This document shows positions 1-59,996 of a stretch of 59,996 nucleotides of DNA, one piece after another. Origin of the DNA: an uncultured Clostridia bacterium (lineage in GTDB: Bacteria; Bacillota; Clostridia; Christensenellales; DTU072); the NCBI GenBank assembly GCA_944349655.1, contig CALVNL010000006.1:1-59996 (forward strand), in the 5' to 3' direction. The translations under genes and the position numbers were made by a program. Below the pieces are notes generated by a model, which saw only the letters and a program-made list of their open reading frames with translations, did not search any database and was not told the origin of the DNA. How positions within the stretch are numbered: the first letter of the stretch is position 1; every line of letters begins with the position of its first letter.

Positions 1-3000
1 TGTGGAAGCGTTGAGGTTGCCGAGAGGATTGATACTGACGTCTCTCCAGACGACCTCTAAAATTTCGCCGTTGACGTCTATCTTGTTCGGTAGGTCGGCA
101 ACGGAATATTCGAAGGGATTGTCCACGTTTTCTCTCGTAACGGTTTTTCCTTCGTCGTCGATTACGATAAGTTCTCCCTGCGGTAAGGTGCGGTCGTTCA
201 CTCTCACTATGAGCGACACGGTCTGAAGTTCTTCGGTAACGGTATTATAAAGATTTGCGGTAAGTTCGGTGAATTTATGGAGATAATAATCCCTTTCCAC
301 CCTCTCCGCGTCTATACCCGCCGCGGCGAGAGTATCTCCGCTTTCCGAAACAAGGCTCTTTCCTGCGCGATAATATTTATATAACGTTATCTTGTTTTCG
401 TCGGTTATATCCTCAAAGAAACTGCTCACCATTCCTTCGAGAATGGTCATTCTGTTATATTCGGAAGCGTTTTCGGATTTTATCTCCGCCCAGGTCTTTC
501 CTTCGATAGTCTCGGAAACCGTATCGAGATAACTTCCCAGCAAATCGTTATCGACATACATATTATATGCGTTGAAGAAGGCGTAAACGTATCCGTAAAC
601 GTCGTCGCGTTCGTTCCCGGAATAATTGACTTTCCCGGAAACGTTGTCGTTGGTCCACGCCACGTCGAAGGTATATGCAAACCCTCCGCTCGCTTCGTCG
701 AATTCCGCCACGAGTTTGGTCGGAACCACCCTGTAGTCGTAGTACGGGTCGATGTAATAATAACCGTTTTCGGTATTCAGCGCCTGAACTTTTTTGATTT
801 CACGCATTATCCTGCTTTCCATCAATACCCCTTCCACGAAGTTGGTGACGCCTCGGGTCAAAATGGTATCGAGCATAGTGGAGATGTCCACGGACGTGGT
901 CAGATTGCGACGGATAGCCGTGACGGTTACAGAGAAATTCTGAATGGCGTCGATATTGTCGGACACGATAACGGGATACAGTTCGGCAATTTCGTTCGGC
1001 AAAGCCGTCGTTTCGGTATACGAGAAATCAAACGCCTCGGTTATCAATTTTTGCAACAACCGACGCATCTCGGCTTTATCGGTATAAGCGTAGTTACGCG
1101 CAAAGTAAGCGATATCTTCATTCAACGACTCATATACGCTACCGCCTTGTTCGGTAAGCCCCAGTTTTATATTGACTATGTTGCGAACTTTATTATAGAC
1201 GGTTTCGGACGCCGAAACGCGGGATTTGGCTACCCGTTCAGCCTCGTCAAGGGCGTCGGTCAGAATTTGTTCGTAGAGTTCGTAAACCTCTTCGTCGGTA
1301 TCGGAATAAATACCGTTGTCGATGAAATATTCTCTGATACGATAAATTTCTCTGATAACGTAATCGTAGTCGTAAGACGCTTCGAAAACGTTTTTGTAAT
1401 AAGACGAGTAGCCGATAAACTCTGCGTTTTCCTTGGAAATATAGTCATTAAACGCCCAGCCGAGTTCCAGTTTCACGTAATCGGAAATTATCCTGTCGTA
1501 GGAATTATTATGGAGCTGAGTATAGAAGTTGGAAAGTTGCAAAGCGATATTGTTCTGCTGTTGCGCCGAGGACATGGAGGAATTATTCAATATTCTGAAC
1601 AAAGCCGGAGCGTACTGGGCAGCAAGGATTTCGGCTTCGGCGTTCAGCACCGCTATGGCAAAATTCCAACACTGTTCGTCGTCGTAAACATCGTTCTTCT
1701 TCCCGTCTTCCACCTCCGAAGTCAAGTCGTAAGGCAGGAGAGCAAGCCAGGCTTCGAGAAGTTCATCCTTAATCTGCGCTTCGGTCATATTGCCGTAAAT
1801 GTCCGCAGCGGAAACTTCGGTTACGCTTTCGGCGGCACTTTTCGCCTGCGCGTACATATTCTCTATATTGACTTTAATTCTCGTCTGATTGAACTTGTCC
1901 AGGAGTTCGCCTTCCAGCCCTTCGCTGACGGCGGACATCGCCTCGGCTATTTCCGCCCTTATGACTTCGTCGTCGGGACTTATCACAGCCGTCACGGAAT
2001 CTACCGTCTTATCGTAGAAACGGAAACGTATATCCAGCGTCTGACTCAGTCCGAGATCCACCGTAAGATCTATATAGGACTTATCGAGTGCGGATACCGG
2101 CACTCCCAGCGTCGCGGCAAGGGTTTCGGTGTCTATCCCTTTCACGTTGAACGGAATACCCGAAACGGGAATATCGTTGAACTTATACTCCACTCCGTAG
2201 AAGACGTGGCTTCTTTTGCTGAGATAATACGTGGCGATGTTTTCCGGCAAAGTGAAGTAACCGTCGCTGTTGTAGGAATTGTTCATATCGTTGAAAGCGT
2301 CCACTTCCACGTAATGCTTCCTGGTATTGTCGTCGAATTTAACCGAAGTGGTATCCAGTCCGATAAACCCTTCCTGCCACGGAAGATCGACGATTTCGGC
2401 GGATTCTATGGAAATATAAAGCTTTATGGTTATTCTGTCGTGATAAACTTTCTGTCCGCCCACGGTTTCTTCCCAGCCGAGAATTTCCGCAGTCGCCATG
2501 GTATATTTGTCGGTCAGACCTGTGGCGTTGTTATAGGTTCCGGTATAGGTCATTCTGTCCAGCTGTCCCGTGCCTACGACCTGATCGCCTTCTATGACGG
2601 TGTTGCCGTACCAGGAAGGATTGATGGTCCAACGGACGTTGCTCACGTTGACCGTGCTTCCGCCCAACTCTAAAGTAAGGGACGTCGGCAGATACCCGGT
2701 GCCGCCGAAATAGGTTGTAAGCGGCATATAGTCGTAAATGTCCTGAATATTGATGGTTCCGCTCCTTATCAGAAGTCCGGACGTGTTGGTGCTGTTATAC
2801 TCGTCTATGCTCTCGGGTACTCCTCGGAAATTGAGCGTTCTTCTGACGCGGAAGCCTTCGGAAGTCAGACAGCTTACCGTTATCGTCCCGCTCTTAGTGG
2901 AATAAACCACGCTCTGCGGAATAACTTCGATAAAGCTTCCCACAGCCACTTCGGCAAAGCTGCTGCTTTCCACGTACCAGCGGTTGAGCGTCGGATAGGA

Positions 3001-6000
3001 AGCCCCGTAAGCCGGACCGTAATAAAATGCGTCGGTTTTTCCCAATCCGTCCTGTTTTTCCGCGCCGATTTCGGCGGAAAGTTCCTCTCCGAGAATATAA
3101 CCGTTTGCGCCGTATTGAGCGTATCCTGCCTGAGAATAAGGCTTTACTTCGACGTCGATGGCGGCTTCGTCGTCGGAGTTCATTCTATACCCGCCGTCGA
3201 ATATCAGTCTTAAGGTTATGTCGTAAGAACCTTCTCCCGTTCCTAAACCTATCTTGTATTTATCCTTTTCGGAAAAATCTTTGCCTCTTACCACGTCGTT
3301 GACGTAGAAGATACCTTCAAAATCTTCGATTTCCACGACTTTGTCGGTAACGCTCGTCACTGCGTAACTCCTGCGGTGAGCGTTAAAATAGGTAAGACGG
3401 TAATTGAGTTCGTAGTAACTCATCGAACTGCCGTCGGCAAATTCCAGTCTCGTGAAACCGAATTCCTGCCCTTCGTAAATCCATTTAATAGCCCCTCTTT
3501 CGTAAACGTAGAGGTTCTTTAAGGTAAGATTATTCGCAGATATGTCGGTTTCGCCGCTCGAAGTGACGATTTTCGAAACCGTACGGTCGTCTATATCTTC
3601 GCTCAGAATAAGATACGTATAAGCAATGATTATTTCTTCCACGGTTACCGACTTGACGTAGTTGCCGTCCTTGTAGAGTTTTACAAACCCGTTTTCCTGC
3701 TTTATAAGATAACTTACCGAACCGTCTCTGTAAATCATATCGACGTTTATTACGTTTTTGGCGGAGGCGTTGTCGTAAGAATAGCTATAAGTGAGAACTT
3801 CTCCCAGTTTGCGGGAACGTTCCACCCCGGAATCCTCGTTATAGAAATCAGCCTCGTATTCGGTAATGTCTTCCAAGGTCACGGGCTGTCCGTCCTCGAA
3901 GGAAATATTCATTTTCGAGTAAGCCGCTTTGATAAAGTCGTACGGATACATGTCGGTGTAAAGCACGTAATCCGTTCCTTCTTTACGGTAAAGACCGATC
4001 TTGCCTGCGGGTACGCCGTTGTCGGCGGCTTGATCCATACTTATGAGGATATATTTTTCGTTTATAAGCTCGTATATTTCGTAAAGCCCCATTTCGGCGG
4101 TATTGTAGTCCGCCTGCAACAGTTCGCCTATCCGTTTATAATTACCGTGGTCGCCCACCTGAACGTAATAACCGCTTATGTCGCCCGTAAGTACGATTTC
4201 TTCGATTTGAATATTGGCTACCACCACCGACAGATAAATGGTTATGGTAATGTCTCCCGTTCCTATTACCGCTATCATATTGCGGACGGAGTCGGGTGCG
4301 AAGAAATATTTTTTGCTGCCGTCGGCAAGAGTCCAGGTCACGTCGTAATATTCGCTTCTGTCTTTGTTGACGCCGAAATACGCTTTAATGTAATCGGGCA
4401 GGCGGAAATCGGCAAAAGTATTGACGTAATAGGTATAAAACGCCTTTTCGGTAATACTTTCTCCGTCTAAAGCTATATTGACGTCGGTACGTTCGATACC
4501 GCTTATCTTGGTCCCGGAGGGACTGGAACCGAGATAAAATTCCACTTCCTGCGGATCTTTACTCAGTACCTTTATACATACGGTAATATACTCGTATCCC
4601 GAAACTTCGCTTCCTATTCTCGCCATAATCCTCGTGGTCAGAGGTTCGTCGGTGGGAAGATTGAAAATATATTTCCCGTCTTCGTAACGCAATACCTCCA
4701 CGCCGGAATCGTTGGTAAGCGAACCTTCTCCGAAATATTCGCCCTCGTCGTTCTTTGCAAAAGTCGCTCTCCATTCGATATTGCTGAACTTATGAGTAGC
4801 CGTCATATCTTCGCCGTCGGTAAAATGAATAACCGCGTCTGTCGGAATGACCAGAGTATCGGCGTCCAACGGGTCTATAAGATAATACCCGGGAGTATTG
4901 GTGCCTATCTGCACCGCGTCGGGAGTGAAGACCACTTTGTTCCCGTTGGTATCCGTATCCTCGTCGTCGGCTTCCTGTATGACTTCTCCCGAAGAGGAAG
5001 TCGCCTGAGCTATATCCAGTCTGGGACATTCGGCGGTTATGTAAAGCACCGTGGTCATAAATCCGCTGTAAGTCGCGTCTCCGCTTATAAGCGGTATTTT
5101 AATAGAATTACCGGTATATTGACCCATCTGTCTTTCGGGTTTATAGATAGCCAGAAGATCGAACCAGTTGACGCTGGTGCTGGTTATATCGGTGTCGAAA
5201 AGTTTGGTGGGCGCTTCTTCTCCTATAATCGTACCGTTCTCGTCCGTTATGACGTTGGCGATATCGAACGGACGGTTGACCAGAACTTCATTGCCCGAAC
5301 CGTCGTCTTCGTAATAATACGAGCCGTTTACGCCGATATAGGTTATTTGCGGATTGTACCAGGTAAGCGTATACATGGGATTGATGACGTAGTTACCCGT
5401 ATTGTTCAATCCGCTGACGTAAGACATATCGAACACTTTTTCGTAATAATGATTGGCTCCGTCGGTGAACACGAAAATCGGATTGACGGGAATGGTATAA
5501 CTTGCTTCGTCGAAATAGTTGGCTACGTAATGCCCGTAAACATAGCCCGCGTCTCCGGGATTTTTGCCGGGATTGGCTTTGACGGGATCGAAATCGTCGT
5601 CTTCGGAGAACTTAATATGCGAAAGTATCCGCTGTTCCACGTTGACTTCCAGCGCGATAAGCTGTCCTTTGAAATAAGTATGGACGTAAAGTACCGTTGC
5701 GGTATCTCCTCCGCTTGCCACCGTACTTATCTTGTCTTCGGTATAGTTGCCGTCCTCGTAACGGTCAAAACTCCAGTTATAAGTCGTTCCGTCCTGAACG
5801 TTGTTGTAAGAGGTGGCGATGTATTCTTCTTTGACCTCGTTGTTGACGAGATAGTTGTCAGGATCGAATTCAATGGTAAATTCGTAAGAAGAGAAGAATT
5901 TATTGATAAATTCCACTTCCTTTTCCTTGAATACTCTGAGATATTCGGGGTCTTGTCCGTCCACCGATTCCGCTCCGTACTGATCGGGATTGTAGTTGTT

Positions 6001-9000
6001 GATATCCATAAAGAACTCGTTTTTGGCGAGTATATAGTCGTACGGGTCTATGGTTATGCTGTCCACTACAGGCACGTCCTGCGTGAGATAATCGGTAGTT
6101 CCGGTATAAACGCTCACTTTGTCGTCGGTAAGTATTTTTCGGTTGGTGACGATAACTCTGACCGGGAAGGTCTTTTCGCCCATCGTGCCGGGCGCGATGG
6201 TCACCTCCGTAACGTCCATAAATCCGTCCAAAGTTATATTCTCCGCCGCAATGTCGAATACCGCCGGCAAATTATATATTTCCACCGTGTTATTGACCTG
6301 CATATTCAATGCAATGTCTTCGGGGAACGGTTCGCACGGCTCGAATACGTACAAGACTATGGGGTTCGGTTCCTCTCTGATGAGAATACCGTCGTCGTCG
6401 TAAATTTCCAACACGTTGTCACGGTCGGCGTCGCTGTAGAACGTACGGTTGTTAAGTTCGATAATCTTCGACCTTTCCGCAAGTATGGGAGAAGTTATGG
6501 TGAGGATATAACGACGAATGTTGCCCATAAAACTTCCGTTTATTCTCGGAGCGTACTGGGTCTTGGCCTGTTCGGTGATTTCTATGCTCTCCTCGTCGTA
6601 CTCGAACAGGAATTTCTTGGTCCCTCTCTCGGGATAAATGTAAATAAAATCGCCGTTTTCGTCGAGTAAGGCTTTATTTGTGTCATAATAACAGTATTCG
6701 CTTTCGCCTAAATGGTGTACTCTGTCTTTTATGCCGAGGTAATAAATATACAATACCGAGCCTTCCACTCTGACGTATTGATCGTCTATCTGAACTTCTT
6801 CCCCGTCGTAAGTGGTGTAGAAATAATTCTCTCCTTTCATATAAACGAAAGATTGCACCTTGTCGTAGCGGAAACGGACTTTGGATATATCCTGGTTGTT
6901 TTCGTCTTCCTGATTGAAGAAAGAGTCGGACGCGTATTCGATGCTTTCTCTTATGATGGACACCTGTCCGCCTTTTTCGTAAACCTGGATAACCCCCGTT
7001 TCTCTGTCCACCCTGAGGTCGTACTCGAGATAGGAATATTCCCCGTGATAGTCCTCGTAGAAATAAACGGGTATGGTGTCGTGCAGTACGGTATCGTAAG
7101 GACTGTTGCCGGTCATATCCTCGAACTGTCCCACCTGATACATTCCGTAATCGTTCTTTATGGACTGCAAGCCTTCCACTCTGTGAGTAAAGCCTGCGTT
7201 TGCCCTGATGTTACCGATAAGTCCCTTTACGCGGAAGAGGTTCTGCAAGGTTTCGTTACTGGAAGTAATTTCCATCTGTTCGGGTTCCATAACGACGTAG
7301 CTGTCCTCTATCAGCGCAAGAAGAATACTGGTTATGCTGAGGTTTACTTCGCTTTCGCCCAAGTCCGCCGCGTCGTCGGAAATGCTCGTTCCGTCCAGAT
7401 AAGCCTGCATGGAACTCATAAAGACGTCTTCTCGGATTTTTACTTTCGGAATTTTCTGAATACCGTCCTTGTCGGTAACGCACTCTATGCTTACCCAGAC
7501 GTAACCGAGTTCCGCCGCCCGTTCGGGCTGGTTCTGATAAACGTCGTTATTGAATGCCACGTCGTCACTGGCAAGACGGATTATAACGCTGGACTCCGCT
7601 CCCGTAAGCCAGACGTTCAGTTCGAAGGCGCTCCTGCCCTGTTTTCGCAAAACTCCTTCCACTTCGTGGTCGGTAACGAACTGGTCATAAACCAGTTCGA
7701 AGGTGAGCCCGGCGTCGGACGCCAAAATATACGGCGTGTTTAGTCCCGAGTTCTCCCCTATCGTCGCGCTGAGAAGTTTCGACAGATCCACCGTTTCGGC
7801 GGCGCTGAAAATGAAATTGCCGTTCATGGTGGCGGAATAAGTCATAATCTGCTGCAAGGGCTTGAATCCGTCGAAATTGACTTCGGCGATGTCCACGTGC
7901 TGACCTACGATAACGGGGGTTATGTCGAGTTGGAAGATCATCAAGGAGTCTTCCCCTTCCTCTATCCCCACGTTGGTGAGCATTTTTATGGTTATTTCGT
8001 TGGTATCTACGTTAAGCGTGAAGGTAAAATAAGTGTTGTCGAGCATAACTTCGGCATTGGCTACGCCGAGCATTATGGCTATCTGGTCCAAAGAATACGG
8101 CAGCATCGAGTCCAAAATGTTTATAATCTGCCTCGTCGTGTAAGTACCTTGCCCCGTCTCTTCCAGAACGTGTTTGATAAGTTCCATATCCACCGTGAGC
8201 GTTACGGTGTTTTTACTGAATATATCGTTCGGATCCTTCTCGGTCATCGAGGTCTTGTCCATTATGTACTCGAGAAGATAATTCTCCTTGTCGTTTTTGT
8301 CCGGACTCAATATCGCGTCCACTATACTGACGATGGACTCGTCGATAAAATCGAACATTTCCCCCAAAGCTTCGGCAAGGTTCAGACTTTCGTCGTAAAC
8401 TTTCGGAAAACCGAGTTCGTTAAGATCGATCCACCCGTAGAGATACTCCATTCCCGAAATATCGATGAAGGTCTTTTCGTATTTGTAATACGCTCCGATC
8501 ATCAGTTCGCCGTTGGCGATATCCCTGTATTCCATGAATACGTTGTTGGTGGAGTTGTCGTAACGCTGCATATCGGTACGGATAAGGGCGTCGAAATTGG
8601 AATTTATCATCGGAATATAGAGATTTCCGACAAATTCGTATTTACCGTATTCGTAAGGGGTGTAGAAATCCTTATCGAGGTCTATTCCGTCGGGAGGATA
8701 GGTTCCGTATTCGAACGTCACGTCGGAAACGTAGTTATAAATGCTCCCGCCGCTCAACGCCGCACCCGTAAAGGTGAGATACGCACCGGTCATTATCTCC
8801 TTGGTGCCGGACGGGTCGGGTTCGGTAAAGAACTGCATATCGCTTGCGATACTGTTGATGACCGCGCTCCCCACCACCGAGAACTTGAATCCGAGATATT
8901 TCAAGGTCAAAGGGTCGATTTTGTTTTCGAACGGTTCGAATATCCCCTGAATGAAATCGGTAATGGTGCTCGCCACGGCGTCTGCGGCTATCCCGTAAAA

Positions 9001-9807
9001 CAGCACGCTGGTCACGGGCGAATTCAGAACCACCTTGTAGTTGTCGGTAACGGCAACGTCGAACAGAGACTCCAGACTGCTGGTTCCGGCGTCGCCCTGC
9101 AAGTCCCCCGCCACGAGAAGCTCTTCCACCGACAAACTCATCAGAAGACGAATGAGCTGTTGATAAAGCACGGTGTCGCCGAAATCGGGGAAACTGCGTT
9201 TATAACCTTGAATGTTGAGGTACAGAATGTTACCGGGGTCTTCGCTGTTGCTGTTGAGACCGTCGAAATACATACCGATGAGCATTTCGTTGGTGGTGCC
9301 GTTGTACCACTCTATCAAAATGTCGCTCTTCTTGATGACTTCGTTGTGGATATCCTCGGCGCTGACTTTTTCACGGGTGCCCTCGGGGTTCTGCTCGTCG
9401 TAATACTGTCCGTCGGACTTGTCGTAATATTTGTAAATGAGATTGCCTTCCTCGTCGAGGTAAGGATAAGTGAACAGGTGCGCCTGTATCTTGAGACGGA
9501 AGTTGCCGCCCTCCAAGGTTTCGGGATCGAGGGTGTCGATATTGAATTCCATTCCCATATAGTATCCCGTGGAGGAAACCACTTCGGAATCGAGATACTC
9601 CCTGAGATTGGTGATACCGCCGGTGACCCTGTCTATGGCCTGATCCTTGGTGGTGGTATCCTTGTTGAGGGCGTTGGCGGAGTTGTCGTTTATGTAATAC
9701 TTGCTGCCCTCGACGGGTTCGGCAAGTTCGCAGGCGGTAAGAGCGAGCGCCACCACAATAAGCGCCGTCACGAAAAACAGTAACTTAGCCAACCTGCCTT
9801 TATTCAT
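1..9807 (-). CDS. Giant cell-surface lipoprotein, 3' end outside window
   Basis: Read on the minus strand from an ATG at 9807, the frame stays open for 3269 codons to the window edge; I read each line of this register and found no stop. The N terminus begins MNKGRLAKLL and has a hydrophobic stretch ending in LTAC, a signal peptidase II lipobox, so the protein should be lipid-anchored outside the membrane. A GGAGG site lies 8 bases upstream. Most of the chain is rich in D, E, Y, T and V, with short beta-type segments like bacterial Ig-like or adhesin stalks. A helical, Glu/Ala-rich part covers about residues 2600-3170. I recognise no catalytic domain. It is probably an adhesin or structural surface protein; the true C terminus and function are unknown. 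It has its own promoter (9869-9897) and faces away from its right-hand neighbour. Confidence 0.9.
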   Translation of the reverse strand, partial: MNKGRLAKLLFFVTALIVVALALTACELAEPVEGSKYYINDNSANALNKDTTTKDQAIDRVTGGITNLREYLDSEVVSSTGYYMGMEFNIDTLDPETLEGGNFRLKIQAHLFTYPYLDEEGNLIYKYYDKSDGQYYDEQNPEGTREKVSAEDIHNEVIKKSDILIEWYNGTTNEMLIGMYFDGLNSNSEDPGNILYLNIQGYKRSFPDFGDTVLYQQLIRLLMSLSVEELLVAGDLQGDAGTSSLESLFDVAVTDNYKVVLNSPVTSVLFYGIAADAVASTITDFIQGIFEPFENKIDPLTLKYLGFKFSVVGSAVINSIASDMQFFTEPDPSGTKEIMTGAYLTFTGAALSGGSIYNYVSDVTFEYGTYPPDGIDLDKDFYTPYEYGKYEFVGNLYIPMINSNFDALIRTDMQRYDNSTNNVFMEYRDIANGELMIGAYYKYEKTFIDISGMEYLYGWIDLNELGFPKVYDESLNLAEALGEMFDFIDESIVSIVDAILSPDKNDKENYLLEYIMDKTSMTEKDPNDIFSKNTVTLTVDMELIKHVLEETGQGTYTTRQIINILDSMLPYSLDQIAIMLGVANAEVMLDNTYFTFTLNVDTNEITIKMLTNVGIEEGEDSLMIFQLDITPVIVGQHVDIAEVNFDGFKPLQQIMTYSATMNGNFIFSAAETVDLSKLLSATIGENSGLNTPYILASDAGLTFELVYDQFVTDHEVEGVLRKQGRSAFELNVWLTGAESSVIIRLASDDVAFNNDVYQNQPERAAELGYVWVSIECVTDKDGIQKIPKVKIREDVFMSSMQAYLDGTSISDDAADLGESEVNLSITSILLALIEDSYVVMEPEQMEITSSNETLQNLFRVKGLIGNIRANAGFTHRVEGLQSIKNDYGMYQVGQFEDMTGNSPYDTVLHDTIPVYFYEDYHGEYSYLEYDLRVDRETGVIQVYEKGGQVSIIRESIEYASDSFFNQEDENNQDISKVRFRYDKVQSFVYMKGENYFYTTYDGEEVQIDDQYVRVEGSVLYIYYLGIKDRVHHLGESEYCYYDTNKALLDENGDFIYIYPERGTKKFLFEYDEESIEITEQAKTQYAPRINGSFMGNIRRYILTITSPILAERSKIIELNNRTFYSDADRDNVLEIYDDDGILIREEPNPIVLYVFEPCEPFPEDIALNMQVNNTVEIYNLPAVFDIAAENITLDGFMDVTEVTIAPGTMGEKTFPVRVIVTNRKILTDDKVSVYTGTTDYLTQDVPVVDSITIDPYDYILAKNEFFMDINNYNPDQYGAESVDGQDPEYLRVFKEKEVEFINKFFSSYEFTIEFDPDNYLVNNEVKEEYIATSYNNVQDGTTYNWSFDRYEDGNYTEDKISTVASGGDTATVLYVHTYFKGQLIALEVNVEQRILSHIKFSEDDDFDPVKANPGKNPGDAGYVYGHYVANYFDEASYTIPVNPIFVFTDGANHYYEKVFDMSYVSGLNNTGNYVINPMYTLTWYNPQITYIGVNGSYYYEDDGSGNEVLVNRPFDIANVITDENGTIIGEEAPTKLFDTDITSTSVNWFDLLAIYKPERQMGQYTGNSIKIPLISGDATYSGFMTTVLYITAECPRLDIAQATSSSGEVIQEADDEDTDTNGNKVVFTPDAVQIGTNTPGYYLIDPLDADTLVIPTDAVIHFTDGEDMTATHKFSNIEWRATFAKNDEGEYFGEGSLTNDSGVEVLRYEDGKYIFNLPTDEPLTTRIMARIGSEVSGYEYITVCIKVLSKDPQEVEFYLGSSPSGTKISGIERTDVNIALDGESITEKAFYTYYVNTFADFRLPDYIKAYFGVNKDRSEYYDVTWTLADGSKKYFFAPDSVRNMIAVIGTGDITITIYLSVVVANIQIEEIVLTGDISGYYVQVGDHGNYKRIGELLQADYNTAEMGLYEIYELINEKYILISMDQAADNGVPAGKIGLYRKEGTDYVLYTDMYPYDFIKAAYSKMNISFEDGQPVTLEDITEYEADFYNEDSGVERSRKLGEVLTYSYSYDNASAKNVINVDMIYRDGSVSYLIKQENGFVKLYKDGNYVKSVTVEEIIIAYTYLILSEDIDDRTVSKIVTSSGETDISANNLTLKNLYVYERGAIKWIYEGQEFGFTRLEFADGSSMSYYELNYRLTYFNAHRRSYAVTSVTDKVVEIEDFEGIFYVNDVVRGKDFSEKDKYKIGLGTGEGSYDITLRLIFDGGYRMNSDDEAAIDVEVKPYSQAGYAQYGANGYILGEELSAEIGAEKQDGLGKTDAFYYGPAYGASYPTLNRWYVESSSFAEVAVGSFIEVIPQSVVYSTKSGTITVSCLTSEGFRVRRTLNFRGVPESIDEYNSTNTSGLLIRSGTINIQDIYDYMPLTTYFGGTGYLPTSLTLELGGSTVNVSNVRWTINPSWYGNTVIEGDQVVGTGQLDRMTYTGTYNNATGLTDKYTMATAEILGWEETVGGQKVYHDRITIKLYISIESAEIVDLPWQEGFIGLDTTSVKFDDNTRKHYVEVDAFNDMNNSYNSDGYFTLPENIATYYLSKRSHVFYGVEYKFNDIPVSGIPFNVKGIDTETLAATLGVPVSALDKSYIDLTVDLGLSQTLDIRFRFYDKTVDSVTAVISPDDEVIRAEIAEAMSAVSEGLEGELLDKFNQTRIKVNIENMYAQAKSAAESVTEVSAADIYGNMTEAQIKDELLEAWLALLPYDLTSEVEDGKKNDVYDDEQCWNFAIAVLNAEAEILAAQYAPALFRILNNSSMSSAQQQNNIALQLSNFYTQLHNNSYDRIISDYVKLELGWAFNDYISKENAEFIGYSSYYKNVFEASYDYDYVIREIYRIREYFIDNGIYSDTDEEVYELYEQILTDALDEAERVAKSRVSASETVYNKVRNIVNIKLGLTEQGGSVYESLNEDIAYFARNYAYTDKAEMRRLLQKLITEAFDFSYTETTALPNEIAELYPVIVSDNIDAIQNFSVTVTAIRRNLTTSVDISTMLDTILTRGVTNFVEGVLMESRIMREIKKVQALNTENGYYYIDPYYDYRVVPTKLVAEFDEASGGFAYTFDVAWTNDNVSGKVNYSGNERDDVYGYVYAFFNAYNMYVDNDLLGSYLDTVSETIEGKTWAEIKSENASEYNRMTILEGMVSSFFEDITDENKITLYKYYRAGKSLVSESGDTLAAAGIDAERVERDYYLHKFTELTANLYNTVTEELQTVSLIVRVNDRTLPQGELIVIDDEGKTVTRENVDNPFEYSVADLPNKIDVNGEILEVVWRDVSINPLGNLNAST

Positions 9808-9868
9808 AATCGATACCTCCGCCTGCTAAAAGGGCATTATTACCCCTTTATTTTTTATATGTATTTAT

Positions 9869-9897
9869 ATTGTAATACTCAAAACCGCGTATGTCAA
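9869..9897 (-). promoter_or_regulatory. Sigma-A promoter of the giant lipoprotein with palindrome over -35
   Basis: On the minus strand, TTGACA (9892-9897), a 17-base spacer and TACAAT (9869-9874) form a near-consensus promoter. A perfect inverted repeat, GCGTA-N6-TACGC (9887-9902), is centred on the -35 box, a place where a repressor would block polymerase. The promoter is seen directly; the operator role is inference. Confidence 0.75.
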
Positions 9898-9902
9898 TAC
9901 GC

Positions 9903-10133
9903 ATTTTGCCCGCACGCCCGCAAAAACGACTATTAAAAAAACTTTTTGCGGCGATTTCTTCCGCTTTTTTACGAATTTCCCCTATGACAAGGCTTAAAAG
10001 TTTGGAAATTTTTGTCAGGAATAAGCCTTTTTTCGTAAAATAAATTATGACGAAAAATTTTGATTTTTTTCAAAAAAAATAAACGACTGATTTTTTGCCG
10101 TTTTTCAAAAAATGTTTTTCAAACCAAAAATAA
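9903..10133. other. AT-rich gene-free stretch with nested inverted repeats
   Basis: No gene is visible between the giant lipoprotein promoter and the terminator of the small membrane protein. The stretch holds a 9-bp inverted repeat (ccgcaaaaa at 9918-9926 with its complement at 9943-9951) and an 8-bp one (aaggctta at 9989-9996 with its complement at 10022-10029, followed by a run of T). No convincing promoter for a small RNA was found. The rest is homopolymer-rich A/T sequence without recognisable features. Confidence 0.4.
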
Positions 10134-10153
10134 AACTCCGTTCGCACGGAGTT
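10134..10153 (-). terminator. Rho-independent terminator of the PLDc_N-type membrane gene
   Basis: Perfect 8-bp stem (aactccgt with acggagtt) around a 4-base loop, followed on the minus strand by TTTATTTTT. It lies 86 bases beyond the stop codon of the minus-strand gene at 10240. Confidence 0.75.
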
Positions 10154-10239
10154 GTCCTGTCTTGTTCGCTAAATTTAATTTTTCCTTAAAAATGTCTTTA
10201 GTTTCCCTCAATTCAAGTTTTAATATCCTTAAATAGGGT

Positions 10240-10551
10240 TTATTCGCTGTCTGCACTTTGTTCCTTTCTCGCCGTTTCTTCGGCAGCCTCTTCGGAAGAC
10301 AAGATATTTTTATCGGTCAAAGCGTCGTTTTCGACTCCGAGAGAGGTTTTGTTTTTTAAGGATTTTTTCTTATTTATCAAATAATATATCCAGAATGCGG
10401 CCGCGCCTAAAAACGGAATTATTATAATTATAACGTTCCATATAACGGTAACGTTTTTTTCTTTTTTCATTCCGAAAAGTTTTATCAAGCTCATTATCGC
10501 CACGGGGTACTGACAAAGTACTGCCACCACCGCTATAAGCACGGGATCCAT
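10240..10551 (-). CDS. Small membrane protein with PLDc_N-like domain
   Basis: This 103-residue protein has two hydrophobic segments, about residues 5-25 and 38-60. The second contains VIWNVIIIIIPFLGA followed by an aromatic, basic stretch, which is the signature of the cardiolipin-synthase N-terminal (PLDc_N) domain seen in many small Bacillota membrane proteins. The C-terminal 40 residues are charged, low in complexity and probably cytoplasmic. There is no phospholipase HKD motif, so it is not itself a synthase. The start follows ACGGAGGAC. It is monocistronic, with its own promoter and terminator. The cellular role is unknown. Confidence 0.75.
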   Translation of the reverse strand: MDPVLIAVVAVLCQYPVAIMSLIKLFGMKKEKNVTVIWNVIIIIIPFLGAAAFWIYYLINKKKSLKNKTSLGVENDALTDKNILSSEEAAEETARKEQSADSE

Positions 10552-10577
10552 CGGTCGTCCTCCGTTGTTTTTTATTT

Positions 10578-10606
10578 ATTATCGCCTATTTTACGTTGTT
10601 TGTAAA
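10578..10606 (-). promoter_or_regulatory. Sigma-A promoter of the PLDc_N-type gene
   Basis: Minus strand TTTACA (10601-10606), 17-base spacer, GATAAT (10578-10583). It sits 27 bases upstream of the ATG at 10551. Confidence 0.7.
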
Positions 10607-10706
10607 GAGTATTGACGTCGCAATAAAGAGGCTCGTTCCTTGCGCGTGCGGATACGTGCGGATAAAACGTTTGATTTTTATATTAGTCTATGATAAACTA
10701 ACAGCT

Positions 10707-11543
10707 ATGAGCGAAACAGTCATCTCGGTGGAGAACGTCTCCTATACTTACAAATCCTCGCAGAACGAAACCGTCGGCGTAAAAAATCTTTCCCTTTCCA
10801 TCGAAAAGGGAGATTTCGTTGCGTTCCTCGGTCACAACGGCAGCGGAAAAAGCACGCTTGCCAAACTGCTGAACGGTTTTCTTCTGCCCGACGAAGGTAA
10901 GGTTTTCGTGGAAGGGACGGACACCGCCGACGAAGCCAAAACTTACGAAATTCGCAGTAAAGTGGGAATGGTTTTTCAAAACCCCGACAACCAGATGGTG
11001 GCGTCCGTTATCGAAGACGACATAGCTTTCGGGCCGGAAAATCTCGGCGTGGAAAGGGAAGAAATCGTCCGCAGAGTGGACTGGGCGCTGGAAACGGTAA
11101 AAATGAGCGAATATCGCACCCGTACCCCTTTTAAGTTGAGCGGAGGACAAAAACAGCGTATTGCCATAGCCGCAATACTTGCCATGATGCCCGAAGTCCT
11201 GATCCTCGACGAGTCTACCGCAATGCTCGATCCCGAAGGACGGAAAGAAGTCCTCGATACCGTAAAAAGGCTCAATAAAGAAAAAAATATGACGGTAATA
11301 CTCATTACCCACTATATGGACGAAGCGCTGGAAGCCGACAAGGTTTTCGTTTTCAGCGAAGGTTCTCTGATAAAAGGCGGTACGCCGAGGGAGGTTTTTT
11401 CCGATTTCGGAGCGGTGGAAAAAGCCAAATTGCTTCTGCCCGTCGCCACTGCCGCGGGGAAGGCGTTAGTCGAAGCGGGAATAAAAATCAACGTTCCTCT
11501 TACCGATGAGGAACTGGCGGAGGAAATATGCTCGTTGAAGTAA
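10707..11543 (+). CDS. ecfA1: ECF transporter ATPase subunit EcfA1
   Basis: This is one of the two ABC ATPases that energise uptake by energy-coupling-factor vitamin transporters. The 278-residue protein has Walker A (GHNGSGKST, near residue 40), a Q-loop (MVFQNPDNQ), the ABC signature LSGGQKQRIAIA, Walker B (VLILDEST) and a switch His in LITHYMDEA. The ATG at 10707 was chosen because the family starts close to the first strand; an upstream ATG at 10596 would add 37 unrelated residues. No good Shine-Dalgarno sequence precedes 10707. Its end overlaps ecfA2 by 16 bases, and ecfT follows, so these genes form one operon. It is a shared (group II) module, because no S component lies beside it. The S component at 41766 is a likely client. 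Confidence 0.93.
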   Translation: MSETVISVENVSYTYKSSQNETVGVKNLSLSIEKGDFVAFLGHNGSGKSTLAKLLNGFLLPDEGKVFVEGTDTADEAKTYEIRSKVGMVFQNPDNQMVASVIEDDIAFGPENLGVEREEIVRRVDWALETVKMSEYRTRTPFKLSGGQKQRIAIAAILAMMPEVLILDESTAMLDPEGRKEVLDTVKRLNKEKNMTVILITHYMDEALEADKVFVFSEGSLIKGGTPREVFSDFGAVEKAKLLLPVATAAGKALVEAGIKINVPLTDEELAEEICSLK

Positions 11544-12382
11544 AAAATCTTTCCTACGTTTACAGCGAAAAAACTCCGTTCGAAAAACAGGCTCTCAAAG
11601 ACGTTTCTTTCGTGGTGGACGAAGGTCAGAGCGTGGGCATAGTAGGCGCCACGGGTAGCGGAAAAAGTACGCTCGTGCAACATCTCAACGGGCTTATCCG
11701 CTTGAAAAACGGTAAAATAACCGTTCTCGACATAGATTTATCCGCAAAAAAACCCGATCTGAAAGCTTTGCGTAAAGGGATAGGAATGCTTTTCCAATAC
11801 CCCGAATATCAGTTGTTTGCGGATACCGTGGCTTCCGACGTAATGTTCGGCCCGCTCAATTTCGGATTTTCCAAAACCGAAGCCGAGGAAGCCGCCCGCC
11901 GTGCAGTAAACATGGTAGGGATGGACTACGACTCGGTAAAGGACCGTTCCCCTCTGGAACTGTCGGGAGGACAAAAACGCCGCATCGCCATAGCCGGCGT
12001 GCTGGCATACCGTCCGAAAATCCTGATCCTCGACGAACCCACCGCAGGGCTCGATCCTGCAGGCAAAAGAGAAATGCTTTCCCTTATCGCATCCCTGAAG
12101 GGCGAAGAGATTTCCACGGTCATAACCGTCAGTCACAATATGGACGAAATAGCGGAATTTTCTCAAAGAGTTCTGGTCATGAATAACGGCAAACTGCTTT
12201 ACGACACCACCCCTTCCGAACTTTTCTACCGACTGGACGTGGAAGCGCTCGGTCTGAGTCTGCCGCACACGGTCAGAATAGTCAGACTTCTGAAGGAAAA
12301 AAATATCATTCTTCCCGAAGTGCTTACCGAAAAAGATCTCGTAGCCGCCCTTCTCGCCTACGCCGGAGGTCGCAATGCGTGA
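11528..12382 (+). CDS. ecfA2: ECF transporter ATPase subunit EcfA2
   Basis: This is the second ATPase of the ECF energising module; it pairs with EcfA1 and docks on EcfT. The 284-residue protein has Walker A GATGSGKST, a Q-loop (MLFQYPEYQ), LSGGQKRRIAIAGVLA, Walker B ILILDEPTAGLDP and a switch His in VSHNMDE. The sequence is typical of EcfA2, including the phrase QLFADTVASDV after the Q-loop. It starts inside the end of ecfA1 and overlaps ecfT by 8 bases, which points to translational coupling and balanced subunit supply. Confidence 0.94.
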   Translation: MLVEVKNLSYVYSEKTPFEKQALKDVSFVVDEGQSVGIVGATGSGKSTLVQHLNGLIRLKNGKITVLDIDLSAKKPDLKALRKGIGMLFQYPEYQLFADTVASDVMFGPLNFGFSKTEAEEAARRAVNMVGMDYDSVKDRSPLELSGGQKRRIAIAGVLAYRPKILILDEPTAGLDPAGKREMLSLIASLKGEEISTVITVSHNMDEIAEFSQRVLVMNNGKLLYDTTPSELFYRLDVEALGLSLPHTVRIVRLLKEKNIILPEVLTEKDLVAALLAYAGGRNA

Positions 12383-13187
12383 CGTAGCTTTCGGTCAATT
12401 CTATCCTGCGGACTCATTCGTCCATAAGCTCGACCCGAGAACCAAACTTTTAGCCGGCATTGTTTATATCGTGGCGGTGTTTCTCTGCACCTCATACTAC
12501 TCGTATCTCGCCTGCTTCCTTTTTCTCGTAATCTCGATTATAGTATCCCGTATCCCTATAAGAAGCGTCCTGAAAACGGTAAAAGCGGTTTTATTTATAA
12601 TAATTATCACAGTCGTCATCAATATTCTTTTTTACTCCGACGGCAAGGTTTTGTGGTCGTGGTGGAAACTTACGATTACCGAACAAGGTCTTATTTTCGC
12701 TTCCAAAATGGCTATGAGACTGTTGTTTCTGGTGCTTTCCACTTCTTTAATCACGCTGACGACCACCCCCATGAATCTGACAGACGGACTGGAAAGCCTG
12801 CTCACTCCTCTTAAATGGATAAAATTTCCCGTCCACGACGTGGCGATTATTATGAGTATAGCTTTAAGGTTTATTCCTTCCTTTATGGAAGAAATAGACA
12901 AAATAATGATGGCGCAGAAAGCCCGCGGGGCGTCTTTCGACACCGGCGGACTGATAAAAAGGGCAAAGGCGTTGCTGCCCATACTCATCCCCCTTTTCGT
13001 ATCGGCTTTCCGCAGAGCGGACGAACTGGCAATGGCGTTGGACGCGCGTTGTTATAACGCCACGCCCAACCGTACCAAAATGAAAAAACTTACCTTTACC
13101 GGAAGAGACGTGGTCGCCTGGGTGCTGACCGCGGCGTTCCTTGCGATAATTATAATGCTCCGCACGGGCTTTTTCGGGCTTTTGTGA
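12375..13187 (+). CDS. ecfT: ECF transporter transmembrane subunit EcfT
   Basis: EcfT is the membrane scaffold that couples the EcfA1A2 ATPases to interchangeable S components. The 270-residue protein has several hydrophobic segments (about residues 26-44, 46-64, 73-91, 110-130 and 247-265) and the conserved N-terminal phrase SFVHKLDPRTKLL. Two coupling-helix motifs are visible: AQKARGASF (ARG) and ALDARCYNA, where the second has the ARC variant common in Clostridia. It overlaps ecfA2 by 8 bases and truA by 4 (GTGA), as in the widespread ecfA1-A2-T-truA order. Confidence 0.94.
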   Translation: MRDVAFGQFYPADSFVHKLDPRTKLLAGIVYIVAVFLCTSYYSYLACFLFLVISIIVSRIPIRSVLKTVKAVLFIIIITVVINILFYSDGKVLWSWWKLTITEQGLIFASKMAMRLLFLVLSTSLITLTTTPMNLTDGLESLLTPLKWIKFPVHDVAIIMSIALRFIPSFMEEIDKIMMAQKARGASFDTGGLIKRAKALLPILIPLFVSAFRRADELAMALDARCYNATPNRTKMKKLTFTGRDVVAWVLTAAFLAIIIMLRTGFFGLL

Positions 13188-13930
13188 TCATGGCGAGAAT
13201 ACTTCTTACGGTGGAATATTTCGGCAAAAATTACGCCGGCTGGCAACGGCAGAAAAACGCTCTCGGCGTCCAGGAAGTTCTGGAAAACAAACTTTCGCTG
13301 GTTTTGCAACAAAAAATAGTCCTTGTCGGAAGCGGCAGGACGGACAGCGGCGTGCACGCCTTGGCGCAGAAAGCTCATTTCGATTACGAGGGAAACTTCC
13401 CCCTGAAAAAACTCGCCTACGCCGTCAATACCACCCTGCCGTGGGACATAAGAATACGCAGCGCAGAAACCGTCCCCGACGACTTTCACGCTCAGTATTC
13501 CGCCCATTCCAAGACTTACGTTTACAAAATGTATCTTTCCCGCACCTCCCGTCCTCTCAAGGACTTGCATTACGCCCGTATTCCCTACGAAAAAATCGAT
13601 TTTGCGGCGATGAAGCAAGCCTGCGGCGATCTGGTCGGGACCCACGACTTCAAGGGCTTTTCCTCTACGGGCAGCGGTATAAAAACCACAATCCGCACCG
13701 TTTTTTCTGCCGAACTTTACGAAAACGGAGAAGATATAACTCTGGAAATCTGCGGCAACGGTTTCCTTTACAATATGGTCAGAATAATCGCCGGCACCCT
13801 CGTCTGGATAGGCGTCGGAAAACTCCCCGTTTCGGCGGTGAAAGATGTCCTTACCACGGGAAAAAGAACTCTCGGAGGAAAAACTTTTCCACCTCAGGGA
13901 CTGTATCTGAAAGAGGTAAATTATGAATGA
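13184..13930 (+). CDS. truA: tRNA pseudouridine(38-40) synthase TruA
   Basis: TruA makes pseudouridine at positions 38-40 of the tRNA anticodon stem. The 248-residue protein carries the catalytic motif GSGRTDSGVHAL, whose Asp is the nucleophile, the N-terminal phrase ILLTVEYFGKNYAGWQRQ and the C-terminal NMVRIIAGTLVWIG block. The start is either GTG at 13184, which overlaps the ecfT stop as GTGA, or ATG at 13190, two codons later and closer to the family's usual start. Location next to ecfT is the standard Bacillota arrangement. Its stop overlaps the start of the next gene by 8 bases. Confidence 0.95.
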   Translation: MIMARILLTVEYFGKNYAGWQRQKNALGVQEVLENKLSLVLQQKIVLVGSGRTDSGVHALAQKAHFDYEGNFPLKKLAYAVNTTLPWDIRIRSAETVPDDFHAQYSAHSKTYVYKMYLSRTSRPLKDLHYARIPYEKIDFAAMKQACGDLVGTHDFKGFSSTGSGIKTTIRTVFSAELYENGEDITLEICGNGFLYNMVRIIAGTLVWIGVGKLPVSAVKDVLTTGKRTLGGKTFPPQGLYLKEVNYE

Positions 13931-15308
13931 ACAAACGTTGAAAGCTCCGCTCAGAATTCTGAACGGAATCAGAAAATTCCTTGCAAGCGACTGGTATTAT
14001 CTTTCCGTTACCGTGCTTTGCGCAATATTTTATACCCTTAAACAGGAAGTAATAGGCGCTTTGGTTCTCGGATATATAGCAGGAATCGTTTTCGTGTTAA
14101 GCGACGACCTTTCCCCCGTTACTTTGCCTTTCCTTCTTATAGCCTCCTCCGTATTACGTCTTTACGACAGTGCCGACTTATGGTTTTCCTACATCCCTGC
14201 CATAATCCCGATCATTCCTTTGATTGCGGTTCATTTTATTCTGTATCGTCCCCGCTATCGCATCGGAAAAATGTTTTTCCCTTTGCTTGCAGTTGCCGTC
14301 GCCGTTACCTTGGGCGGTATAGGTATAACTTCGGTAAAGGATTATTTCAGCCCGACAAATCTTTATTATGTGGTAATGCTGGGCTTCGGAATGGTTATAT
14401 TGTACGTTATTTTTTATAATCATATCGGTATAAAAAAAGATTTCGATTACAAAAAATATCTCACCAAAGTCATGCTTTATTTCGGAGCTTTTCTCGTTTA
14501 TATGCTGTTTGTCGTTTACGTGGAAAGTTTTATCGAAGATAAAGAGCTTTATATTCAAATGGGTAACAATCTTTCGGCAAACCTTCTTATGACGATGCCT
14601 TTCGCTTTCTATTACAGCACGGTAAGCCGCCGTTATTCGATGGCGTTTTTCTGTCTCGGGCTGTTGGAATATCTCGCCCTCGTCCTTTCCCTTTCCAGAG
14701 GCGGAATGCTTTTCGGTACGGTTATGGTTGTTCCCTGCGCCCTGTTCGCCGTAAAAAAATCCGCAAAACAAGACAAACCGTTCCTTATAACGGCATTGGT
14801 GCTGTCGGGACTTGTCGCAATAATAGCTCTTTTTGCCTATATCGACGAAATTATTCCCATGCTTGCCGTAAAAAAAGACGAAGCGAGAGTTTATCTCTAT
14901 ACAGGAGCGGTAAAAGCATTTTTTGAATATCCTCTGTTGGGCGTGGGATTTCTGTTCAATACCGCAGATAAAATTCCTACCGGGGCAATTTACTGGTACC
15001 ATTCCACCCCGTTTCAGATTATCGGAAGTATGGGGCTTGTCGGGATCCTTGCCTACTGCTATTACTACGTTTACCGTTGCGTAATTCTTTGGAAAAACCG
15101 CAAAAGTAAATTCAACGTTTGTATTGCTTTATCTTTCATAGGATTTGAATTGCTCGCCCTCGTCAATCCGGGTACGTTCTGCCCTCTGCCTTATGTGGCT
15201 ATGATGACTTGTATCTTTACCGTTTTCGAAAAAATGAACGGTTCTGAACCATTGCCTTATATAAAGGATTTACTCCCTTCCAAAATCAAAAAAACAAAAA
15301 CCGCTTAA
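13923..15308 (+). CDS. O-antigen ligase/polymerase family membrane protein
   Basis: This 461-residue polytopic protein has roughly ten to twelve hydrophobic segments. Three motifs match the Wzy/WaaL (Wzy_C) family: SLSRGGMLFG, then ARVYLYTGAVKAFFEYPLLGVGF, and then a large loop with HSTPFQIIGSMGLVG. Members polymerise or ligate lipid-linked glycans on the outer face of the membrane. In a Gram-positive this would mean capsule, teichuronic acid or a secreted glycan rather than LPS. No glycosyltransferase lies nearby, so the substrate cannot be inferred. The gene is translationally coupled to truA, which is unrelated in function, and ends at a bidirectional terminator. Confidence 0.85.
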   Translation: MNEQTLKAPLRILNGIRKFLASDWYYLSVTVLCAIFYTLKQEVIGALVLGYIAGIVFVLSDDLSPVTLPFLLIASSVLRLYDSADLWFSYIPAIIPIIPLIAVHFILYRPRYRIGKMFFPLLAVAVAVTLGGIGITSVKDYFSPTNLYYVVMLGFGMVILYVIFYNHIGIKKDFDYKKYLTKVMLYFGAFLVYMLFVVYVESFIEDKELYIQMGNNLSANLLMTMPFAFYYSTVSRRYSMAFFCLGLLEYLALVLSLSRGGMLFGTVMVVPCALFAVKKSAKQDKPFLITALVLSGLVAIIALFAYIDEIIPMLAVKKDEARVYLYTGAVKAFFEYPLLGVGFLFNTADKIPTGAIYWYHSTPFQIIGSMGLVGILAYCYYYVYRCVILWKNRKSKFNVCIALSFIGFELLALVNPGTFCPLPYVAMMTCIFTVFEKMNGSEPLPYIKDLLPSKIKKTKTA

Positions 15309-15338
15309 ATTGTTTTCAAAAAACCGTGCAGAAAAAAA

Positions 15339-15360
15339 AGCGACGTAAGTTTACGTCGCT
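15339..15360. terminator. Bidirectional terminator between convergent genes
   Basis: A 10-bp perfect stem (agcgacgtaa with ttacgtcgct) and a 2-base apex is flanked by A8 on the left and T5 on the right. It therefore works for the plus-strand operon ending at 15308 and the minus-strand operon ending at 15378. Confidence 0.85.
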
Positions 15361-15377
15361 TTTTCGAATTTGTTATT

Positions 15378-16010
15378 TTAGTGCGGTTGTTTCAAGAACC
15401 AGTTATCGAGGAGTTCTTCGGAATATTCGGTTTCGCCCGTGAATTCCAAAACCCTTTTTTCTATGAATTCTCGACACGCTTTTTCCAGCATATAAGCGGT
15501 TTCGAAAGCTTCGTCCATATCTTTACCGCAACACAACACGCCGTGGTTTGCCATAAAACAGGCATTTCTGCCTTCCATAGCTTTAAGAGTGCCTTCTCTG
15601 AGTTTTTTCGTGCCGGGCAGTCCGTATGCCGCGACACGCACGTCTCCGCCGAAAATCGCTGCCGTTTCGTCGTCAGCGGGCAAGGTTTGTCTTGCCGCGG
15701 CGAAAATGCTGCCGTAAAGCGGATGAGTATGAATGACCGCTCCTATGTCGGGACGGGTACGGTAAACGGCGGCGTGTATCCCTCTTTCGCTGGTCGGTTT
15801 CAGTCTGCCCGTCCACTCCAGCGTCTCCAAATCCACTTTCGCCATATCTTCGGGTTTAAGGGACTTGTAATCCAGTCCCGAAGGCGTAGCGAACATATAT
15901 TTGTCGTCTATCCTTACCGAAGAGTTACCCCAGGTCCCCTGCACGAGGTTGTTGTCTAACAGTTTTACGCCGGAGTCGTATAAAATTTTTCTGAGTTCCT
16001 GTTCCGTCAT
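15378..16010 (-). CDS. Class II aldolase/adducin family enzyme (FucA/AraD-like)
   Basis: The 210-residue protein is a full-length zinc-dependent class II aldolase or epimerase. It has the phosphate-binding GTWGNSSVR, PSG, the catalytic-type Glu in TSERGIHAAVY, the metal ligands HTHPLYG and the third His in ANHGVLCCG. The family cleaves sugar 1-phosphates such as fuculose 1-phosphate to DHAP and an aldehyde, or epimerises ribulose 5-phosphate. The FGGY kinase upstream would supply the phosphorylated substrate. It is the last gene of a tight four-gene operon and is 1 base from its degenerate paralogue. The exact substrate is unknown. Confidence 0.88.
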   Translation of the reverse strand: MTEQELRKILYDSGVKLLDNNLVQGTWGNSSVRIDDKYMFATPSGLDYKSLKPEDMAKVDLETLEWTGRLKPTSERGIHAAVYRTRPDIGAVIHTHPLYGSIFAAARQTLPADDETAAIFGGDVRVAAYGLPGTKKLREGTLKAMEGRNACFMANHGVLCCGKDMDEAFETAYMLEKACREFIEKRVLEFTGETEYSEELLDNWFLKQPH

Positions 16011-16011
16011 T

Positions 16012-16614
16012 TTACATTTCCTCCTGCGATTTGTTCTTTTGGTTCTTTTTGCTGTATTTGAGTTTGTAAACCAATCTCATAAGCCGTGCGTCGAACGCTC
16101 CTATGTGCTTGCAACCGCCCAGTACGCTGCCCGCCACGAAAACCCTCGCCGCCTTTTCCAGTACCATCATACAGGTAAAGGCTTCGTCCAGCGTTCTGCC
16201 GGTGGTAAGCGCGCCGTCGTCTTTTATCAGAATGGAGTTAGCGCCTTTCAAAGCAGGAATTATCTTGTCGGTACGGTTCTGACAGACCTTGCATTTATAT
16301 CCCACTATCTGAGCCATATCGTCCAATGACGCAACAATGGTTCTGCCGCTTTTTGCCACCACGCAGGATTTTTCGGGGTGGGAATAGATTATGGCGTTCA
16401 CGTCGTAGGTGTTGAAAATTACCGCCGCCGCAGTGACTCCTTTTTTATAACTTTCCCTGACTACGTCGGACTCGGTAAGCGACCCGAGAGCGCCTTTCGT
16501 GACGTACATATCCTTGTCGTCTATCCTTAAGGCTATATAATCGTTTTCTCCGCACAGCTTTTCTTCCTTCAGCCGCGCGGCGTATTCCAGAATGTGACCT
16601 ATCCTGTTGTCCAT
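16012..16614 (-). CDS. Degenerate class II aldolase-fold protein lacking metal ligands
   Basis: This 200-residue protein aligns end to end with the adjacent aldolase: the DDK-Y/M block, the D-IxA(V/I)IxxHP strand, and then DGALTTGRTLDEAF for NHGVLCCGKDMDEAF. The active site is gone. GTWGNSS becomes GENDYIA, the Glu of TSER becomes Lys, HTH becomes YSH, and the third zinc ligand in NHG becomes DDG. Loss of the Glu and two of three His argues against aldolase chemistry. It could be a structural or regulatory partner of the active paralogue, since class II aldolases are tetramers. The C terminus is basic. It lies 11 bases from the kinase and 1 base from the active aldolase. Confidence 0.78.
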   Translation of the reverse strand: MDNRIGHILEYAARLKEEKLCGENDYIALRIDDKDMYVTKGALGSLTESDVVRESYKKGVTAAAVIFNTYDVNAIIYSHPEKSCVVAKSGRTIVASLDDMAQIVGYKCKVCQNRTDKIIPALKGANSILIKDDGALTTGRTLDEAFTCMMVLEKAARVFVAGSVLGGCKHIGAFDARLMRLVYKLKYSKKNQKNKSQEEM

Positions 16615-16624
16615 AGACCCTCCT

Positions 16625-18151
16625 TTAATTGAATCTGTCTCCGTTCGCCCTCTTATATGCCCCTCTCAACGAGTAGTATATATCTTTGTATGAAGCGAAG
16701 AGTTTATCATAAATTTCGGCATTTTGGGGGTTCGGAGTATAACTTTTGGTAACCTTAACAAACTTTTTCGCGTCGGCAAAGCCTTTAAGCTTACCCAGCC
16801 CTATCATAGCGGTGATAGCCGCTCCCAACGCTCCTGCCGAACGGGGCGCGTCCACTACGTCGAAACGCACTTTAGTGATATCGGCGATAATCTGCATCCA
16901 CGCTTCGTCCAAAGCTCCTCCGCCTATTATATGGAAATGCTTACATTCGATTTTGTAATCGGAACGGAAGTTTTCCAAGATCCAGCGAAGATTGTATCCG
17001 ATCCCTTCGTAAACCGCTCTCATAAGATGAACCCTGGTATGTTCGGGATTTATGTTGAAAAGCGTGGCTCTGGTGGTGGTGTTGCTGACGGGACATCTTT
17101 CCCCCAACATCCACGGAGTGCAGATAAGGTGATCGCTCCCTGCGGGAACGCTTTCTATGGCTTTATCCATATAGGCGTAAATTCCGTCGCCGTAAAGCTC
17201 TCTTTCCTTGGAAAAGAACTGTTCCATTATCCATTGGATATTGCTTCCTGCCGCTTCGGTAATGCCTACCACGAGGTTGTTTTCGGGGTCTGCCGACTGT
17301 ATTGCCGCCGCTCCGTTCTTGAAAGCGGTATTGTTCCTGGAAACGGCGCAAACCCACGCCGAGGTGCCGAGGTAGATGTGGACGTCATTATTTCCAGTCT
17401 TGCCGCTTCCCACGCAGGCGCTCTGCACGTCGTCGCAACCGCCCAAAACGGGAGTACCTTCCTTAAGGCCCGTCTCCTCTGCCGCTTTGGCGGTTATTCC
17501 TTTCCCTATAAGGTCGGTGCTTTTCACGAGCGGGGGAAGTTTCTTCATATCTATCCCCGTAAGCGACAATACGCTAAGCCAGGTCTTCTTCTTCAGATCC
17601 AGTCCGTAACTGCTCGCTCCCGACAGTTCCGCCACCATTTCTCCCGTGCATTTGTATTTCAGATATCCGTTGACGTCGAGAAAATATTTGGTGTTTTTGT
17701 AAACTTCGGGAAGTTTTTCCTTGACCCAGATTATTTTACTGACCACGTCCTTGCCCATAATCGGAGTGCCGGAAAGCAAGGTAAAAAGCCGCTTTCCGCC
17801 CAGTCTTTTCATAATTCTCTGAGCCTGGCTCTCCGCTCTTCCGTCCACCCAGGTAATGTTGTTGTAGAGTTCCTTCCCGTCCTTGTCCACGGGGATAAGC
17901 CCCATGGACTGCGTGGAAAAGACTACTCCGATAATTTCCGCAGGATCGATATTGTTTTCGGAAATGATCCCCTTGGTGGACTCGCAGACGGCGTTCCAGT
18001 AATCCGCGGGGACCTGTTCCACCCACGACGGATGCGGATAATAAGTCGGATACGGAACGGTAAACGTGGCGGCAATGGTCCCGTCTGTTCTTACCAGTAC
18101 CGCTTTATCGCTGCTCGTACCTATATCGTGCGCCAGAATATACTCGTTCAT
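16625..18151 (-). CDS. FGGY-family carbohydrate kinase (xylulokinase-like)
   Basis: The 508-residue protein is an ATP-dependent sugar kinase of the FGGY family. It starts with AHDIGTSSDKAVLV (phosphate-1 loop) and has the hexokinase-fold blocks ITWVDGRAESQ, GGCDDVQSA (the catalytic Asp region) and IYLGTSAWV. The adenosine motif IIGGGALDEAWMQIIADIT comes next, followed by SAGALGAAITAMIGLG. It is closest in layout to xylulokinase, but substrate residues cannot be assigned by eye. The next gene downstream is an aldolase-fold gene, so the expected flow is ketose, then ketose phosphate, then aldol cleavage. It is 17 bases from the aminotransferase gene upstream. Confidence 0.9.
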   Translation of the reverse strand: MNEYILAHDIGTSSDKAVLVRTDGTIAATFTVPYPTYYPHPSWVEQVPADYWNAVCESTKGIISENNIDPAEIIGVVFSTQSMGLIPVDKDGKELYNNITWVDGRAESQAQRIMKRLGGKRLFTLLSGTPIMGKDVVSKIIWVKEKLPEVYKNTKYFLDVNGYLKYKCTGEMVAELSGASSYGLDLKKKTWLSVLSLTGIDMKKLPPLVKSTDLIGKGITAKAAEETGLKEGTPVLGGCDDVQSACVGSGKTGNNDVHIYLGTSAWVCAVSRNNTAFKNGAAAIQSADPENNLVVGITEAAGSNIQWIMEQFFSKERELYGDGIYAYMDKAIESVPAGSDHLICTPWMLGERCPVSNTTTRATLFNINPEHTRVHLMRAVYEGIGYNLRWILENFRSDYKIECKHFHIIGGGALDEAWMQIIADITKVRFDVVDAPRSAGALGAAITAMIGLGKLKGFADAKKFVKVTKSYTPNPQNAEIYDKLFASYKDIYYSLRGAYKRANGDRFN

Positions 18152-18168
18152 TTGTCCTCCGTCGGAAA

Positions 18169-19872
18169 TTATTTCCGCATAGCTTCGATTTTGCCTTTGA
18201 GTACGGCGTAATTTTTAGCTCCTTCGGCGGCTTTATGCGCGGCTTCTTCCGCCCATTTTGCGCGGTTAGCTTTTTTGGCTTCTTTTTTAGCCGCTTTTTT
18301 GGCTTCTTCTTTGGCTTTGTTTTCTTCCAGAATTACTCTTACGGGCTTAACCCCTTCCACCATCTTGAACACGTCCTCGAACTTGTTGAGGGCTTCGTCG
18401 ATGACTTCGTCGGTGTCGGCAAGAGAGGTGTAAAGACGGCTTCCGGCAAGGGTAACGATGCCCTTGGACATATATGCCGCTCCCATATGTTCCATAGCCT
18501 CTTTTCTGAGCATAATTTCGGGTTTCTTTTTGAGAATACCCACCAAGGACTTGAGAAGGCTTAAGCTGGAGAAATCGTAGCTCATCGCGCCCGTACATTC
18601 GAGGTGAACTATGCTGCCCTGGTTGTAAACAACGTACGGAAGGGCGTATTTTTCCACCAGAAGCTGCAGTCCGTCGGCAAGTCTGTCGCCTGCTCTGCCC
18701 GCTTTGGCGCAAGCGTCGGTAGCGGCGATTTCCTTGATGGCGCAGTAACCGGCAAAAGCCGAAAGAGGATTGGCGGCGAGCGTTCCGCCGACATACGCTC
18801 TCTTCATACCGGTAGCAACTCCCGCAGCCATACAATCGACGTATTCCTTCTTGCCGCCTACGCCGCCTGCCGCAGGATATCCGCCCGCGACGATTTTTCC
18901 GAAAATGGTAAGATCGGGCACCACGTCGAAGAACCCTTGCGCTCCGCCGAGACCCACTCTGAAACCGGTCACGACTTCGTCGAAAATAAACAAGCATCCG
19001 TACTTGTCGCACAACGCTCTTACCGCCTGATTGTAGAGATAATCCACGGGTCTGGTACCGCTTTCGGGTCCTACGGGTTCGACGATTATCGCCGCCGTGC
19101 CGCCTTTGGCTTCGTTGCGTTTAAGGACGGTTTCCAGCATATCGAGGTCGTTGGGTTTTACTTCGTCCACCAGTTTGAAACAGGTGTTGGGGATCCCGTG
19201 GCTTTCCAGGTACTGCCTCGTCCCGGGTATCTTCAATCCGTAAACCATCTGATCCGACCAGCCGTGATAAGCTCCGCCCACCTTTATGACGCGTTTCTTT
19301 CTCGTGGCGCAACGGGCTACTCTGATCGCCGCCATTACGCTTTCGGTTCCGCTGCCCAACATACGGAATTTTTCCACGTTGGGCATATGTTTGTTGATTT
19401 CTTTGGCGATAAGCAATTCCGCTTCGTGGAAAAGCCCTGTCACCGGTCCGCAATCGTTCAGTAGTTCGAAAACCTGTTCCCTTACTTTGGGATAATTGCT
19501 TCCCAGAATAGTCGGTCCGCCCGCCTGAAGGAAATCCACGTACTTGTTTCCGTCGATATCGTACAGATACGCCCCTTCGGCTTTGGTAATGCACATGGGG
19601 AAGGGATAGTTGAACGCTAAGTTGTGCTGCACTCCGCCGGGTATGTAGTTTTTCGCTTCGGCGGTGATTGCTTTGGATTTAGCGCATTTTTCATCGTAAA
19701 ACTTCAATATTTCCTGCAATGCCGAAGGCGAAACGTCATAGATTGTCTGATTGCGAAGATTTTCCAGTCTTTCGTTGATTCTGTCGGCTTTTTCCCAACG
19801 AGTAACGCCGTAGCCTTCTTTTACCGGGATTTTCTCCCAACGACTTTCGTCGTAAATAAGTGATTTGGTCAT
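18169..19872 (-). CDS. Class III (GSA-aminomutase-type) PLP aminotransferase with both-end extensions
   Basis: The 567-residue protein contains a complete class III fold. It has the IPGGVQHN and GAYLYDIDGNKYVDF blocks, GSGTESVMAAIRVAR, GGAYHGWSD, the Asp that holds the pyridine ring in LFIFDEVVTGFR, and the probable Schiff-base Lys in DLTIFGKIVAGGYPAAG. The layout is that of glutamate-1-semialdehyde 2,1-aminomutase (about 430 residues). It has about 75 extra N-terminal residues and a C-terminal tail of about 60 residues that is mostly Lys, Ala and Glu. No haem genes are near. The operon with a sugar kinase and aldolases suggests action on an amino sugar or on an aldehyde released by the aldolase. 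Substrate unknown. Confidence 0.85.
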   Translation of the reverse strand: MTKSLIYDESRWEKIPVKEGYGVTRWEKADRINERLENLRNQTIYDVSPSALQEILKFYDEKCAKSKAITAEAKNYIPGGVQHNLAFNYPFPMCITKAEGAYLYDIDGNKYVDFLQAGGPTILGSNYPKVREQVFELLNDCGPVTGLFHEAELLIAKEINKHMPNVEKFRMLGSGTESVMAAIRVARCATRKKRVIKVGGAYHGWSDQMVYGLKIPGTRQYLESHGIPNTCFKLVDEVKPNDLDMLETVLKRNEAKGGTAAIIVEPVGPESGTRPVDYLYNQAVRALCDKYGCLFIFDEVVTGFRVGLGGAQGFFDVVPDLTIFGKIVAGGYPAAGGVGGKKEYVDCMAAGVATGMKRAYVGGTLAANPLSAFAGYCAIKEIAATDACAKAGRAGDRLADGLQLLVEKYALPYVVYNQGSIVHLECTGAMSYDFSSLSLLKSLVGILKKKPEIMLRKEAMEHMGAAYMSKGIVTLAGSRLYTSLADTDEVIDEALNKFEDVFKMVEGVKPVRVILEENKAKEEAKKAAKKEAKKANRAKWAEEAAHKAAEGAKNYAVLKGKIEAMRK

Positions 19873-19906
19873 TTATCATTTCCTCCAAAGAGTTATTTTT
19901 CGATTT

Positions 19907-22525
19907 TTATTCCACCGTCACTATGACCGTGAAAACGGAATTATATTCGTCGGGAGCGATATACGTCACCTTTCCGACTATAGCCGACTCGGTCAACGCC
20001 GCGCCCAAGTCTTCGACAAAACCTTTTGCGGGGACGTATGCCAGTTCAAAATCCATACTCTGCGTCCCGTATGTTTCGGTCTGCGCAGCCAAAAATTCCA
20101 TTGCGATAATCAATGCGTCATACGACGTTATTTTGAAATAATATTCTTTCCCGTCGAAGGCGAAGGTTTCCTTTCCGTAATAGTCGTAATCTTTATCCGC
20201 AACGAGTTCCGTCCCGTCGTAGGCCGTGTTGTATTTTGCCATTTCCTCGTCGCCGATAAGGAACATAGCGTGGGAAAGAATTTCCTTTTCCGCGCCGGTT
20301 ATGACGACGTTTCCGCCCGTTGCGTCCGCAACGTACCACTTGCCGTCCAGTAAAACCTTGTTCCAGGCGTGATTGACGCCGTCGAGACTTTGCCCTTTGA
20401 TTTGCACGCAGGGGATACCTTCTATTCCGCAGAGAAGCACCATAGCTTTACTGATACCGTCGCAGACTGCCCTGTTGTCGAGGAATACTCCTTCGAGGTA
20501 AAAACCTTTATATCCGCTGACTCCGTCGGGATCTCTTCGGTAAATATTCCACAGTTCGGTGTCGTAAACGACGTTGAGTATCAGCCAGTCGTAGATAGCG
20601 TGGACCTTTTCGTAATCGCTCATCGAGTCGTCGGCTATTTCTCGCAAAACGTCCTTTGCGGCAAGGTAAACGGCTTCGGCGCTACTTCCCGTTTCGGGCA
20701 GAGGACGGTATCCTTTTTCCACGGCGTAGAAGAGCTGTTCGGAGTCGGAAACAATGAAGGTATTCTTGACGTAATTGATATAAAAATCGTCAAAATCGTC
20801 GCTTCTTACCTTTTGATAGGGTTCGTGTCCGTAATAGGCGTACTGGGTCTGAAGGTCGGCGGTTTCTTCTGCGGTCGGTACCGAATAGGTAAAGTCCGCA
20901 ACGACGTCGTTGCCCGTTCCCGTATAGCTTACCGTAAGCCCCACCACGGGTACGGTAAGTTTGTCGAGAACGCCTTTCAGATCTTCGTTAAGGTTAAAGT
21001 CTCGGTCGGTTACCGTAAACTCCAGCCTGCCCTCTCTGCGAATGACCGCCCAGTCGAAATATGCAGGCAAATCGGCTAAAGCTATCTTCTGTCCGACGGC
21101 AAGATATTCTCCGTCCAACGGGTCGGAAACTTCGGCTACTTCGTAAAGAGCGTAAAGGGTCTTGTTTCCGTAGGTACCAGAAGGAATATCGTCTATCTTT
21201 TCGATATAATTTTCGTCGGCGTACCACCCTGCGAAACGGTATCCGTAAGGGGCTGCGGCGTCCTTTAACGTCAGTCCCTCGGACGAAGTGTAGGTTGCGG
21301 GATTGTCGTGGGTTCCCTTCCCGACGAAATACGTTACGTTATAAACCGACGAAATATATTTTGCGTAAACCGTTTCGTCCTTGAGAACGGGACGGTTGAA
21401 ATCGAATAATATTGTAAAATCTTTGTCGGAATACCAGTTTTCGAATTCGTATCCGGGAATTTCTATCGGTTCGAAATAAGCCGTATCGCCTTTGGAAACC
21501 GATTCTTGTCGTTCGCTTTGGTCGGGGAATATGACTTTAACGGTAAAGACGACGTTTTCGTAACGGGTGACGGTAAGCGAAAAAGTCCTCTCTTCGCCGT
21601 AGGCCGACACGACTGCGGTGAAAGCGTTGTCGCCTTCGATTAACGCCACCGCATCGACGACGGAGGCGCCGTTTGCGTCGTAAACGGTTATTTCTCCGCT
21701 TCCCAACGTGGAAAGTCTGTCGTATATATCGATAAGGTTATCCGAATACGGCACGCCTATATTGACGGAAAACCCGTTAACCGTTCCTCCCGACACGGAC
21801 AGACCGATAAACCTCGCCTTAAAAGTTCTGTCGCCCGTACTGCCCGCGGGAATTTCGGTGACGGACTCCCCGTTTTCGTCTTCCCAACCCAGGAACTCGT
21901 ACCCGTCTTTAATCCTCGCAGGATCTGCAAGAGTCACCTTGTCTTCCACCGTATAAGTAAATTCGGTGTTAACGCCGTATTCGGCAAGGTCGGAAAGATT
22001 ATAGCTTAAGGTATAAACTTCCGCCGTCCATTTCGCATAAAAAACCGCGTCCTCGGTATATTTTACCGTAAAATCCGCTTTGGTTTTCAGAGAATTGTCG
22101 GTAAACCATCCTCCGAAAACATAGCCCGTGCGCTTCTTTGACGGAGGGGTGAAAATACCTTCCTTTGCGGCAGTTTTCACTTCTTCCGTCCAGGAACCGA
22201 AAACAAAAGTAGCCACCGGAGTTTTTTCCGTCCAAAGCGCGTAAAGCGTTATGTCTGAAGTTATCGCTTTGCCGAAATCGGGCGTCTTTGTGCACTCTTT
22301 GTCGGTAAACCATCCTCCGAAAACGTAGCCTTCCTTGGAAGGAATTTCCGTCGGGAGCACCAAAACGCCGTCGTCGATAAAGTCCTGCGCCCTGACACCG
22401 GTGCCGCCGTTAAGCTCCAGCGTTACGGTAAAAGTCTCTGCGTTGCCTCCTACGCAACCCGCCGTCAACGCCGCAAGCAAAACCGCCGCGATAAACGCAA
22501 CGACAAATTTTGTTCCCTTATTCAT
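19907..22525 (-). CDS. Surface lipoprotein with InlB-type repeats and transglutaminase-like domain
   Basis: The ATG at 22525 (MNKGTKF) was chosen because GGAGAAG lies 9 bases upstream; an in-frame ATG at 22549 has a poorer site. The 872-residue protein has a signal peptide ending in the lipobox LTAGC. Several InlB B-type (Listeria-Bacteroides) repeats follow, recognisable by GYVFGGWFTD, GYEFLGWED, GYEFENWYSD and GYRFAGWYAD. The C-terminal third is a transglutaminase/CEP1-like domain with a Cys-His-Asp triad at about C688 (NRAVCDG), H719 (VNHAWN) and D734 (VADATGG). Such domains are cysteine proteases or crosslinkers outside the cell. The start MNKG and early sequence resemble the giant lipoprotein. 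It ends 34 bases before the aminotransferase gene. Confidence 0.88.
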   Translation of the reverse strand: MNKGTKFVVAFIAAVLLAALTAGCVGGNAETFTVTLELNGGTGVRAQDFIDDGVLVLPTEIPSKEGYVFGGWFTDKECTKTPDFGKAITSDITLYALWTEKTPVATFVFGSWTEEVKTAAKEGIFTPPSKKRTGYVFGGWFTDNSLKTKADFTVKYTEDAVFYAKWTAEVYTLSYNLSDLAEYGVNTEFTYTVEDKVTLADPARIKDGYEFLGWEDENGESVTEIPAGSTGDRTFKARFIGLSVSGGTVNGFSVNIGVPYSDNLIDIYDRLSTLGSGEITVYDANGASVVDAVALIEGDNAFTAVVSAYGEERTFSLTVTRYENVVFTVKVIFPDQSERQESVSKGDTAYFEPIEIPGYEFENWYSDKDFTILFDFNRPVLKDETVYAKYISSVYNVTYFVGKGTHDNPATYTSSEGLTLKDAAAPYGYRFAGWYADENYIEKIDDIPSGTYGNKTLYALYEVAEVSDPLDGEYLAVGQKIALADLPAYFDWAVIRREGRLEFTVTDRDFNLNEDLKGVLDKLTVPVVGLTVSYTGTGNDVVADFTYSVPTAEETADLQTQYAYYGHEPYQKVRSDDFDDFYINYVKNTFIVSDSEQLFYAVEKGYRPLPETGSSAEAVYLAAKDVLREIADDSMSDYEKVHAIYDWLILNVVYDTELWNIYRRDPDGVSGYKGFYLEGVFLDNRAVCDGISKAMVLLCGIEGIPCVQIKGQSLDGVNHAWNKVLLDGKWYVADATGGNVVITGAEKEILSHAMFLIGDEEMAKYNTAYDGTELVADKDYDYYGKETFAFDGKEYYFKITSYDALIIAMEFLAAQTETYGTQSMDFELAYVPAKGFVEDLGAALTESAIVGKVTYIAPDEYNSVFTVIVTVE

Positions 22526-22567
22526 AACTTTTTTCTTCTCCACGGACATATTCGGTTTTCCCTGTCG

Positions 22568-22591
22568 GGCAAAGAAAGATTTTTCTTTGCC
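22568..22591. repeat. Inverted repeat between rmuC and the InlB-repeat lipoprotein gene
   Basis: A perfect 10-bp inverted repeat (ggcaaagaaa with tttctttgcc) around a 4-base loop sits 9 bases after the rmuC stop. Neither side has a run of T, so it is not a standard terminator. It may be an RNA-stability hairpin that tunes read-through. Confidence 0.5.
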
Positions 22592-22599
22592 GCGAATAT

Positions 22600-23781
22600 T
22601 TATTCCTCTGCTTCGGGCAGAGGTAAAGTTTCTACTTTGTTAAGTTTTTTCATAATGATGGAAGTACGTTTGGTAGCGTCCTCCAGCGTTCTTCCCGCGC
22701 CTTCCACCTGTCTTTGAGCCTGGTCGAGATTGGATACGAACTTTTCGAAATCCTTCCGAAACGCCGCCAACAGGTCGAAAACTTCCTTACTCGAACGTTG
22801 TATTGCAAGGGTGCGGAACCCGAGTTGCAGACTGTTAAGTATGGCGCTTATCGTGGTCGGTCCGCAGGGAACGACTTTGTAGCGGGACTGAAGTTCCTCT
22901 ATAAGTCCCGGGTTGCGGATAACTTCGGCGTACAGCCCTTCTATGGGCAGGTACATCAACGCAAAATCGGTGGTAAGCGGAGGATTGAGGTATTTTTCCT
23001 TAATGGACTTTGCCTGCGTTTTTATGGCGTTTTCCAACCCCTTTACCGCTTCCTGCATAGCGACTACGTTGCCCGATTCCGAACTGTCCACCAGTCTCTG
23101 ATAGTCCTCCAACGGGAATTTCACGTCTATGGGAAGATAAACTTTTCCCTCGCTCTTTCCCGGTAAAACCACGGCAAAATCCACCGCTTCGCCGTTTCTT
23201 TTTCCGCTGACGTTTTTCTGAATCACGTATTGCTCTCTGGTCAGTATCCCGTCCAGAAGATTTTCCAGACTGACTTCTCCCCAGATACCCCTCGTTTTGA
23301 CGTTGGACAATACCTTCCGTAGGTCCGTCACTCCGTTGTTGAGAGATTGCATTTCTCCCAAACCTTTGTTTACCGCGTCCAACCTTTCGTTGATGGCGTT
23401 GAAGGTGGAACTGAGTCGCTCGCCCAACGTTTCGGTAAGTTTCTGTTCCACCACGTTTCGCATTGCGCCGAGTTGTTTTTCGTTATCTTCTCGGACGTCT
23501 TTCAGGCTTTTCTCCATATTAAACCTGATTTCCGAAAGATTTTTGTCTAAGGTTGCGTTGACTTCGGCAATGCGGGTCTCGTTGGTTTTCCGCATAATAT
23601 CCACGTTTCCCACCACGGCGTCGAGAGTGGTCTTAATCCCCCCTATGAGCGCCGTGTTGGAAACGCTCATGGCTGTGGTTATCGCTTCTCTCCCCGCCCT
23701 GTTGGCTTGTTCTGCTTCTTCCAGTTTTTTCAGTATCTCTTCCTGTCTTCTTAATACCTTCTTCCGAAATCCGAAACACAT
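22600..23781 (-). CDS. rmuC: DNA recombination protein RmuC family
   Basis: The 393-residue protein has the RmuC core. A long coiled coil (about residues 10-155) is followed by the nuclease-like domain with TRGIWGEVSLENLLD, YLPIDVKFPLEDYQRLV, PLTTDFALMYLPIEGLYAEV and PTTISAILNSLQLGFRTLAIQ. RmuC limits DNA inversions and affects genome stability. The start at 23781 (MCFGFRKKV) follows AAAGGAAACG; an ORF extension to 23862 is possible but has no support. Most RmuC proteins begin with a membrane segment; this one lacks it and has a basic start instead. It is transcribed after the 1998-residue surface protein gene. Confidence 0.9.
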   Translation of the reverse strand: MCFGFRKKVLRRQEEILKKLEEAEQANRAGREAITTAMSVSNTALIGGIKTTLDAVVGNVDIMRKTNETRIAEVNATLDKNLSEIRFNMEKSLKDVREDNEKQLGAMRNVVEQKLTETLGERLSSTFNAINERLDAVNKGLGEMQSLNNGVTDLRKVLSNVKTRGIWGEVSLENLLDGILTREQYVIQKNVSGKRNGEAVDFAVVLPGKSEGKVYLPIDVKFPLEDYQRLVDSSESGNVVAMQEAVKGLENAIKTQAKSIKEKYLNPPLTTDFALMYLPIEGLYAEVIRNPGLIEELQSRYKVVPCGPTTISAILNSLQLGFRTLAIQRSSKEVFDLLAAFRKDFEKFVSNLDQAQRQVEGAGRTLEDATKRTSIIMKKLNKVETLPLPEAEE

Positions 23782-23855
23782 ATATCGTTCGTTTCCTTTA
23801 TCCTTATAATAATAAAACACGCCGTCCCTCAACGGCTGCGCTTTCCTCTGTGACC

Positions 23856-23883
23856 GCCGCACGCAGAAATGCCTGCGTGCGGC
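23856..23883. repeat. GC-rich inverted repeat between the giant surface gene and rmuC
   Basis: A perfect 11-bp stem (gccgcacgcag with ctgcgtgcggc) with a 6-base loop lies 18 bases after the stop of the 1998-residue gene. There is no T run on either strand. It could attenuate transcription or stabilise the 3' end of the long message. Confidence 0.5.
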
Positions 23884-23900
23884 TGCACCCTAAAACGTTT

Positions 23901-26900
23901 TTAATAAGGTTTGCGCTGTTCCCTGACTCTGTCTTCGGGATTGAGCGGATTTTCTCTCGGCACGGTGTTCCCCTTGGGAATGTTCTGTATGCCTCGGCGG
24001 TAAATGCCGCTCTTGTATGCCCTGTTGTAGGTGTTCAGGAACCTCTTGTGGCGTATTCCTGCAATTATTACCACGATTATTATTACTACGAGAAGACTTC
24101 CGCCGATTATGGCAAGCGTACGTATCATCTCCACGTCGAGATCCAACCCGAGGAAAGTTCCGTACGTTTCTTCGGTATTTACGTTAGCCTGAATATTTGC
24201 TTTTGCGGCAAGTACGAAAGTGGACAGTTCGTCGCTGGTGAACGTAACGCTCTTGCCGTCGCCTTCTATCTTCATTCCCTCTATGGGCGTAACGGTGCCG
24301 TCGGCTCCCAGTTTATATACGGCAAATCTGATATATTGACGGTAGTCTTCGGGTATGGGCAGATTGACTATAATGTCGCCCGTCGCCGTCTGACTAGCCG
24401 CGCCCGTGAGGCTGACTCTGTAAATGGATATAACCGCCCTTGCGTCGTCCTCGGTCGTTGCGCTGAAAAGCGCGCTTTGAGCATTGGTAAAATATTCGGA
24501 ATCGCTGCTGAAAGTCTCCACCTTGATCTTCGCCCCGGGAGCAAATTGCGCGTCCAGATTGACGCCGGTTTCTTCGTCGGAAAGAAGGAGAATTTCGCAA
24601 CGTTTCTTCAACGCTAAAAGTTTGGTGTAAAGATTGGTGGTGAAACAGGATTTCTGATCGGTGGTCATATCGTTATAGGCGTCGTAAACACGCAATACGT
24701 CGTTATAGTCGCCTGCTTCCGCCATATTGATGGCAGGAAGTTTCTTCACGCTGTCTTCCACCGCATAAACCATATCCATTTCTTTTTGCAAAGACTCAAA
24801 CACAACCAAAAGATTCTCGAAATAACCGTAATACTTACTGCTTGCGTCGCCCTTTATGGCGTCCTGTATCCACGCCTGCCCGTATAAAGCGTAATTGTTG
24901 TAGGTTTCCAGATATTCGTACATTTCAGGGTAATCGCTCTTAAGTTCGAAACTCGTCCTCTGGGACAATCTTTCAAGATACGCTCTGTAGGTTTCGATTT
25001 CGTTTTCCAAGGTAGTAATACGGTCTTTCAGACGGGAAATGAGGTTTCTGAAATATACCACCCTGCTCGGTTCCATATAACTTTCGGCGGCGTTGAGGTC
25101 CTCTTCGTATTTCTCCACGGTGCGGCGGTCTGCGTCGCTCAGCGTGACGTTGTTGACGTCCAGCGCAAAAGGATGAATATACAATTCGAAGGTAGCGGTG
25201 TTGCCGGCGTAGTCCTTTACGTAAATCTTGACGTAACCGCGGTACTCTTCGTTGTTGTTTGCCGGGTCGTAACGGGTGCTGTTGTCCACGCTGCTGGTGG
25301 AAAGGATGTATCCCGTCGGGTCGAGGGCAAATCCTCTGGTTTCGCCCTTAACCGTGATATACTCGCATATTTCGATATTTTCTTCCTCTATATAAACCTG
25401 CAGGTCGATATAGTGGATTTCATTTTCCACAACCTGTATTTCTTCGCTGTTCTTGAACTTGATAACGGGCGGAATGGTGTCTATGTTTACCTGGAAAACT
25501 TCGGTATGCGTAAGTCCCGCGTCGGTGGTCGCCGTAACGGTAAGGGTACATATTTTGTCGTATGTGAGGTTGCCTTCCGGCCAGTTTCCGGTAGCGCCCG
25601 TAGTGGACTCGAGGTCTGTATAGACGTAAGTATAAGTTACTCCCGAGACGTTTTTATGGTTTGCGTCGGCGGCTTTGGTTATCGTCACCTGTTTATAGTT
25701 AGTCCACTCGCCGCTGGAGATTACTCTGCTCTGACTGGAATCGTCGTTGCTGGCGAGTCCCGTCAAGGAAAATACAGGCACCACCTGATCGACTTTTATA
25801 CGTACGGTCTCTTCGGTATATTTATCGCTGTCCGCTCTGCTGGTGGCTCTGATAGTAACCAAAGCGTCCCTGTTGCGGTCGAAACCGTCCAGTCTGTCGG
25901 TGGTAAATCCCGTCAATGCGGGCGTTTCCCTGAAGGGAGTGCTGTAAAGTCCGGTATCGGTACTGTAGGTTATCTGATACTCCAGCTTGTAACCGCTGGC
26001 GTTTACCGTAGTCATTTCGATATTTATGGTTACGGGTATATTGGACCAGTTTGCCGCGCTTTCGCTGCTCAAATTGTCATCCCCGCCGTTATACGGCACG
26101 CCGTTTACGGTAGTGGTAATTTCGAAAGTCGGTTTCGCCGTGTCTATCGCAATATAAATCTTCTGATCGAAAATATATTCCGCCCCCGCCTTGTTGACGG
26201 CTTTGAAGGTAAAAGCGCTGTTGACGCCCTCGGGGAAAACTTCGCCGTTAAAGACAAGCTCTACCGCGTTAGCTTCGCCGGGTTGGAAAAATTCCGTTCC
26301 GCCCTGGACGTAAAGCGCCCAGGTCTTGCCGTCGTCTATGGAATAGTAATACCTTACCAAAGTATTGGAAGAAGTGGCGTAAAGGGTTATTTTCGCGTTT
26401 TCCTTCCAGATATAAGCGTACATATTGAGAGACTGATCGAAATACCCTCCGTCGTTGGGGTTATAACTGAGGTTTCCTCCCATCGCCGAGGTATCCACCA
26501 CGAATTTATACAAAACGGTATATTGTCCGTCCGCTACGCCTTCGGTATAATTCCCGAGTTCGTTGACGATATAGAAAATATAATAAAAAGTAGCGTTTTC
26601 GGCGGGAATGACCAGGTCGGAAGTAAGTTTCGTCCAACCGTTGAGGTTGTCGGAGGTGGGGTTGTCGCGCGGATAGGAAACGTCGTCTTCTCCGCTCATT
26701 GCGTAATAATAATAGCTTATCGCGGATCTGTCGGAGAATTGTTTGGGCGACAACGTGAGCGCGTCCTTGGTGTAATAGGTAATCGTGCGCTTACCGTCGA
26801 GATTGGACTCTTCGTTTATTCCGCTGGAAGTTATTATCATATCCGAAGTATCGGGCGTGGTGCGGTCTATTCTCATCAAACGAATGACGTCGCCGGCGGT

Positions 26901-29897
26901 GGAAGAACGGAAACCTGCTTCGTTGGTGACCGAAAGCGCTATGTATCCGTAGAAACTCTGTCCGGTGAAATCGACTTCGAAAATAAAGGTTCCGTTGCCG
27001 TCGTAATCGCCGCCGTCGCAGACTATCCAGGCCCCTTTATTGATTTCCTCGGTCAGATCCTGCCCCGCCTTATAACCGATAAGCATATAGTAATAAGTAT
27101 AATTCCTTTTTTCCTCTTCGGTAAGATCCGCTTCCGTGCCTTCGTCGTCTTTTTGCAAAGTAATTCTTACCGAAAGGTTGCCGTCCGTCCATTTGTCGGA
27201 AGAAATTTCTCCCGAGGTGTCGGTAAGCAATTCGTACCTTATGGATATATTGAGAGTATTATAGGGTACGACCAGTCTGTAAGGACTGTAAATATCCGTG
27301 GTTTTGCTTTCTTCGAGGTAATTTATCGCTTTGCTGACGAGATAAAATTCCTTTACTATCTCCCCTTTCAGTCCCTGCGGTACGGAAATGTAAATTTCAT
27401 TCCCTTCCACTTTGACGAAAGCGTTTTTGTCGGTATCGAAATAATAATAATCGAAGTGCCCTTGTTGCGAAAGGTTGGAAAAGAGGGTAACCTTGACGTC
27501 TTTGCAAACGGACCCTATCGTGATTACGTTGTCTATAACTTCGGAAGACGTGCTTTCGCCGTCCACTTCGGTCGTTATGCTTTCCAACACGATGTCGCTT
27601 ATATCGATATTGGCGAGGAAGGACTCTTCGGTATAAATGCCGGACCCTGTATAAACTCTGAAACGGTATTCCTTACTCATCATTACCGTTGCTCCGTCGG
27701 GCAGTCCTATTTCTATATTGTAGATATAATATCTCCCGTCGGCGGTGTCTTCGGTCCCGTCGGGCTGACGAACGGAGGAACTTTCCTGCCAGACCAGCTC
27801 TCCGTTTTCGTTATAAATGGGGTTCCCCGACGCGTCCACGGCAAACGACATATCCTTTACGTAAACTCCGCTCACGCCGTCTTTTACTCTCAGGGTAACG
27901 ACGATACGCCCGTTGACCCATTGCCCGCTGGCGATATAAACCAGCCTGTCGTATCCGCTGATTTCGGGTTTGATGTAAGCGGTGGTTTCCACCGTGGGTT
28001 TCACCGTGTCGATCTTGATGACGTTGGGCGAAACGAAAGTGTTGGCGCTGCGTTTACCGGCCGCATTCTGTGCGTAAATCGTAAAGGTGGATTCGGCGCT
28101 TGCAGAAAGATAAAATCTGTAAACGGACATTCCCTCGGTATTCTCTACGGGAGCGTAATACTCTCCTTCGGCACGATAAAGAACTCCCGCTATATTCGTG
28201 GGCGAATAAAAGAACGTGTATTTTGCGGTGGGCTCGGTATATCCGGTAATGTTACCTTCATAGTCGCGTAAAATCTCAGAGTCGCTGGGAACGGTAACGT
28301 AAACGGGTATAGGCACCGCCGACCAACCCGAAGAATTGGTGGTATAGGTGATGTCCTGAACTTCGATATTGAACACGGAATTGACCAAAGTCACCGAGAA
28401 AACGGCTTCGGGGCTCTTTTTGCCCGCGCCGCTTATGACGTAGAATTTATATTGCCTTGCCGAAACGACTTCTTTGGTTATGGTGTCGGTGAGAATATAA
28501 CAGGTCTGCCCGTTCTGAAGAGAGGAAACCGTCATTTTGCGGTATTCGCCGAAACCGCCTTCGCCGTCGCCTACGGCGTAATAAAATTCCGCTCCGCTGT
28601 CGTTTACTATGTAATTGCCGTCCACGTCCCTGTTGAAAGCCTGAATGATGACCTGCCCGTTGGCGTAACCGGCTTTATAGGTAAAGTCCGCCTGATTAAA
28701 GACGGCGTTGAGGTTCTTGTTCTGAGTTTCGTCCTCGGGATCGGGCGTATAACCTTCCAGATAAATTACCGGAGAAATCTTGTCGATATTGACCTGGAAA
28801 GCGTTGCCGGAATTGTAGTTATAGACCACCCCTGCTCCGTTTACCGCGCGGAAACGAAGTCCCGCGGTGGTACGGTTGACCCTGTAAACGCTCCCTTCCA
28901 GTCGGGAATACGTTATGCCGTCGGTGGAAACCTGATACTCTATCGGGCTGACGCATTCGGAATTGTCGGAGAAGGAAAAAGTAACGTCGTTACAGCTCCA
29001 GCTGCCGTTACTGTAAGAAATTTCCGTCCCGTTCACGTCGGTGGTTCTCGCTTCGAGATTGAAGACGGGCTCCTTGGTGTCTATACTGACTTTCTTGCCG
29101 TATTCGTGGTATTGCGCATACCTTCTGGAAATGTCGGTAACCTTGAACATAACCGTCCCTTCCTTCAGACTGGAAGTCACCGTCACCGAGTTGGACGCCA
29201 TAGGTATCCACGTTTTGGTTTCGTCGGTCGCCTCTTTCCCGTCCACCGAATAGAAAAGCAATTCGTCTCCGGGGTTATAGGCGGTGTTGTTGGTTTCCAT
29301 ATAAAGCGTGGTAACGGTAAATCTTATCCCGTCGCCCAGCCATTCGCCGTTATATTCCGTCCAGGTTCCGTTTTTGTTGTATTCTCCCGTGACGGGGTTG
29401 TCGTTAGCGAAGCCTATATCGCTTTCGCCGAGGTTCATATTTATGGAAATTTTCCAGCGGACGGGATATAGTTCGTATTTCTGCACGCCGCTTTCGGTAT
29501 AAACTCTGCGGATGTAAACGTAAATGTTTACTTTGTTTTCGGAATTGTACTGTATTCTTTCGAAAGTCTTTCCGTCGTGAGTCACTTCGTCGTCCATGGG
29601 AAACGACGTCCAAGACGTAATGGAAGAAATGGTGTCGTCGACGTTTTTGGCGGATACGTAATACTGGAAACTGTCGTTGGGATTACCGGAAGCAAGGAAG
29701 AACAAAGACGTCGTGGTGGTAACGGTATCTCCGTTGGACAAATCGGTATAACCGTCGCCCGAAGCCACGGTAACCCTCGCGTCCCAATCCACCGCCTCCG
29801 CCGCGGGAGAACCCGCAACGAGAGGCAACGCCGCTCCGGTCAGAATCAGCGAAGCCAGAAACAAGATAATAAATAATAATTTAGAACTTTTTTTCAT
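23901..29897 (-). CDS. Giant secreted Ig-like repeat protein with C-terminal membrane anchor
   Basis: The 1998-residue protein has a signal peptide (about residues 1-35, ending near SPAAEA). A long series of Ig-like/OmpL47-type domains follows, each opened by an (I/V)D-xxxP linker: SIDTKEPVF, NIDKISPVI, KIDTVKPTV, RIDRTTPDT, AIDTAKPTF, KVDQVVPVF and NIDTIPPVI. A helical, coiled-coil-like part covers about residues 1580-1770. A short folded domain follows, then a membrane helix at about 1926-1950 (IIGGSLLVVIIIVVIIAG), with about 45 basic cytoplasmic residues after it. There is no LPXTG motif. It is probably an adhesin or wall-spanning stalk. The start follows GAGG and an AAGGA further upstream. 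It heads a long run of minus-strand genes. Confidence 0.9.
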   Translation of the reverse strand: MKKSSKLLFIILFLASLILTGAALPLVAGSPAAEAVDWDARVTVASGDGYTDLSNGDTVTTTTSLFFLASGNPNDSFQYYVSAKNVDDTISSITSWTSFPMDDEVTHDGKTFERIQYNSENKVNIYVYIRRVYTESGVQKYELYPVRWKISINMNLGESDIGFANDNPVTGEYNKNGTWTEYNGEWLGDGIRFTVTTLYMETNNTAYNPGDELLFYSVDGKEATDETKTWIPMASNSVTVTSSLKEGTVMFKVTDISRRYAQYHEYGKKVSIDTKEPVFNLEARTTDVNGTEISYSNGSWSCNDVTFSFSDNSECVSPIEYQVSTDGITYSRLEGSVYRVNRTTAGLRFRAVNGAGVVYNYNSGNAFQVNIDKISPVIYLEGYTPDPEDETQNKNLNAVFNQADFTYKAGYANGQVIIQAFNRDVDGNYIVNDSGAEFYYAVGDGEGGFGEYRKMTVSSLQNGQTCYILTDTITKEVVSARQYKFYVISGAGKKSPEAVFSVTLVNSVFNIEVQDITYTTNSSGWSAVPIPVYVTVPSDSEILRDYEGNITGYTEPTAKYTFFYSPTNIAGVLYRAEGEYYAPVENTEGMSVYRFYLSASAESTFTIYAQNAAGKRSANTFVSPNVIKIDTVKPTVETTAYIKPEISGYDRLVYIASGQWVNGRIVVTLRVKDGVSGVYVKDMSFAVDASGNPIYNENGELVWQESSSVRQPDGTEDTADGRYYIYNIEIGLPDGATVMMSKEYRFRVYTGSGIYTEESFLANIDISDIVLESITTEVDGESTSSEVIDNVITIGSVCKDVKVTLFSNLSQQGHFDYYYFDTDKNAFVKVEGNEIYISVPQGLKGEIVKEFYLVSKAINYLEESKTTDIYSPYRLVVPYNTLNISIRYELLTDTSGEISSDKWTDGNLSVRITLQKDDEGTEADLTEEEKRNYTYYYMLIGYKAGQDLTEEINKGAWIVCDGGDYDGNGTFIFEVDFTGQSFYGYIALSVTNEAGFRSSTAGDVIRLMRIDRTTPDTSDMIITSSGINEESNLDGKRTITYYTKDALTLSPKQFSDRSAISYYYYAMSGEDDVSYPRDNPTSDNLNGWTKLTSDLVIPAENATFYYIFYIVNELGNYTEGVADGQYTVLYKFVVDTSAMGGNLSYNPNDGGYFDQSLNMYAYIWKENAKITLYATSSNTLVRYYYSIDDGKTWALYVQGGTEFFQPGEANAVELVFNGEVFPEGVNSAFTFKAVNKAGAEYIFDQKIYIAIDTAKPTFEITTTVNGVPYNGGDDNLSSESAANWSNIPVTINIEMTTVNASGYKLEYQITYSTDTGLYSTPFRETPALTGFTTDRLDGFDRNRDALVTIRATSRADSDKYTEETVRIKVDQVVPVFSLTGLASNDDSSQSRVISSGEWTNYKQVTITKAADANHKNVSGVTYTYVYTDLESTTGATGNWPEGNLTYDKICTLTVTATTDAGLTHTEVFQVNIDTIPPVIKFKNSEEIQVVENEIHYIDLQVYIEEENIEICEYITVKGETRGFALDPTGYILSTSSVDNSTRYDPANNNEEYRGYVKIYVKDYAGNTATFELYIHPFALDVNNVTLSDADRRTVEKYEEDLNAAESYMEPSRVVYFRNLISRLKDRITTLENEIETYRAYLERLSQRTSFELKSDYPEMYEYLETYNNYALYGQAWIQDAIKGDASSKYYGYFENLLVVFESLQKEMDMVYAVEDSVKKLPAINMAEAGDYNDVLRVYDAYNDMTTDQKSCFTTNLYTKLLALKKRCEILLLSDEETGVNLDAQFAPGAKIKVETFSSDSEYFTNAQSALFSATTEDDARAVISIYRVSLTGAASQTATGDIIVNLPIPEDYRQYIRFAVYKLGADGTVTPIEGMKIEGDGKSVTFTSDELSTFVLAAKANIQANVNTEETYGTFLGLDLDVEMIRTLAIIGGSLLVVIIIVVIIAGIRHKRFLNTYNRAYKSGIYRRGIQNIPKGNTVPRENPLNPEDRVREQRKPY

Positions 29898-29954
29898 ATC
29901 CTCAATTCCTTAAAACGTCCTTTTCGGCAAAAGACACTTTTCCAGTGTATTTAT

Positions 29955-29983
29955 ATAATAACATATATACTTCTCTAAAACAA
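29955..29983 (-). promoter_or_regulatory. Sigma-A promoter of the giant Ig-like protein gene
   Basis: Minus strand TTGTTT (29978-29983), 17-base spacer, TATTAT (29955-29960). It lies 57 bases upstream of the ATG at 29897. No other convincing promoter was seen before the aldolase genes, so it may serve the whole run down to 15378. Confidence 0.65.
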
Positions 29984-30102
29984 TACCCTTGCGGAATTTT
30001 TTTGCCAGTTTCTGCCGCAGGTAAAAACCTCTCCTTTAACTCGGAAAAAAGTTGTCTTAGGACGGTAAGATATGTTAACATAAGAAAAAACGGAGAAAAA
30101 TC

Positions 30103-30933
30103 ATGTTGGATTCTTTCGATTACAAAGAACCTCGTTGCGCTTTCTGCGACGGGAAAGAATTTTATTATCCCGACTCGAACGCCCCAAAGGGGCGTATCCC
30201 TGTCGACAGAGTGACGGCGAAACTGGACGCTCTGTTAGGGAAAAAAGATTACGAGGGAGCAAAATCTCACCTTTCCTACTGGCTCAAAGAAGCCGAAGAC
30301 TTAGGCGACGAAAGAGGCGCTTTGGCAATACTCAACGAAATGACGGGATTTTACCGTAAAACGGCTATGGAAAAAGAAGGACTGGAAGCCGTGGAAAAAG
30401 CCGTGGCTTTATGCGGGAAACTCGCCCTCGACGACTGCGTGGAAGGGGCGACGGTTTTATTGAACTCGGCTACTGCTTTGCACTCCTTCGGCAAAACCGA
30501 AAAAGCTCTGTCTTTATACGGAAAAGCGGCGAAAATTTACGAAAGGGACCTCCGTCCCGACGACGCCCGTCTGGCAGGACTATACAACAACAGAGCGACT
30601 TCCTACGCCTCTTCCGGAATGCTCGCCGAAGCCGAAAAAGGTTATCTCGACGCTTTGAAAATCCTGGAAAAACAAGAAAATTCCTTAAACGAAATCGCCG
30701 TAACGTACGTCAATCTGGCTCACGTTTACGAAGCCGACGGGCAAAAAACTTTCTTCGACATAAAAGACGCTTTGGAAAAAGCTTACCTTTACCTCACCGA
30801 CGAAAAGACGAAAAAAGACGCCTACAACGCTTTTATGTGCGAAAAATGCGCTCCGTCCTTCGATTATTTCGGATACGGCGACAAAGGCGAAGACCTGCTT
30901 ACTCGGGCAAAGGAGATCTATGAAAGGACTTGA
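30103..30933 (+). CDS. Tetratricopeptide-repeat protein with N-terminal Cys pair
   Basis: The 276-residue soluble protein opens with CAFCDGKEFYYP, a possible metal-binding knuckle. A helical TPR array follows, with repeats such as ALALHSFGKTEKALSLYGKA-like and YNNRATSYASSGMLAEAEKGY units over about residues 60-260. TPR arrays bind partner proteins. The downstream DUF4037 gene overlaps it by 14 bases, and the two families are often neighbours in Clostridia, so they probably act together. The start follows ACGGAG 7 bases upstream. No enzymatic motif seen. Confidence 0.82.
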   Translation: MLDSFDYKEPRCAFCDGKEFYYPDSNAPKGRIPVDRVTAKLDALLGKKDYEGAKSHLSYWLKEAEDLGDERGALAILNEMTGFYRKTAMEKEGLEAVEKAVALCGKLALDDCVEGATVLLNSATALHSFGKTEKALSLYGKAAKIYERDLRPDDARLAGLYNNRATSYASSGMLAEAEKGYLDALKILEKQENSLNEIAVTYVNLAHVYEADGQKTFFDIKDALEKAYLYLTDEKTKKDAYNAFMCEKCAPSFDYFGYGDKGEDLLTRAKEIYERT

Positions 30934-31846
30934 ACTTGCGGAAAAATATTACGCTCTTTACGGAAAAGAAGCCATAAAAAAGGCGTTTCCCGATTATGAA
31001 AATCAAATTGCCGTGGGACTGGTCGGAGAAGGTTCGGAGTGTTACGGTTACGACGACGACGTTTCCGCCGATCACGACTTCGAACCGAGATTTTTTATGT
31101 GGATACCCCGTTCTCTCGAAAAAGAAATCGGTTTTCGGCTGGAAAGACTTTACGCCAAACTGCCGAAAGAACTGGACGGATATAAGGTAAATCCCGTTGC
31201 CCCCGTCGGAGAAACCAGAAGAGGCGTTTCGGTTATAGAAGATTTCTATAAGCGTTTCCTCGGCACCGAGGACGCCCCGACCTCCGTAGAGCAATGGCTC
31301 TTTATCCCCTCTTGCTATCTTTCCGAAGCCACCAACGGAAAAGTGTTCCGCGACGACAGCGGAGTTTTTTCACAAATACGACAAAAAATCGCTTCTTATC
31401 CCGAAGAAATACGTCTTAAAAAAATCGCTTCTTCGCTGTTTTCGATGGGACAATCGGGACAGTATAATTACGGACGAAGCCGACAAAGAAAAGAATTCGG
31501 GGCGGCAAAACTCGCCCTTAACGAGTTCGTAACCTCCGCTCTCGAGTGTATTCATCTTATAAACGGAAAGTATTGTCCTTTTTACAAATGGGCGTTCCGC
31601 TCCTTAAGAGAACTCCCTTTGCTTGCGGAAACCGAACCCGCATTGGAATATCTTTTGAACGAATCGGAAGAAAATTCCGACAAAACCGAAACCGTGGAGG
31701 AATTGGCTTCCCTCATAATTATGGAATTGCAGAAACAGAATATAACCGACGAAAAGTGCAACGGACTGGTCACTCACGCCTATTCGGTAAACTATAAAAT
31801 CAAAGACGGATTTTTAAGAAATCTGCCTGTTCCCGCAGGAAGATAA
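30920..31846 (+). CDS. DUF4037 nucleotidyltransferase-like protein
   Basis: The 308-residue protein has the DUF4037 signature GEGSECYGYDDDVSADHDFEPRF, with an acidic cluster like the metal site of nucleotidyltransferase-fold enzymes. A helical C-terminal region contains GQYNYGRSRQRKEFGAAKLAL. The family's chemistry is not established. Its start lies inside the end of the TPR gene, so the two are translationally coupled. The message ends at the terminator at 31921-31942. Confidence 0.83.
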   Translation: MKGLELAEKYYALYGKEAIKKAFPDYENQIAVGLVGEGSECYGYDDDVSADHDFEPRFFMWIPRSLEKEIGFRLERLYAKLPKELDGYKVNPVAPVGETRRGVSVIEDFYKRFLGTEDAPTSVEQWLFIPSCYLSEATNGKVFRDDSGVFSQIRQKIASYPEEIRLKKIASSLFSMGQSGQYNYGRSRQRKEFGAAKLALNEFVTSALECIHLINGKYCPFYKWAFRSLRELPLLAETEPALEYLLNESEENSDKTETVEELASLIIMELQKQNITDEKCNGLVTHAYSVNYKIKDGFLRNLPVPAGR

Positions 31847-31920
31847 CCGAGAAAAATTTTTCATAAAAAATACGGTTTTCGGAAAAACCGCATTGAGAAA
31901 ATTTCAGAAAAACAGACAAA

Positions 31921-31942
31921 AACCGCACCTTTCGGTGCGGTT
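31921..31942. terminator. Bidirectional terminator
   Basis: A perfect 9-bp stem (aaccgcacc with ggtgcggtt) has a 4-base loop. T runs follow on both strands: gTTTTTT on plus, and TTTTTGTCTG on minus. It ends the DUF4037 message and the convergent zinc-ribbon message. Confidence 0.85.
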
Positions 31943-31956
31943 GTTTTTTACGTTTA

Positions 31957-32412
31957 TTACTCGTCTTCTTCCTCGCCGTCTTCGGGTTTCTCTTCGTCCT
32001 CGTCGAACTCCTCTTCATCGAGGTCCTCGTCGAACTCTTCGTCAAATTCTTCGTCGAACTCCTCTTCTTCGTCCTCCGCAAGACCTTCCAGGCTCAATTC
32101 CATATCGTCGTCGAGGTCGTCTGCGGCGGCGTTTTCTTCTTCGTCTTCTCCCCAGTCGGGTTCGACGTCGTCGATATCGTTGCGCTTTTCTTCCTCTTCT
32201 TCCATTTCGGCGGCGCAGGACTCGCAGATTTTTTCACCGTCGTTGAGGTAGTTCACCTTGCAACGAGGGCAGATCGCTGCGTCCTCTTCTTCGTCGTTAA
32301 ACTCCTCGTTATGAGAAATACCCCTCAGTTCTTCCTTGCATATTTCGCAATAATCCTCGTCTTCGAGAATATAATTTATTTCGCATCTCGGGCATTTTTT
32401 ATACTTAGGCAT
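31957..32412 (-). CDS. Double zinc-ribbon protein with long acidic tail
   Basis: The 151-residue protein starts at the ATG at 32412, 6 bases after GGAGGG; a GTG two codons earlier is too close to that site. Two zinc ribbons are visible: CPRC...CEIC (about residues 7-25) and CPRC...CESC (about 48-67). The remaining 80 residues are almost entirely Asp and Glu, with a tandem EEFDEEFDE phrase. Such acidic tails can mimic DNA or bind basic proteins, so a role near RNA polymerase or the ribosome is possible but unproven. I do not recognise a named family. It has an unusual promoter/terminator overlap upstream. Confidence 0.75.
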   Translation of the reverse strand: MPKYKKCPRCEINYILEDEDYCEICKEELRGISHNEEFNDEEEDAAICPRCKVNYLNDGEKICESCAAEMEEEEEKRNDIDDVEPDWGEDEEENAAADDLDDDMELSLEGLAEDEEEEFDEEFDEEFDEDLDEEEFDEDEEKPEDGEEEDE

Positions 32413-32423
32413 ATACACCCTCC

Positions 32424-32460
32424 AAAAAAATATCCAAACCGCTTTTTACGATTTGGATAT
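32424..32460 (-). terminator. Terminator of the propeller-like lipoprotein gene, overlapping the next start site
   Basis: On the minus strand, ATATCCAAA (32460-32452), a 13-base loop, TTTGGATAT (32438-32430) and a T run to 32424 form a terminator 60 bases after the stop at 32520. It ends directly before the GGAGGG of the zinc-ribbon gene. The expected start point of the promoter at 32461-32489 falls inside its 5' arm. Confidence 0.75.
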
Positions 32461-32489
32461 ATTATATTTACTATCTGCGTTTTTGTAAA
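32461..32489 (-). promoter_or_regulatory. Sigma-A promoter of the zinc-ribbon gene
   Basis: Minus strand TTTACA (32484-32489), exactly 17 bases, TATAAT (32461-32466). The predicted start is near 32454, which leaves a leader of about 42 bases. Confidence 0.82.
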
Positions 32490-32519
32490 CCCTTTTTAAT
32501 ATAAATTTTTTAATTATTT

Positions 32520-33914
32520 TCAGAACGCCGCGACTATGTCCGCTTCGGTAATCAGTCCGAGGATTTTTCCCTTCGCGGTATCGGTCTCCGAAGTGGTTTC
32601 TTCGGGGATAACGTAATAATATGCGTTATTGCTTATGTCGGAATTGAAATAATAAATAACCGAACCTATCTTTTCGGGCGCAAGATAGCTGGAGTCGCAG
32701 GAAGCGGAGAAGATTTTGTAAGCGTTGTCCTCCACGAATTTATATCCTTCTCCCTCTTTGGCGAGAATGCGTATCCTGTAATAAACGCTGTCCTTAAGAT
32801 ACCACAGATAAACCGCGTCGGAAGTCGTCTCCACGTCGAAAACGGTGACCGTTCCGGAAATATTCAGACTTTCTATTCCGTCGCTGCCGGGAACTCTGGT
32901 GCCGTCGGCGTTGAAGGCGTCGAGTTTGCCCGAGCTAAGTCCGAGATAATAGTCTCCCGCTTTGTAGAAATCGGTATAAGCGAGGTTGGTGGTCCCGGTG
33001 GAATTAAGCGTATAACGGGCTTCTTTGGTTTTATCAAACGCGAAACCGTCCTTGGAATAAAGATAGGAATACACGCCGGTTTCGGGAGTGTTGACTCCGT
33101 CGTCGGTCTTACTGTAGAAAAGCCTTATGTTTTCCCCTTCGTCGATAGCCGAAAGAAGGGCGAACGTGTAGTTGGTGTCGGGAGAACCGAGCTTTTCCGC
33201 GTCGAGTATTGTTTTGACTTCGCCGCCGCCAAGGGGATATACCTTGACGATATAATCGGTAGTGGAATCTTCCGCGTAATTCATAAAGAACAGATATTCC
33301 TCGCCGAAAATGTAATCCGTCAGAATGTTTTCCGCCACGGTAGTCTCGGGGAATTTGGAATTATTGATATCCACGGAAAAAATCGCGCTGTTGCGGATAT
33401 AAACGAGTTTTCCTTCCACCACTTTGAATACCACGGTATGATCGGAAAATTCGGCAATTACGGAAGTGTCCGTTCCGTCGACTTTGGTACGCATTATGAC
33501 CGACTGGGAGGTCTTGGGGTTTCCGTCGCCGTCGAGTTCGGTGGAAGTCGTGGCGTAATAAATATAGTCGTCCACAATGTAAATTCCGCCGTAGGTCTTA
33601 TCGGTGCCGTACACGTTCTTGGGGACGATAACCTGCGCCTCTCCCGAAGGAACGCCGTTGGTCAACGCAACTCTGCACACCGCTCCCTTTACCACTTCGC
33701 CGAAAGTGTTGGAGGCGGTTTCTCCGGCATAACCGTTCACGAAATAAAGGTAATTTCCGTAAACCACCGCCATACCGCCGTTGGAGGCCACCACGTCGCT
33801 GAACTCCGTGGCGATGGCGTCCTGCTTGAGATTTTCGGTACAGCCGCCGATTACTACCGCAGCGGTCACGACTACCAGTAACGCCGCAAACAATATAGTC
33901 AATTTCTTTTTCAT
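32520..33914 (-). CDS. Lipoprotein with propeller-like (DUF5050-type) repeats
   Basis: The ATG at 33914 (MKKKLTILF) was preferred because GGAG lies 5 bases upstream; an ORF extension to 33932 adds only six codons. The 464-residue protein has a signal peptide and lipobox IGGC. It then has repeated Y-Y/F-x-N/S strands such as NYLYFVNGYAG, DYIYYATTSTE, EYLFFMNYAED and SVIYYFNSDIS, the pattern of DUF5050-like beta propellers in Clostridial surface lipoproteins. No catalytic residues are apparent. It is probably a binding or sensing surface protein. It has its own promoter and terminator. Confidence 0.8.
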   Translation of the reverse strand: MKKKLTILFAALLVVVTAAVVIGGCTENLKQDAIATEFSDVVASNGGMAVVYGNYLYFVNGYAGETASNTFGEVVKGAVCRVALTNGVPSGEAQVIVPKNVYGTDKTYGGIYIVDDYIYYATTSTELDGDGNPKTSQSVIMRTKVDGTDTSVIAEFSDHTVVFKVVEGKLVYIRNSAIFSVDINNSKFPETTVAENILTDYIFGEEYLFFMNYAEDSTTDYIVKVYPLGGGEVKTILDAEKLGSPDTNYTFALLSAIDEGENIRLFYSKTDDGVNTPETGVYSYLYSKDGFAFDKTKEARYTLNSTGTTNLAYTDFYKAGDYYLGLSSGKLDAFNADGTRVPGSDGIESLNISGTVTVFDVETTSDAVYLWYLKDSVYYRIRILAKEGEGYKFVEDNAYKIFSASCDSSYLAPEKIGSVIYYFNSDISNNAYYYVIPEETTSETDTAKGKILGLITEADIVAAF

Positions 33915-33953
33915 ATTTTCTCCAAAATTCAAAAAATATAAATAATCTTGTTA

Positions 33954-33982
33954 ATTATATAATAATTTCCGACGGATTGCAA
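33954..33982 (-). promoter_or_regulatory. Sigma-A promoter of the propeller-like lipoprotein
   Basis: Minus strand TTGCAA (33977-33982), 17-base spacer, TATAAT (33954-33959). It sits 39 bases upstream of the ATG at 33914. Confidence 0.82.
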
Positions 33983-34011
33983 TAGTTTTTTCACAATTCC
34001 GCTCCGTCCGC

Positions 34012-34857
34012 TCAGGCGAGGTCCGATACCGTGTCGGTAATGACGTAATCCGCCCCTTCGGAAACGAGTTTCTTTATCAGCTCCGGATCGTTGACGGTAT
34101 AAACGGCATAATAACATTCGGCTTTATGCGCCCGCTCCAAAGCCGCAACGGTGAATGCGTCGCTCCTTACGGCGATATTATATCCCATTCGGGTATAAAA
34201 AAACGCCTTTACCCGACTCGACGTGAATAACTGCACGGTGTAGTAAGGATAGGCTCTGTATAACCGCCCCATAACGTCTTTGTTGAAACCGCAATACACC
34301 ACCTTCCTGTAGGAAAGATATTTGTTTACCAAGGTGACGAGTTCGACGATTTCCTCTTCGTCAAAGTCCTGTTTAATTTCTATGAAAGCGGTTTTTCGGG
34401 ATACCGAACACTGCAAAAGAAACTCCTGAAGCGTACATATTCTGTAATCTACGGATTTGTCTGCGTCGTGGACGGAACCGCTCGTGTCAAGGGGCAGATT
34501 TTTTATTTCGTCGTAAGTCGAAGCCGCCACCGAAACGGATTTGTCGAGGAAGGGATTGTCGTCGTGACTGCATACGAAAACCCCGTCGGAAGTCATTCTG
34601 ACGTCGGTTTCGATCCCCTGGAAAAAGCTCTCCTTCGCCGCAGCTTCGAACGCTTGAGTCGTGTTGTCGAAATACAATGCCGAATATCCTCTGTGCGCAA
34701 CGAAACGGGTCCCTACGTCCTCCCACGCTCCCGCGCCTTCCACGCTGTTGACGGAAATATAGGCTATTCCCGCCCAAAGTATTATCATAGGGACGGCTAT
34801 AGCCACCGTGATTACGGCAATAATTTGTTTGCGACTGAGTTTTTTCTTTTCCTTCAT
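34012..34857 (-). CDS. Membrane-anchored glycerophosphodiester phosphodiesterase
   Basis: The 281-residue protein starts at the ATG at 34857. It has one N-terminal membrane helix (about residues 13-36) and a GDPD TIM-barrel outside. Catalytic and metal motifs are present: FVAHRGY, GIETDVRMTSDG, CSHDDNPF, FIEIKQ and the closing NDPELIKKLVSEGADYVITD. GDPDs hydrolyse deacylated phospholipids or teichoic-acid-type polymers to glycerol 3-phosphate. The usual Glu before Asn-Thr in the HRG block is replaced (FDNTTQAF). There is no real Shine-Dalgarno site, and a promoter -10 lies only 7 bases from the ATG. An ORF extension to 34926 overlaps that promoter and was not used. Confidence 0.85.
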   Translation of the reverse strand: MKEKKKLSRKQIIAVITVAIAVPMIILWAGIAYISVNSVEGAGAWEDVGTRFVAHRGYSALYFDNTTQAFEAAAKESFFQGIETDVRMTSDGVFVCSHDDNPFLDKSVSVAASTYDEIKNLPLDTSGSVHDADKSVDYRICTLQEFLLQCSVSRKTAFIEIKQDFDEEEIVELVTLVNKYLSYRKVVYCGFNKDVMGRLYRAYPYYTVQLFTSSRVKAFFYTRMGYNIAVRSDAFTVAALERAHKAECYYAVYTVNDPELIKKLVSEGADYVITDTVSDLA

Positions 34858-34864
34858 ACCTTCA

Positions 34865-34893
34865 ATGATAACCTTTTCCGTCCTCGGGCGCAA
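34865..34893 (-). promoter_or_regulatory. Candidate promoter giving a leaderless GDPD message
   Basis: Minus strand TTGCGC (34888-34893), 17 bases, TATCAT (34865-34870), then 7 bases to the ATG at 34857. A start at the usual distance would fall on the first base of the start codon or one base before it. The -35 is only a partial match. Confidence 0.5.
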
Positions 34894-34919
34894 GCGTTTC
34901 CCTCCCGCAAAAACCCGCA

Positions 34920-34949
34920 TTGACAATAAAATTCCTCTTAATGTATCAT
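34920..34949 (+). promoter_or_regulatory. Sigma-A promoter of the MFS carrier gene
   Basis: Plus strand TTGACA (34920-34925), 18 bases, TATCAT (34944-34949), 61 bases before the ATG at 35011. It is divergent from the GDPD promoter. Confidence 0.75.
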
Positions 34950-35010
34950 AAAATTATAACGAAAAGGATTTTTACGGAGAAAATCACCGTTCCTTAAGGG
35001 AGGGCAGAAA

Positions 35011-36408
35011 ATGAAATTCAGTATGAAAAACGCGATTTTTATTTCGCTCAGTCTGGTAACCTGGGGTTTTTACCTGCAAATCCTGGACACCACCGTCCAG
35101 ACCGTGATAGTGGATATGCTCGGACAAAAGGAAACCGTAAAAGGCGTTATCCTCGCTCTGGCAAACGCCGTACCCTTGCTCTTTTTTCCGTATGTCGCCA
35201 AAAAAAGCGACCGTTGCGTTTCCCGTTACGGCAAGCGTACGCCCTTTATTTTCGTAGGCACGGTAATAACCGTATTCGGCGTCATAGCGGCGATCGTATG
35301 CGCTTACGCTCTGAACGGAAAAAGCGAAAACAACCTCTCCGCCGTCATAACGTACGGGTTGTTTATGGTGATAAGTTCGGTAGGTATCGGAATTTACCGT
35401 CCGGCGGCAGTCGCCGTACTCCCCGACCTCACCCCGAAAAATCTCAGAGCCGAATACACCGCCGTAAAAAATATTTTCGGCAGCGTGGGCGGTTTCATAA
35501 TCGTGGCGATAGCTTTGTTTTTGAAAGACTATTACTCCCAGCTTTGGCTTTACATAATCAGCGCGGTACTGATGTCCGCGTCCTTTATCGCCTATAGGGT
35601 TGCCATTGACGAAAATAAAATGGCAGCCGAAGTCGCGTCCTCGTTTGCCGACGACGAAGAGGAAAAACTTGCCGAAACCCTCGGCGAAAACGAAGACTAC
35701 CTGAAGAAAATGCCTTCCGACAAAAAACGTTCTCTCGCCTTTTTGCTGTCTTGCACGTTTTTCGTAGGGTTCGGATATTTCGCAATCACCGCTACTTACA
35801 TAAATTACGCCGAAACCATGTGGGGCTGGGCGAGAAATCTCAGCAATATCCTCATCGTTCTCATCGGCGTGGGCGGAGCTATATGCACCCCCGTAGCGGC
35901 TGTCGTTCAGAAAAAAATCGGCAGGAAAAAAACCCTTCTCTTAGGCATAGGGTTTATGCTCGTAGGATATATCGTGTGTTCCCTTATGCTTATCGAAGAA
36001 GTTTTTGCTTCCTGCGGTTGGCTCATATACGTTATGTTCGCTTTCATCGGTATCGGCTGGGGAACTCAGAACGTCATAGTCTACCCTATGGTCATGCAGC
36101 TGTCCGACTCCCGTAACAACGGACGCTTTTCCAGCCTGTTCACCATTTACTACACCCTCCCGAAAGTCTTTACCGTACTGGTAAGCGCGGTTATGTTCGA
36201 CGCTCTCGGATACGAAGTTCTTTTCCCGTATTCCCTCGTTTCCTGTCTCGTCGCTTTTATCTGCGTATTCTTCGTAAAACACGGAGAGGAAACGCCCTCC
36301 TCCCCGCTTCACGTCGGAAATTCCTCCGCTGAAAACGCCGAAAACGACTCTCTTTCCGCCGAAAAAGCGGGAATAACGGAAACAACACGTGTTGCCGAAA
36401 ATTCATAA
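35011..36408 (+). CDS. MFS transporter (GPH/SLC45-like sugar carrier type)
   Basis: The 465-residue protein has about 12 hydrophobic segments in two halves, joined by a charged cytoplasmic loop (about residues 205-245, rich in Glu, Asp and Lys). The loop between segments 2 and 3 reads KKSDRCVSRYGKRTPFIFVG, the D-R-x-G-R/K-R-x-P form typical of GPH/SLC45 sugar carriers. The C-terminal 45 residues are hydrophilic. GGGAGGG lies 5 bases before the ATG. It is monocistronic, with its own promoter and terminator. The substrate is unknown; a glycoside or sugar is the family-based guess. Confidence 0.82.
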   Translation: MKFSMKNAIFISLSLVTWGFYLQILDTTVQTVIVDMLGQKETVKGVILALANAVPLLFFPYVAKKSDRCVSRYGKRTPFIFVGTVITVFGVIAAIVCAYALNGKSENNLSAVITYGLFMVISSVGIGIYRPAAVAVLPDLTPKNLRAEYTAVKNIFGSVGGFIIVAIALFLKDYYSQLWLYIISAVLMSASFIAYRVAIDENKMAAEVASSFADDEEEKLAETLGENEDYLKKMPSDKKRSLAFLLSCTFFVGFGYFAITATYINYAETMWGWARNLSNILIVLIGVGGAICTPVAAVVQKKIGRKKTLLLGIGFMLVGYIVCSLMLIEEVFASCGWLIYVMFAFIGIGWGTQNVIVYPMVMQLSDSRNNGRFSSLFTIYYTLPKVFTVLVSAVMFDALGYEVLFPYSLVSCLVAFICVFFVKHGEETPSSPLHVGNSSAENAENDSLSAEKAGITETTRVAENS

Positions 36409-36425
36409 CGACCGTTTTATCGCCG

Positions 36426-36451
36426 CCGCCCCGTAAAGGGGCGGTTTTTTT
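36426..36451 (+). terminator. Rho-independent terminator of the MFS gene
   Basis: Stem ccgcccc/ggggcgg with a 5-base loop and T7, 18 bases after the stop at 36408. Confidence 0.9.
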
Positions 36452-36503
36452 ATGCGAAAAACCTTTTCGGAAAGTTTACCCTTTTCCACCCCCCGAATTT
36501 TGT

Positions 36504-36532
36504 TTGCAATGTAAAGTTTAATTTGATATATT
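36504..36532 (+). promoter_or_regulatory. Extended -10 promoter of apgM-alaS
   Basis: TTGCAA (36504-36509), 17 bases, TATATT (36527-36532), with TG at 36524-36525 forming an extended -10. It lies 68 bases before the ATG at 36601. I saw no T-box in the leader, although alaS is in the operon. Confidence 0.7.
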
Positions 36533-36600
36533 TATATATACGTTACGGACAGAGCGTAACGCCCCGACTTGCCGTCGGACAAACCGAAAAGAGGTATTTT

Positions 36601-37806
36601 ATGAAATATATAGTTGTTCTGGGCGACGGTATGGCGGATTACCGTAAAGGTCCGCTGGGTTTCCGCACTCCTTTGGACGTCGCCGCAAAACCCAATATCG
36701 ACTCCCTCGCCGCAAAAGGCACCGTCGGACTTATCCGCACCGTGGATCCCGGCATGAGTCCCGGAAGCGACGTGGCGAATTTAAGCGTGATGGGTTACGA
36801 CCCCGCCGTCTGTTATACCGGACGTTCTCCCCTGGAAGCTCTCAGTATCGGCGTCGACTTCACAAAAGACGATACCGTGTTCAGAATGAACCTCGTCTCC
36901 TTACAGGAAAGCGAAGACGGTTCCTTCGACCGTTTCGTGATGAAAGACTATTCCGCGGGCGAAATTTCCTCTTCCGAAGCTCACGAACTGGTAGCTTTCC
37001 TTTCGGAAAATCTTTCCAACGGCTGTATCGATTTTTACGGCGGAACTTCCTACCGCAACTGCGCGGTACTGAGGGGCGCAAAATCCGAAGTGGTTTTCAC
37101 TCCGCCTCACGATATACTCGGCAAGGAAATCGGCGAGTATCTCCCCAAAGGTCCGGGGTCGGAAATTTTCCGTTCCCTTACCGAACGCAGCGTGGCTCTT
37201 CTGAAGGACCACCCCGTAAACGCAGCCCGCAGAGAAAAGGGGCTTAACACCGCCGACGCAGTCTGGTTCTGGGGCAGCGGTACCCGTCCCGAACTCGAAC
37301 CCTTTTATGAAAAATACAACCTTAAAGGAGCGGTCATAAGCGCGGTGGATTTACTGAAGGGCATAGCCATAGCCGCAGGAATGGACGTAATTGAAGTTCC
37401 CGGAGCCACGGGTACGCTGTCCACCGATTTCGCCGCCAAAGCCGCCGCCTGCGTAGCCGCCAGCGAAACGCACGACTACGTTTACCTTCATATGGAAGCC
37501 CCCGACGAATGCGGTCATCAGGGCGACGCCGAAGGAAAAATAAAATCCATCGAAAAAATCGACGGAGTGGTAGGCTACGTCGTGACGGAAATGGAGAAAA
37601 AAGGCGAACCTTTCTGTATCGCCGTGCTGCCCGACCACGCCACGCCGCTGTGCTTAAGAACCCACACTTCCGACCCTGTGCCTTACCTGGTCTATAATTC
37701 CCTGCGCCCCGCTATGTCGGGACTCGTCTTCAATGAAGAAGAAGCGCAAAAAGGACTTTATCTCAACAACGGACGGGCGCTCATCAAACTTATGCTGAAA
37801 AGCTGA
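36601..37806 (+). CDS. apgM: Cofactor-independent phosphoglycerate mutase, archaeal (ApgM) type
   Basis: The enzyme interconverts 3- and 2-phosphoglycerate in glycolysis. The 401-residue protein has the alkaline-phosphatase-superfamily metal motifs VVLGDGMADYR at the N terminus, the GMSPGSDVANLSVMGYDP block with the catalytic Ser, and MEAPDECGHQGD and LPDHATPL at the C-terminal metal site. This matches the shorter archaeal-type ApgM and not the roughly 510-residue bacterial GpmI. The ATG at 36601 was chosen because AGAGG lies just upstream and the family starts MKYIVVLGDG; upstream codons are not conserved. alaS follows 24 bases later. Confidence 0.92.
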   Translation: MKYIVVLGDGMADYRKGPLGFRTPLDVAAKPNIDSLAAKGTVGLIRTVDPGMSPGSDVANLSVMGYDPAVCYTGRSPLEALSIGVDFTKDDTVFRMNLVSLQESEDGSFDRFVMKDYSAGEISSSEAHELVAFLSENLSNGCIDFYGGTSYRNCAVLRGAKSEVVFTPPHDILGKEIGEYLPKGPGSEIFRSLTERSVALLKDHPVNAARREKGLNTADAVWFWGSGTRPELEPFYEKYNLKGAVISAVDLLKGIAIAAGMDVIEVPGATGTLSTDFAAKAAACVAASETHDYVYLHMEAPDECGHQGDAEGKIKSIEKIDGVVGYVVTEMEKKGEPFCIAVLPDHATPLCLRTHTSDPVPYLVYNSLRPAMSGLVFNEEEAQKGLYLNNGRALIKLMLKS

Positions 37807-37830
37807 AAGCCCGTTTTAAGGAGTCTTAAT

Positions 37831-39603
37831 ATGAAAAAACTGGATACCAAACAACTAAGAAAAGCCTATCTTGACTTTTTTGCCGAAAGAGGACACGCCG
37901 TAATTGCGAGCGCGTCGCTCATTCCCGACAACGATCCCACCGTACTGTTCACCACGGCGGGTATGCACCCTCTCGTACCTTATCTGTCGGGACAGGATCA
38001 CCCCGCGGGAAAAAGACTTTGCGACGTTCAGAAATGCGTCCGCACCGGCGATATCGAATCGGTGGGCGACGCCACGCACTGTACCTTTTTCGAAATGCTG
38101 GGCAACTGGTCTTTGGGCGATTATTTCAAACAGGAAAGCATTGCTTTCAGTTTCGAATTTCTGACCAAAGTGCTGGAAATCCCCGTAGAGCGCCTTGCGG
38201 TCAGCGTGTTCAGCGGAGACGAAGACTGCGCCCGCGACGAAGAAAGCGCAAAAAGATGGATTTCTTTGGGAATAGCTAAAGAAAACGTCTTCTATCTCCC
38301 CAAGAAAAACAACTGGTGGGGACCTGCCGGAATGACCGGACCCTGCGGACCCGATACCGAAATTTTCGTCATTACCGACAAGGAAAAATGCTGCGAAGAG
38401 TGTTCTCCCGCCTGCGATTGCGGCAGATACGTGGAGATATGGAACAACGTATTTATGGAATTCAACAAGACCGCGGAAGGAAAATTCCTGCCTCTTGCCC
38501 GCAAGAACGTGGACACGGGAATGGGGCTGGAAAGGACCGTTGCCATGCTCAACGGTTACGAATCCGTTTACGAAACCGACGTTTTCCGTCCCGTCATCGA
38601 CCTTCTTAAGCAAAAAAGCGGCAAGGGCGAAGACTTCATCCGCCCGATGCGTATTATCGCCGACCACGTCCGCACCGCCACCTTTATGTTGGGCGACGAA
38701 AAAGGCGTTACCCCTTCCAACGTGGATCAGGGCTACATCCTCCGCCGTCTGATACGCCGTGCCGTGCGTTTTGCCCGTATCCTCGACCTCGACAGCTCGA
38801 TACTGAACGAAATAAGCGCGCTTTACGTTTCTCTTTACGGCGAATTTTACCCCGAACTCGCGGCAAATAAAAATAAAATAGCCGACGAACTCGCCAAAGA
38901 AACCGACCGTTTCCAGAAAACCCTGGCAACGGGACTGAAAGAATTCGAAAAACTGCTCGGTTATATTCAGAACAACCGTATCAGCGGCAAGGCGGCTTTC
39001 CGTCTGTACGACACTTTCGGCTTCCCCATCGAAATGACCGAAGAACTGGCTTCCGACGCGGGCGTTACCGTAGATACCGAAGGTTTTGCGCGCGCCTACA
39101 AGGAACATCAGGAAAAATCCCACGCCGGAGCCGAACAGAAATTCAAAGGCGGTCTCGCCGACAACAGCGAAGCCACCAGTCGCCTGCATACCGCCACGCA
39201 CCTTCTCAACGCCGCGCTGAAAAAGGTATTGAACGACCCGAACATTCAGCAAAAAGGCAGCAACATCACCGCCGAGAGATTGCGTTTCGACTTTAACTTC
39301 CCCCGTCCCCTCACCAAAGAGGAAATCGAAGAGGTGGAAAAGGAAGTCAACGACGCCATACAGGCGGCTATCCCCGTCGTCTGCGAAGAAATGAGCCTGG
39401 AAAACGCCAGAAAGAAAGGCGCGGTGGGCGTATTCGGCGACAGATACGACGCCAGCGTAAAAGTTTACACCATCGGCGACCGCTCTATGGAAATTTGCGG
39501 CGGACCCCACGCTTCCAACACCTCGGAACTGGGCAAATTCACCGTCGTCAAAGAACAGTCTTCCTCCAGCGGCGTCCGCAGAATAAAAGCCGTTCTCGGC
39601 TGA
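37831..39603 (+). CDS. alaS: Alanyl-tRNA synthetase, short form lacking C-Ala domain
   Basis: The enzyme charges tRNA-Ala. The 590-residue protein contains a full class II catalytic domain (FTTAGMHPLVPYLSG, FEMLGNWSLGDYFK, MTGPCGPDTEIF, VDTGMGLER), the tRNA-recognition region and the editing domain with the zinc ligands HTATH and ICGGPHASNTSELG. It stops at GVRRIKAVLG, where normal bacterial AlaRS (about 870 residues) continues into a coiled coil and C-Ala. The gene ends in a clean stop and terminator, so it is a true short form, not a frameshift remnant. A Cys-rich insert, CCEECSPACDCG, lies before IWNNVFMEF. AAGGAG precedes the ATG. Confidence 0.93.
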   Translation: MKKLDTKQLRKAYLDFFAERGHAVIASASLIPDNDPTVLFTTAGMHPLVPYLSGQDHPAGKRLCDVQKCVRTGDIESVGDATHCTFFEMLGNWSLGDYFKQESIAFSFEFLTKVLEIPVERLAVSVFSGDEDCARDEESAKRWISLGIAKENVFYLPKKNNWWGPAGMTGPCGPDTEIFVITDKEKCCEECSPACDCGRYVEIWNNVFMEFNKTAEGKFLPLARKNVDTGMGLERTVAMLNGYESVYETDVFRPVIDLLKQKSGKGEDFIRPMRIIADHVRTATFMLGDEKGVTPSNVDQGYILRRLIRRAVRFARILDLDSSILNEISALYVSLYGEFYPELAANKNKIADELAKETDRFQKTLATGLKEFEKLLGYIQNNRISGKAAFRLYDTFGFPIEMTEELASDAGVTVDTEGFARAYKEHQEKSHAGAEQKFKGGLADNSEATSRLHTATHLLNAALKKVLNDPNIQQKGSNITAERLRFDFNFPRPLTKEEIEEVEKEVNDAIQAAIPVVCEEMSLENARKKGAVGVFGDRYDASVKVYTIGDRSMEICGGPHASNTSELGKFTVVKEQSSSSGVRRIKAVLG

Positions 39604-39651
39604 TTTTCGTCGAAAATACTTGATTTAAGGCGGTATTTCCGTTAAAAAACT

Positions 39652-39678
39652 TCTCCGTTTGACAAAACGGAGATTTTT
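39652..39678 (+). terminator. alaS terminator whose loop holds the next promoter's -35
   Basis: A 9-bp stem (tctccgttt, 39652-39660, with aaacggaga, 39665-39673) has the loop gaca and then T5. The loop plus the last two stem bases spell TTGACA. Confidence 0.85.
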
Positions 39679-39688
39679 ATTATATAAT
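39659..39688 (+). promoter_or_regulatory. Sigma-A promoter embedded in the alaS terminator
   Basis: TTGACA (39659-39664), 18 bases, TATAAT (39683-39688), both consensus hexamers. The spacer contains the descending stem and T tract of the alaS terminator. Confidence 0.85.
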
Positions 39689-39730
39689 AATAAAAGGGGG
39701 AAAAGGAAAAACTCTTTGACGGGAGGGTTT

Positions 39731-41023
39731 ATGCCTTTGAAAAGAATCGGGAAGTTAATTCTTTGTTTACTGACAGTCTGCTTACTGACCGTCTTTTTAA
39801 TGACGGGCTGTTTCGGAGAAACTCCCGTCGATAACAGAGAAAACACCTTAAAACCCGATATTTCTTCCTCCAAAGAAAATTACGACAAACTCACCACCAA
39901 ACGTTCGAAAACGGACACCACGGTAAAAATTTCGCTGTTCAAGGCGCAGGCGAGTTCTTCCGACCTTACGCCGATTTCCTTAAGCGAAAATCTCGTCGCT
40001 GACCGCACCGTCAACGAAGGTAAACTTTTCCTCGACGCTTCTCTCCGCACTTCTTACGCCGACGACGCCCTGGTCAATTTATACAAATTTCTCATCAAAA
40101 ACAAACTTTCCGTCACGGGCATAACCGAAACCGATATCCTCGGCTATCTGGAAGGCACGCTTTCTCTTGCCCTGCGTTGCGGCGTTTATGACGGCGTCTA
40201 TAATCTCAAGGCGTCCGCCCTCGAAACGGCAAAAGAGGAACGGTCTTTGTTTTACGTCGCTACCGACGACAAGAACGTCAACGCCCTCCTCTCTTCTTTC
40301 GGAATACCTTTCAACGGCTCGATAAGCGATTATCTTATCACGAGCGGTTTTATCAATCTCAATAACGTTTCGGAGTGGCTCAGTCAGGACGTTGCAAGCA
40401 AATACTTCTCCACCGCCGACAATAAATTCATTTATTCCCTGGTCGGCGATCCCGAAAAAGTAATCGATATTCTTTTATCTTTCCTGCCCGACGAAAGCGA
40501 AGCGGCTTCTTACGTCGACGATTATGCCAAAGTCCTCGCCACGGTCAAAAGCTGGATAAGCGTATCCGACGTTTCGGTGGACGCTCTCGTCCATCCCAAC
40601 AAAATGCCCGATAAAAGCACCACGTCGTTGCGCATAGACCTCAACATAAACATTACCGAACTGAACGACGTCCTGGGAAAAATTCATTCCGTTTCCGACG
40701 AAGACAGGAAAACAACCGTCGATTTGTTGCGTTCCGTCGCCGCTTTATACAACCTCAGAGGGACGGAAGGACAGCTCAACACCGTAGGTATTTCGCTGGA
40801 AATCGTGACCGTCGAAAATTTCCTCTACAACGAAGACTGTTCGCTGGAAGGAAAGGAAATTTATTTCGCTTCTCTCGATGAAGAAATTCCCGACAGAAAA
40901 GTTTACGTTTATCCCCCCGACGAAAATACCCCCGACGAAGAAAACGGGTCCGACGGCAGCGCGGAAGATATTCTGGACGGGATTTTGGGCGATCTTACCG
41001 ACAAAATTCCCTTCGTCGCATAA
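39731..41023 (+). CDS. Uncharacterised lipoprotein
   Basis: The ATG at 39731 (MPLKRIGKL) follows GGGAGGG by 3 bases; upstream codons overlap the promoter. The 430-residue protein has a signal peptide with lipobox MTGC. A mixed helix/strand body follows, with a Ser/Lys-rich stalk after the Cys. The C terminus is acidic and Pro-rich (YPPDENTPDEENGSDG). Two similar stretches beginning ISLFKAQ and INLNNVS may mark subdomains, but I recognise no family. It is monocistronic and followed by a terminator that doubles as the next promoter. Confidence 0.75.
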   Translation: MPLKRIGKLILCLLTVCLLTVFLMTGCFGETPVDNRENTLKPDISSSKENYDKLTTKRSKTDTTVKISLFKAQASSSDLTPISLSENLVADRTVNEGKLFLDASLRTSYADDALVNLYKFLIKNKLSVTGITETDILGYLEGTLSLALRCGVYDGVYNLKASALETAKEERSLFYVATDDKNVNALLSSFGIPFNGSISDYLITSGFINLNNVSEWLSQDVASKYFSTADNKFIYSLVGDPEKVIDILLSFLPDESEAASYVDDYAKVLATVKSWISVSDVSVDALVHPNKMPDKSTTSLRIDLNINITELNDVLGKIHSVSDEDRKTTVDLLRSVAALYNLRGTEGQLNTVGISLEIVTVENFLYNEDCSLEGKEIYFASLDEEIPDRKVYVYPPDENTPDEENGSDGSAEDILDGILGDLTDKIPFVA

Positions 41024-41057
41024 AAACGATTTCGGAAAATAAAATTCGCTCTTTCTG

Positions 41058-41087
41058 CGGAAAGGTTTGCTACCTTTCCGTTTTTTT
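41058..41087 (+). terminator. Lipoprotein terminator whose loop holds the next promoter's -35
   Basis: A 9-bp stem (cggaaaggt, 41058-41066, with acctttccg, 41072-41080) has a 5-base loop ttgct and then T7. It is the same design as at 39652. Confidence 0.85.
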
Positions 41088-41095
41088 ATTATAAT
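41067..41095 (+). promoter_or_regulatory. Promoter of the B12-riboswitch operon, embedded in a terminator
   Basis: TTGCTA (41067-41072), 17 bases, TATAAT (41090-41095). The -35 is exactly the hairpin loop plus one stem base. The start point would be near 41102, just before the riboswitch. Confidence 0.72.
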
Positions 41096-41103
41096 AAGGA
41101 ACA

Positions 41104-41249
41104 TATACCGTTCAAGGAAGGGAGCGGACTCAATCCCAAGCCCCACAGCCCCCGCTACTGTATAGGATAATGCCGTACGCCACCGAAAGGGAAGGCAGGC
41201 GCTTTTCGGGTCACCGCCGAAAAGTCCGGAGTCAGGATACTTGCGGATA
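41104..41249 (+). promoter_or_regulatory. Cobalamin riboswitch
   Basis: Conserved parts appear in order: aagggagcggactcaatccc, the core cagcccccgctactgta, the GCCAC...GGGAAGGC pair (gccaccgaaagggaaggc) and the B12 box GTCAGGATACTTGC. The 5' and 3' ends (tcaag near 41112, cttgc near 41240) can close P1. No terminator follows, so control is probably at translation. The ribosome site GGAGG (41265-41269) is itself the loop of a 5-bp tatac/gtata hairpin (41260-41274). Confidence 0.9.
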
Positions 41250-41278
41250 TGAAAATTTTTATACGGAGGGTATAACCT

Positions 41279-41761
41279 ATGAAAAAAATCCTGATTGCGG
41301 GACTTTCCGTCCTGCTTTTGTGTCTGTCGGTCTTCTGCCTTGTCGCCTGTAACGACGGACCTGCTCCCGTCGTCGCCGAAAAAATCGTCTTTTCGGTGGA
41401 AGAAACGGGAGTAAAAGTCATTTTTATCGACGCCGAAAACAATTCCGAAACCGCCTACGACGGCGCGTATTCTGCCGAATATCTGGACGACCTTATCTAT
41501 TTCCTGGCGGGAAAAGAAGTCCTGGAAGCCGAAAGTTCTTCTTCGCAATACGGCTCTTTCTTTACCAAAATCGGCAGCCTTTCTCAGTCCGACAACAATT
41601 ATTTATATTTCTACACCAACCTCGACGAATATAAGGACGTCACCGATTACGCCCTCACCGAAACCTATAACGACCTTACCCTCACCAGCGTGAGTTTAGG
41701 CGCGTCCTCCTTGCCCGTAAAAGCGGGAGCCGTCTATATGGTGACCCTCGTTTCCTTCTGA
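41279..41761 (+). CDS. DUF4430 (transcobalamin C-terminal-like) lipoprotein
   Basis: The 160-residue lipoprotein has the lipobox LVAC. Its DUF4430-like fold includes YLDDLIYFLAGKEVLEAESSSSQYGSFFTKIGSL and NNYLYFYTNLDEY, followed by a closing VKAGAVYMVTLVSF strand. DUF4430 is related to the corrinoid-binding domain of transcobalamin and intrinsic factor. It sits directly under a cobalamin riboswitch and 4 bases before an ECF S component, so a role as surface corrinoid binder that feeds the transporter is likely. GGAGGG lies 8 bases before the ATG. The family assignment is by motif, not by search. Confidence 0.8.
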   Translation: MKKILIAGLSVLLLCLSVFCLVACNDGPAPVVAEKIVFSVEETGVKVIFIDAENNSETAYDGAYSAEYLDDLIYFLAGKEVLEAESSSSQYGSFFTKIGSLSQSDNNYLYFYTNLDEYKDVTDYALTETYNDLTLTSVSLGASSLPVKAGAVYMVTLVSF

Positions 41762-41765
41762 GAAA

Positions 41766-42323
41766 GTGTCCCCTAAGACGATTTTTATAAGAAAACTGGT
41801 TCTGACGGCTCTTTGCGGAGCCATTCTGAACGCAGTCAAATTTTGTCTTATGTATATACCGAACGTGGAGGCGGTGACCCTCCTTACGGTAGTTTTTACC
41901 TACGCTTTCGGTTTGAGCGTGAGTTTTCCCGCCACCCTCGTTTTCTGCGTTATAGAAGGCTTTTTGTGGGGTTTCAACCCTTCCTGGCTCATTGCTTATT
42001 TCATCCATTGGCCCTTTCTTTCTCTCGTCGCCGCTTTCTGTAAAAAACTTCGGCTGTCCTTTCCCCCTTTGCTCGCCCTCGTAGTCGCATTCGTGACCGC
42101 TCTTTTCGGTTTGCAAAGCACTTTCGTCTATTTCCTTACCGGCGGCGCCGTGGGTACTCCCGGTTGGTTTTCTTCTTTCCGTACCGTTTATCTTGCGGGG
42201 ACGGCTTTCTATATAACTCAGACCGTCTGCGCTTTCGTGTCGGTAACTTTTCTGTTTTCTCCTCTGAGAAAACTTCTCACCTCTTTAGGCGACTCCTATT
42301 TCGGGAAAAAACGCCCTCTCTGA
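41766..42323 (+). CDS. ECF transporter S component, probably for cobalamin or a corrinoid precursor
   Basis: The 185-residue membrane protein has about six hydrophobic segments and the organisation of an ECF S component. It has a basic start, LTALCGAILNAVKFCLMYIP, and an FGLSVSFPATLVFCVIEGFLWG block like those of S components that scan extracellular substrate. It starts with GTG at 41766, only 4 bases after the DUF4430 stop, so the two are coupled and share the riboswitch. No ATPase or T subunit is adjacent; EcfA1A2T at 10.7-13.2 kb could energise it. Substrate is inferred from the riboswitch. Confidence 0.82.
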   Translation: MSPKTIFIRKLVLTALCGAILNAVKFCLMYIPNVEAVTLLTVVFTYAFGLSVSFPATLVFCVIEGFLWGFNPSWLIAYFIHWPFLSLVAAFCKKLRLSFPPLLALVVAFVTALFGLQSTFVYFLTGGAVGTPGWFSSFRTVYLAGTAFYITQTVCAFVSVTFLFSPLRKLLTSLGDSYFGKKRPL

Positions 42324-42347
42324 TTTCCCTTTTACTCTTCCTTTCCG

Positions 42348-42377
42348 TTGCTTTTTCGCCCGAAAAAAGGTTATAAT
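42348..42377 (+). promoter_or_regulatory. Possible internal promoter with 16-bp palindrome before the [2Fe-2S] gene
   Basis: TTGCTT (42348-42353), 18 bases, TATAAT (42372-42377). The spacer contains the palindrome tttttcg-cc-cgaaaaa (42352-42367), a candidate operator. The start would lie about 48 bases before the ATG at 42432. Confidence 0.55.
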
Positions 42378-42431
42378 TTATTCGAACGGGATTTTCCGTT
42401 CCGAAATAATCGGAAAAGTATCGGAGTATTT

Positions 42432-43502
42432 ATGCACAACGTCATTATAAACGGAAAAAAAATATCGGCACAAGACGGTTGTCCGCTGAAAGAAATTCTG
42501 GAAAAAAACGGATTTAACTTTCCTTGCGGCGGTACGGGTAAGTGCGGCAGATGTCGTATAACAAGCCCCGACCTTGCGCCTACCGCCCTCGACGAAAGAT
42601 TTTTGTCGCCGCGGCTTCTTTCCGAAGGCGTACGCCTTGCCTGCGACAAAGTGGTAACTTCGTCTTTGACCGTTTCCTGCGAGCTTTCCGCTCCCGCAAA
42701 ACCGATAACGCCTATAAAGGAATGTTCTCTTGCGGTAAGTATCGGCGACGAAGAAATAGACGTGGGAATAGTTGGCGAAGAGCTTTGCGAAACCGTTACT
42801 TTGAAAAATCCCCTCTTTCTTCCCACTCTCGCCGAAGACTACGAAAAAAATCCTTCCTCCGCCACCAACGCGCTCCGCGCCGCCATCGGAAAAACAGGCG
42901 TGGAACTGTTCGAAAAATACGGAGCCGCCAAGGCTTCCGTCATAGCCCTCGCGGCAAAAGAAGTGTATCTTAAAATTCTTGCAGGACAAAAGTTATCCGA
43001 AACCTTCGACTACGAATGTTCTTCGGGCAGGGAAACGTTCGGTCTGCCTACCGAAAGTTTATATATCCTGCCGGGAAAAGGCGACTTTATCGGAGGGGAA
43101 ATTTTTGCCGAAAGCGTCAATCTCAAAGAAAGAAGTCTGCTTATCGATTGCGAAAAAACCGCAACATTTCTCCATATCGACGAAAAAGACAATCTCGCCG
43201 CCTTTTTCTGGAATTGCGACTACTCCGACGTGGCAGCCGAGTGTTTCCGCGCGGCGGTGAAGTTCTTTGCCGAAGACAAACCCGCTCCTTGCGTTTACCT
43301 CTGCGGTCGCTACGCCGATAAAGTCGAAGACTATCTTTCCGAGCTGCCTTTTCCCGTTATTCAGTTGGAAAAAAGCCTTTCTTCGGTGGTTTCCGCTTTG
43401 CTTTCTTTTCGTCAGAGAAGTAAACTGTCGAGAGAATGCAACGCCACGACCGTCGTCCGACTCTACGACAACGAAACGTTTCAGAAATTCCTTACCGAAT
43501 AA
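42432..43502 (+). CDS. [2Fe-2S] ferredoxin-ASKHA protein, reduced RACE-like corrinoid activator
   Basis: The start at 42432 (MHNVIING) has GGAG 6 bases upstream. In this 356-residue protein the first 80 residues are a plant-type [2Fe-2S] domain with NFPCGGTGKCGRCRI and a distal LAC. The rest resembles the activator half of RACE proteins (RamA/RACo), which reductively reactivate corrinoid enzymes. It has LPGKGDFIGGEIFA where the family has the G-[AG]-D-x-x-A block, then LLIDCEKTATFLHIDEKDNLAAFF where the family has DIGTNGE. It is much shorter than usual (about 600 residues), and the nucleotide-loop residues are lost. The cobalamin context supports the family call; activity is uncertain. Confidence 0.7.
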   Translation: MHNVIINGKKISAQDGCPLKEILEKNGFNFPCGGTGKCGRCRITSPDLAPTALDERFLSPRLLSEGVRLACDKVVTSSLTVSCELSAPAKPITPIKECSLAVSIGDEEIDVGIVGEELCETVTLKNPLFLPTLAEDYEKNPSSATNALRAAIGKTGVELFEKYGAAKASVIALAAKEVYLKILAGQKLSETFDYECSSGRETFGLPTESLYILPGKGDFIGGEIFAESVNLKERSLLIDCEKTATFLHIDEKDNLAAFFWNCDYSDVAAECFRAAVKFFAEDKPAPCVYLCGRYADKVEDYLSELPFPVIQLEKSLSSVVSALLSFRQRSKLSRECNATTVVRLYDNETFQKFLTE

Positions 43503-43525
43503 AGCTGAACCCCTTTTTCTTTTTT

Positions 43526-43551
43526 CCGCTCCGAAAGGAGTGGATTTTTTT
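43526..43551 (+). terminator. Rho-independent terminator of the B12 locus
   Basis: Stem ccgctcc/ggagtgg (one G-T pair), GAAA loop, then a T7 run, 23 bases after the stop at 43502. Confidence 0.82.
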
Positions 43552-43638
43552 GTAAATTTATTTTCTTTCGCGCCGTATAACTTCCCCTTACGGGGACAAA
43601 ATAACAATGTAAGCCGATACGGCTACAGGAGGAAAAAT

Positions 43639-43788
43639 ATGAAAAGCAGTATTGTTAAGACCGGAGAAAAACCCGGACGCGGTAAGTACAGTTGCACCAA
43701 TTGCCACACGGTAATTAAACTGGACGAGAGCGACAAAATGCCCCCTTGCCCCAAGTGCACCAACAGCGAATTTACCAGAAGTAACTAA
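43639..43788 (+). CDS. Small single zinc-ribbon protein (49 residues)
   Basis: This very small gene has a perfect AGGAGG 6 bases before the ATG. The protein contains one zinc ribbon, YSCTNCHTVIKL...PPCPKCTNSEF, with two CxxC knuckles 15 residues apart. Small proteins of this form are common and highly expressed in Clostridia but have no settled function. It is monocistronic and has a terminator 18 bases after its stop. Confidence 0.82.
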   Translation: MKSSIVKTGEKPGRGKYSCTNCHTVIKLDESDKMPPCPKCTNSEFTRSN

Positions 43789-43806
43789 TTACGGTTAACG
43801 GAAAAG

Positions 43807-43830
43807 CCCGGTCGGAAGACCGGGTTTTTT
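43807..43830 (+). terminator. Rho-independent terminator of the small zinc-ribbon gene
   Basis: Stem cccggtc/gaccggg, loop ggaa, then T6. Confidence 0.88.
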
Positions 43831-43844
43831 CGTATTCGAGTCAT

Positions 43845-43865
43845 AAAAAAGCTCCTCAGGGGAGC
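43845..43865 (-). terminator. Terminator of the VanW gene with the stop codon in its loop
   Basis: On the minus strand, GCTCC (43865-43861) pairs with GGAGC (43855-43851) and is followed by T6. The TGA stop of the VanW gene (43858-43856) begins inside the 5-base loop. Confidence 0.7.
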
Positions 43866-45061
43866 GTATCGTTTTCCTCGGCGGAAGTTTTTCTTATCAA
43901 CTTTTTCCCGTTACGGCTTTTGTAAACGTTTTTGCGTAGCTTCTCTTCCTTTACCGGCACCCCGTTTACATAAAACTCCCTGTAGCTTTCGCTTATCAGT
44001 CCGTCTTTCGCTTCGACTATTATTCGTTCCCGTTCTCCTTCCGCCCAGTCCGTTCCTTCGACGTATTCGGTGTCGTATTCGGCTTGAATCGTTTTGATTT
44101 TTTCGCTGCGCAAACGTATCTCCTCGGCAAGCGGAGCCCCGTAAACGGTGACGTAAATTCTGCTTTCCGTCGTGCGACAATACAAATATACGGCAAAATC
44201 CGAATCGTTAATCAAAACAAGATCGGTCGCCGAACTTACCATTGCGTCCAACGACGGCTCGACGTAACTTACGGGAAGAGAATGAGCCGCCGCTTGTTCG
44301 AAACCCAGCCCCGCATAAAGCCAGGCGTCGAAAAGCGTGGTGCTTACCTGACACACGCCCCCTCCCACGCCTTCGGTAAAGACCCCGTCCGAAATGACTT
44401 TTGCAGGCAGATATCCTCTCTCCGTAGTCCTTTCGCCAACCGTCAGATTAAAGGATAGCTTCTCCCCCGGTTCCACCGAAACGTTGTTCAAAGCCGCCGC
44501 GGCAAGGGAAATATTGTGTATTCTGTTTGCTCCGCTTCCTGCAAAGACGGTAAAAAATTCCGCTCGTTTAACGGTATTTTTTTTCAGCTCTTCCATAGTG
44601 TTTCGAGGAGGTATCGTTTGAGTTTTTAAGGTAAAAATTTCTCCTTTTCCGAACCCGACAAACACTTCTTCATACAGTTTTTCTCTGTCGGTAAGTCGTC
44701 CGTCTTTTCCTTCGAAATAAGTAAATACTCCGTCCTTTATCTCCGCTCTCGGCTCGACGCTCTCCTCGTCAAGCCCGTCGGCAAGAATATTTACGTCGTT
44801 ATATAAATCCTCGTTAAGGCTTCTTAACGCTTCTCCGTAGTTGCCCGAAAACTCTTTTTCACAATATTTCCTTCTGTCGTTACGGTGCAGAAAAAATATC
44901 TTGGTTAAGGTTTTGAAGTCGGGAGAATAACTTGCGGAAAGCAGCCGTTCCTCTCCGTATTCTATCGTTACGTTCCTATCCTTTTTTGCGGCGGAACCCG
45001 CTATCGATACCGCCGAAAGCAAAACTATTACGACGATAAAAATTTTGAAAATTTTTTTCAT
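43856..45061 (-). CDS. VanW family cell-envelope protein
   Basis: The 401-residue protein has an N-terminal signal or anchor helix (about residues 4-24), then a domain like the PG_binding_4 part of YoaR. The VanW core follows: HNISLAAAALNNVSVEPGEKLSFN, RGYLPAKVISDGVFTEGVGGGVCQVSTTLF and PVSYVEPSLDAMVSS. The last 80 residues have G5-like strand pattern. VanW-type proteins act at the cell wall, but their reaction is unknown; despite the name, nothing here indicates vancomycin resistance. It is transcribed alone and divergently from the DUF1508 gene. Confidence 0.88.
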   Translation of the reverse strand: MKKIFKIFIVVIVLLSAVSIAGSAAKKDRNVTIEYGEERLLSASYSPDFKTLTKIFFLHRNDRRKYCEKEFSGNYGEALRSLNEDLYNDVNILADGLDEESVEPRAEIKDGVFTYFEGKDGRLTDREKLYEEVFVGFGKGEIFTLKTQTIPPRNTMEELKKNTVKRAEFFTVFAGSGANRIHNISLAAAALNNVSVEPGEKLSFNLTVGERTTERGYLPAKVISDGVFTEGVGGGVCQVSTTLFDAWLYAGLGFEQAAAHSLPVSYVEPSLDAMVSSATDLVLINDSDFAVYLYCRTTESRIYVTVYGAPLAEEIRLRSEKIKTIQAEYDTEYVEGTDWAEGERERIIVEAKDGLISESYREFYVNGVPVKEEKLRKNVYKSRNGKKLIRKTSAEENDTLP

Positions 45062-45133
45062 AATGCCACCTTCTTTAGTATGAAACCGCCTCTTTTGCTT
45101 ATTCGCAAAATTTATCCGAAAAATCGTTTACGG

Positions 45134-45162
45134 TTGACTTAAAAGAAAATTTGATTTAATAT
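45134..45162 (+). promoter_or_regulatory. Promoter of the DUF1508 protein gene
   Basis: TTGACT (45134-45139), 17 bases, TAATAT (45157-45162). A better -10 (TATAAT at 45163-45168) would need a 23-base spacer. It lies in the divergent gap with the VanW gene. Confidence 0.55.
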
Positions 45163-45197
45163 TATAATAATAGTTTTATCAGGGAGCATATTTGCGT

Positions 45198-46850
45198 ATG
45201 AATGCCATTAAAGATTTTTTAACCAAGGAAACGGCCATAACCGACAGTTTTTCCGTACAGACCTGGATGTTCATAGCCCTCGCCGTAGCGGTGGTGCTTC
45301 TGGTTCTTATTGTGGTAAGCGCAATAAAAAACAGTAAAAAATCCGACAACAAGTCCGAAGGAGCGGTTTCGGAAAACAAAGAGGAACTCTATATCCCCGC
45401 TGACGACGAGGTTTCGACGGAGCAAAGTTCTCCCGTCGACGCGTCGGAAGAAACCGTCTCGGAAGAAGCCGAAAGCGAAAATATAAATGCCGAAAATGCG
45501 TCAAACGAAGGAAAAAATATCGACTTCGAAGAAGAATCGCAACCCGAAACCGTGCCCGAAACAATGCCCGTCGCACAGGAAAGCGAGGACTCTGCCTTAA
45601 TCGCCGAAAAGGACGCAACGGAAGAAAAAGAAGAAGTTACGCAAAAGACCGCAGAACCCGTCGAAAAGACTCAGGACGCAGTCGCCGAAGAAAAAACCGA
45701 ACCCGCAGTCGCCGAAGAAAAAACCGAACCCGCGGCTGCAGAAGAAAAAACCGAACCCGCGGCCGCCGAGGAAAAATCCGAACCTGCATTCGTCGAGGAA
45801 AGAACCGTACCTGCGCCTGTTGCCGCAAAGAAAAAGAAAGCGGCGTCCGTGGAAAAAGCCGCCGACAAAACCGAGGACAAGACCGAAACCGTCCCCGAAA
45901 GCGCTTCGGCAGAAGTTGCCGCCGAAATAACCGAGGAGGAAGTTTCCGACACGGCAAAAGGAAAAGAGGAAAACAAAGAAGATACTCCGAAAAAAGAAAA
46001 AAGCGAGGAAGAAGCAATGAAACTTACCAAGAAAAAAGAAACCAAACCCGAACCCAAAACCAAGGCTAAAAACGCCAAAATTGTAAAGGAAGAGGAAAAG
46101 AAAGTTGCCGTAGGTAAATTCGAAATTTGCAACTCCGTGGGCGGATACCGTTATATGTTGCTCGCCAACAACGGGCAGCTTCTCTACGAAAGCCGCGATT
46201 ACAAATCCGCAGACGGTTGCAAGGAAGCCGTCGGTAAATTCGTGAACGCCGTGGAAAAAGGAGAGTTCAAGGTACGCGCCGACAAGTTCGGGCTTTACAA
46301 ATTCAATCTTAAAAGCCCCACCAGCAGTAACGTAATCTACGTAGGCGAGTCCTACACCACCAAGAAAGCCTGCCTGAGCGTAGTGGAAAGCGTGAAGCGT
46401 TTCGCTTCCGTTTCTCCCGTAGTGGACATTACCGAAGCCGACTACGTAGCCGACGCCGAAATTTTCGACATTCCCGAAGATATCCGCAAAGCCGTGGAGA
46501 GCGGAACGGGTGCCGTAGGCAGATGGGAAATCGCCCTCTCCGAACCCGAAAACGAGAAGTCCCCTTACGTTTATCTTTTGTTTGCCAACAACGGTCAGCT
46601 CCTCTACGAAAGCCGCGAATACAAGACCGAGGACAGTTGCAGAAGCGGTATCGACACCTTTGTAAAAACCCTTAACGAAGGCGTATTCATCATCGACAAA
46701 GACAAATTCGGCAGGTTCAAGTTCATTCTGCGCAGCCGCAGAGCGGGCAGCCAGGTGGAATACGTGGGTCAGAACTATCAGGACAGACCGTCCTGCATAA
46801 ACAGCGCGATAAGCGTTTTCAAGTTCGGACTCCTCACCAAAGCCGAATAA
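45198..46850 (+). CDS. Membrane-anchored protein with acidic repeat stalk and DUF1508 domains
   Basis: The 550-residue protein has one membrane helix (about residues 22-42), then about 250 residues rich in Glu, Ala, Pro and Lys. The C-terminal half holds two DUF1508 (YegP-like) modules of two units each, recognisable by GKFEICNSVGGYRYMLLANNGQLLYESRDYKSADGC-type strands and the repeat YVYLLFANNGQLLYESREYK. The stalk includes five 27-base repeats. The ATG at 45198 is 11 bases from GGAG; a TTG at 45192 has better spacing and adds two codons. DUF1508 function is poorly known. A T7 terminator follows. Confidence 0.83.
   Translation: MNAIKDFLTKETAITDSFSVQTWMFIALAVAVVLLVLIVVSAIKNSKKSDNKSEGAVSENKEELYIPADDEVSTEQSSPVDASEETVSEEAESENINAENASNEGKNIDFEEESQPETVPETMPVAQESEDSALIAEKDATEEKEEVTQKTAEPVEKTQDAVAEEKTEPAVAEEKTEPAAAEEKTEPAAAEEKSEPAFVEERTVPAPVAAKKKKAASVEKAADKTEDKTETVPESASAEVAAEITEEEVSDTAKGKEENKEDTPKKEKSEEEAMKLTKKKETKPEPKTKAKNAKIVKEEEKKVAVGKFEICNSVGGYRYMLLANNGQLLYESRDYKSADGCKEAVGKFVNAVEKGEFKVRADKFGLYKFNLKSPTSSNVIYVGESYTTKKACLSVVESVKRFASVSPVVDITEADYVADAEIFDIPEDIRKAVESGTGAVGRWEIALSEPENEKSPYVYLLFANNGQLLYESREYKTEDSCRSGIDTFVKTLNEGVFIIDKDKFGRFKFILRSRRAGSQVEYVGQNYQDRPSCINSAISVFKFGLLTKAE
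45681..45815 (+). repeat. Five 27-bp in-frame tandem repeats
   Basis: Units begin at 45681, 45708, 45735, 45762 and 45789. Each encodes a nine-residue phrase close to VAEEKTEPA. The first two are nearly identical and later ones diverge, as in an expandable coding repeat. Confidence 0.88.
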
Positions 46851-46871
46851 AATAAAAACTCTGTTTTTACG

Positions 46872-46897
46872 GCGCGCCGCAAGGCGCGCTTTTTTTC
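46872..46897 (+). terminator. Rho-independent terminator of the DUF1508 gene
   Basis: Stem gcgcgcc/ggcgcgc, loop gcaa, then T8. Confidence 0.9.
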
Positions 46898-46940
46898 GAC
46901 AAAACCGTCCCTTCCTTTCCGTCGTTACCCTAAAATACTG

Positions 46941-46969
46941 TTGTAAAAGTTTACTATTTAGTTTATAAT
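46941..46969 (+). promoter_or_regulatory. Sigma-A promoter of the M16-ftsK-rimO-cinA-recA operon
   Basis: TTGTAA (46941-46946), 17 bases, TATAAT (46964-46969), 39 bases before the ATG at 47009. No other promoter or terminator was seen before 54215. Confidence 0.8.
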
Positions 46970-47008
46970 AATAAAATAGCGGTACGACCGCTTTACGGAG
47001 ATATATTT

Positions 47009-48274
47009 ATGGCGGAAATCATAAGACTCGACAACGGATTGAGAATATTCTACAAACACCACCCTTCCAGCAAAGCGTTTGCTTTGGGCGTTTTCGTGGG
47101 GGCGGGCAGCGCGTACGAAACTCCCTCCGAAGGCGGTATAGCCCATTTCATCGAACATATGGTTTTCAAAGGCACGACCACCCGTTCGGCTTTCGATATA
47201 GCCAACGAAGCCGACAGCTGCGGTATTACCATGAACGCTTACACCAGCCGTTTCTTTACCGCTTTCTATACCATAGGTCTTGCCGAATACGCCGATAAAT
47301 GCGCCTCTCTCCTTTCGGACATTTATTTTAACCCCACCTACACCGAAGACAACATTCTCAAGGAAAAAGGCGTGGTGTGCGAGGAAATCAATATGTACGA
47401 AGACGACGGAGAGGACGTCTGTCTGGAAAACCTGATCAAAACCCATTACGGACTTACCCCCCTCAGCCGACCCATTCTCGGCACGGCAAAAAGCGTCAAA
47501 AGTTTGGATGCGGACAAAATCAGAGCTTTCACCGCCAAATTTTACCGTCCCGAAAACACCTGCGTGGCGGTAGTGGGCGACATTTCTTCCGCCGACGCCG
47601 TGGCTTTAACGGAAAAATACTTCCGTTTCCCCGTTTGCGAAACCCCCTTCGTACGTCCCGTGGTGCCGACTTTTGAGCCGCAGGCTTCTTTCCGTAAGAA
47701 AATCAAATCCGTAGAACAGTCCTGCGTGGGAATCTCCTTCCCTTCATTCCCCTACAACCATCCGCTTAAGTACGTTCCGTCGATAATTTCAAACGTTCTC
47801 GGAGGCGGAATGAGCAGTCGTCTTTTCCAGGAGATTCGCGAAAAGGCAGGGTTGGTCTATGAAATTTACGCCACCAACAACCAGTACTCCGACAACGCGT
47901 ATTTCGTTATATATTTCGCTACCGCCCCCTCTCAGGTGACCACCGCTTTGACCAAAACGAGGGACTGCCTGAAAAAAGTCCTCGCAGAAGGGATCACCGA
48001 AGCCGAATTCGACAAAGCCTTGGCTCAGCTGAAAACCGGCGTTGCTCTCGGCAGCGAAAGCGCCTCGGAAATTATGAGAATGGGCGGAAAATTCGCCCTC
48101 TCCGACGAAGTCGTCACTCACGAAACGCTATTGGAGGAATTTTCCCGTCTCGACTGTGCGACGGTGAACGGAGCTTTGAAAGAAATACTCGATTTTTCCA
48201 AGGCGTCTTTAAGTTACGTCGGAAAGAAAAATCCCGACGATCTGTTCTCTTTGTTTAAGGAAGGCTCGTTATGA
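47009..48274 (+). CDS. M16 family zinc metallopeptidase
   Basis: The 421-residue protein has the inverted zinc motif HFIEH (HxxEH, near residue 50) and the third ligand in the downstream Glu of VVCEEINMYEDD. The substrate-binding region FRKKIKSVEQSCVGISFPSF and GGGMSSRLFQEIREKAGLVYEIYA completes the M16B pattern of a processing-peptidase-like, two-half enzyme. It is probably cytoplasmic because no signal peptide is present. It heads the recA operon and overlaps ftsK by 4 bases (ATGA). The substrate is unknown. Confidence 0.92.
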   Translation: MAEIIRLDNGLRIFYKHHPSSKAFALGVFVGAGSAYETPSEGGIAHFIEHMVFKGTTTRSAFDIANEADSCGITMNAYTSRFFTAFYTIGLAEYADKCASLLSDIYFNPTYTEDNILKEKGVVCEEINMYEDDGEDVCLENLIKTHYGLTPLSRPILGTAKSVKSLDADKIRAFTAKFYRPENTCVAVVGDISSADAVALTEKYFRFPVCETPFVRPVVPTFEPQASFRKKIKSVEQSCVGISFPSFPYNHPLKYVPSIISNVLGGGMSSRLFQEIREKAGLVYEIYATNNQYSDNAYFVIYFATAPSQVTTALTKTRDCLKKVLAEGITEAEFDKALAQLKTGVALGSESASEIMRMGGKFALSDEVVTHETLLEEFSRLDCATVNGALKEILDFSKASLSYVGKKNPDDLFSLFKEGSL

Positions 48275-51174
48275 AAAATTTTATAAAAAACAATAAACTT
48301 TCCACCGCTTTGGCGGCGGTTCTGGTAATATTCACTATCCTTTTATGTATTCCCGCTACCATAAAAATTTTTGCCGGCGTATTCGGATACATAGTTTACC
48401 TTTACCTTGCGCTGGGGTACGTCGCCCTGGTTCTCCGCATTAAAAAAATCCGTCTTAACGTCACTAAACCGAGATTTGTGCTGTTTTTACTGACCTTTAT
48501 TTTCGCGGTGCTTACCCTGCACGTCGGTATCGGCGGCAAAACCCTCGTGGAAGGCGGTTTCGGTTCCTATGTCGGCGGCTCTTACGATACCGCCACCGTA
48601 GGCGGCGTTCTGTTCAGTCTTATAAGCCTGCCCGTGGTTCTGCCCTGCAAATACGTGGCGTCGGTGGTTATTTTCTTCGTACTTACCGCTTTATGCGGTT
48701 TTCTGATAATTTTCCCCTATGTTTTCGAACGGACTTCCCGCAGAACTAAAACGCCCGTCCGTATCGAAAGAGAGGAAGGCGGCGAGACGGAATCGCTTCC
48801 CGTACATACTTTACCCGAAGAAAAAGACGAATTTTCTCCCCCCGAAAAGGAAAAAACTCTCGAGGTTTTCCCCGAACCGGAACCCTTGCCCGAACCGGAA
48901 GACAAAAGAGCGGCGGCAAGACGGCTTCTGTTCGGAACAGACGAAGTCCGAAAGCCCACTTTCAACAACGTCAAGCCGAAAGCTTCCTTCGAGCCGAAAC
49001 CCTCCTACGAAAATCCTCTCAGGGAAAAAAGCGATAAAAATCCTTTCGACCTGACTTCGGGGCTGGGTTCGTATTTCAATCCTCCGCCCGCCGAAACTTA
49101 CACCAACGAACACAGGGAAGAAACCAGGAAAAAAGCCAGAGAAGTGCTGTTCGGACAAAGGGAAAATCCCGTTGCTCAAAACTTTTCCGCTACGGAAATG
49201 TCTCGGGAAAGCGAACCGACTTTGGGTGAAACTTTGGATTCTTCTATGAAAGTCAATCCCTATTTCCCCTCTTCCACGCTTTACGAAACTCCTGAAAAAG
49301 AAGATATCGAAGAGGAAAAAGCTCCTTTTTCGCCTTATATTCCCACCCCTGTCGCGGAGACGTACGCCAAACCTACCGTTTCCGAAACGGATAAAAAATT
49401 CGCCGAACCCGACGATTTTCCCACCGTCTCAAACGACTCTTTCGTCGCGGCAGTGCGTTCTTCCGCCGCTCTCGACGGACCCGCTCCGCTTCAATGCGAC
49501 GAACCCGTAACGCCCGCGCCCGAACCTGCGTTCGAACAACCCAAACCTGTTTTCGAACAACCCAAACCGACCGTCCCCGAACCTAAAAAGGTTGCGGAAC
49601 CCGTCGTTGCGGAGGATATTAAACCCGAAGAACCCAAAAAAGCGGAGATTAAACCGCCCAAGGTAATAAAACCTTACGTTGCGCCGAAAATAACCTCTTT
49701 CGTGGACCACGTGGAACCGAAGTTCTCTCCCTATGTGGAAAACTACGCAGAGCTGAAGGAAGTTTTCGAAGTCAAACTCAAAAACTTCAACATAGACGTC
49801 ACCCTTATCGACGTCGTAAAGGGACCGACGATAACGTTCTGTATTCTCGACCTCAGCGAAAAATGCCCCATAAGCAAAGTTTTCGCCATAAAACAGGATA
49901 TTTCCCGTCTGCTTAAGACAGGCACTACGGGAGATATAAACATCGTGCCGAAAATTCCGAACAGTTCCTATTTCGGGATAGAAATTCCCAACGCCGTCAA
50001 GGGTATAGTCAGTTTCAAGGAAGTACTTGCAAGCCCCGATTACGCCAACGCAAAAGGCGACCTCGTTCTTGCTTTAGGCAAGACCAACGCAGGCAAAATG
50101 GTCATCGACGACCTTGCCGATATGCCCCACGCCTTGATAGCGGGCAGTACGGGCAGCGGTAAAAGCGTTTGCATAAACGCAATTTTGGCAAGTTTATTAT
50201 ACCGCTACTCCCCGGAGGAACTCAAACTTATCCTAATCGACTTGAAAATCGTGGAAATGGCAAACTTCGCCGGACTTCCTCATATGCTCTTTAAGAATCC
50301 TCTTAACGAAATTCCCGAAGTCATAAACGCCCTTAAATGGCTGAAAGAGGAGACCTTCCGCAGGTTCAATACCTTCAAGCCTCTGCACGTTCGCAACATT
50401 AAGGAGTATAACGCCAAAGTGGACAAGTCCGAACGTATGCCGAGGATAGTCATTATCATAGACGAAGCCAGCGAACTGATGACCGATCCCAACGGCCGCA
50501 AAACCTTGGAAAGCACTTTGTCCAGTCTGGCAAGAGTAGCCCGTGCGGCGGGCGTACATATGATATTCGCTACGCAGAACCCGGTCAAGGAAGTCATTAC
50601 CAACGAAATTCAGAACAACCTCAACACCAAAATAGCTTTCGCCGTAGGCGACTACGTCCACAGTATGGTCATATTCAAAGCTCCGGGCGCCGAAAAACTC
50701 TTAGGAAAGGGCGATATGATCATCAAGAAGGGCAGCATAATGCAAAGAGCGCAATGCGCATACGTTTCCACCGACGAGATCGAAGATATGGTGGACTACA
50801 TCAAGCAAAACAACGATATCGACTTCGACGACGATATGATAGACCGTATTCTGCACGGCAGCAAGGAAGAAATCACCCCCGCTCCCGAAGTCAAGCCTAC
50901 GGCTTCTCTCCCCGAAAAGAAAGACTTCGACAACGACGAAAACTTCCAGCTTCTCGTAAAAGAAGCGTTACGAATTTTCGTGGAGACCGAAAAGGTTTCG
51001 GGAACGTATATCCAAAGACGTTTTTCCAAAGGTTACAACACCATCGCAAACGTCATGGACTACCTGGAAGAAAAAGGCTACATCAGCGCCCAGGTCAACA
51101 ACAAACGGCGACTGCTGATAACCAAAGAAGAATTCTATAACCTCTACCCCGACGAAAAACCCGAGGTCGAATAA
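48271..51174 (+). CDS. ftsK: DNA translocase FtsK/SpoIIIE
   Basis: The protein pumps chromosomal DNA through the closing septum. The 967-residue product has four to five N-terminal membrane helices (residues 1-155), then a Pro/Glu-rich linker of about 340 residues. The FtsK alpha/beta motor follows, with Walker A GSTGSGKSVC (near residue 626) and Walker B RIVIIIDEASELM. A C-terminal gamma winged helix (VSGTYIQRRFSKGYNTIANVMDYLEEKGYIS) reads polarity sequences. The linker carries two copies of a short motif, ARRLLFG and AREVLFG, and FEQPKP repeats. It overlaps the M16 gene and is 29 bases before rimO. Confidence 0.95.
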   Translation: MKNFIKNNKLSTALAAVLVIFTILLCIPATIKIFAGVFGYIVYLYLALGYVALVLRIKKIRLNVTKPRFVLFLLTFIFAVLTLHVGIGGKTLVEGGFGSYVGGSYDTATVGGVLFSLISLPVVLPCKYVASVVIFFVLTALCGFLIIFPYVFERTSRRTKTPVRIEREEGGETESLPVHTLPEEKDEFSPPEKEKTLEVFPEPEPLPEPEDKRAAARRLLFGTDEVRKPTFNNVKPKASFEPKPSYENPLREKSDKNPFDLTSGLGSYFNPPPAETYTNEHREETRKKAREVLFGQRENPVAQNFSATEMSRESEPTLGETLDSSMKVNPYFPSSTLYETPEKEDIEEEKAPFSPYIPTPVAETYAKPTVSETDKKFAEPDDFPTVSNDSFVAAVRSSAALDGPAPLQCDEPVTPAPEPAFEQPKPVFEQPKPTVPEPKKVAEPVVAEDIKPEEPKKAEIKPPKVIKPYVAPKITSFVDHVEPKFSPYVENYAELKEVFEVKLKNFNIDVTLIDVVKGPTITFCILDLSEKCPISKVFAIKQDISRLLKTGTTGDINIVPKIPNSSYFGIEIPNAVKGIVSFKEVLASPDYANAKGDLVLALGKTNAGKMVIDDLADMPHALIAGSTGSGKSVCINAILASLLYRYSPEELKLILIDLKIVEMANFAGLPHMLFKNPLNEIPEVINALKWLKEETFRRFNTFKPLHVRNIKEYNAKVDKSERMPRIVIIIDEASELMTDPNGRKTLESTLSSLARVARAAGVHMIFATQNPVKEVITNEIQNNLNTKIAFAVGDYVHSMVIFKAPGAEKLLGKGDMIIKKGSIMQRAQCAYVSTDEIEDMVDYIKQNNDIDFDDDMIDRILHGSKEEITPAPEVKPTASLPEKKDFDNDENFQLLVKEALRIFVETEKVSGTYIQRRFSKGYNTIANVMDYLEEKGYISAQVNNKRRLLITKEEFYNLYPDEKPEVE

Positions 51175-51203
51175 CATTTTAATTTACTGCGGAGAAATTG
51201 CCG

Positions 51204-52487
51204 ATGAAAACGGGAATGATAAGTTTAGGTTGCGATAAAAACAGAGTGGACTCGGAGCGTATGCTTTACGCTCTCAAAAACGCAGGTTACACTCTCGTTT
51301 CCGACGCCGAAGACGCCGAAATAATGATTATAAACACCTGCGCTTTCATCGACAGCGCCAAGACCGAAGCGGTGGATACCATACTGGAATGTTCCGCCCT
51401 CAAGGAAAAAAATCTCCGTTATCTCGTGGTAACGGGCTGTTTTGCCCAAAGATACGCCGATATAGCCGATTTGCCCGAAGTGGATCTTTTCGTGGACATT
51501 CCTTCGGAAAAAAATATAGTCGCCCTTTTGGACGAACTGACGGGATTTGCTTCCCGTCCCTGTTTCGAGGACGGTCGTATCCTCACCACTCCCGCCCATT
51601 ACGCCTATCTCAAGATAGCCGACGGGTGCGACAACCGCTGTTCCTATTGCGCCATACCCTCCATCAGGGGTCCTTACCGTTCTTTTCCCGTGGAAAAACT
51701 CGTCGGCGAAGCCGAAACCTTACTTAAAGAAGGGGTCAGGGAACTTATCCTGGTGGCGCAGGACACCACAGCCTACGGCAAAGACCTCTACGGTAAACCC
51801 TCCCTCGTAAAACTCCTTTCCGAACTCGTAAAACTCGATTTTTGGAAAATACGCATTCTTTACGCCTATCCGCACCTTATCGACGAGGAGCTTTTATCCT
51901 TTATGAAGGATAATCCGAAAATAGCAAAATACCTGGACGTTCCGCTCCAGCACGCCGACGGCGAACTTCTCAAAAAGATGAACCGTCGGGACAGGACGGT
52001 AAAAGAAACCGTAAAGAAGATCCGCGCCGCTCTGCCCGACATCTCTTTACGAAGCAGTTTTATAGTCGGTTTCCCGGGAGAAACCGAGGAAAGCCAACGC
52101 GTTTTACTCGACTTTCTTGCCGACGGAGTGGATTACGGCGGATTTTTCGCGTTCTCTCCCGAAGAAGGCACTCCGGCGTACTCGATGCGCCCTCTGCCCT
52201 CCCGCAGGACGGTAAAAAAGCGTATCGCCGAATGCGAGGACGCCCAGACCCGTTTCACCCTACTGCGGCAACGCCGCTTCGTCGGACGGACGATAGAAGT
52301 CCTCTACGAAGGCATAGATTACGACAGACAACTCTTTTACGGCAGGTCGGAATATTCCGCCCCCGATATAGACACCCTCGTTTATTTTTCTTCGGACTTT
52401 CCCCTTATGGTGGGAAACGTCTACCCCGTGGAAATAACCGACTCCGATTTTCACCTCTACGGTAAAACGGTAAAGGAGGAATTATGA
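51204..52487 (+). CDS. rimO: Ribosomal protein S12 methylthiotransferase RimO
   Basis: RimO is a radical-SAM enzyme that adds a methylthio group to an Asp of ribosomal protein S12. The 427-residue protein has the N-terminal UPF0004 cluster Cys residues (ISLGCDKN, IINTCAF, VVTGCFAQRY), the radical-SAM motif CDNRCSYCAIP, and a C-terminal TRAM domain (about 365-427). The phrase GCDKNRVDSE separates it from MiaB. The ATG at 51204 has GGAG 9 bases upstream; a TTG two codons earlier is less likely. It overlaps the next gene by 4 bases. Confidence 0.95.
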   Translation: MKTGMISLGCDKNRVDSERMLYALKNAGYTLVSDAEDAEIMIINTCAFIDSAKTEAVDTILECSALKEKNLRYLVVTGCFAQRYADIADLPEVDLFVDIPSEKNIVALLDELTGFASRPCFEDGRILTTPAHYAYLKIADGCDNRCSYCAIPSIRGPYRSFPVEKLVGEAETLLKEGVRELILVAQDTTAYGKDLYGKPSLVKLLSELVKLDFWKIRILYAYPHLIDEELLSFMKDNPKIAKYLDVPLQHADGELLKKMNRRDRTVKETVKKIRAALPDISLRSSFIVGFPGETEESQRVLLDFLADGVDYGGFFAFSPEEGTPAYSMRPLPSRRTVKKRIAECEDAQTRFTLLRQRRFVGRTIEVLYEGIDYDRQLFYGRSEYSAPDIDTLVYFSSDFPLMVGNVYPVEITDSDFHLYGKTVKEEL

Positions 52488-53155
52488 AGGAAATACTCCG
52501 TCTATACGGCGACAAGCAAGGCGTGGAAGAACGCATAAGGGAATTAAAACCCTACCTTAGCGACTTTTACGTCCTCTCCCGCAACCTCGACACGTCGGTA
52601 GTCTTCGACGACATCGATAAAGACGACTTTATGGATATCTGCGACGAGTTCGAGGACAGAATATATAACGACGAAGACGTGTCGATGGAAAAAACTCTCG
52701 TCACCTTTCTCGCCGCCAACGACCTGAAAATGGCAACCGCCGAAAGCTGCACGGGCGGATTGGTGGCGTCGTCTATCGTTGCCGTGAGCGGCGCAAGCGA
52801 GGTTTTTTACGAAGGACTGGTGACTTACTCCAACGATTCCAAAATCGAACGCCTCGGCGTAAGCGAAGACACGTTGATGGGGTACGGGGCTGTCAGCGAG
52901 GAAACCGCCAAGGAAATGGCTTACGGACTGATAAGCGATAAAGTGGACGTTGCGGTATCCACAACCGGCATTGCGGGACCCTTAGGCGGCACTCCGGAAA
53001 AACCGGTAGGGCTGGTTTACATAGGAATCGCGTTCCGTGACAACGACCCCGTCGCCTACCGCTACGTTTTCGACGGAGGCAGAGAACAAGTAAGACAATG
53101 CGCCAAAAACACCGCTTTGTTTTTGACGTGGCAATATCTTAAAGACAATTTATAA
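52484..53155 (+). CDS. CinA-type protein without the N-terminal MoCF domain (PncC amidohydrolase)
   Basis: The C-terminal 155 residues are a nicotinamide-nucleotide amidohydrolase (PncC/CinA-C) domain with [32 protein letters not shown] and [24 protein letters not shown]. It recycles NMN to NaMN. The first 65 residues match the CinA middle (KH-type) domain: [15 protein letters not shown] and then [13 protein letters not shown]. So this is a CinA that lacks only the molybdopterin-binding-like first domain, or a PncC fused to the KH domain. It overlaps rimO (ATGA) and is 11 bases before recA, which keeps the cinA-recA pairing of Bacillota. Confidence 0.88.
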
Positions 53156-53166
53156 AGGAGAACTTT

Positions 53167-54171
53167 ATGACCAATCAGATAAGCGAAGAAAAAAGAAAAG
53201 CTCTCAACACGGCTATCTCTCAGATAGAAAAGCAGTTCGGGAAAGGCACCATTATGCGTATGGACGACAGCGCAAAAGTGGAAGTGGACATCATTCCGAC
53301 GGGCTGTCTTACCCTCGACCAGGCTACGGGAATAGGCGGCGTGCCGAGGGGCAGAGTGATAGAAGTGTTCGGACCCGAGTCCAGCGGTAAGACCACCCTC
53401 ACCCTGCATATGATAGCCGAAGCGCAGAAAAAGGGCGGAATAGCCGCCTTCATCGACGCCGAGCACGCTCTCGACCCGATCTATGCGGCGAATTTAGGCG
53501 TGGATCTTACTAACCTATACGTTTCGCAGCCCGACAACGGCGAACAGGCTCTGGACGTTACCGAGGAACTGGTAAAAAGCGGCAGTATCGACATTATCGT
53601 AATAGACAGCGTCGCCGCCCTCACCCCGAAGGCGGAAATCGAAGGAGAAATGGGCGAAAGCCACGTCGGACTGCAAGCCCGTCTTATGAGCCAGGCGTTG
53701 CGTAAACTGACGGGCGTGGTCAAAAAAAGCAACACCTGCGTAGTGTTCATCAACCAGCTCCGTGAAAAGGTGGGCGTGGTTTACGGTAACCCCGAAGTCA
53801 CCGCAGGCGGCAAGGCGTTGAAGTTCTACGCCAGTATGCGTTTCGACGTGCGTAAGGGCGAAGCCATCAAAAACGGCAACGACATCGTCGGTAACCGCAC
53901 CAAAGTTAAAATTATCAAAAACAAACTCGCTTCTCCCTTCAAGTCCTGCGAATTCGATATAATCTACGGCAAAGGTATCTCCAAATACGGCTGTATCCTC
54001 GACCTTGCGGTGGAAAACGAACTCATTTCCAAAACCGGCAGCTGGTTCAGTTACAACGACGAAAAAATCGGTCAAGGCAGGGACAGAGCGCTTAAATTTA
54101 TTTCCGAAGATCACCCCGAAATTGCCGAAGAACTGGAAAAGGCTCTCCGCGAAAAGCTCGGTATGAAATAA
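53167..54171 (+). CDS. recA: Recombinase RecA
   Basis: RecA drives homologous strand exchange and the SOS response. The 334-residue protein has Walker [10 protein letters not shown], the [11 protein letters not shown] block, Walker [19 protein letters not shown], loop 1 [23 protein letters not shown] and the loop 2 region [22 protein letters not shown]. It is complete but has a short C terminus that lacks the long acidic tail of some RecA proteins. AAGGAG lies 6 bases before the ATG. No LexA-type operator is visible, because the gene is deep in the operon that starts at 46941. Confidence 0.98.
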
Positions 54172-54214
54172 TTCGTTTTGCCTTTTAACGGTAAAATTTC
54201 CTTATTATAAAAAC

Positions 54215-54246
54215 TACGCCCCGCATTTTTGCGGGGCGTATTTTTT
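54215..54246. terminator. Strong bidirectional terminator between recA and gyrA
   Basis: A perfect 11-bp stem (tacgccccgca with tgcggggcgta), T4 loop, followed by T6 on plus and GTTTTTATAA on minus. Confidence 0.92.
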
Positions 54247-54282
54247 AATTTTGTCGTCTTTCGTTTTAGTTATTATAAGGTA

Positions 54283-56826
54283 TTATTCCTCGTCGGACGT
54301 TTGTTCGCTTGCGGCTGCCTTAACTTCCTCTTCGGAAATTTCCACTTCGTCGTACTCGGCTTCCTCGTCGTGCGGCGTAAGCGCCATAGCCACCACTTTC
54401 GCTCCCTGGCGAAGTTTCATAATGGTTACTCCGCGGGTATTTCTGCCTATTTCGCTGACCTGGTCGGCTCTTATCCTTATCATAGTGCCGTTGTCGGCGA
54501 TTATTATGATGTCGTCGTCTTCCCCGACAAGTTTCATATTAACCAAAAGTCCCGTTTTTTCGTTGAAGTTACCGGCTTTGATACCTTTGCCCGCTCGGCT
54601 CTGAATACGGAATTCCGACGGGTCGGTACGCTTACCGAAACCGTTTTCGCTGATCGTTATGACCTTGCAGCCCTCTCTTATTATCGCCATATCCACGATA
54701 TAATCGCCGTCGTCGAGTTTCATACTGCGTACGCCCTGGCTGCCTCTGCCCGTCTTGCGGACGTCCTGTTCGTTGAAGCGGATACATTTGCCGTTGTGGC
54801 TTGCCATAAGTATGTCGTCGTTGCCGCTCGTGCGTTCCACTTCGATGAGTTCGTCTCCTTCGTTCAAGGTTATGGCGATTTTTCCGTTGCTTCTGACTAC
54901 CTCGAACTCTTCCAGTTCGCTCTTTCTGATCAGCCCGTTACGGGTGCTCATCACGATATAGCCTTTTTCCGAATAGTCCTTGACCGGCAGGAACGCCGTG
55001 ATGCGTTCGCCTTCGGCAAGCGGCAATACGTTTACCATTGCTCTTCCCTTCGCCGTCTTGGTGGCTTCGGGTATCATAAAGGCTTTCAGGCTGTAGGCTT
55101 TGCCTGCGTTGCTGAAGAACAACAGATCGTCGTGCGTGTTGCACACGAACATCTTCTTGACGAAGTCCTCGTCCTTGGTCTTGTGCGCCGTAACGCCTAC
55201 TCCGCCCCTGTTCTGGCTCTTGTATTCGCTGACGGCTATTCTCTTGACGTAGCCCTGATAGGTCATGGATATCACCACGTCCTCTTTGGCTATGAGGTCG
55301 GCTATGTCGATTTCGCTCTCGTCGTAGCTGAGTTCCGACTTCCTGTCGCTTCCGTAAGCGTCCCCTATCGCCGTCATCTCTTCCTTGATAATGGTCTTTA
55401 CTCTGTCGGGATTTGCCAGAATGTCCTCGAGATCCTTTATGGTTACCTCCAGCTCGGCAAGTTCGTTTTTCAGTTTTTCCACTTCCAGCCCCGTCAGACG
55501 GGAAAGTTTCATTTCCAGAATGGCGTTGGCTTGCTTGTCGCTGAGCAGGAATTTTTCGCAAAGAGCGTTCATTGCGTCGCTTCTTTCCCTACTCTTCTTG
55601 ATAACTTCGATAACTTCGTCGATATTTGCAAGCGCTATAACCAGTCCTTCCAGGATATGCTCCCTTTCCTTGGCTTTCCTGAGGTTGAAACGGGTCCTTC
55701 TCTCCACCACGTCCACCTGGTGGGCGACGTATTCGGAAAGCATTTCCTTTAAGTTCAGAACCACGGGTTTGCCTCTTACCAAAGCTAAGAAATTGATACC
55801 CGTCGAAACCTGTAGATTGGTCTGTTTATATAACGTGTTCAATACCACCTGAGCGTTGGCGTCGCGTTTTATTTCGATGACGATACGCATACCGAAACGG
55901 TCGCTTTCCTCTCTTATATCGGAGATACCTTCTATTCTCTTATCCTTGACCTGGTCGGCTATGTTCTTGATGAGGGCGGCTTTGTTGATCTGATAGGGCA
56001 GCTCGGTGACGATTATTCTCATCCTGCCGTTGTGTTCCTCTATCTCCGTCCTGGCGCGCATAACGATACCGCCGTGTCCCGTCCTGTAGGCTTGTTTTAC
56101 CGCATTCCTGCCCAGGATCAACGCACCCGTGGGATAATCGGGAGCGGGGATATATTCCATAAGTTCGTCCACCGTGATGTCGGGGTTGTCGATAAGGGCG
56201 ACGGTGCCGTTGATGACTTCCCGTAAGTTGTGGGGCGGTATGCTGGTGGCCATACCCACGGCTATACCTTCGCTACCGTTTACCAGAAGGTTGGGAAACC
56301 TCGCCGGAAGCACGACCGGCTGCATAAGCGTGTCGTCGAAGTTGGGGTAAAAGTCCACCGTCTCTTTGTCGAGGTCTCTCAAAAGTTCTCCCGCAACCTT
56401 ACTCAGCCTCGCTTCGGTATACCTCTGCGCCGCAGGCGGATCGCCGTCCACGGTACCGAAGTTTCCCTGTCCTTCCACAAGCGGCACGTTGATGGAAAAG
56501 TCCTGCGCAAGTCTTACCAGCGCGTCGTAAACCGAACTGTCGCCGTGGGGGTGATATTTACCCATGACCTCGCCTACGATACGGGCGCACTTTTTGGTGG
56601 GCTTGTCGTAGGTGTTGTTCATATCGTTCATTGCATACAGTATCCTTCTGTGAACGGGTTTCAGTCCGTCTCTCACGTCGGGAATGGCACGGCTTACGTT
56701 GACCGCCATGGCGTAAGCAATGAACGACTTGCTCATCTCCTCGTTTACGTTTACGGGTATTATTTTGGTTTTGGAAAGGATTTCCTTAATGTTGTTTAAG
56801 TCTATTCCGCTGTTTTTCGTACTCAT
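54283..56826 (-). CDS. gyrA: DNA gyrase subunit A
   Basis: GyrA is the DNA-breaking subunit of gyrase. The 847-residue protein has the winged-helix region with HPHGDSSVYDALVRLAQ and the catalytic Tyr in AAQRYTEARLSK. The GyrA box QNRGGVGV comes next, then six C-terminal beta-pinwheel blades. The residues at the classic quinolone-resistance positions (Ser and Asp in GDSSVYD) are of the sensitive type. The final 30 residues are acidic (EEAEYDEVEISEEE). It follows gyrB by 10 bases. Confidence 0.98.
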   Translation of the reverse strand: MSTKNSGIDLNNIKEILSKTKIIPVNVNEEMSKSFIAYAMAVNVSRAIPDVRDGLKPVHRRILYAMNDMNNTYDKPTKKCARIVGEVMGKYHPHGDSSVYDALVRLAQDFSINVPLVEGQGNFGTVDGDPPAAQRYTEARLSKVAGELLRDLDKETVDFYPNFDDTLMQPVVLPARFPNLLVNGSEGIAVGMATSIPPHNLREVINGTVALIDNPDITVDELMEYIPAPDYPTGALILGRNAVKQAYRTGHGGIVMRARTEIEEHNGRMRIIVTELPYQINKAALIKNIADQVKDKRIEGISDIREESDRFGMRIVIEIKRDANAQVVLNTLYKQTNLQVSTGINFLALVRGKPVVLNLKEMLSEYVAHQVDVVERRTRFNLRKAKEREHILEGLVIALANIDEVIEVIKKSRERSDAMNALCEKFLLSDKQANAILEMKLSRLTGLEVEKLKNELAELEVTIKDLEDILANPDRVKTIIKEEMTAIGDAYGSDRKSELSYDESEIDIADLIAKEDVVISMTYQGYVKRIAVSEYKSQNRGGVGVTAHKTKDEDFVKKMFVCNTHDDLLFFSNAGKAYSLKAFMIPEATKTAKGRAMVNVLPLAEGERITAFLPVKDYSEKGYIVMSTRNGLIRKSELEEFEVVRSNGKIAITLNEGDELIEVERTSGNDDILMASHNGKCIRFNEQDVRKTGRGSQGVRSMKLDDGDYIVDMAIIREGCKVITISENGFGKRTDPSEFRIQSRAGKGIKAGNFNEKTGLLVNMKLVGEDDDIIIIADNGTMIRIRADQVSEIGRNTRGVTIMKLRQGAKVVAMALTPHDEEAEYDEVEISEEEVKAAASEQTSDEE

Positions 56827-56836
56827 CGCTGCCCCC

Positions 56837-58881
<2,045 letters not shown>

Positions 58882-58907
58882 AAAAAAACCGCCCCTTTCG
58901 GGACGGA
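58882..58907 (-). terminator. Rho-independent terminator of parB
   Basis: Minus-strand stem CCGTCCC/GGGGCGG (one G-T pair), GAAA loop, then T7, 32 bases after the stop at 58939. Confidence 0.85.
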
Positions 58908-58938
58908 TTAAAGCGTTTTTTTCGGGCAAGAGGAAAAA

Positions 58939-59811
58939 TTATTTCAGTCTTTCCACCAGTTCGTAAATCCTCTGCAAATCGTCGTTGGTGTAGTAATCTA
59001 TGGTTATGCGGCCTTTGGTCTCGTTGCCCATAAGGCGTACCTTGGTGGCGAAAACCCTTGTCATATCGTCCACGAACTGCCTCATTTCCAAAGTCATTTT
59101 GGCTTTTACCGTTTCGGTAAGACGGGTGGGACGAGTTTCGGGTTTAAGGTAATATTTGACTTGCTTTTCGGTCTCTCTTACGCTCCAGCCTTCGTCTATG
59201 GCCTTGGTGGCGAGTTCCAGCTGGTGGACGGGATTGCTGATGGCAAGCAAAGCCCTGGCGTGTCCCGCGCTGAGAACGCCCTTTTTTACGGCTTCCCGTA
59301 AACTTTCGGGCAAATTGAGAAGGCGTAAAGAGTTTGCTATTGCGGGACGGGATTTACCGAGTTTTGAAGCGATTTCTTCCTGCGTAAGGTCGAATGAATC
59401 CATAAGTTCCCGTATGGCTTCGGCTTCTTCTATGGCGTTGAGATCTTCTCGTTGCAAATTCTCTATGAGGCTGATTTCCCTGGTGGCTCTTTCGTCGTAA
59501 TTTTTAACTATCACGGGGACGGTTTCCAGTCCGGCAAGTTTCGCCGCGCGGTAACGCCTTTCGCCCGCCACGATGATATAACGGGCTCCGTCCTTTTTGG
59601 CGAGCAACGGTTGAATAACTCCGTGGGAAGCTATGGAATCGGCAAGTTCCTTCAGGCTGTCTTCGTTAAAGGTCTTACGGGGCTGGTCGGGATTGGGAAT
59701 GAGTTTTTCCAAAGCTATTTCGGTAACTTTGTCTTCGGTGGTGCGCTCTTCGCGCATATCCTCTGCGTTCGCTATAAGTTCGCTTATGCCTCTGCTTACT
59801 CTTTTAGCCAT
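58939..59811 (-). CDS. parB: Chromosome-partitioning protein ParB/Spo0J
   Basis: ParB is the centromere-binding CTP switch for chromosome segregation. The 290-residue protein has the ParB/Srx fold with LIPNPDQPRKTF, LADSIASHGVIQPLL and the CTP-binding VAGERRYRAAKLAG and ENLQREDLNAIEEAEA. The helix-turn-helix follows, LTQEEIASKLGKSRPAIANSLRLLNLP, with VLSAGHARALL after it and a C-terminal dimer domain. The start at 59811 follows GAAGGAGAG. No parA is visible in the 185 bases upstream, which hold the gene's own promoter, so parB is transcribed separately here. No parS sequence was found in the window. Confidence 0.95.
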   Translation of the reverse strand: MAKRVSRGISELIANAEDMREERTTEDKVTEIALEKLIPNPDQPRKTFNEDSLKELADSIASHGVIQPLLAKKDGARYIIVAGERRYRAAKLAGLETVPVIVKNYDERATREISLIENLQREDLNAIEEAEAIRELMDSFDLTQEEIASKLGKSRPAIANSLRLLNLPESLREAVKKGVLSAGHARALLAISNPVHQLELATKAIDEGWSVRETEKQVKYYLKPETRPTRLTETVKAKMTLEMRQFVDDMTRVFATKVRLMGNETKGRITIDYYTNDDLQRIYELVERLK

Positions 59812-59859
59812 TTCGTTCTCTCCTTCAAGAAAAGGTTTTCCGTAGGTATATACGTATTT

Positions 59860-59888
59860 ATGATACCATAAAAAGATTATTTTGTAAA
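59860..59888 (-). promoter_or_regulatory. Sigma-A promoter of parB
   Basis: Minus strand TTTACA (59883-59888), 17 bases, TATCAT (59860-59865), with TG before the -10. It lies 48 bases upstream of the ATG at 59811. Confidence 0.82.
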
Positions 59889-59996
59889 CAGTCCTTCCTT
59901 AAACCGCTCCTGCGTGACGATTCGGAAGAAATTTTTACCCTATCGGCGACAGACGGGGCTTGTTCTGTCCCCTCGGATACTTCGCAGGCGTGGGGG

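Follow-up and report, generated by a model that had tools for sequence, protein, structure and literature searches.

The Locus and Its Surroundings

The DNA considered in this study, which I will call the window, is a stretch of 59,996 nucleotides, and its first base is also the first base of contig C6, at an end of that contig, in an assembly of 1.66 Mb in 72 contigs. The window opens within a gene on the minus strand, whose product I will refer to as protein A, and the frame runs from an ATG start through 3269 codons with no stop (Table 1). A GGAGG ribosome-binding site precedes the ATG by 8 bases, and the translation begins with a signal peptide, behind which lies the lipobox L-T-A-C, its cysteine being residue 26. 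An earlier note on this DNA had claimed both an uninterrupted minus-strand frame of at least 3269 codons up to the window edge and a clear lipobox at its start. The first claim is borne out by the reading of ORFs, by the complete frames of relatives, and by dN/dS, the second by the LTAC motif and the ribosome-binding site upstream of it.

The stop of gene A is missing from the window because the assembly breaks there. The end of another contig of the same genome, C25, overlaps C6 exactly by 24 bases and continues the frame in phase to a stop, adding 488 new codons, so that the complete protein has 3757 amino acids (3269 + 496 − 8). The leftward extension advised in the note thus finds the stop 488 codons on and not immediately outside the window. 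ORFs on the other strand had also been predicted, and plus-strand ORFs of 540, 625, 343, and 628 amino acids do overlap gene A; it is the minus frame that the third-position bias fits. The gene contains no tandem DNA repeats of note, one 38-base array aside. Among 37 homologous loci, a pattern search located a lipobox in 35. The two exceptions are L072, whose sequence starts within the gene, and L081, where the corresponding letters, LWGC, lie outside the pattern.

Three neighbors of gene A in the window deserve mention. A divergent ECF-type transporter set (window 10596–13930, plus strand), comprising two ATPases and a CbiQ-type component, is followed by a tRNA pseudouridine synthase. It appears to be a neighbor by descent in this genus, since it occupies the same place in four genomes (G003, G005, G007, and G009) and not in the other genera read. 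Further on are two surface-type proteins, both on the minus strand: one of 880 amino acids (19910–22549), with five matches to Listeria-Bacteroides repeats and a transglutaminase-like domain, and one of 1998 amino acids (P0002; 23901–29897), with a signal peptide, a C-terminal membrane anchor, and a charged tail. P0002 matches no Pfam family above the cut-off, and among the fetched loci it has one partial relative only, in L057.

Table 1. Features of gene and protein A in the window. Residues are numbered from the start of protein A.
Feature	Position in window	Strand	Basis and remarks
Protein A	1..9807	-	3269 codons, truncated on the 3' side where the contig ends; 3757 aa with C25
GGAGG ribosome-binding site	9816..9820	-	8 bases before the ATG; sequence read
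Lipoprotein signal peptide, lipobox LTAC, putative lipidation at Cys26	9730..9807	-	Lipobox pattern
Predicted first LolA/LprG-like fold, residues about 50–377	8677..9660	-	AF2; VIA matches to LprG, LppX, LprF, SAOUHSC_02783; unit motif at residue 158
Predicted second LolA-like fold, residues about 385–653	7849..8655	-	AF2; VIA matches to LolA, LolB, RseB, ependymin-type; unit motif at residue 405
Third section of the N-terminal conserved part, residues 654–905	7093..7848	-	Conservation; barely covered by fold matches
Predicted beta-rich stalk, residues 906–2610, variable between genera	1978..7092	-	Conservation; AF2 from residue 2186 on
Predicted helical insert, residues 2614–3015, only in this genus and L062	763..1968	-	Alignment, AF2
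Predicted second, shorter helical stretch, residues 3069–3178	274..603	-	AF2
Exact 24-base overlap with the end of C25 (C25 supplies the remaining 488 codons of A, then gene B)	1..24	-	Contig comparison

Integrity of the Frame and Selection upon It

A long frame that ends at a contig edge might be an assembly artefact, a decaying gene, the work of chance, or a chimera, and one peculiarity of the gene could be read in the same sense: in comparison with G009, the closest relative, dS over the last 260 codons in the window is 0.12, as opposed to about 0.5 in most of the rest. I consider this explanation very improbable indeed. The chance of a frame as long as that of protein A arising from base composition alone is about 10^-76. 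Moreover, complete A frames, of 2954 to 4061 amino acids, occur in 21 relatives, and G009 carries A (3765 amino acids) and also the gene behind it, B, each whole and on one contig. These relatives practically refute an artefact, and the distribution of changes over codon positions speaks against it as well: over the 3269 codons in the window, the differences from G009 at codon positions 1, 2, and 3 number 219, 156, and 799, dS is 0.474, and dN/dS is 0.124.

The same comparison gives a dN/dS of 0.136 for gene B and 0.111 for a third gene, C, both described below. All three genes evolve under purifying selection. Within A the ratio is lowest in residues 1–905 (0.036), rising to 0.124 in the stalk (906–2600) and 0.21 in the helical insert. 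The fall in dS at the end of A extends beyond the window, from about 0.5 to 0.11–0.25 over the last 750 codons (window 1–807 together with 15831–17321 of locus L042, on C25), and along B and C dS ranges from 0.25 to 1.2. Such variation within the giant genes is possibly a sign of recombination.

The Membrane-Proximal Base

The conservation of protein A is concentrated at its N-terminus. When the 21 complete A proteins are compared to the query in steps of 100 residues, identity is 34–50% in residues 1–900 and 3–28% in the remainder. The earlier note overlooked that these 900 residues are the best conserved part, and one predicted to have a LolA/LprG-like fold.

It had stated that no family is recognised, and so it proved: Pfam gave no family for A or B, and none above the cut-off for P0002, while NCBIfam, to which A and P0002 were submitted, gave nothing for A. 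Protein C contains a single Pfam domain, CarboxypepD_reg (E 1.7e-8). In particular, no match to the Pfam families LolA or LppX_LprAFG was found at E ≤ 0.1 in 38 A2 and 10 A5 members, nor at E ≤ 1 for A itself. When A2 and A5 were run as profiles against the PDB, the matches stayed at chance level: a truncated haemoglobin (0.2), antibody chains, and a hypothetical lipoprotein (0.0044), the last confined to profile positions 1–94, a span that takes in the signal region.

The fold is suggested by structure prediction. An AF2 model of residues 27–905 (38 sequences) has a pLDDT of 82.4 and a pTM of 0.76. Foldseek found no match to this model in the PDB under E 1e-3; its best 50 rows include LolA (prob 0.87), LolB, DUF1329, apoB, and lipovitellin but also unrelated proteins, e.g., fatty acid synthase. 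With VIA, 42 of the 50 matches listed are of the types LolA, LolB, LprG, LppX, LprF, RseB, MucB, ependymin, DUF1329, or staphylococcal LolA, and the other eight are three CymA, two FimD, AIDA-I, apoB, and lipovitellin; families absent from the lists are not thereby excluded. The matches fill two separate ranges of the model, about 24–361 (LprG, LppX, LprF, SAOUHSC_02783) and about 359–627 (LolA, LolB, RseB, ependymin-type). The best Z is 8.3, which the guidance given with the tool places on the threshold of significance, and unrelated models can reach about that value. The picture is coherent, and it makes a borderline case for a LolA/LprG/LppX-type fold occurring twice in the one chain of A.

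A short unit motif was built by iteration from C and often recurs at a spacing near 300 residues. Ten A proteins have two copies each, nine B proteins one or two each, and six C proteins 9–12 each, as compared to no occurrence in 25 reversed sequences. The claim of tandem units in A draws on the structure model and this motif. The unit profiles compare weakly with one another: unit 1 against unit 2 reaches a probability of 44%, and unit 3 gives none.

The base also bears on the idea that the three giant proteins have no specific ligand and act as spacers, of the structural wall or S-layer-like kind, or as protective fibers. Their great length, the presence of several copies, and their retention across a family of small genomes would suit such a role, as would one weak match of the stalk to the S-layer protein EA1. 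However, a base with 77 fully invariant columns in 38 sequences, and with the low dN/dS given above, is more than a spacer seems to need, and I regard this explanation as improbable.

Stalk and Helical Insert

The earlier note described a beta-rich, stalk-like part and a late helical region, and both can be seen in an AF2 model of residues 2186–3260 (pLDDT 85.9), in which the first 425 residues form beta sandwiches, followed by about 400 helical residues and then a second helical stretch. The best Foldseek matches of the stalk model are protocadherins (E 1.3e-4, prob 0.85); the Z by VIA is only about 4, and A has no Pfam Big or cadherin domain. A stalk profile revealed one shared domain only, present in 3 of 10 A proteins and all 6 C proteins and in none of 9 B proteins.

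The late helical region is best described as a clade-limited insert of about 400 residues, since 18 of 26 aligned relatives have just 13–24 residues at the site. The other eight have 292–608; these are L055, L057, L058, L060, L064, L086, and L088, all from the genus of the window, plus L062.

Cadherin-type matches and a stalk of beta sandwiches, less conserved than the base, are what one would expect if A, B, and C were giant adhesins, their LolA-like folds a mere structural base and their variable stalk and tip binding feed particles, mucus, or other cells. The CarboxypepD_reg domain inside C agrees with this, and in Apilactobacillus kunkeei giant surface genes standing in tandem have been interpreted as encoding interaction proteins (PMC12863079). 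On the other hand, the best conserved and most constrained part of the protein is the membrane-proximal base and not the tip, and no known model of an adhesin or carbohydrate-binding domain matches A or B. Since constraint is strongest in the base, lipid handling seems to me the better explanation than adhesion alone; the adhesin explanation is rather unlikely, if still one to be taken seriously.

Paralogues B and C

By sequence comparison, protein A (3757 amino acids) is one of three paralogous, predicted giant lipoproteins, the others being B (5108) and C (11,335). Gene B begins 21 bases behind A on C25 (L042, positions 483–15809) and has its own lipobox. Gene C, also with a lipobox, lies away from both, on contig C9 of the same genome (L045/L046/L092, positions 18987–52994). 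Together the three genes occupy 60.6 kb, or 3.7% of the genome.

A profile of the N-terminal domain of A matches the N-terminus of all nine B proteins in which homology was tested, with best-stretch E values of 1e-45 to 9e-17, and it matches two C proteins in the set at E 3e-10 and, weakly, 9e-4 (G030). A putative B stands behind A at other loci as well: the stop of A lies inside the locus in 23 of the 37 loci, and in 22 of these an ORF with a lipobox, on the same strand and open to the end of the locus, starts within −25 to +200 bases of it. The remaining locus, L063 (940 amino acids), has 68 bases left behind the stop, too few to show such an ORF.

Protein C is predicted to hold about 9–14 LolA-type units in a row. 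Beyond the first, the tie of these putative units to A is the short motif, found in 9–14 copies in five more C proteins, four of them from outside the family in which the motif originated. Compared profile to profile, C aligns with the A units at its N-terminus and in a stretch near 6600–7000, and nowhere else.

No ligand, partner enzyme, or transporter could be tied to A or B by neighborhood, and what lies next to them changes from genus to genus. Two other genera encode an additional lipoprotein, of 857–916 amino acids, just upstream of A (L079, about 6128–8701, in G030; L102, 8474–11224, in G015). Behind C, the members of families f8 and f17 that were read have a gene for another large exported protein (L122–L123, L126–L127, and L128–L129; at least 2734, 1288, and 2498 amino acids), which is possibly a partner of C.

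Distribution among Genomes

The order surveyed is the Christensenellales of GTDB. In the family to which the window belongs, 33 of 34 genomes have the A domain (G014 being the one without), as against none of 24 other genomes of the order. The earlier note had called lipid-anchored proteins of this size rare; within its own bacterial family, protein A is instead the rule, and it is accompanied by the larger paralogues B and C. The relatives at the loci are named Christensenella sp., Christensenellaceae, Clostridia, and Candidatus Stercoripulliclostridium (placed by NCBI in Eubacteriales incertae sedis), and their sources, where given, include roe deer rumen and colon, sheep rectum and colon, and goat colon.

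C-type genes spread more widely. A profile from five C proteins matched 47 of 248 genomes of the order at E 0.001, some through the signal region only, and a ten-row C profile matched 82 of 395 genomes at 1e-5, many of the matches being limited to about the first 60 residues. The count of C-type frames takes only those with E ≤ 1e-38 and a frame of more than 6000 amino acids. At this cut-off there are 32 genomes with such frames, from four families (18 in f1, 9 in f3, 4 in f17, and 1 in f8), the frames being 6203–13,589 amino acids long. Five C genes that were read through, four from outside f1 and one more from within, are intact, with a lipobox, and encode 9117–13,588 amino acids; the length of 13,588 is reached on contig C2 of G007.

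A search of 393 genomes of the class gave no credible relative outside the order. Its six matches, in frames of 167–759 amino acids, are probably signal peptides, because all are limited to the first 125 query residues. Viral sequences were searched as well: 132 pattern matches in viral_contigs were left with none confirmed, and 50,697 phage records contained no relative. A phage or prophage origin of protein A was rejected on these searches.

Envelope and Proposed Function

The genome encodes both enzymes of lipoprotein maturation looked for, Lgt (E 1.4e-51) and LspA (E 2.3e-36), so that a lipobox with its cysteine goes together with the means to lipidate it. Omp85 and LptD were found in none of 21 relatives, whereas the controls were matched in 7 and 2 of 14. 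A diderm envelope is ruled out as far as these two proteins go, and the cell is therefore probably monoderm. The envelope data fit a lipoprotein kept on the outer face of a single membrane.

The anatomy of protein A taken alone (anchor, LolA-type units, stalk, and insert) I consider likely to be right. The full interpretation, that A is a wall-spanning surface fiber with membrane-proximal modules of a lipid-binding type, is tentative, its chances being somewhat short of even. In this interpretation protein A would be exported by Sec, attached to lipid at Cys26, and stay anchored in the outer leaflet of the cell's one membrane. Its two half-barrels, located in the wall space, would bind an amphiphile, as LprG and LolA do: a membrane lipid, a lipoglycan, a lipopeptide, or a fatty acid of the gut. 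The stalk, presumably long and exposed at the surface, would extend across the wall and hold the variable distal domains outside it, and A, B, and C would all be surface fibers that handle lipids at their base and make contact at their tip. A fold by itself demonstrates no function, and staphylococcal lipoproteins with a similar fold, for which no sign of lipid carriage was seen, count against the lipid reading.

A bolder proposal concerns the order as a whole: that these probably monoderm gut Clostridia have their own class of giant lipid-handling surface proteins, in which C, up to 13.6 thousand amino acids long and with 9–14 LolA-type units, would be a bridge passing lipids or lipid-linked molecules from the membrane through the wall, A and B being shorter, family-specific derivatives. 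I put this forward as speculation with a small chance of proving correct. In kind, such a bridge would be the bacterial equivalent of bridge-like lipid transfer proteins.

The proteins matter in several respects. Genomes of about 1.3–2.7 Mb give several per cent of their DNA to what appear to be lipid-anchored giants, which, one short domain in C aside, go without recognition by Pfam yet are kept by purifying selection. Should lipids indeed be carried by the LolA-type folds, there would be an unrecognised handling of amphiphiles across a monoderm wall, by proteins of up to about 1.5 MDa. Even if the giants are adhesins, they would make up a conserved and testable surface layer of gut bacteria, one that is split or missed by automated annotation where contigs end.

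Comparison with Known Systems

In the open-access literature I found no description of the trio, of the combination of a LolA fold with a giant protein, or of the size and order-wide spread of C. Giant tandem surface proteins, in A. kunkeei, and the LolA fold are already known, each separately. In a survey of huge prokaryotic proteins (more than 5000 amino acids), bacterial surface proteins are among the major clusters, and the words lipoprotein and Clostrid- each have no occurrence in its main text (PMC11573180).

The closest likeness in gene arrangement is to Giant1–5 of A. kunkeei, which are reported to be consecutive giant extracellular genes encoding 3000–8000 amino acids and taking up 6% of a 1.5 Mb genome (PMC12863079). 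Giant1–4 are described there as having an N-terminal beta-solenoid, whereas the model of A has half-barrels of strands and helices, along with a lipobox, and no beta-solenoid.

In fold, the second unit of A is most like LolA and LolB (2w7q, Z 8.1, 4.1 A over 152 residues), with which it would share a predicted half-barrel, in this superfamily one of long strands that helices close off. Those are single-domain carriers of outer-membrane lipoproteins in diderm, Gram-negative cells; A, in contrast, would have its units in tandem within a lipid-anchored giant, in a cell that is probably monoderm, and there is no sequence match. That the LolA-type fold does occur in monoderms is indicated by SAOUHSC_02783 and Csa1B of Staphylococcus aureus, similar in fold by VIA (Z 8.3 and 6.5), although these are small single-domain chains of 231 and 199 residues. 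The first unit of A is best matched by the mycobacterial proteins LprG, LppX, and LprF (3mh9, Z 8.2; 2byo, Z 8.1; 4qa8, Z 7.9). They too are lipid-anchored, with the fold directly after the anchor, and differ in their short chains (about 180–210 amino acids), in having no stalk, and in the mycobacterial envelope in which they reside.

Follow-up and report, generated by a model that had tools for sequence, protein, structure and literature searches.

Among the described systems, the one closest to the locus analysed here is ECF-CbrT of Lactobacillus delbrueckii (PDB entry 6FNP), a proven transporter of both cobalamin and cobinamide, whose cbrT gene sits in an nrdJ-cbrS-cbrT-pduO cluster (PMC5997447). 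The two systems share an S component that is homologous over its full length, a shared (group II) ECF module and the placement of the S-component gene in a B12 gene cluster. They differ in the make-up of that cluster, which in our case consists of a riboswitch, a lipoprotein gene and an S-component gene; the main text of the L. delbrueckii paper contains neither the word 'lipoprotein' nor the word 'riboswitch' (PMC5997447). A cbrT region is also named on plasmid CP013155 (PMC6722938), and our own search of plasmids with the S component returned no match. For the lipoprotein, the nearest counterpart comes from Lacticaseibacillus rhamnosus, where one protein bears the name 'additional lipoprotein component of putative cobalamin ECF transporter' and the DUF4430 gene LGG_02295 adjoins rtpR, the gene for a B12-dependent ribonucleotide reductase (PMC9963975). 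We read these two as the same protein. It resembles ours in being assigned to a cobalamin ECF transporter and in the position of its DUF4430 gene beside rtpR; it is, however, known there by annotation alone, and the likeness drawn here is one of description (PMC9963975). The BtuG and BtuH proteins of Bacteroides are similar in idea only, in that they are lipoproteins on the cell surface and catch B12 for a transporter, and belong instead to outer-membrane systems of Gram-negative bacteria (PMC6143338; PMC8941943). We found no functional test of a lipoprotein of this ECF-associated kind in the open-access literature. To our knowledge, a capture step is usually thought unnecessary for ECF transporters. 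The original prediction had proposed that the combination of lipoprotein and ECF component might be undescribed, which does not survive comparison with the Lacticaseibacillus annotation (PMC9963975) and the L. delbrueckii cbrT cluster (PMC5997447): the lipoprotein/CbrT pair occurs widely and has been annotated before in other bacteria, and the present locus adds another case.

The window, by which we mean the whole stretch of 59,996 nucleotides from an uncultured Clostridia bacterium of the gut (genome G000), very probably contains a cobalamin-repressed unit for B12 capture and ECF uptake at 41102-42323, followed by a third gene that is probably an independent neighbour under a promoter of its own. 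The unit opens with a cobalamin riboswitch aptamer (41102..41251, + strand). A covariance-model search gave an RF00174 match at 41061-41262 on the + strand, scoring 42.9 bits (gathering threshold 31.5; E 1.7e-7), and this is the single match in the source genome (1.66 Mb scanned, 96% complete). Both the riboswitch originally claimed and the RF00174 check proposed for it are thereby upheld. The true aptamer start is more likely to lie at about 41102, close to the 41104 first proposed, than at Rfam's 41061. The Rfam 5′ end overlaps an intrinsic-terminator-like hairpin (41057..41081, +; a 10-pair stem followed by T7) which closes the upstream alaS and large-lipoprotein genes, and a promoter-like site, TTGCTA-17-TATAAT (41067..41095, +; 10/12 matches), lies directly 5′ of the riboswitch. 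The P1 stem, read by eye at 41102-41116/41240-41251, pairs CATAT with ATATG (41102-41106/41247-41251), CCG with CGG (41108-41110/41244-41246) and CAAG with CTTG (41113-41116/41240-41243). Its counterparts, also read by eye, are ATACA/TGTAT and TCAAG/CTTGA in genome G004 and ATAC/GTAT and CCGA/TCGG in genome G005, and the structure of the riboswitch is supported because the pairing is kept there by different bases.

The ribosome-binding site of the lipoprotein gene, GGAGG (41265..41269, +), begins 14 bases past P1 with no terminator between, and control is therefore probably translational. A possible TTATAC/GTATAA hairpin would hold this GGAGG in its loop and is a candidate translational expression platform; the same arrangement is present in G009, G004 and G005. 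Because the hairpin is not the minimum-energy fold of the region taken in isolation (RNAfold), translational control is something that we infer. Control by the riboswitch would reach the coupled S component only and not the third gene. Riboswitches of this class usually sense AdoCbl, and AdoCbl or another corrinoid is the presumed ligand here and would cause repression.

The first gene of the unit (41279..41761, +) encodes a lipoprotein of 160 aa with an ATG start, a signal peptide and a lipobox, LVAC. On its own this protein matches no Pfam or NCBIfam model above cut-off, nor PF14478 at E<=1, and the label 'DUF4430' therefore rests on the family profile and the predicted fold: PF14478 (DUF4430) matches 3 of the 46 family members at E<=0.01, with a best value of 9.2e-6. 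An AlphaFold2 model computed from the 46-member alignment has a mean pLDDT of 93, and its best 17 PDB matches in Foldseek are all transcobalamins, intrinsic factor or one DUF4430 protein (3u7z). The probability is 1.00 for 16 of these, among them the top matches (5np4, 5no0 and 3u7z), whose E values are a modest 2.6e-3 to 6e-3. A family profile search, which is independent of Foldseek as a method, likewise placed 3u7z, intrinsic factor and transcobalamin-2 in its first four entries. The lipoprotein is thus predicted to have the fold of the transcobalamin beta domain. The vertebrate beta domains that it resembles, those of transcobalamin-2 and intrinsic factor (5np4, 5no0, 2pmv), have this predicted fold and an aligned central segment in common with it; unlike them it is a bacterial lipoprotein, it lacks the alpha-helical (alpha) domain and it shares only ~10-16% identity. 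The modelled fold suggests that the lipoprotein binds corrinoids. Three considerations count against this: the lipoprotein lacks a Pfam match of its own, transcobalamin has a second half besides the beta domain, and not every DUF4430 member is known as a B12 binder.

The second gene (41766..42323, +) has a GTG start 4 bases past the lipoprotein stop and encodes a CbrT-like ECF S component of 185 aa. Taken alone it matches no Pfam or NCBIfam model. A profile built from 19 relatives (A2) retrieved from the PDB only chain A of 6FNP at E<=10, with an E value of 2.7e-12 and positions 1-178 aligned to 1-176, and by this sequence comparison the S component is a CbrT homologue over its full length. 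Cobalamin binding and transport by the S component would be expected from the homology. The remaining parts of an ECF transporter are encoded in the same window: the ATPase EcfA1 (10596..11543, +, with a likely start near 10707; TIGR04520, 368.6 bits against a cut-off of 315), the ATPase EcfA2 (11528..12382, +; TIGR04521, 349.3 bits against a cut-off of 330) and EcfT (12375..13187, +; PF02361, E 6.0e-46, with TIGR02454 below its cut-off), which is the only EcfT found in the genome. No BtuF-family binding protein was found in G000 by a search that detected one in 13 of 14 control genomes. Elsewhere in the window, 23901-29897 on the minus strand is a single open frame of 1998 aa.

When species genomes were scanned for the S component by itself, 59 loci came up, two of them cut at a contig end. 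All belong to bins of uncultured Clostridia or Bacillota, and many carry the name Christensenella or Christensenellaceae. In every one of the 57 loci with upstream sequence, the gene directly upstream of the S component matches the lipoprotein profile; the scan did not select for the lipoprotein, but some of the scanned contigs had also supplied rows of that profile. The pairing is near-obligate. Cobalamin-type riboswitches lie just upstream of the pair in 22 of 34 scanned loci (10/19 in a first set, which overlaps with the scanned one), with AdoCbl-II riboswitches in two further loci. About a third of the scanned relatives lack a riboswitch at the Rfam level, which counts against a role in B12 uptake. 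In three genomes of the same genus, G006, G003 and G008 (loci L015/L096, L069 and L070), the pair stands under an AdoCbl-II riboswitch (RF01689) and not RF00174, and the S component belongs to a different group. The neighbours of the pair, named from their translations, vary and include ecfAA'T, metH, recA, rpsF-ssb, proS, fba and others; the unit is therefore the riboswitch together with the lipoprotein and the S component. The pair also lies ~1.4-2.6 kb upstream of alaS in L100, L102, L114, L115, L120, L122 and L127, and in the window alaS is upstream of the pair, so an old link to the alaS neighbourhood may exist.

A function in B12 capture and uptake is well supported because computation directly yields CbrT homology, the transcobalamin-like fold of the lipoprotein, EcfA1, EcfA2 and EcfT within the window, the near-obligate pairing and the riboswitches, and finds no BtuF. 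The original prediction, a Gram-positive unit under a B12 riboswitch that captures corrinoids with a transcobalamin-like lipoprotein and takes them up through an ECF transporter, gains support on each of these counts (RF00174, the 6FNP profile match, the fold and the 57/57 pairing). Under such a scheme, scarcity of B12 would lead the riboswitch to leave the ribosome-binding site free, and the two translationally linked genes would be made. The lipoprotein would bind extracellular corrinoid and then pass it to the S component, which would draw its energy from the shared EcfA1-A2-T module (10596-13187), and the imported vitamin would serve the few B12-dependent enzymes of the cell, MetH above all. 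The pairing and the predicted fold both point to hand-over from lipoprotein to S component. We give an even chance to the stronger proposal that a single beta domain, tethered as a lipoprotein, is a dedicated extracellular capture protein which hands cobalamin to the ECF S component and is an obligate subunit in Christensenella-related bacteria. One difficulty for an uptake unit is the source of AdoCbl, since neither searched type of cobalamin adenosyltransferase (PF01923, PF02572) was found in G000, which is ~96% complete. An unlikely alternative is that the S component imports a precursor or another corrinoid, such as cobinamide or pseudo-cobalamin, or that the lipoprotein binds something other than a corrinoid, with the riboswitch serving as a general corrinoid control. 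The DUF4430 protein 3u7z, which is annotated as a putative metal-binding protein, would fit such a ligand, and cobinamide is also taken up by CbrT of L. delbrueckii (PMC5997447). On the other hand, the fold match of the lipoprotein is specific to B12-binding domains, and ecfA or metH adjoins the pair in several loci.

The gene that follows the pair (42432..43502, +) encodes a protein of 356 aa and ends before a terminator-like hairpin (43525..43544, +). A TTG at 42348 was considered as its start and set aside, ATG 42432 being likelier. The N-terminal part carries the four cysteines of a [2Fe-2S] motif (C32, C38, C41 and C71), and a model built from six sequences (mean pLDDT 85) has RACo, the reductive activator of corrinoid/iron-sulphur protein, at ranks 1-4 in Foldseek (3zyy, E 4.5e-14). 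It shares with RACo (3zyy, 4c1n) the N-terminal [2Fe-2S] domain and an ASKHA-type fold, but has 356 residues compared with ~630 and adjoins no corrinoid protein. Compared with the full-length activators of related genomes, AVSIGDEE replaces AVDIGTTT, DCEKTAT replaces DIGTNGE and ~90 nucleotide-binding residues are absent; no match to the canonical activator domain PF14574 was found in G000. Cysteines kept, nucleotide motifs lost and PF14574 missing together identify a shortened, degenerate RACo relative. In these respects the original description was accurate, both for the order of the locus (a lipoprotein and an S component 4 bases apart behind the riboswitch, then a [2Fe-2S]-ASKHA protein, as the coordinates and motifs confirm) and for the shortened and degenerate character of the activator. 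Two relatives of the third protein from the same genus (L060:2787-3857 and L063:3319-4344) lack the [2Fe-2S] cysteines, so the family appears to drift away from redox function.

The original prediction went further and placed this third protein in the corrinoid route, and the analysis does not bear that out. We regard it as quite improbable that all three genes form one B12-controlled pathway in which the [2Fe-2S]-ASKHA protein reduces or remodels corrinoid after import. Such a pathway would explain why the genes share a strand, with no convincing terminator in the gap after the S component and a strong one only 3′ of the third gene, and why the third protein keeps four cysteines and a RACo-like fold, although in some members of its family the cysteines are lost. 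The gap before the third gene, however, contains a promoter-like site, TTGCTT-18-TATAAT (42348..42377, +). All four same-strand gaps (G000, G009, G004 and G005) contain a perfect TATAAT and, at a spacing of 16-18 bases, a -35-like hexamer; such a site arises in 1-11% of shuffles per gap, and G000 and G009 are not independent. Only these four genomes have the third gene 3′ of the pair and in the same orientation as it; in G022 and G027 the pair faces the opposite way. A match to the family of the third gene is present in most genomes of the taxonomic family, where it usually stands behind one of two sets of genes, a large membrane/lipoprotein gene plus a CvpA-like one or alaS plus a large lipoprotein gene, with no B12 pair between. 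These neighbours include no corrinoid-protein gene, and none of the 15 third-gene loci without the pair has a cobalamin riboswitch. In most genomes the third gene is independent of the B12 pair. A conserved cluster in L057-L068 and L071 comprises the CvpA-like gene, a large membrane-anchored protein and the degenerate [2Fe-2S] protein of RACo type, often joined by a small protein starting M..DYME.LAR. The three-family co-occurrence search originally proposed came out in favour of the pair (57/57, with riboswitches at 22/34), but not of the third gene, whose presence shows no association with CbrT (21/4/6/3, p = 0.35).

In favour of a link, the pair has the same two genes on either side in two genera, and is on the same strand as the third gene in g1; in g6 it is on the opposite strand, and the riboswitch there faces the other way. 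Independent insertion at one spot in g1 and g6 was considered as proof of a functional link and set aside, since a single ancestral placement common to both is not rejected (p-AU 0.26). That same result means that some link between pair and third gene may exist. Uniting all S components of genus g1 in one group is rejected (p-AU 0.013), which suggests that the pair has been replaced or transferred inside this genus. A further possibility, which we consider very unlikely, is a stand-alone role for the degenerate RACo-like protein in helping to reactivate MetH, which would account for its place near B12 genes. No activation domain is fused to MetH in these genomes (open frames of ~780-870 aa), and the fold and Fe-S motif of the third protein would suit electron transfer. 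A separate protein of 180-250 aa with part of PF02965 is, however, encoded ~2-2.5 kb from metH in G002, G022, G025, G030, G042, G043 and others, and the association between third gene and MetH is not significant (p = 0.13), which together weaken the case for the third protein as the missing activator. Other families of the order mostly have MetH without the third gene, and in family f1 the latter is absent from 4 of 27 MetH genomes and present in 4 of 7 without a MetH match. The third gene is therefore probably a neighbour with its own promoter, outside the B12 unit.

Setting the third gene apart from the riboswitch, lipoprotein and S component avoids wrongly assigning a B12-reducing role to a family of degenerate activators. 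The near-perfect pairing at 57 loci across uncultured Clostridia makes the proposed hand-over between lipoprotein and S component directly testable. If it is real, it would add a substrate-capture subunit to a class of transporters held to work without one, and it would provide a simple bacterial model of the transcobalamin beta domain, the fold used by the B12 carriers of vertebrates.
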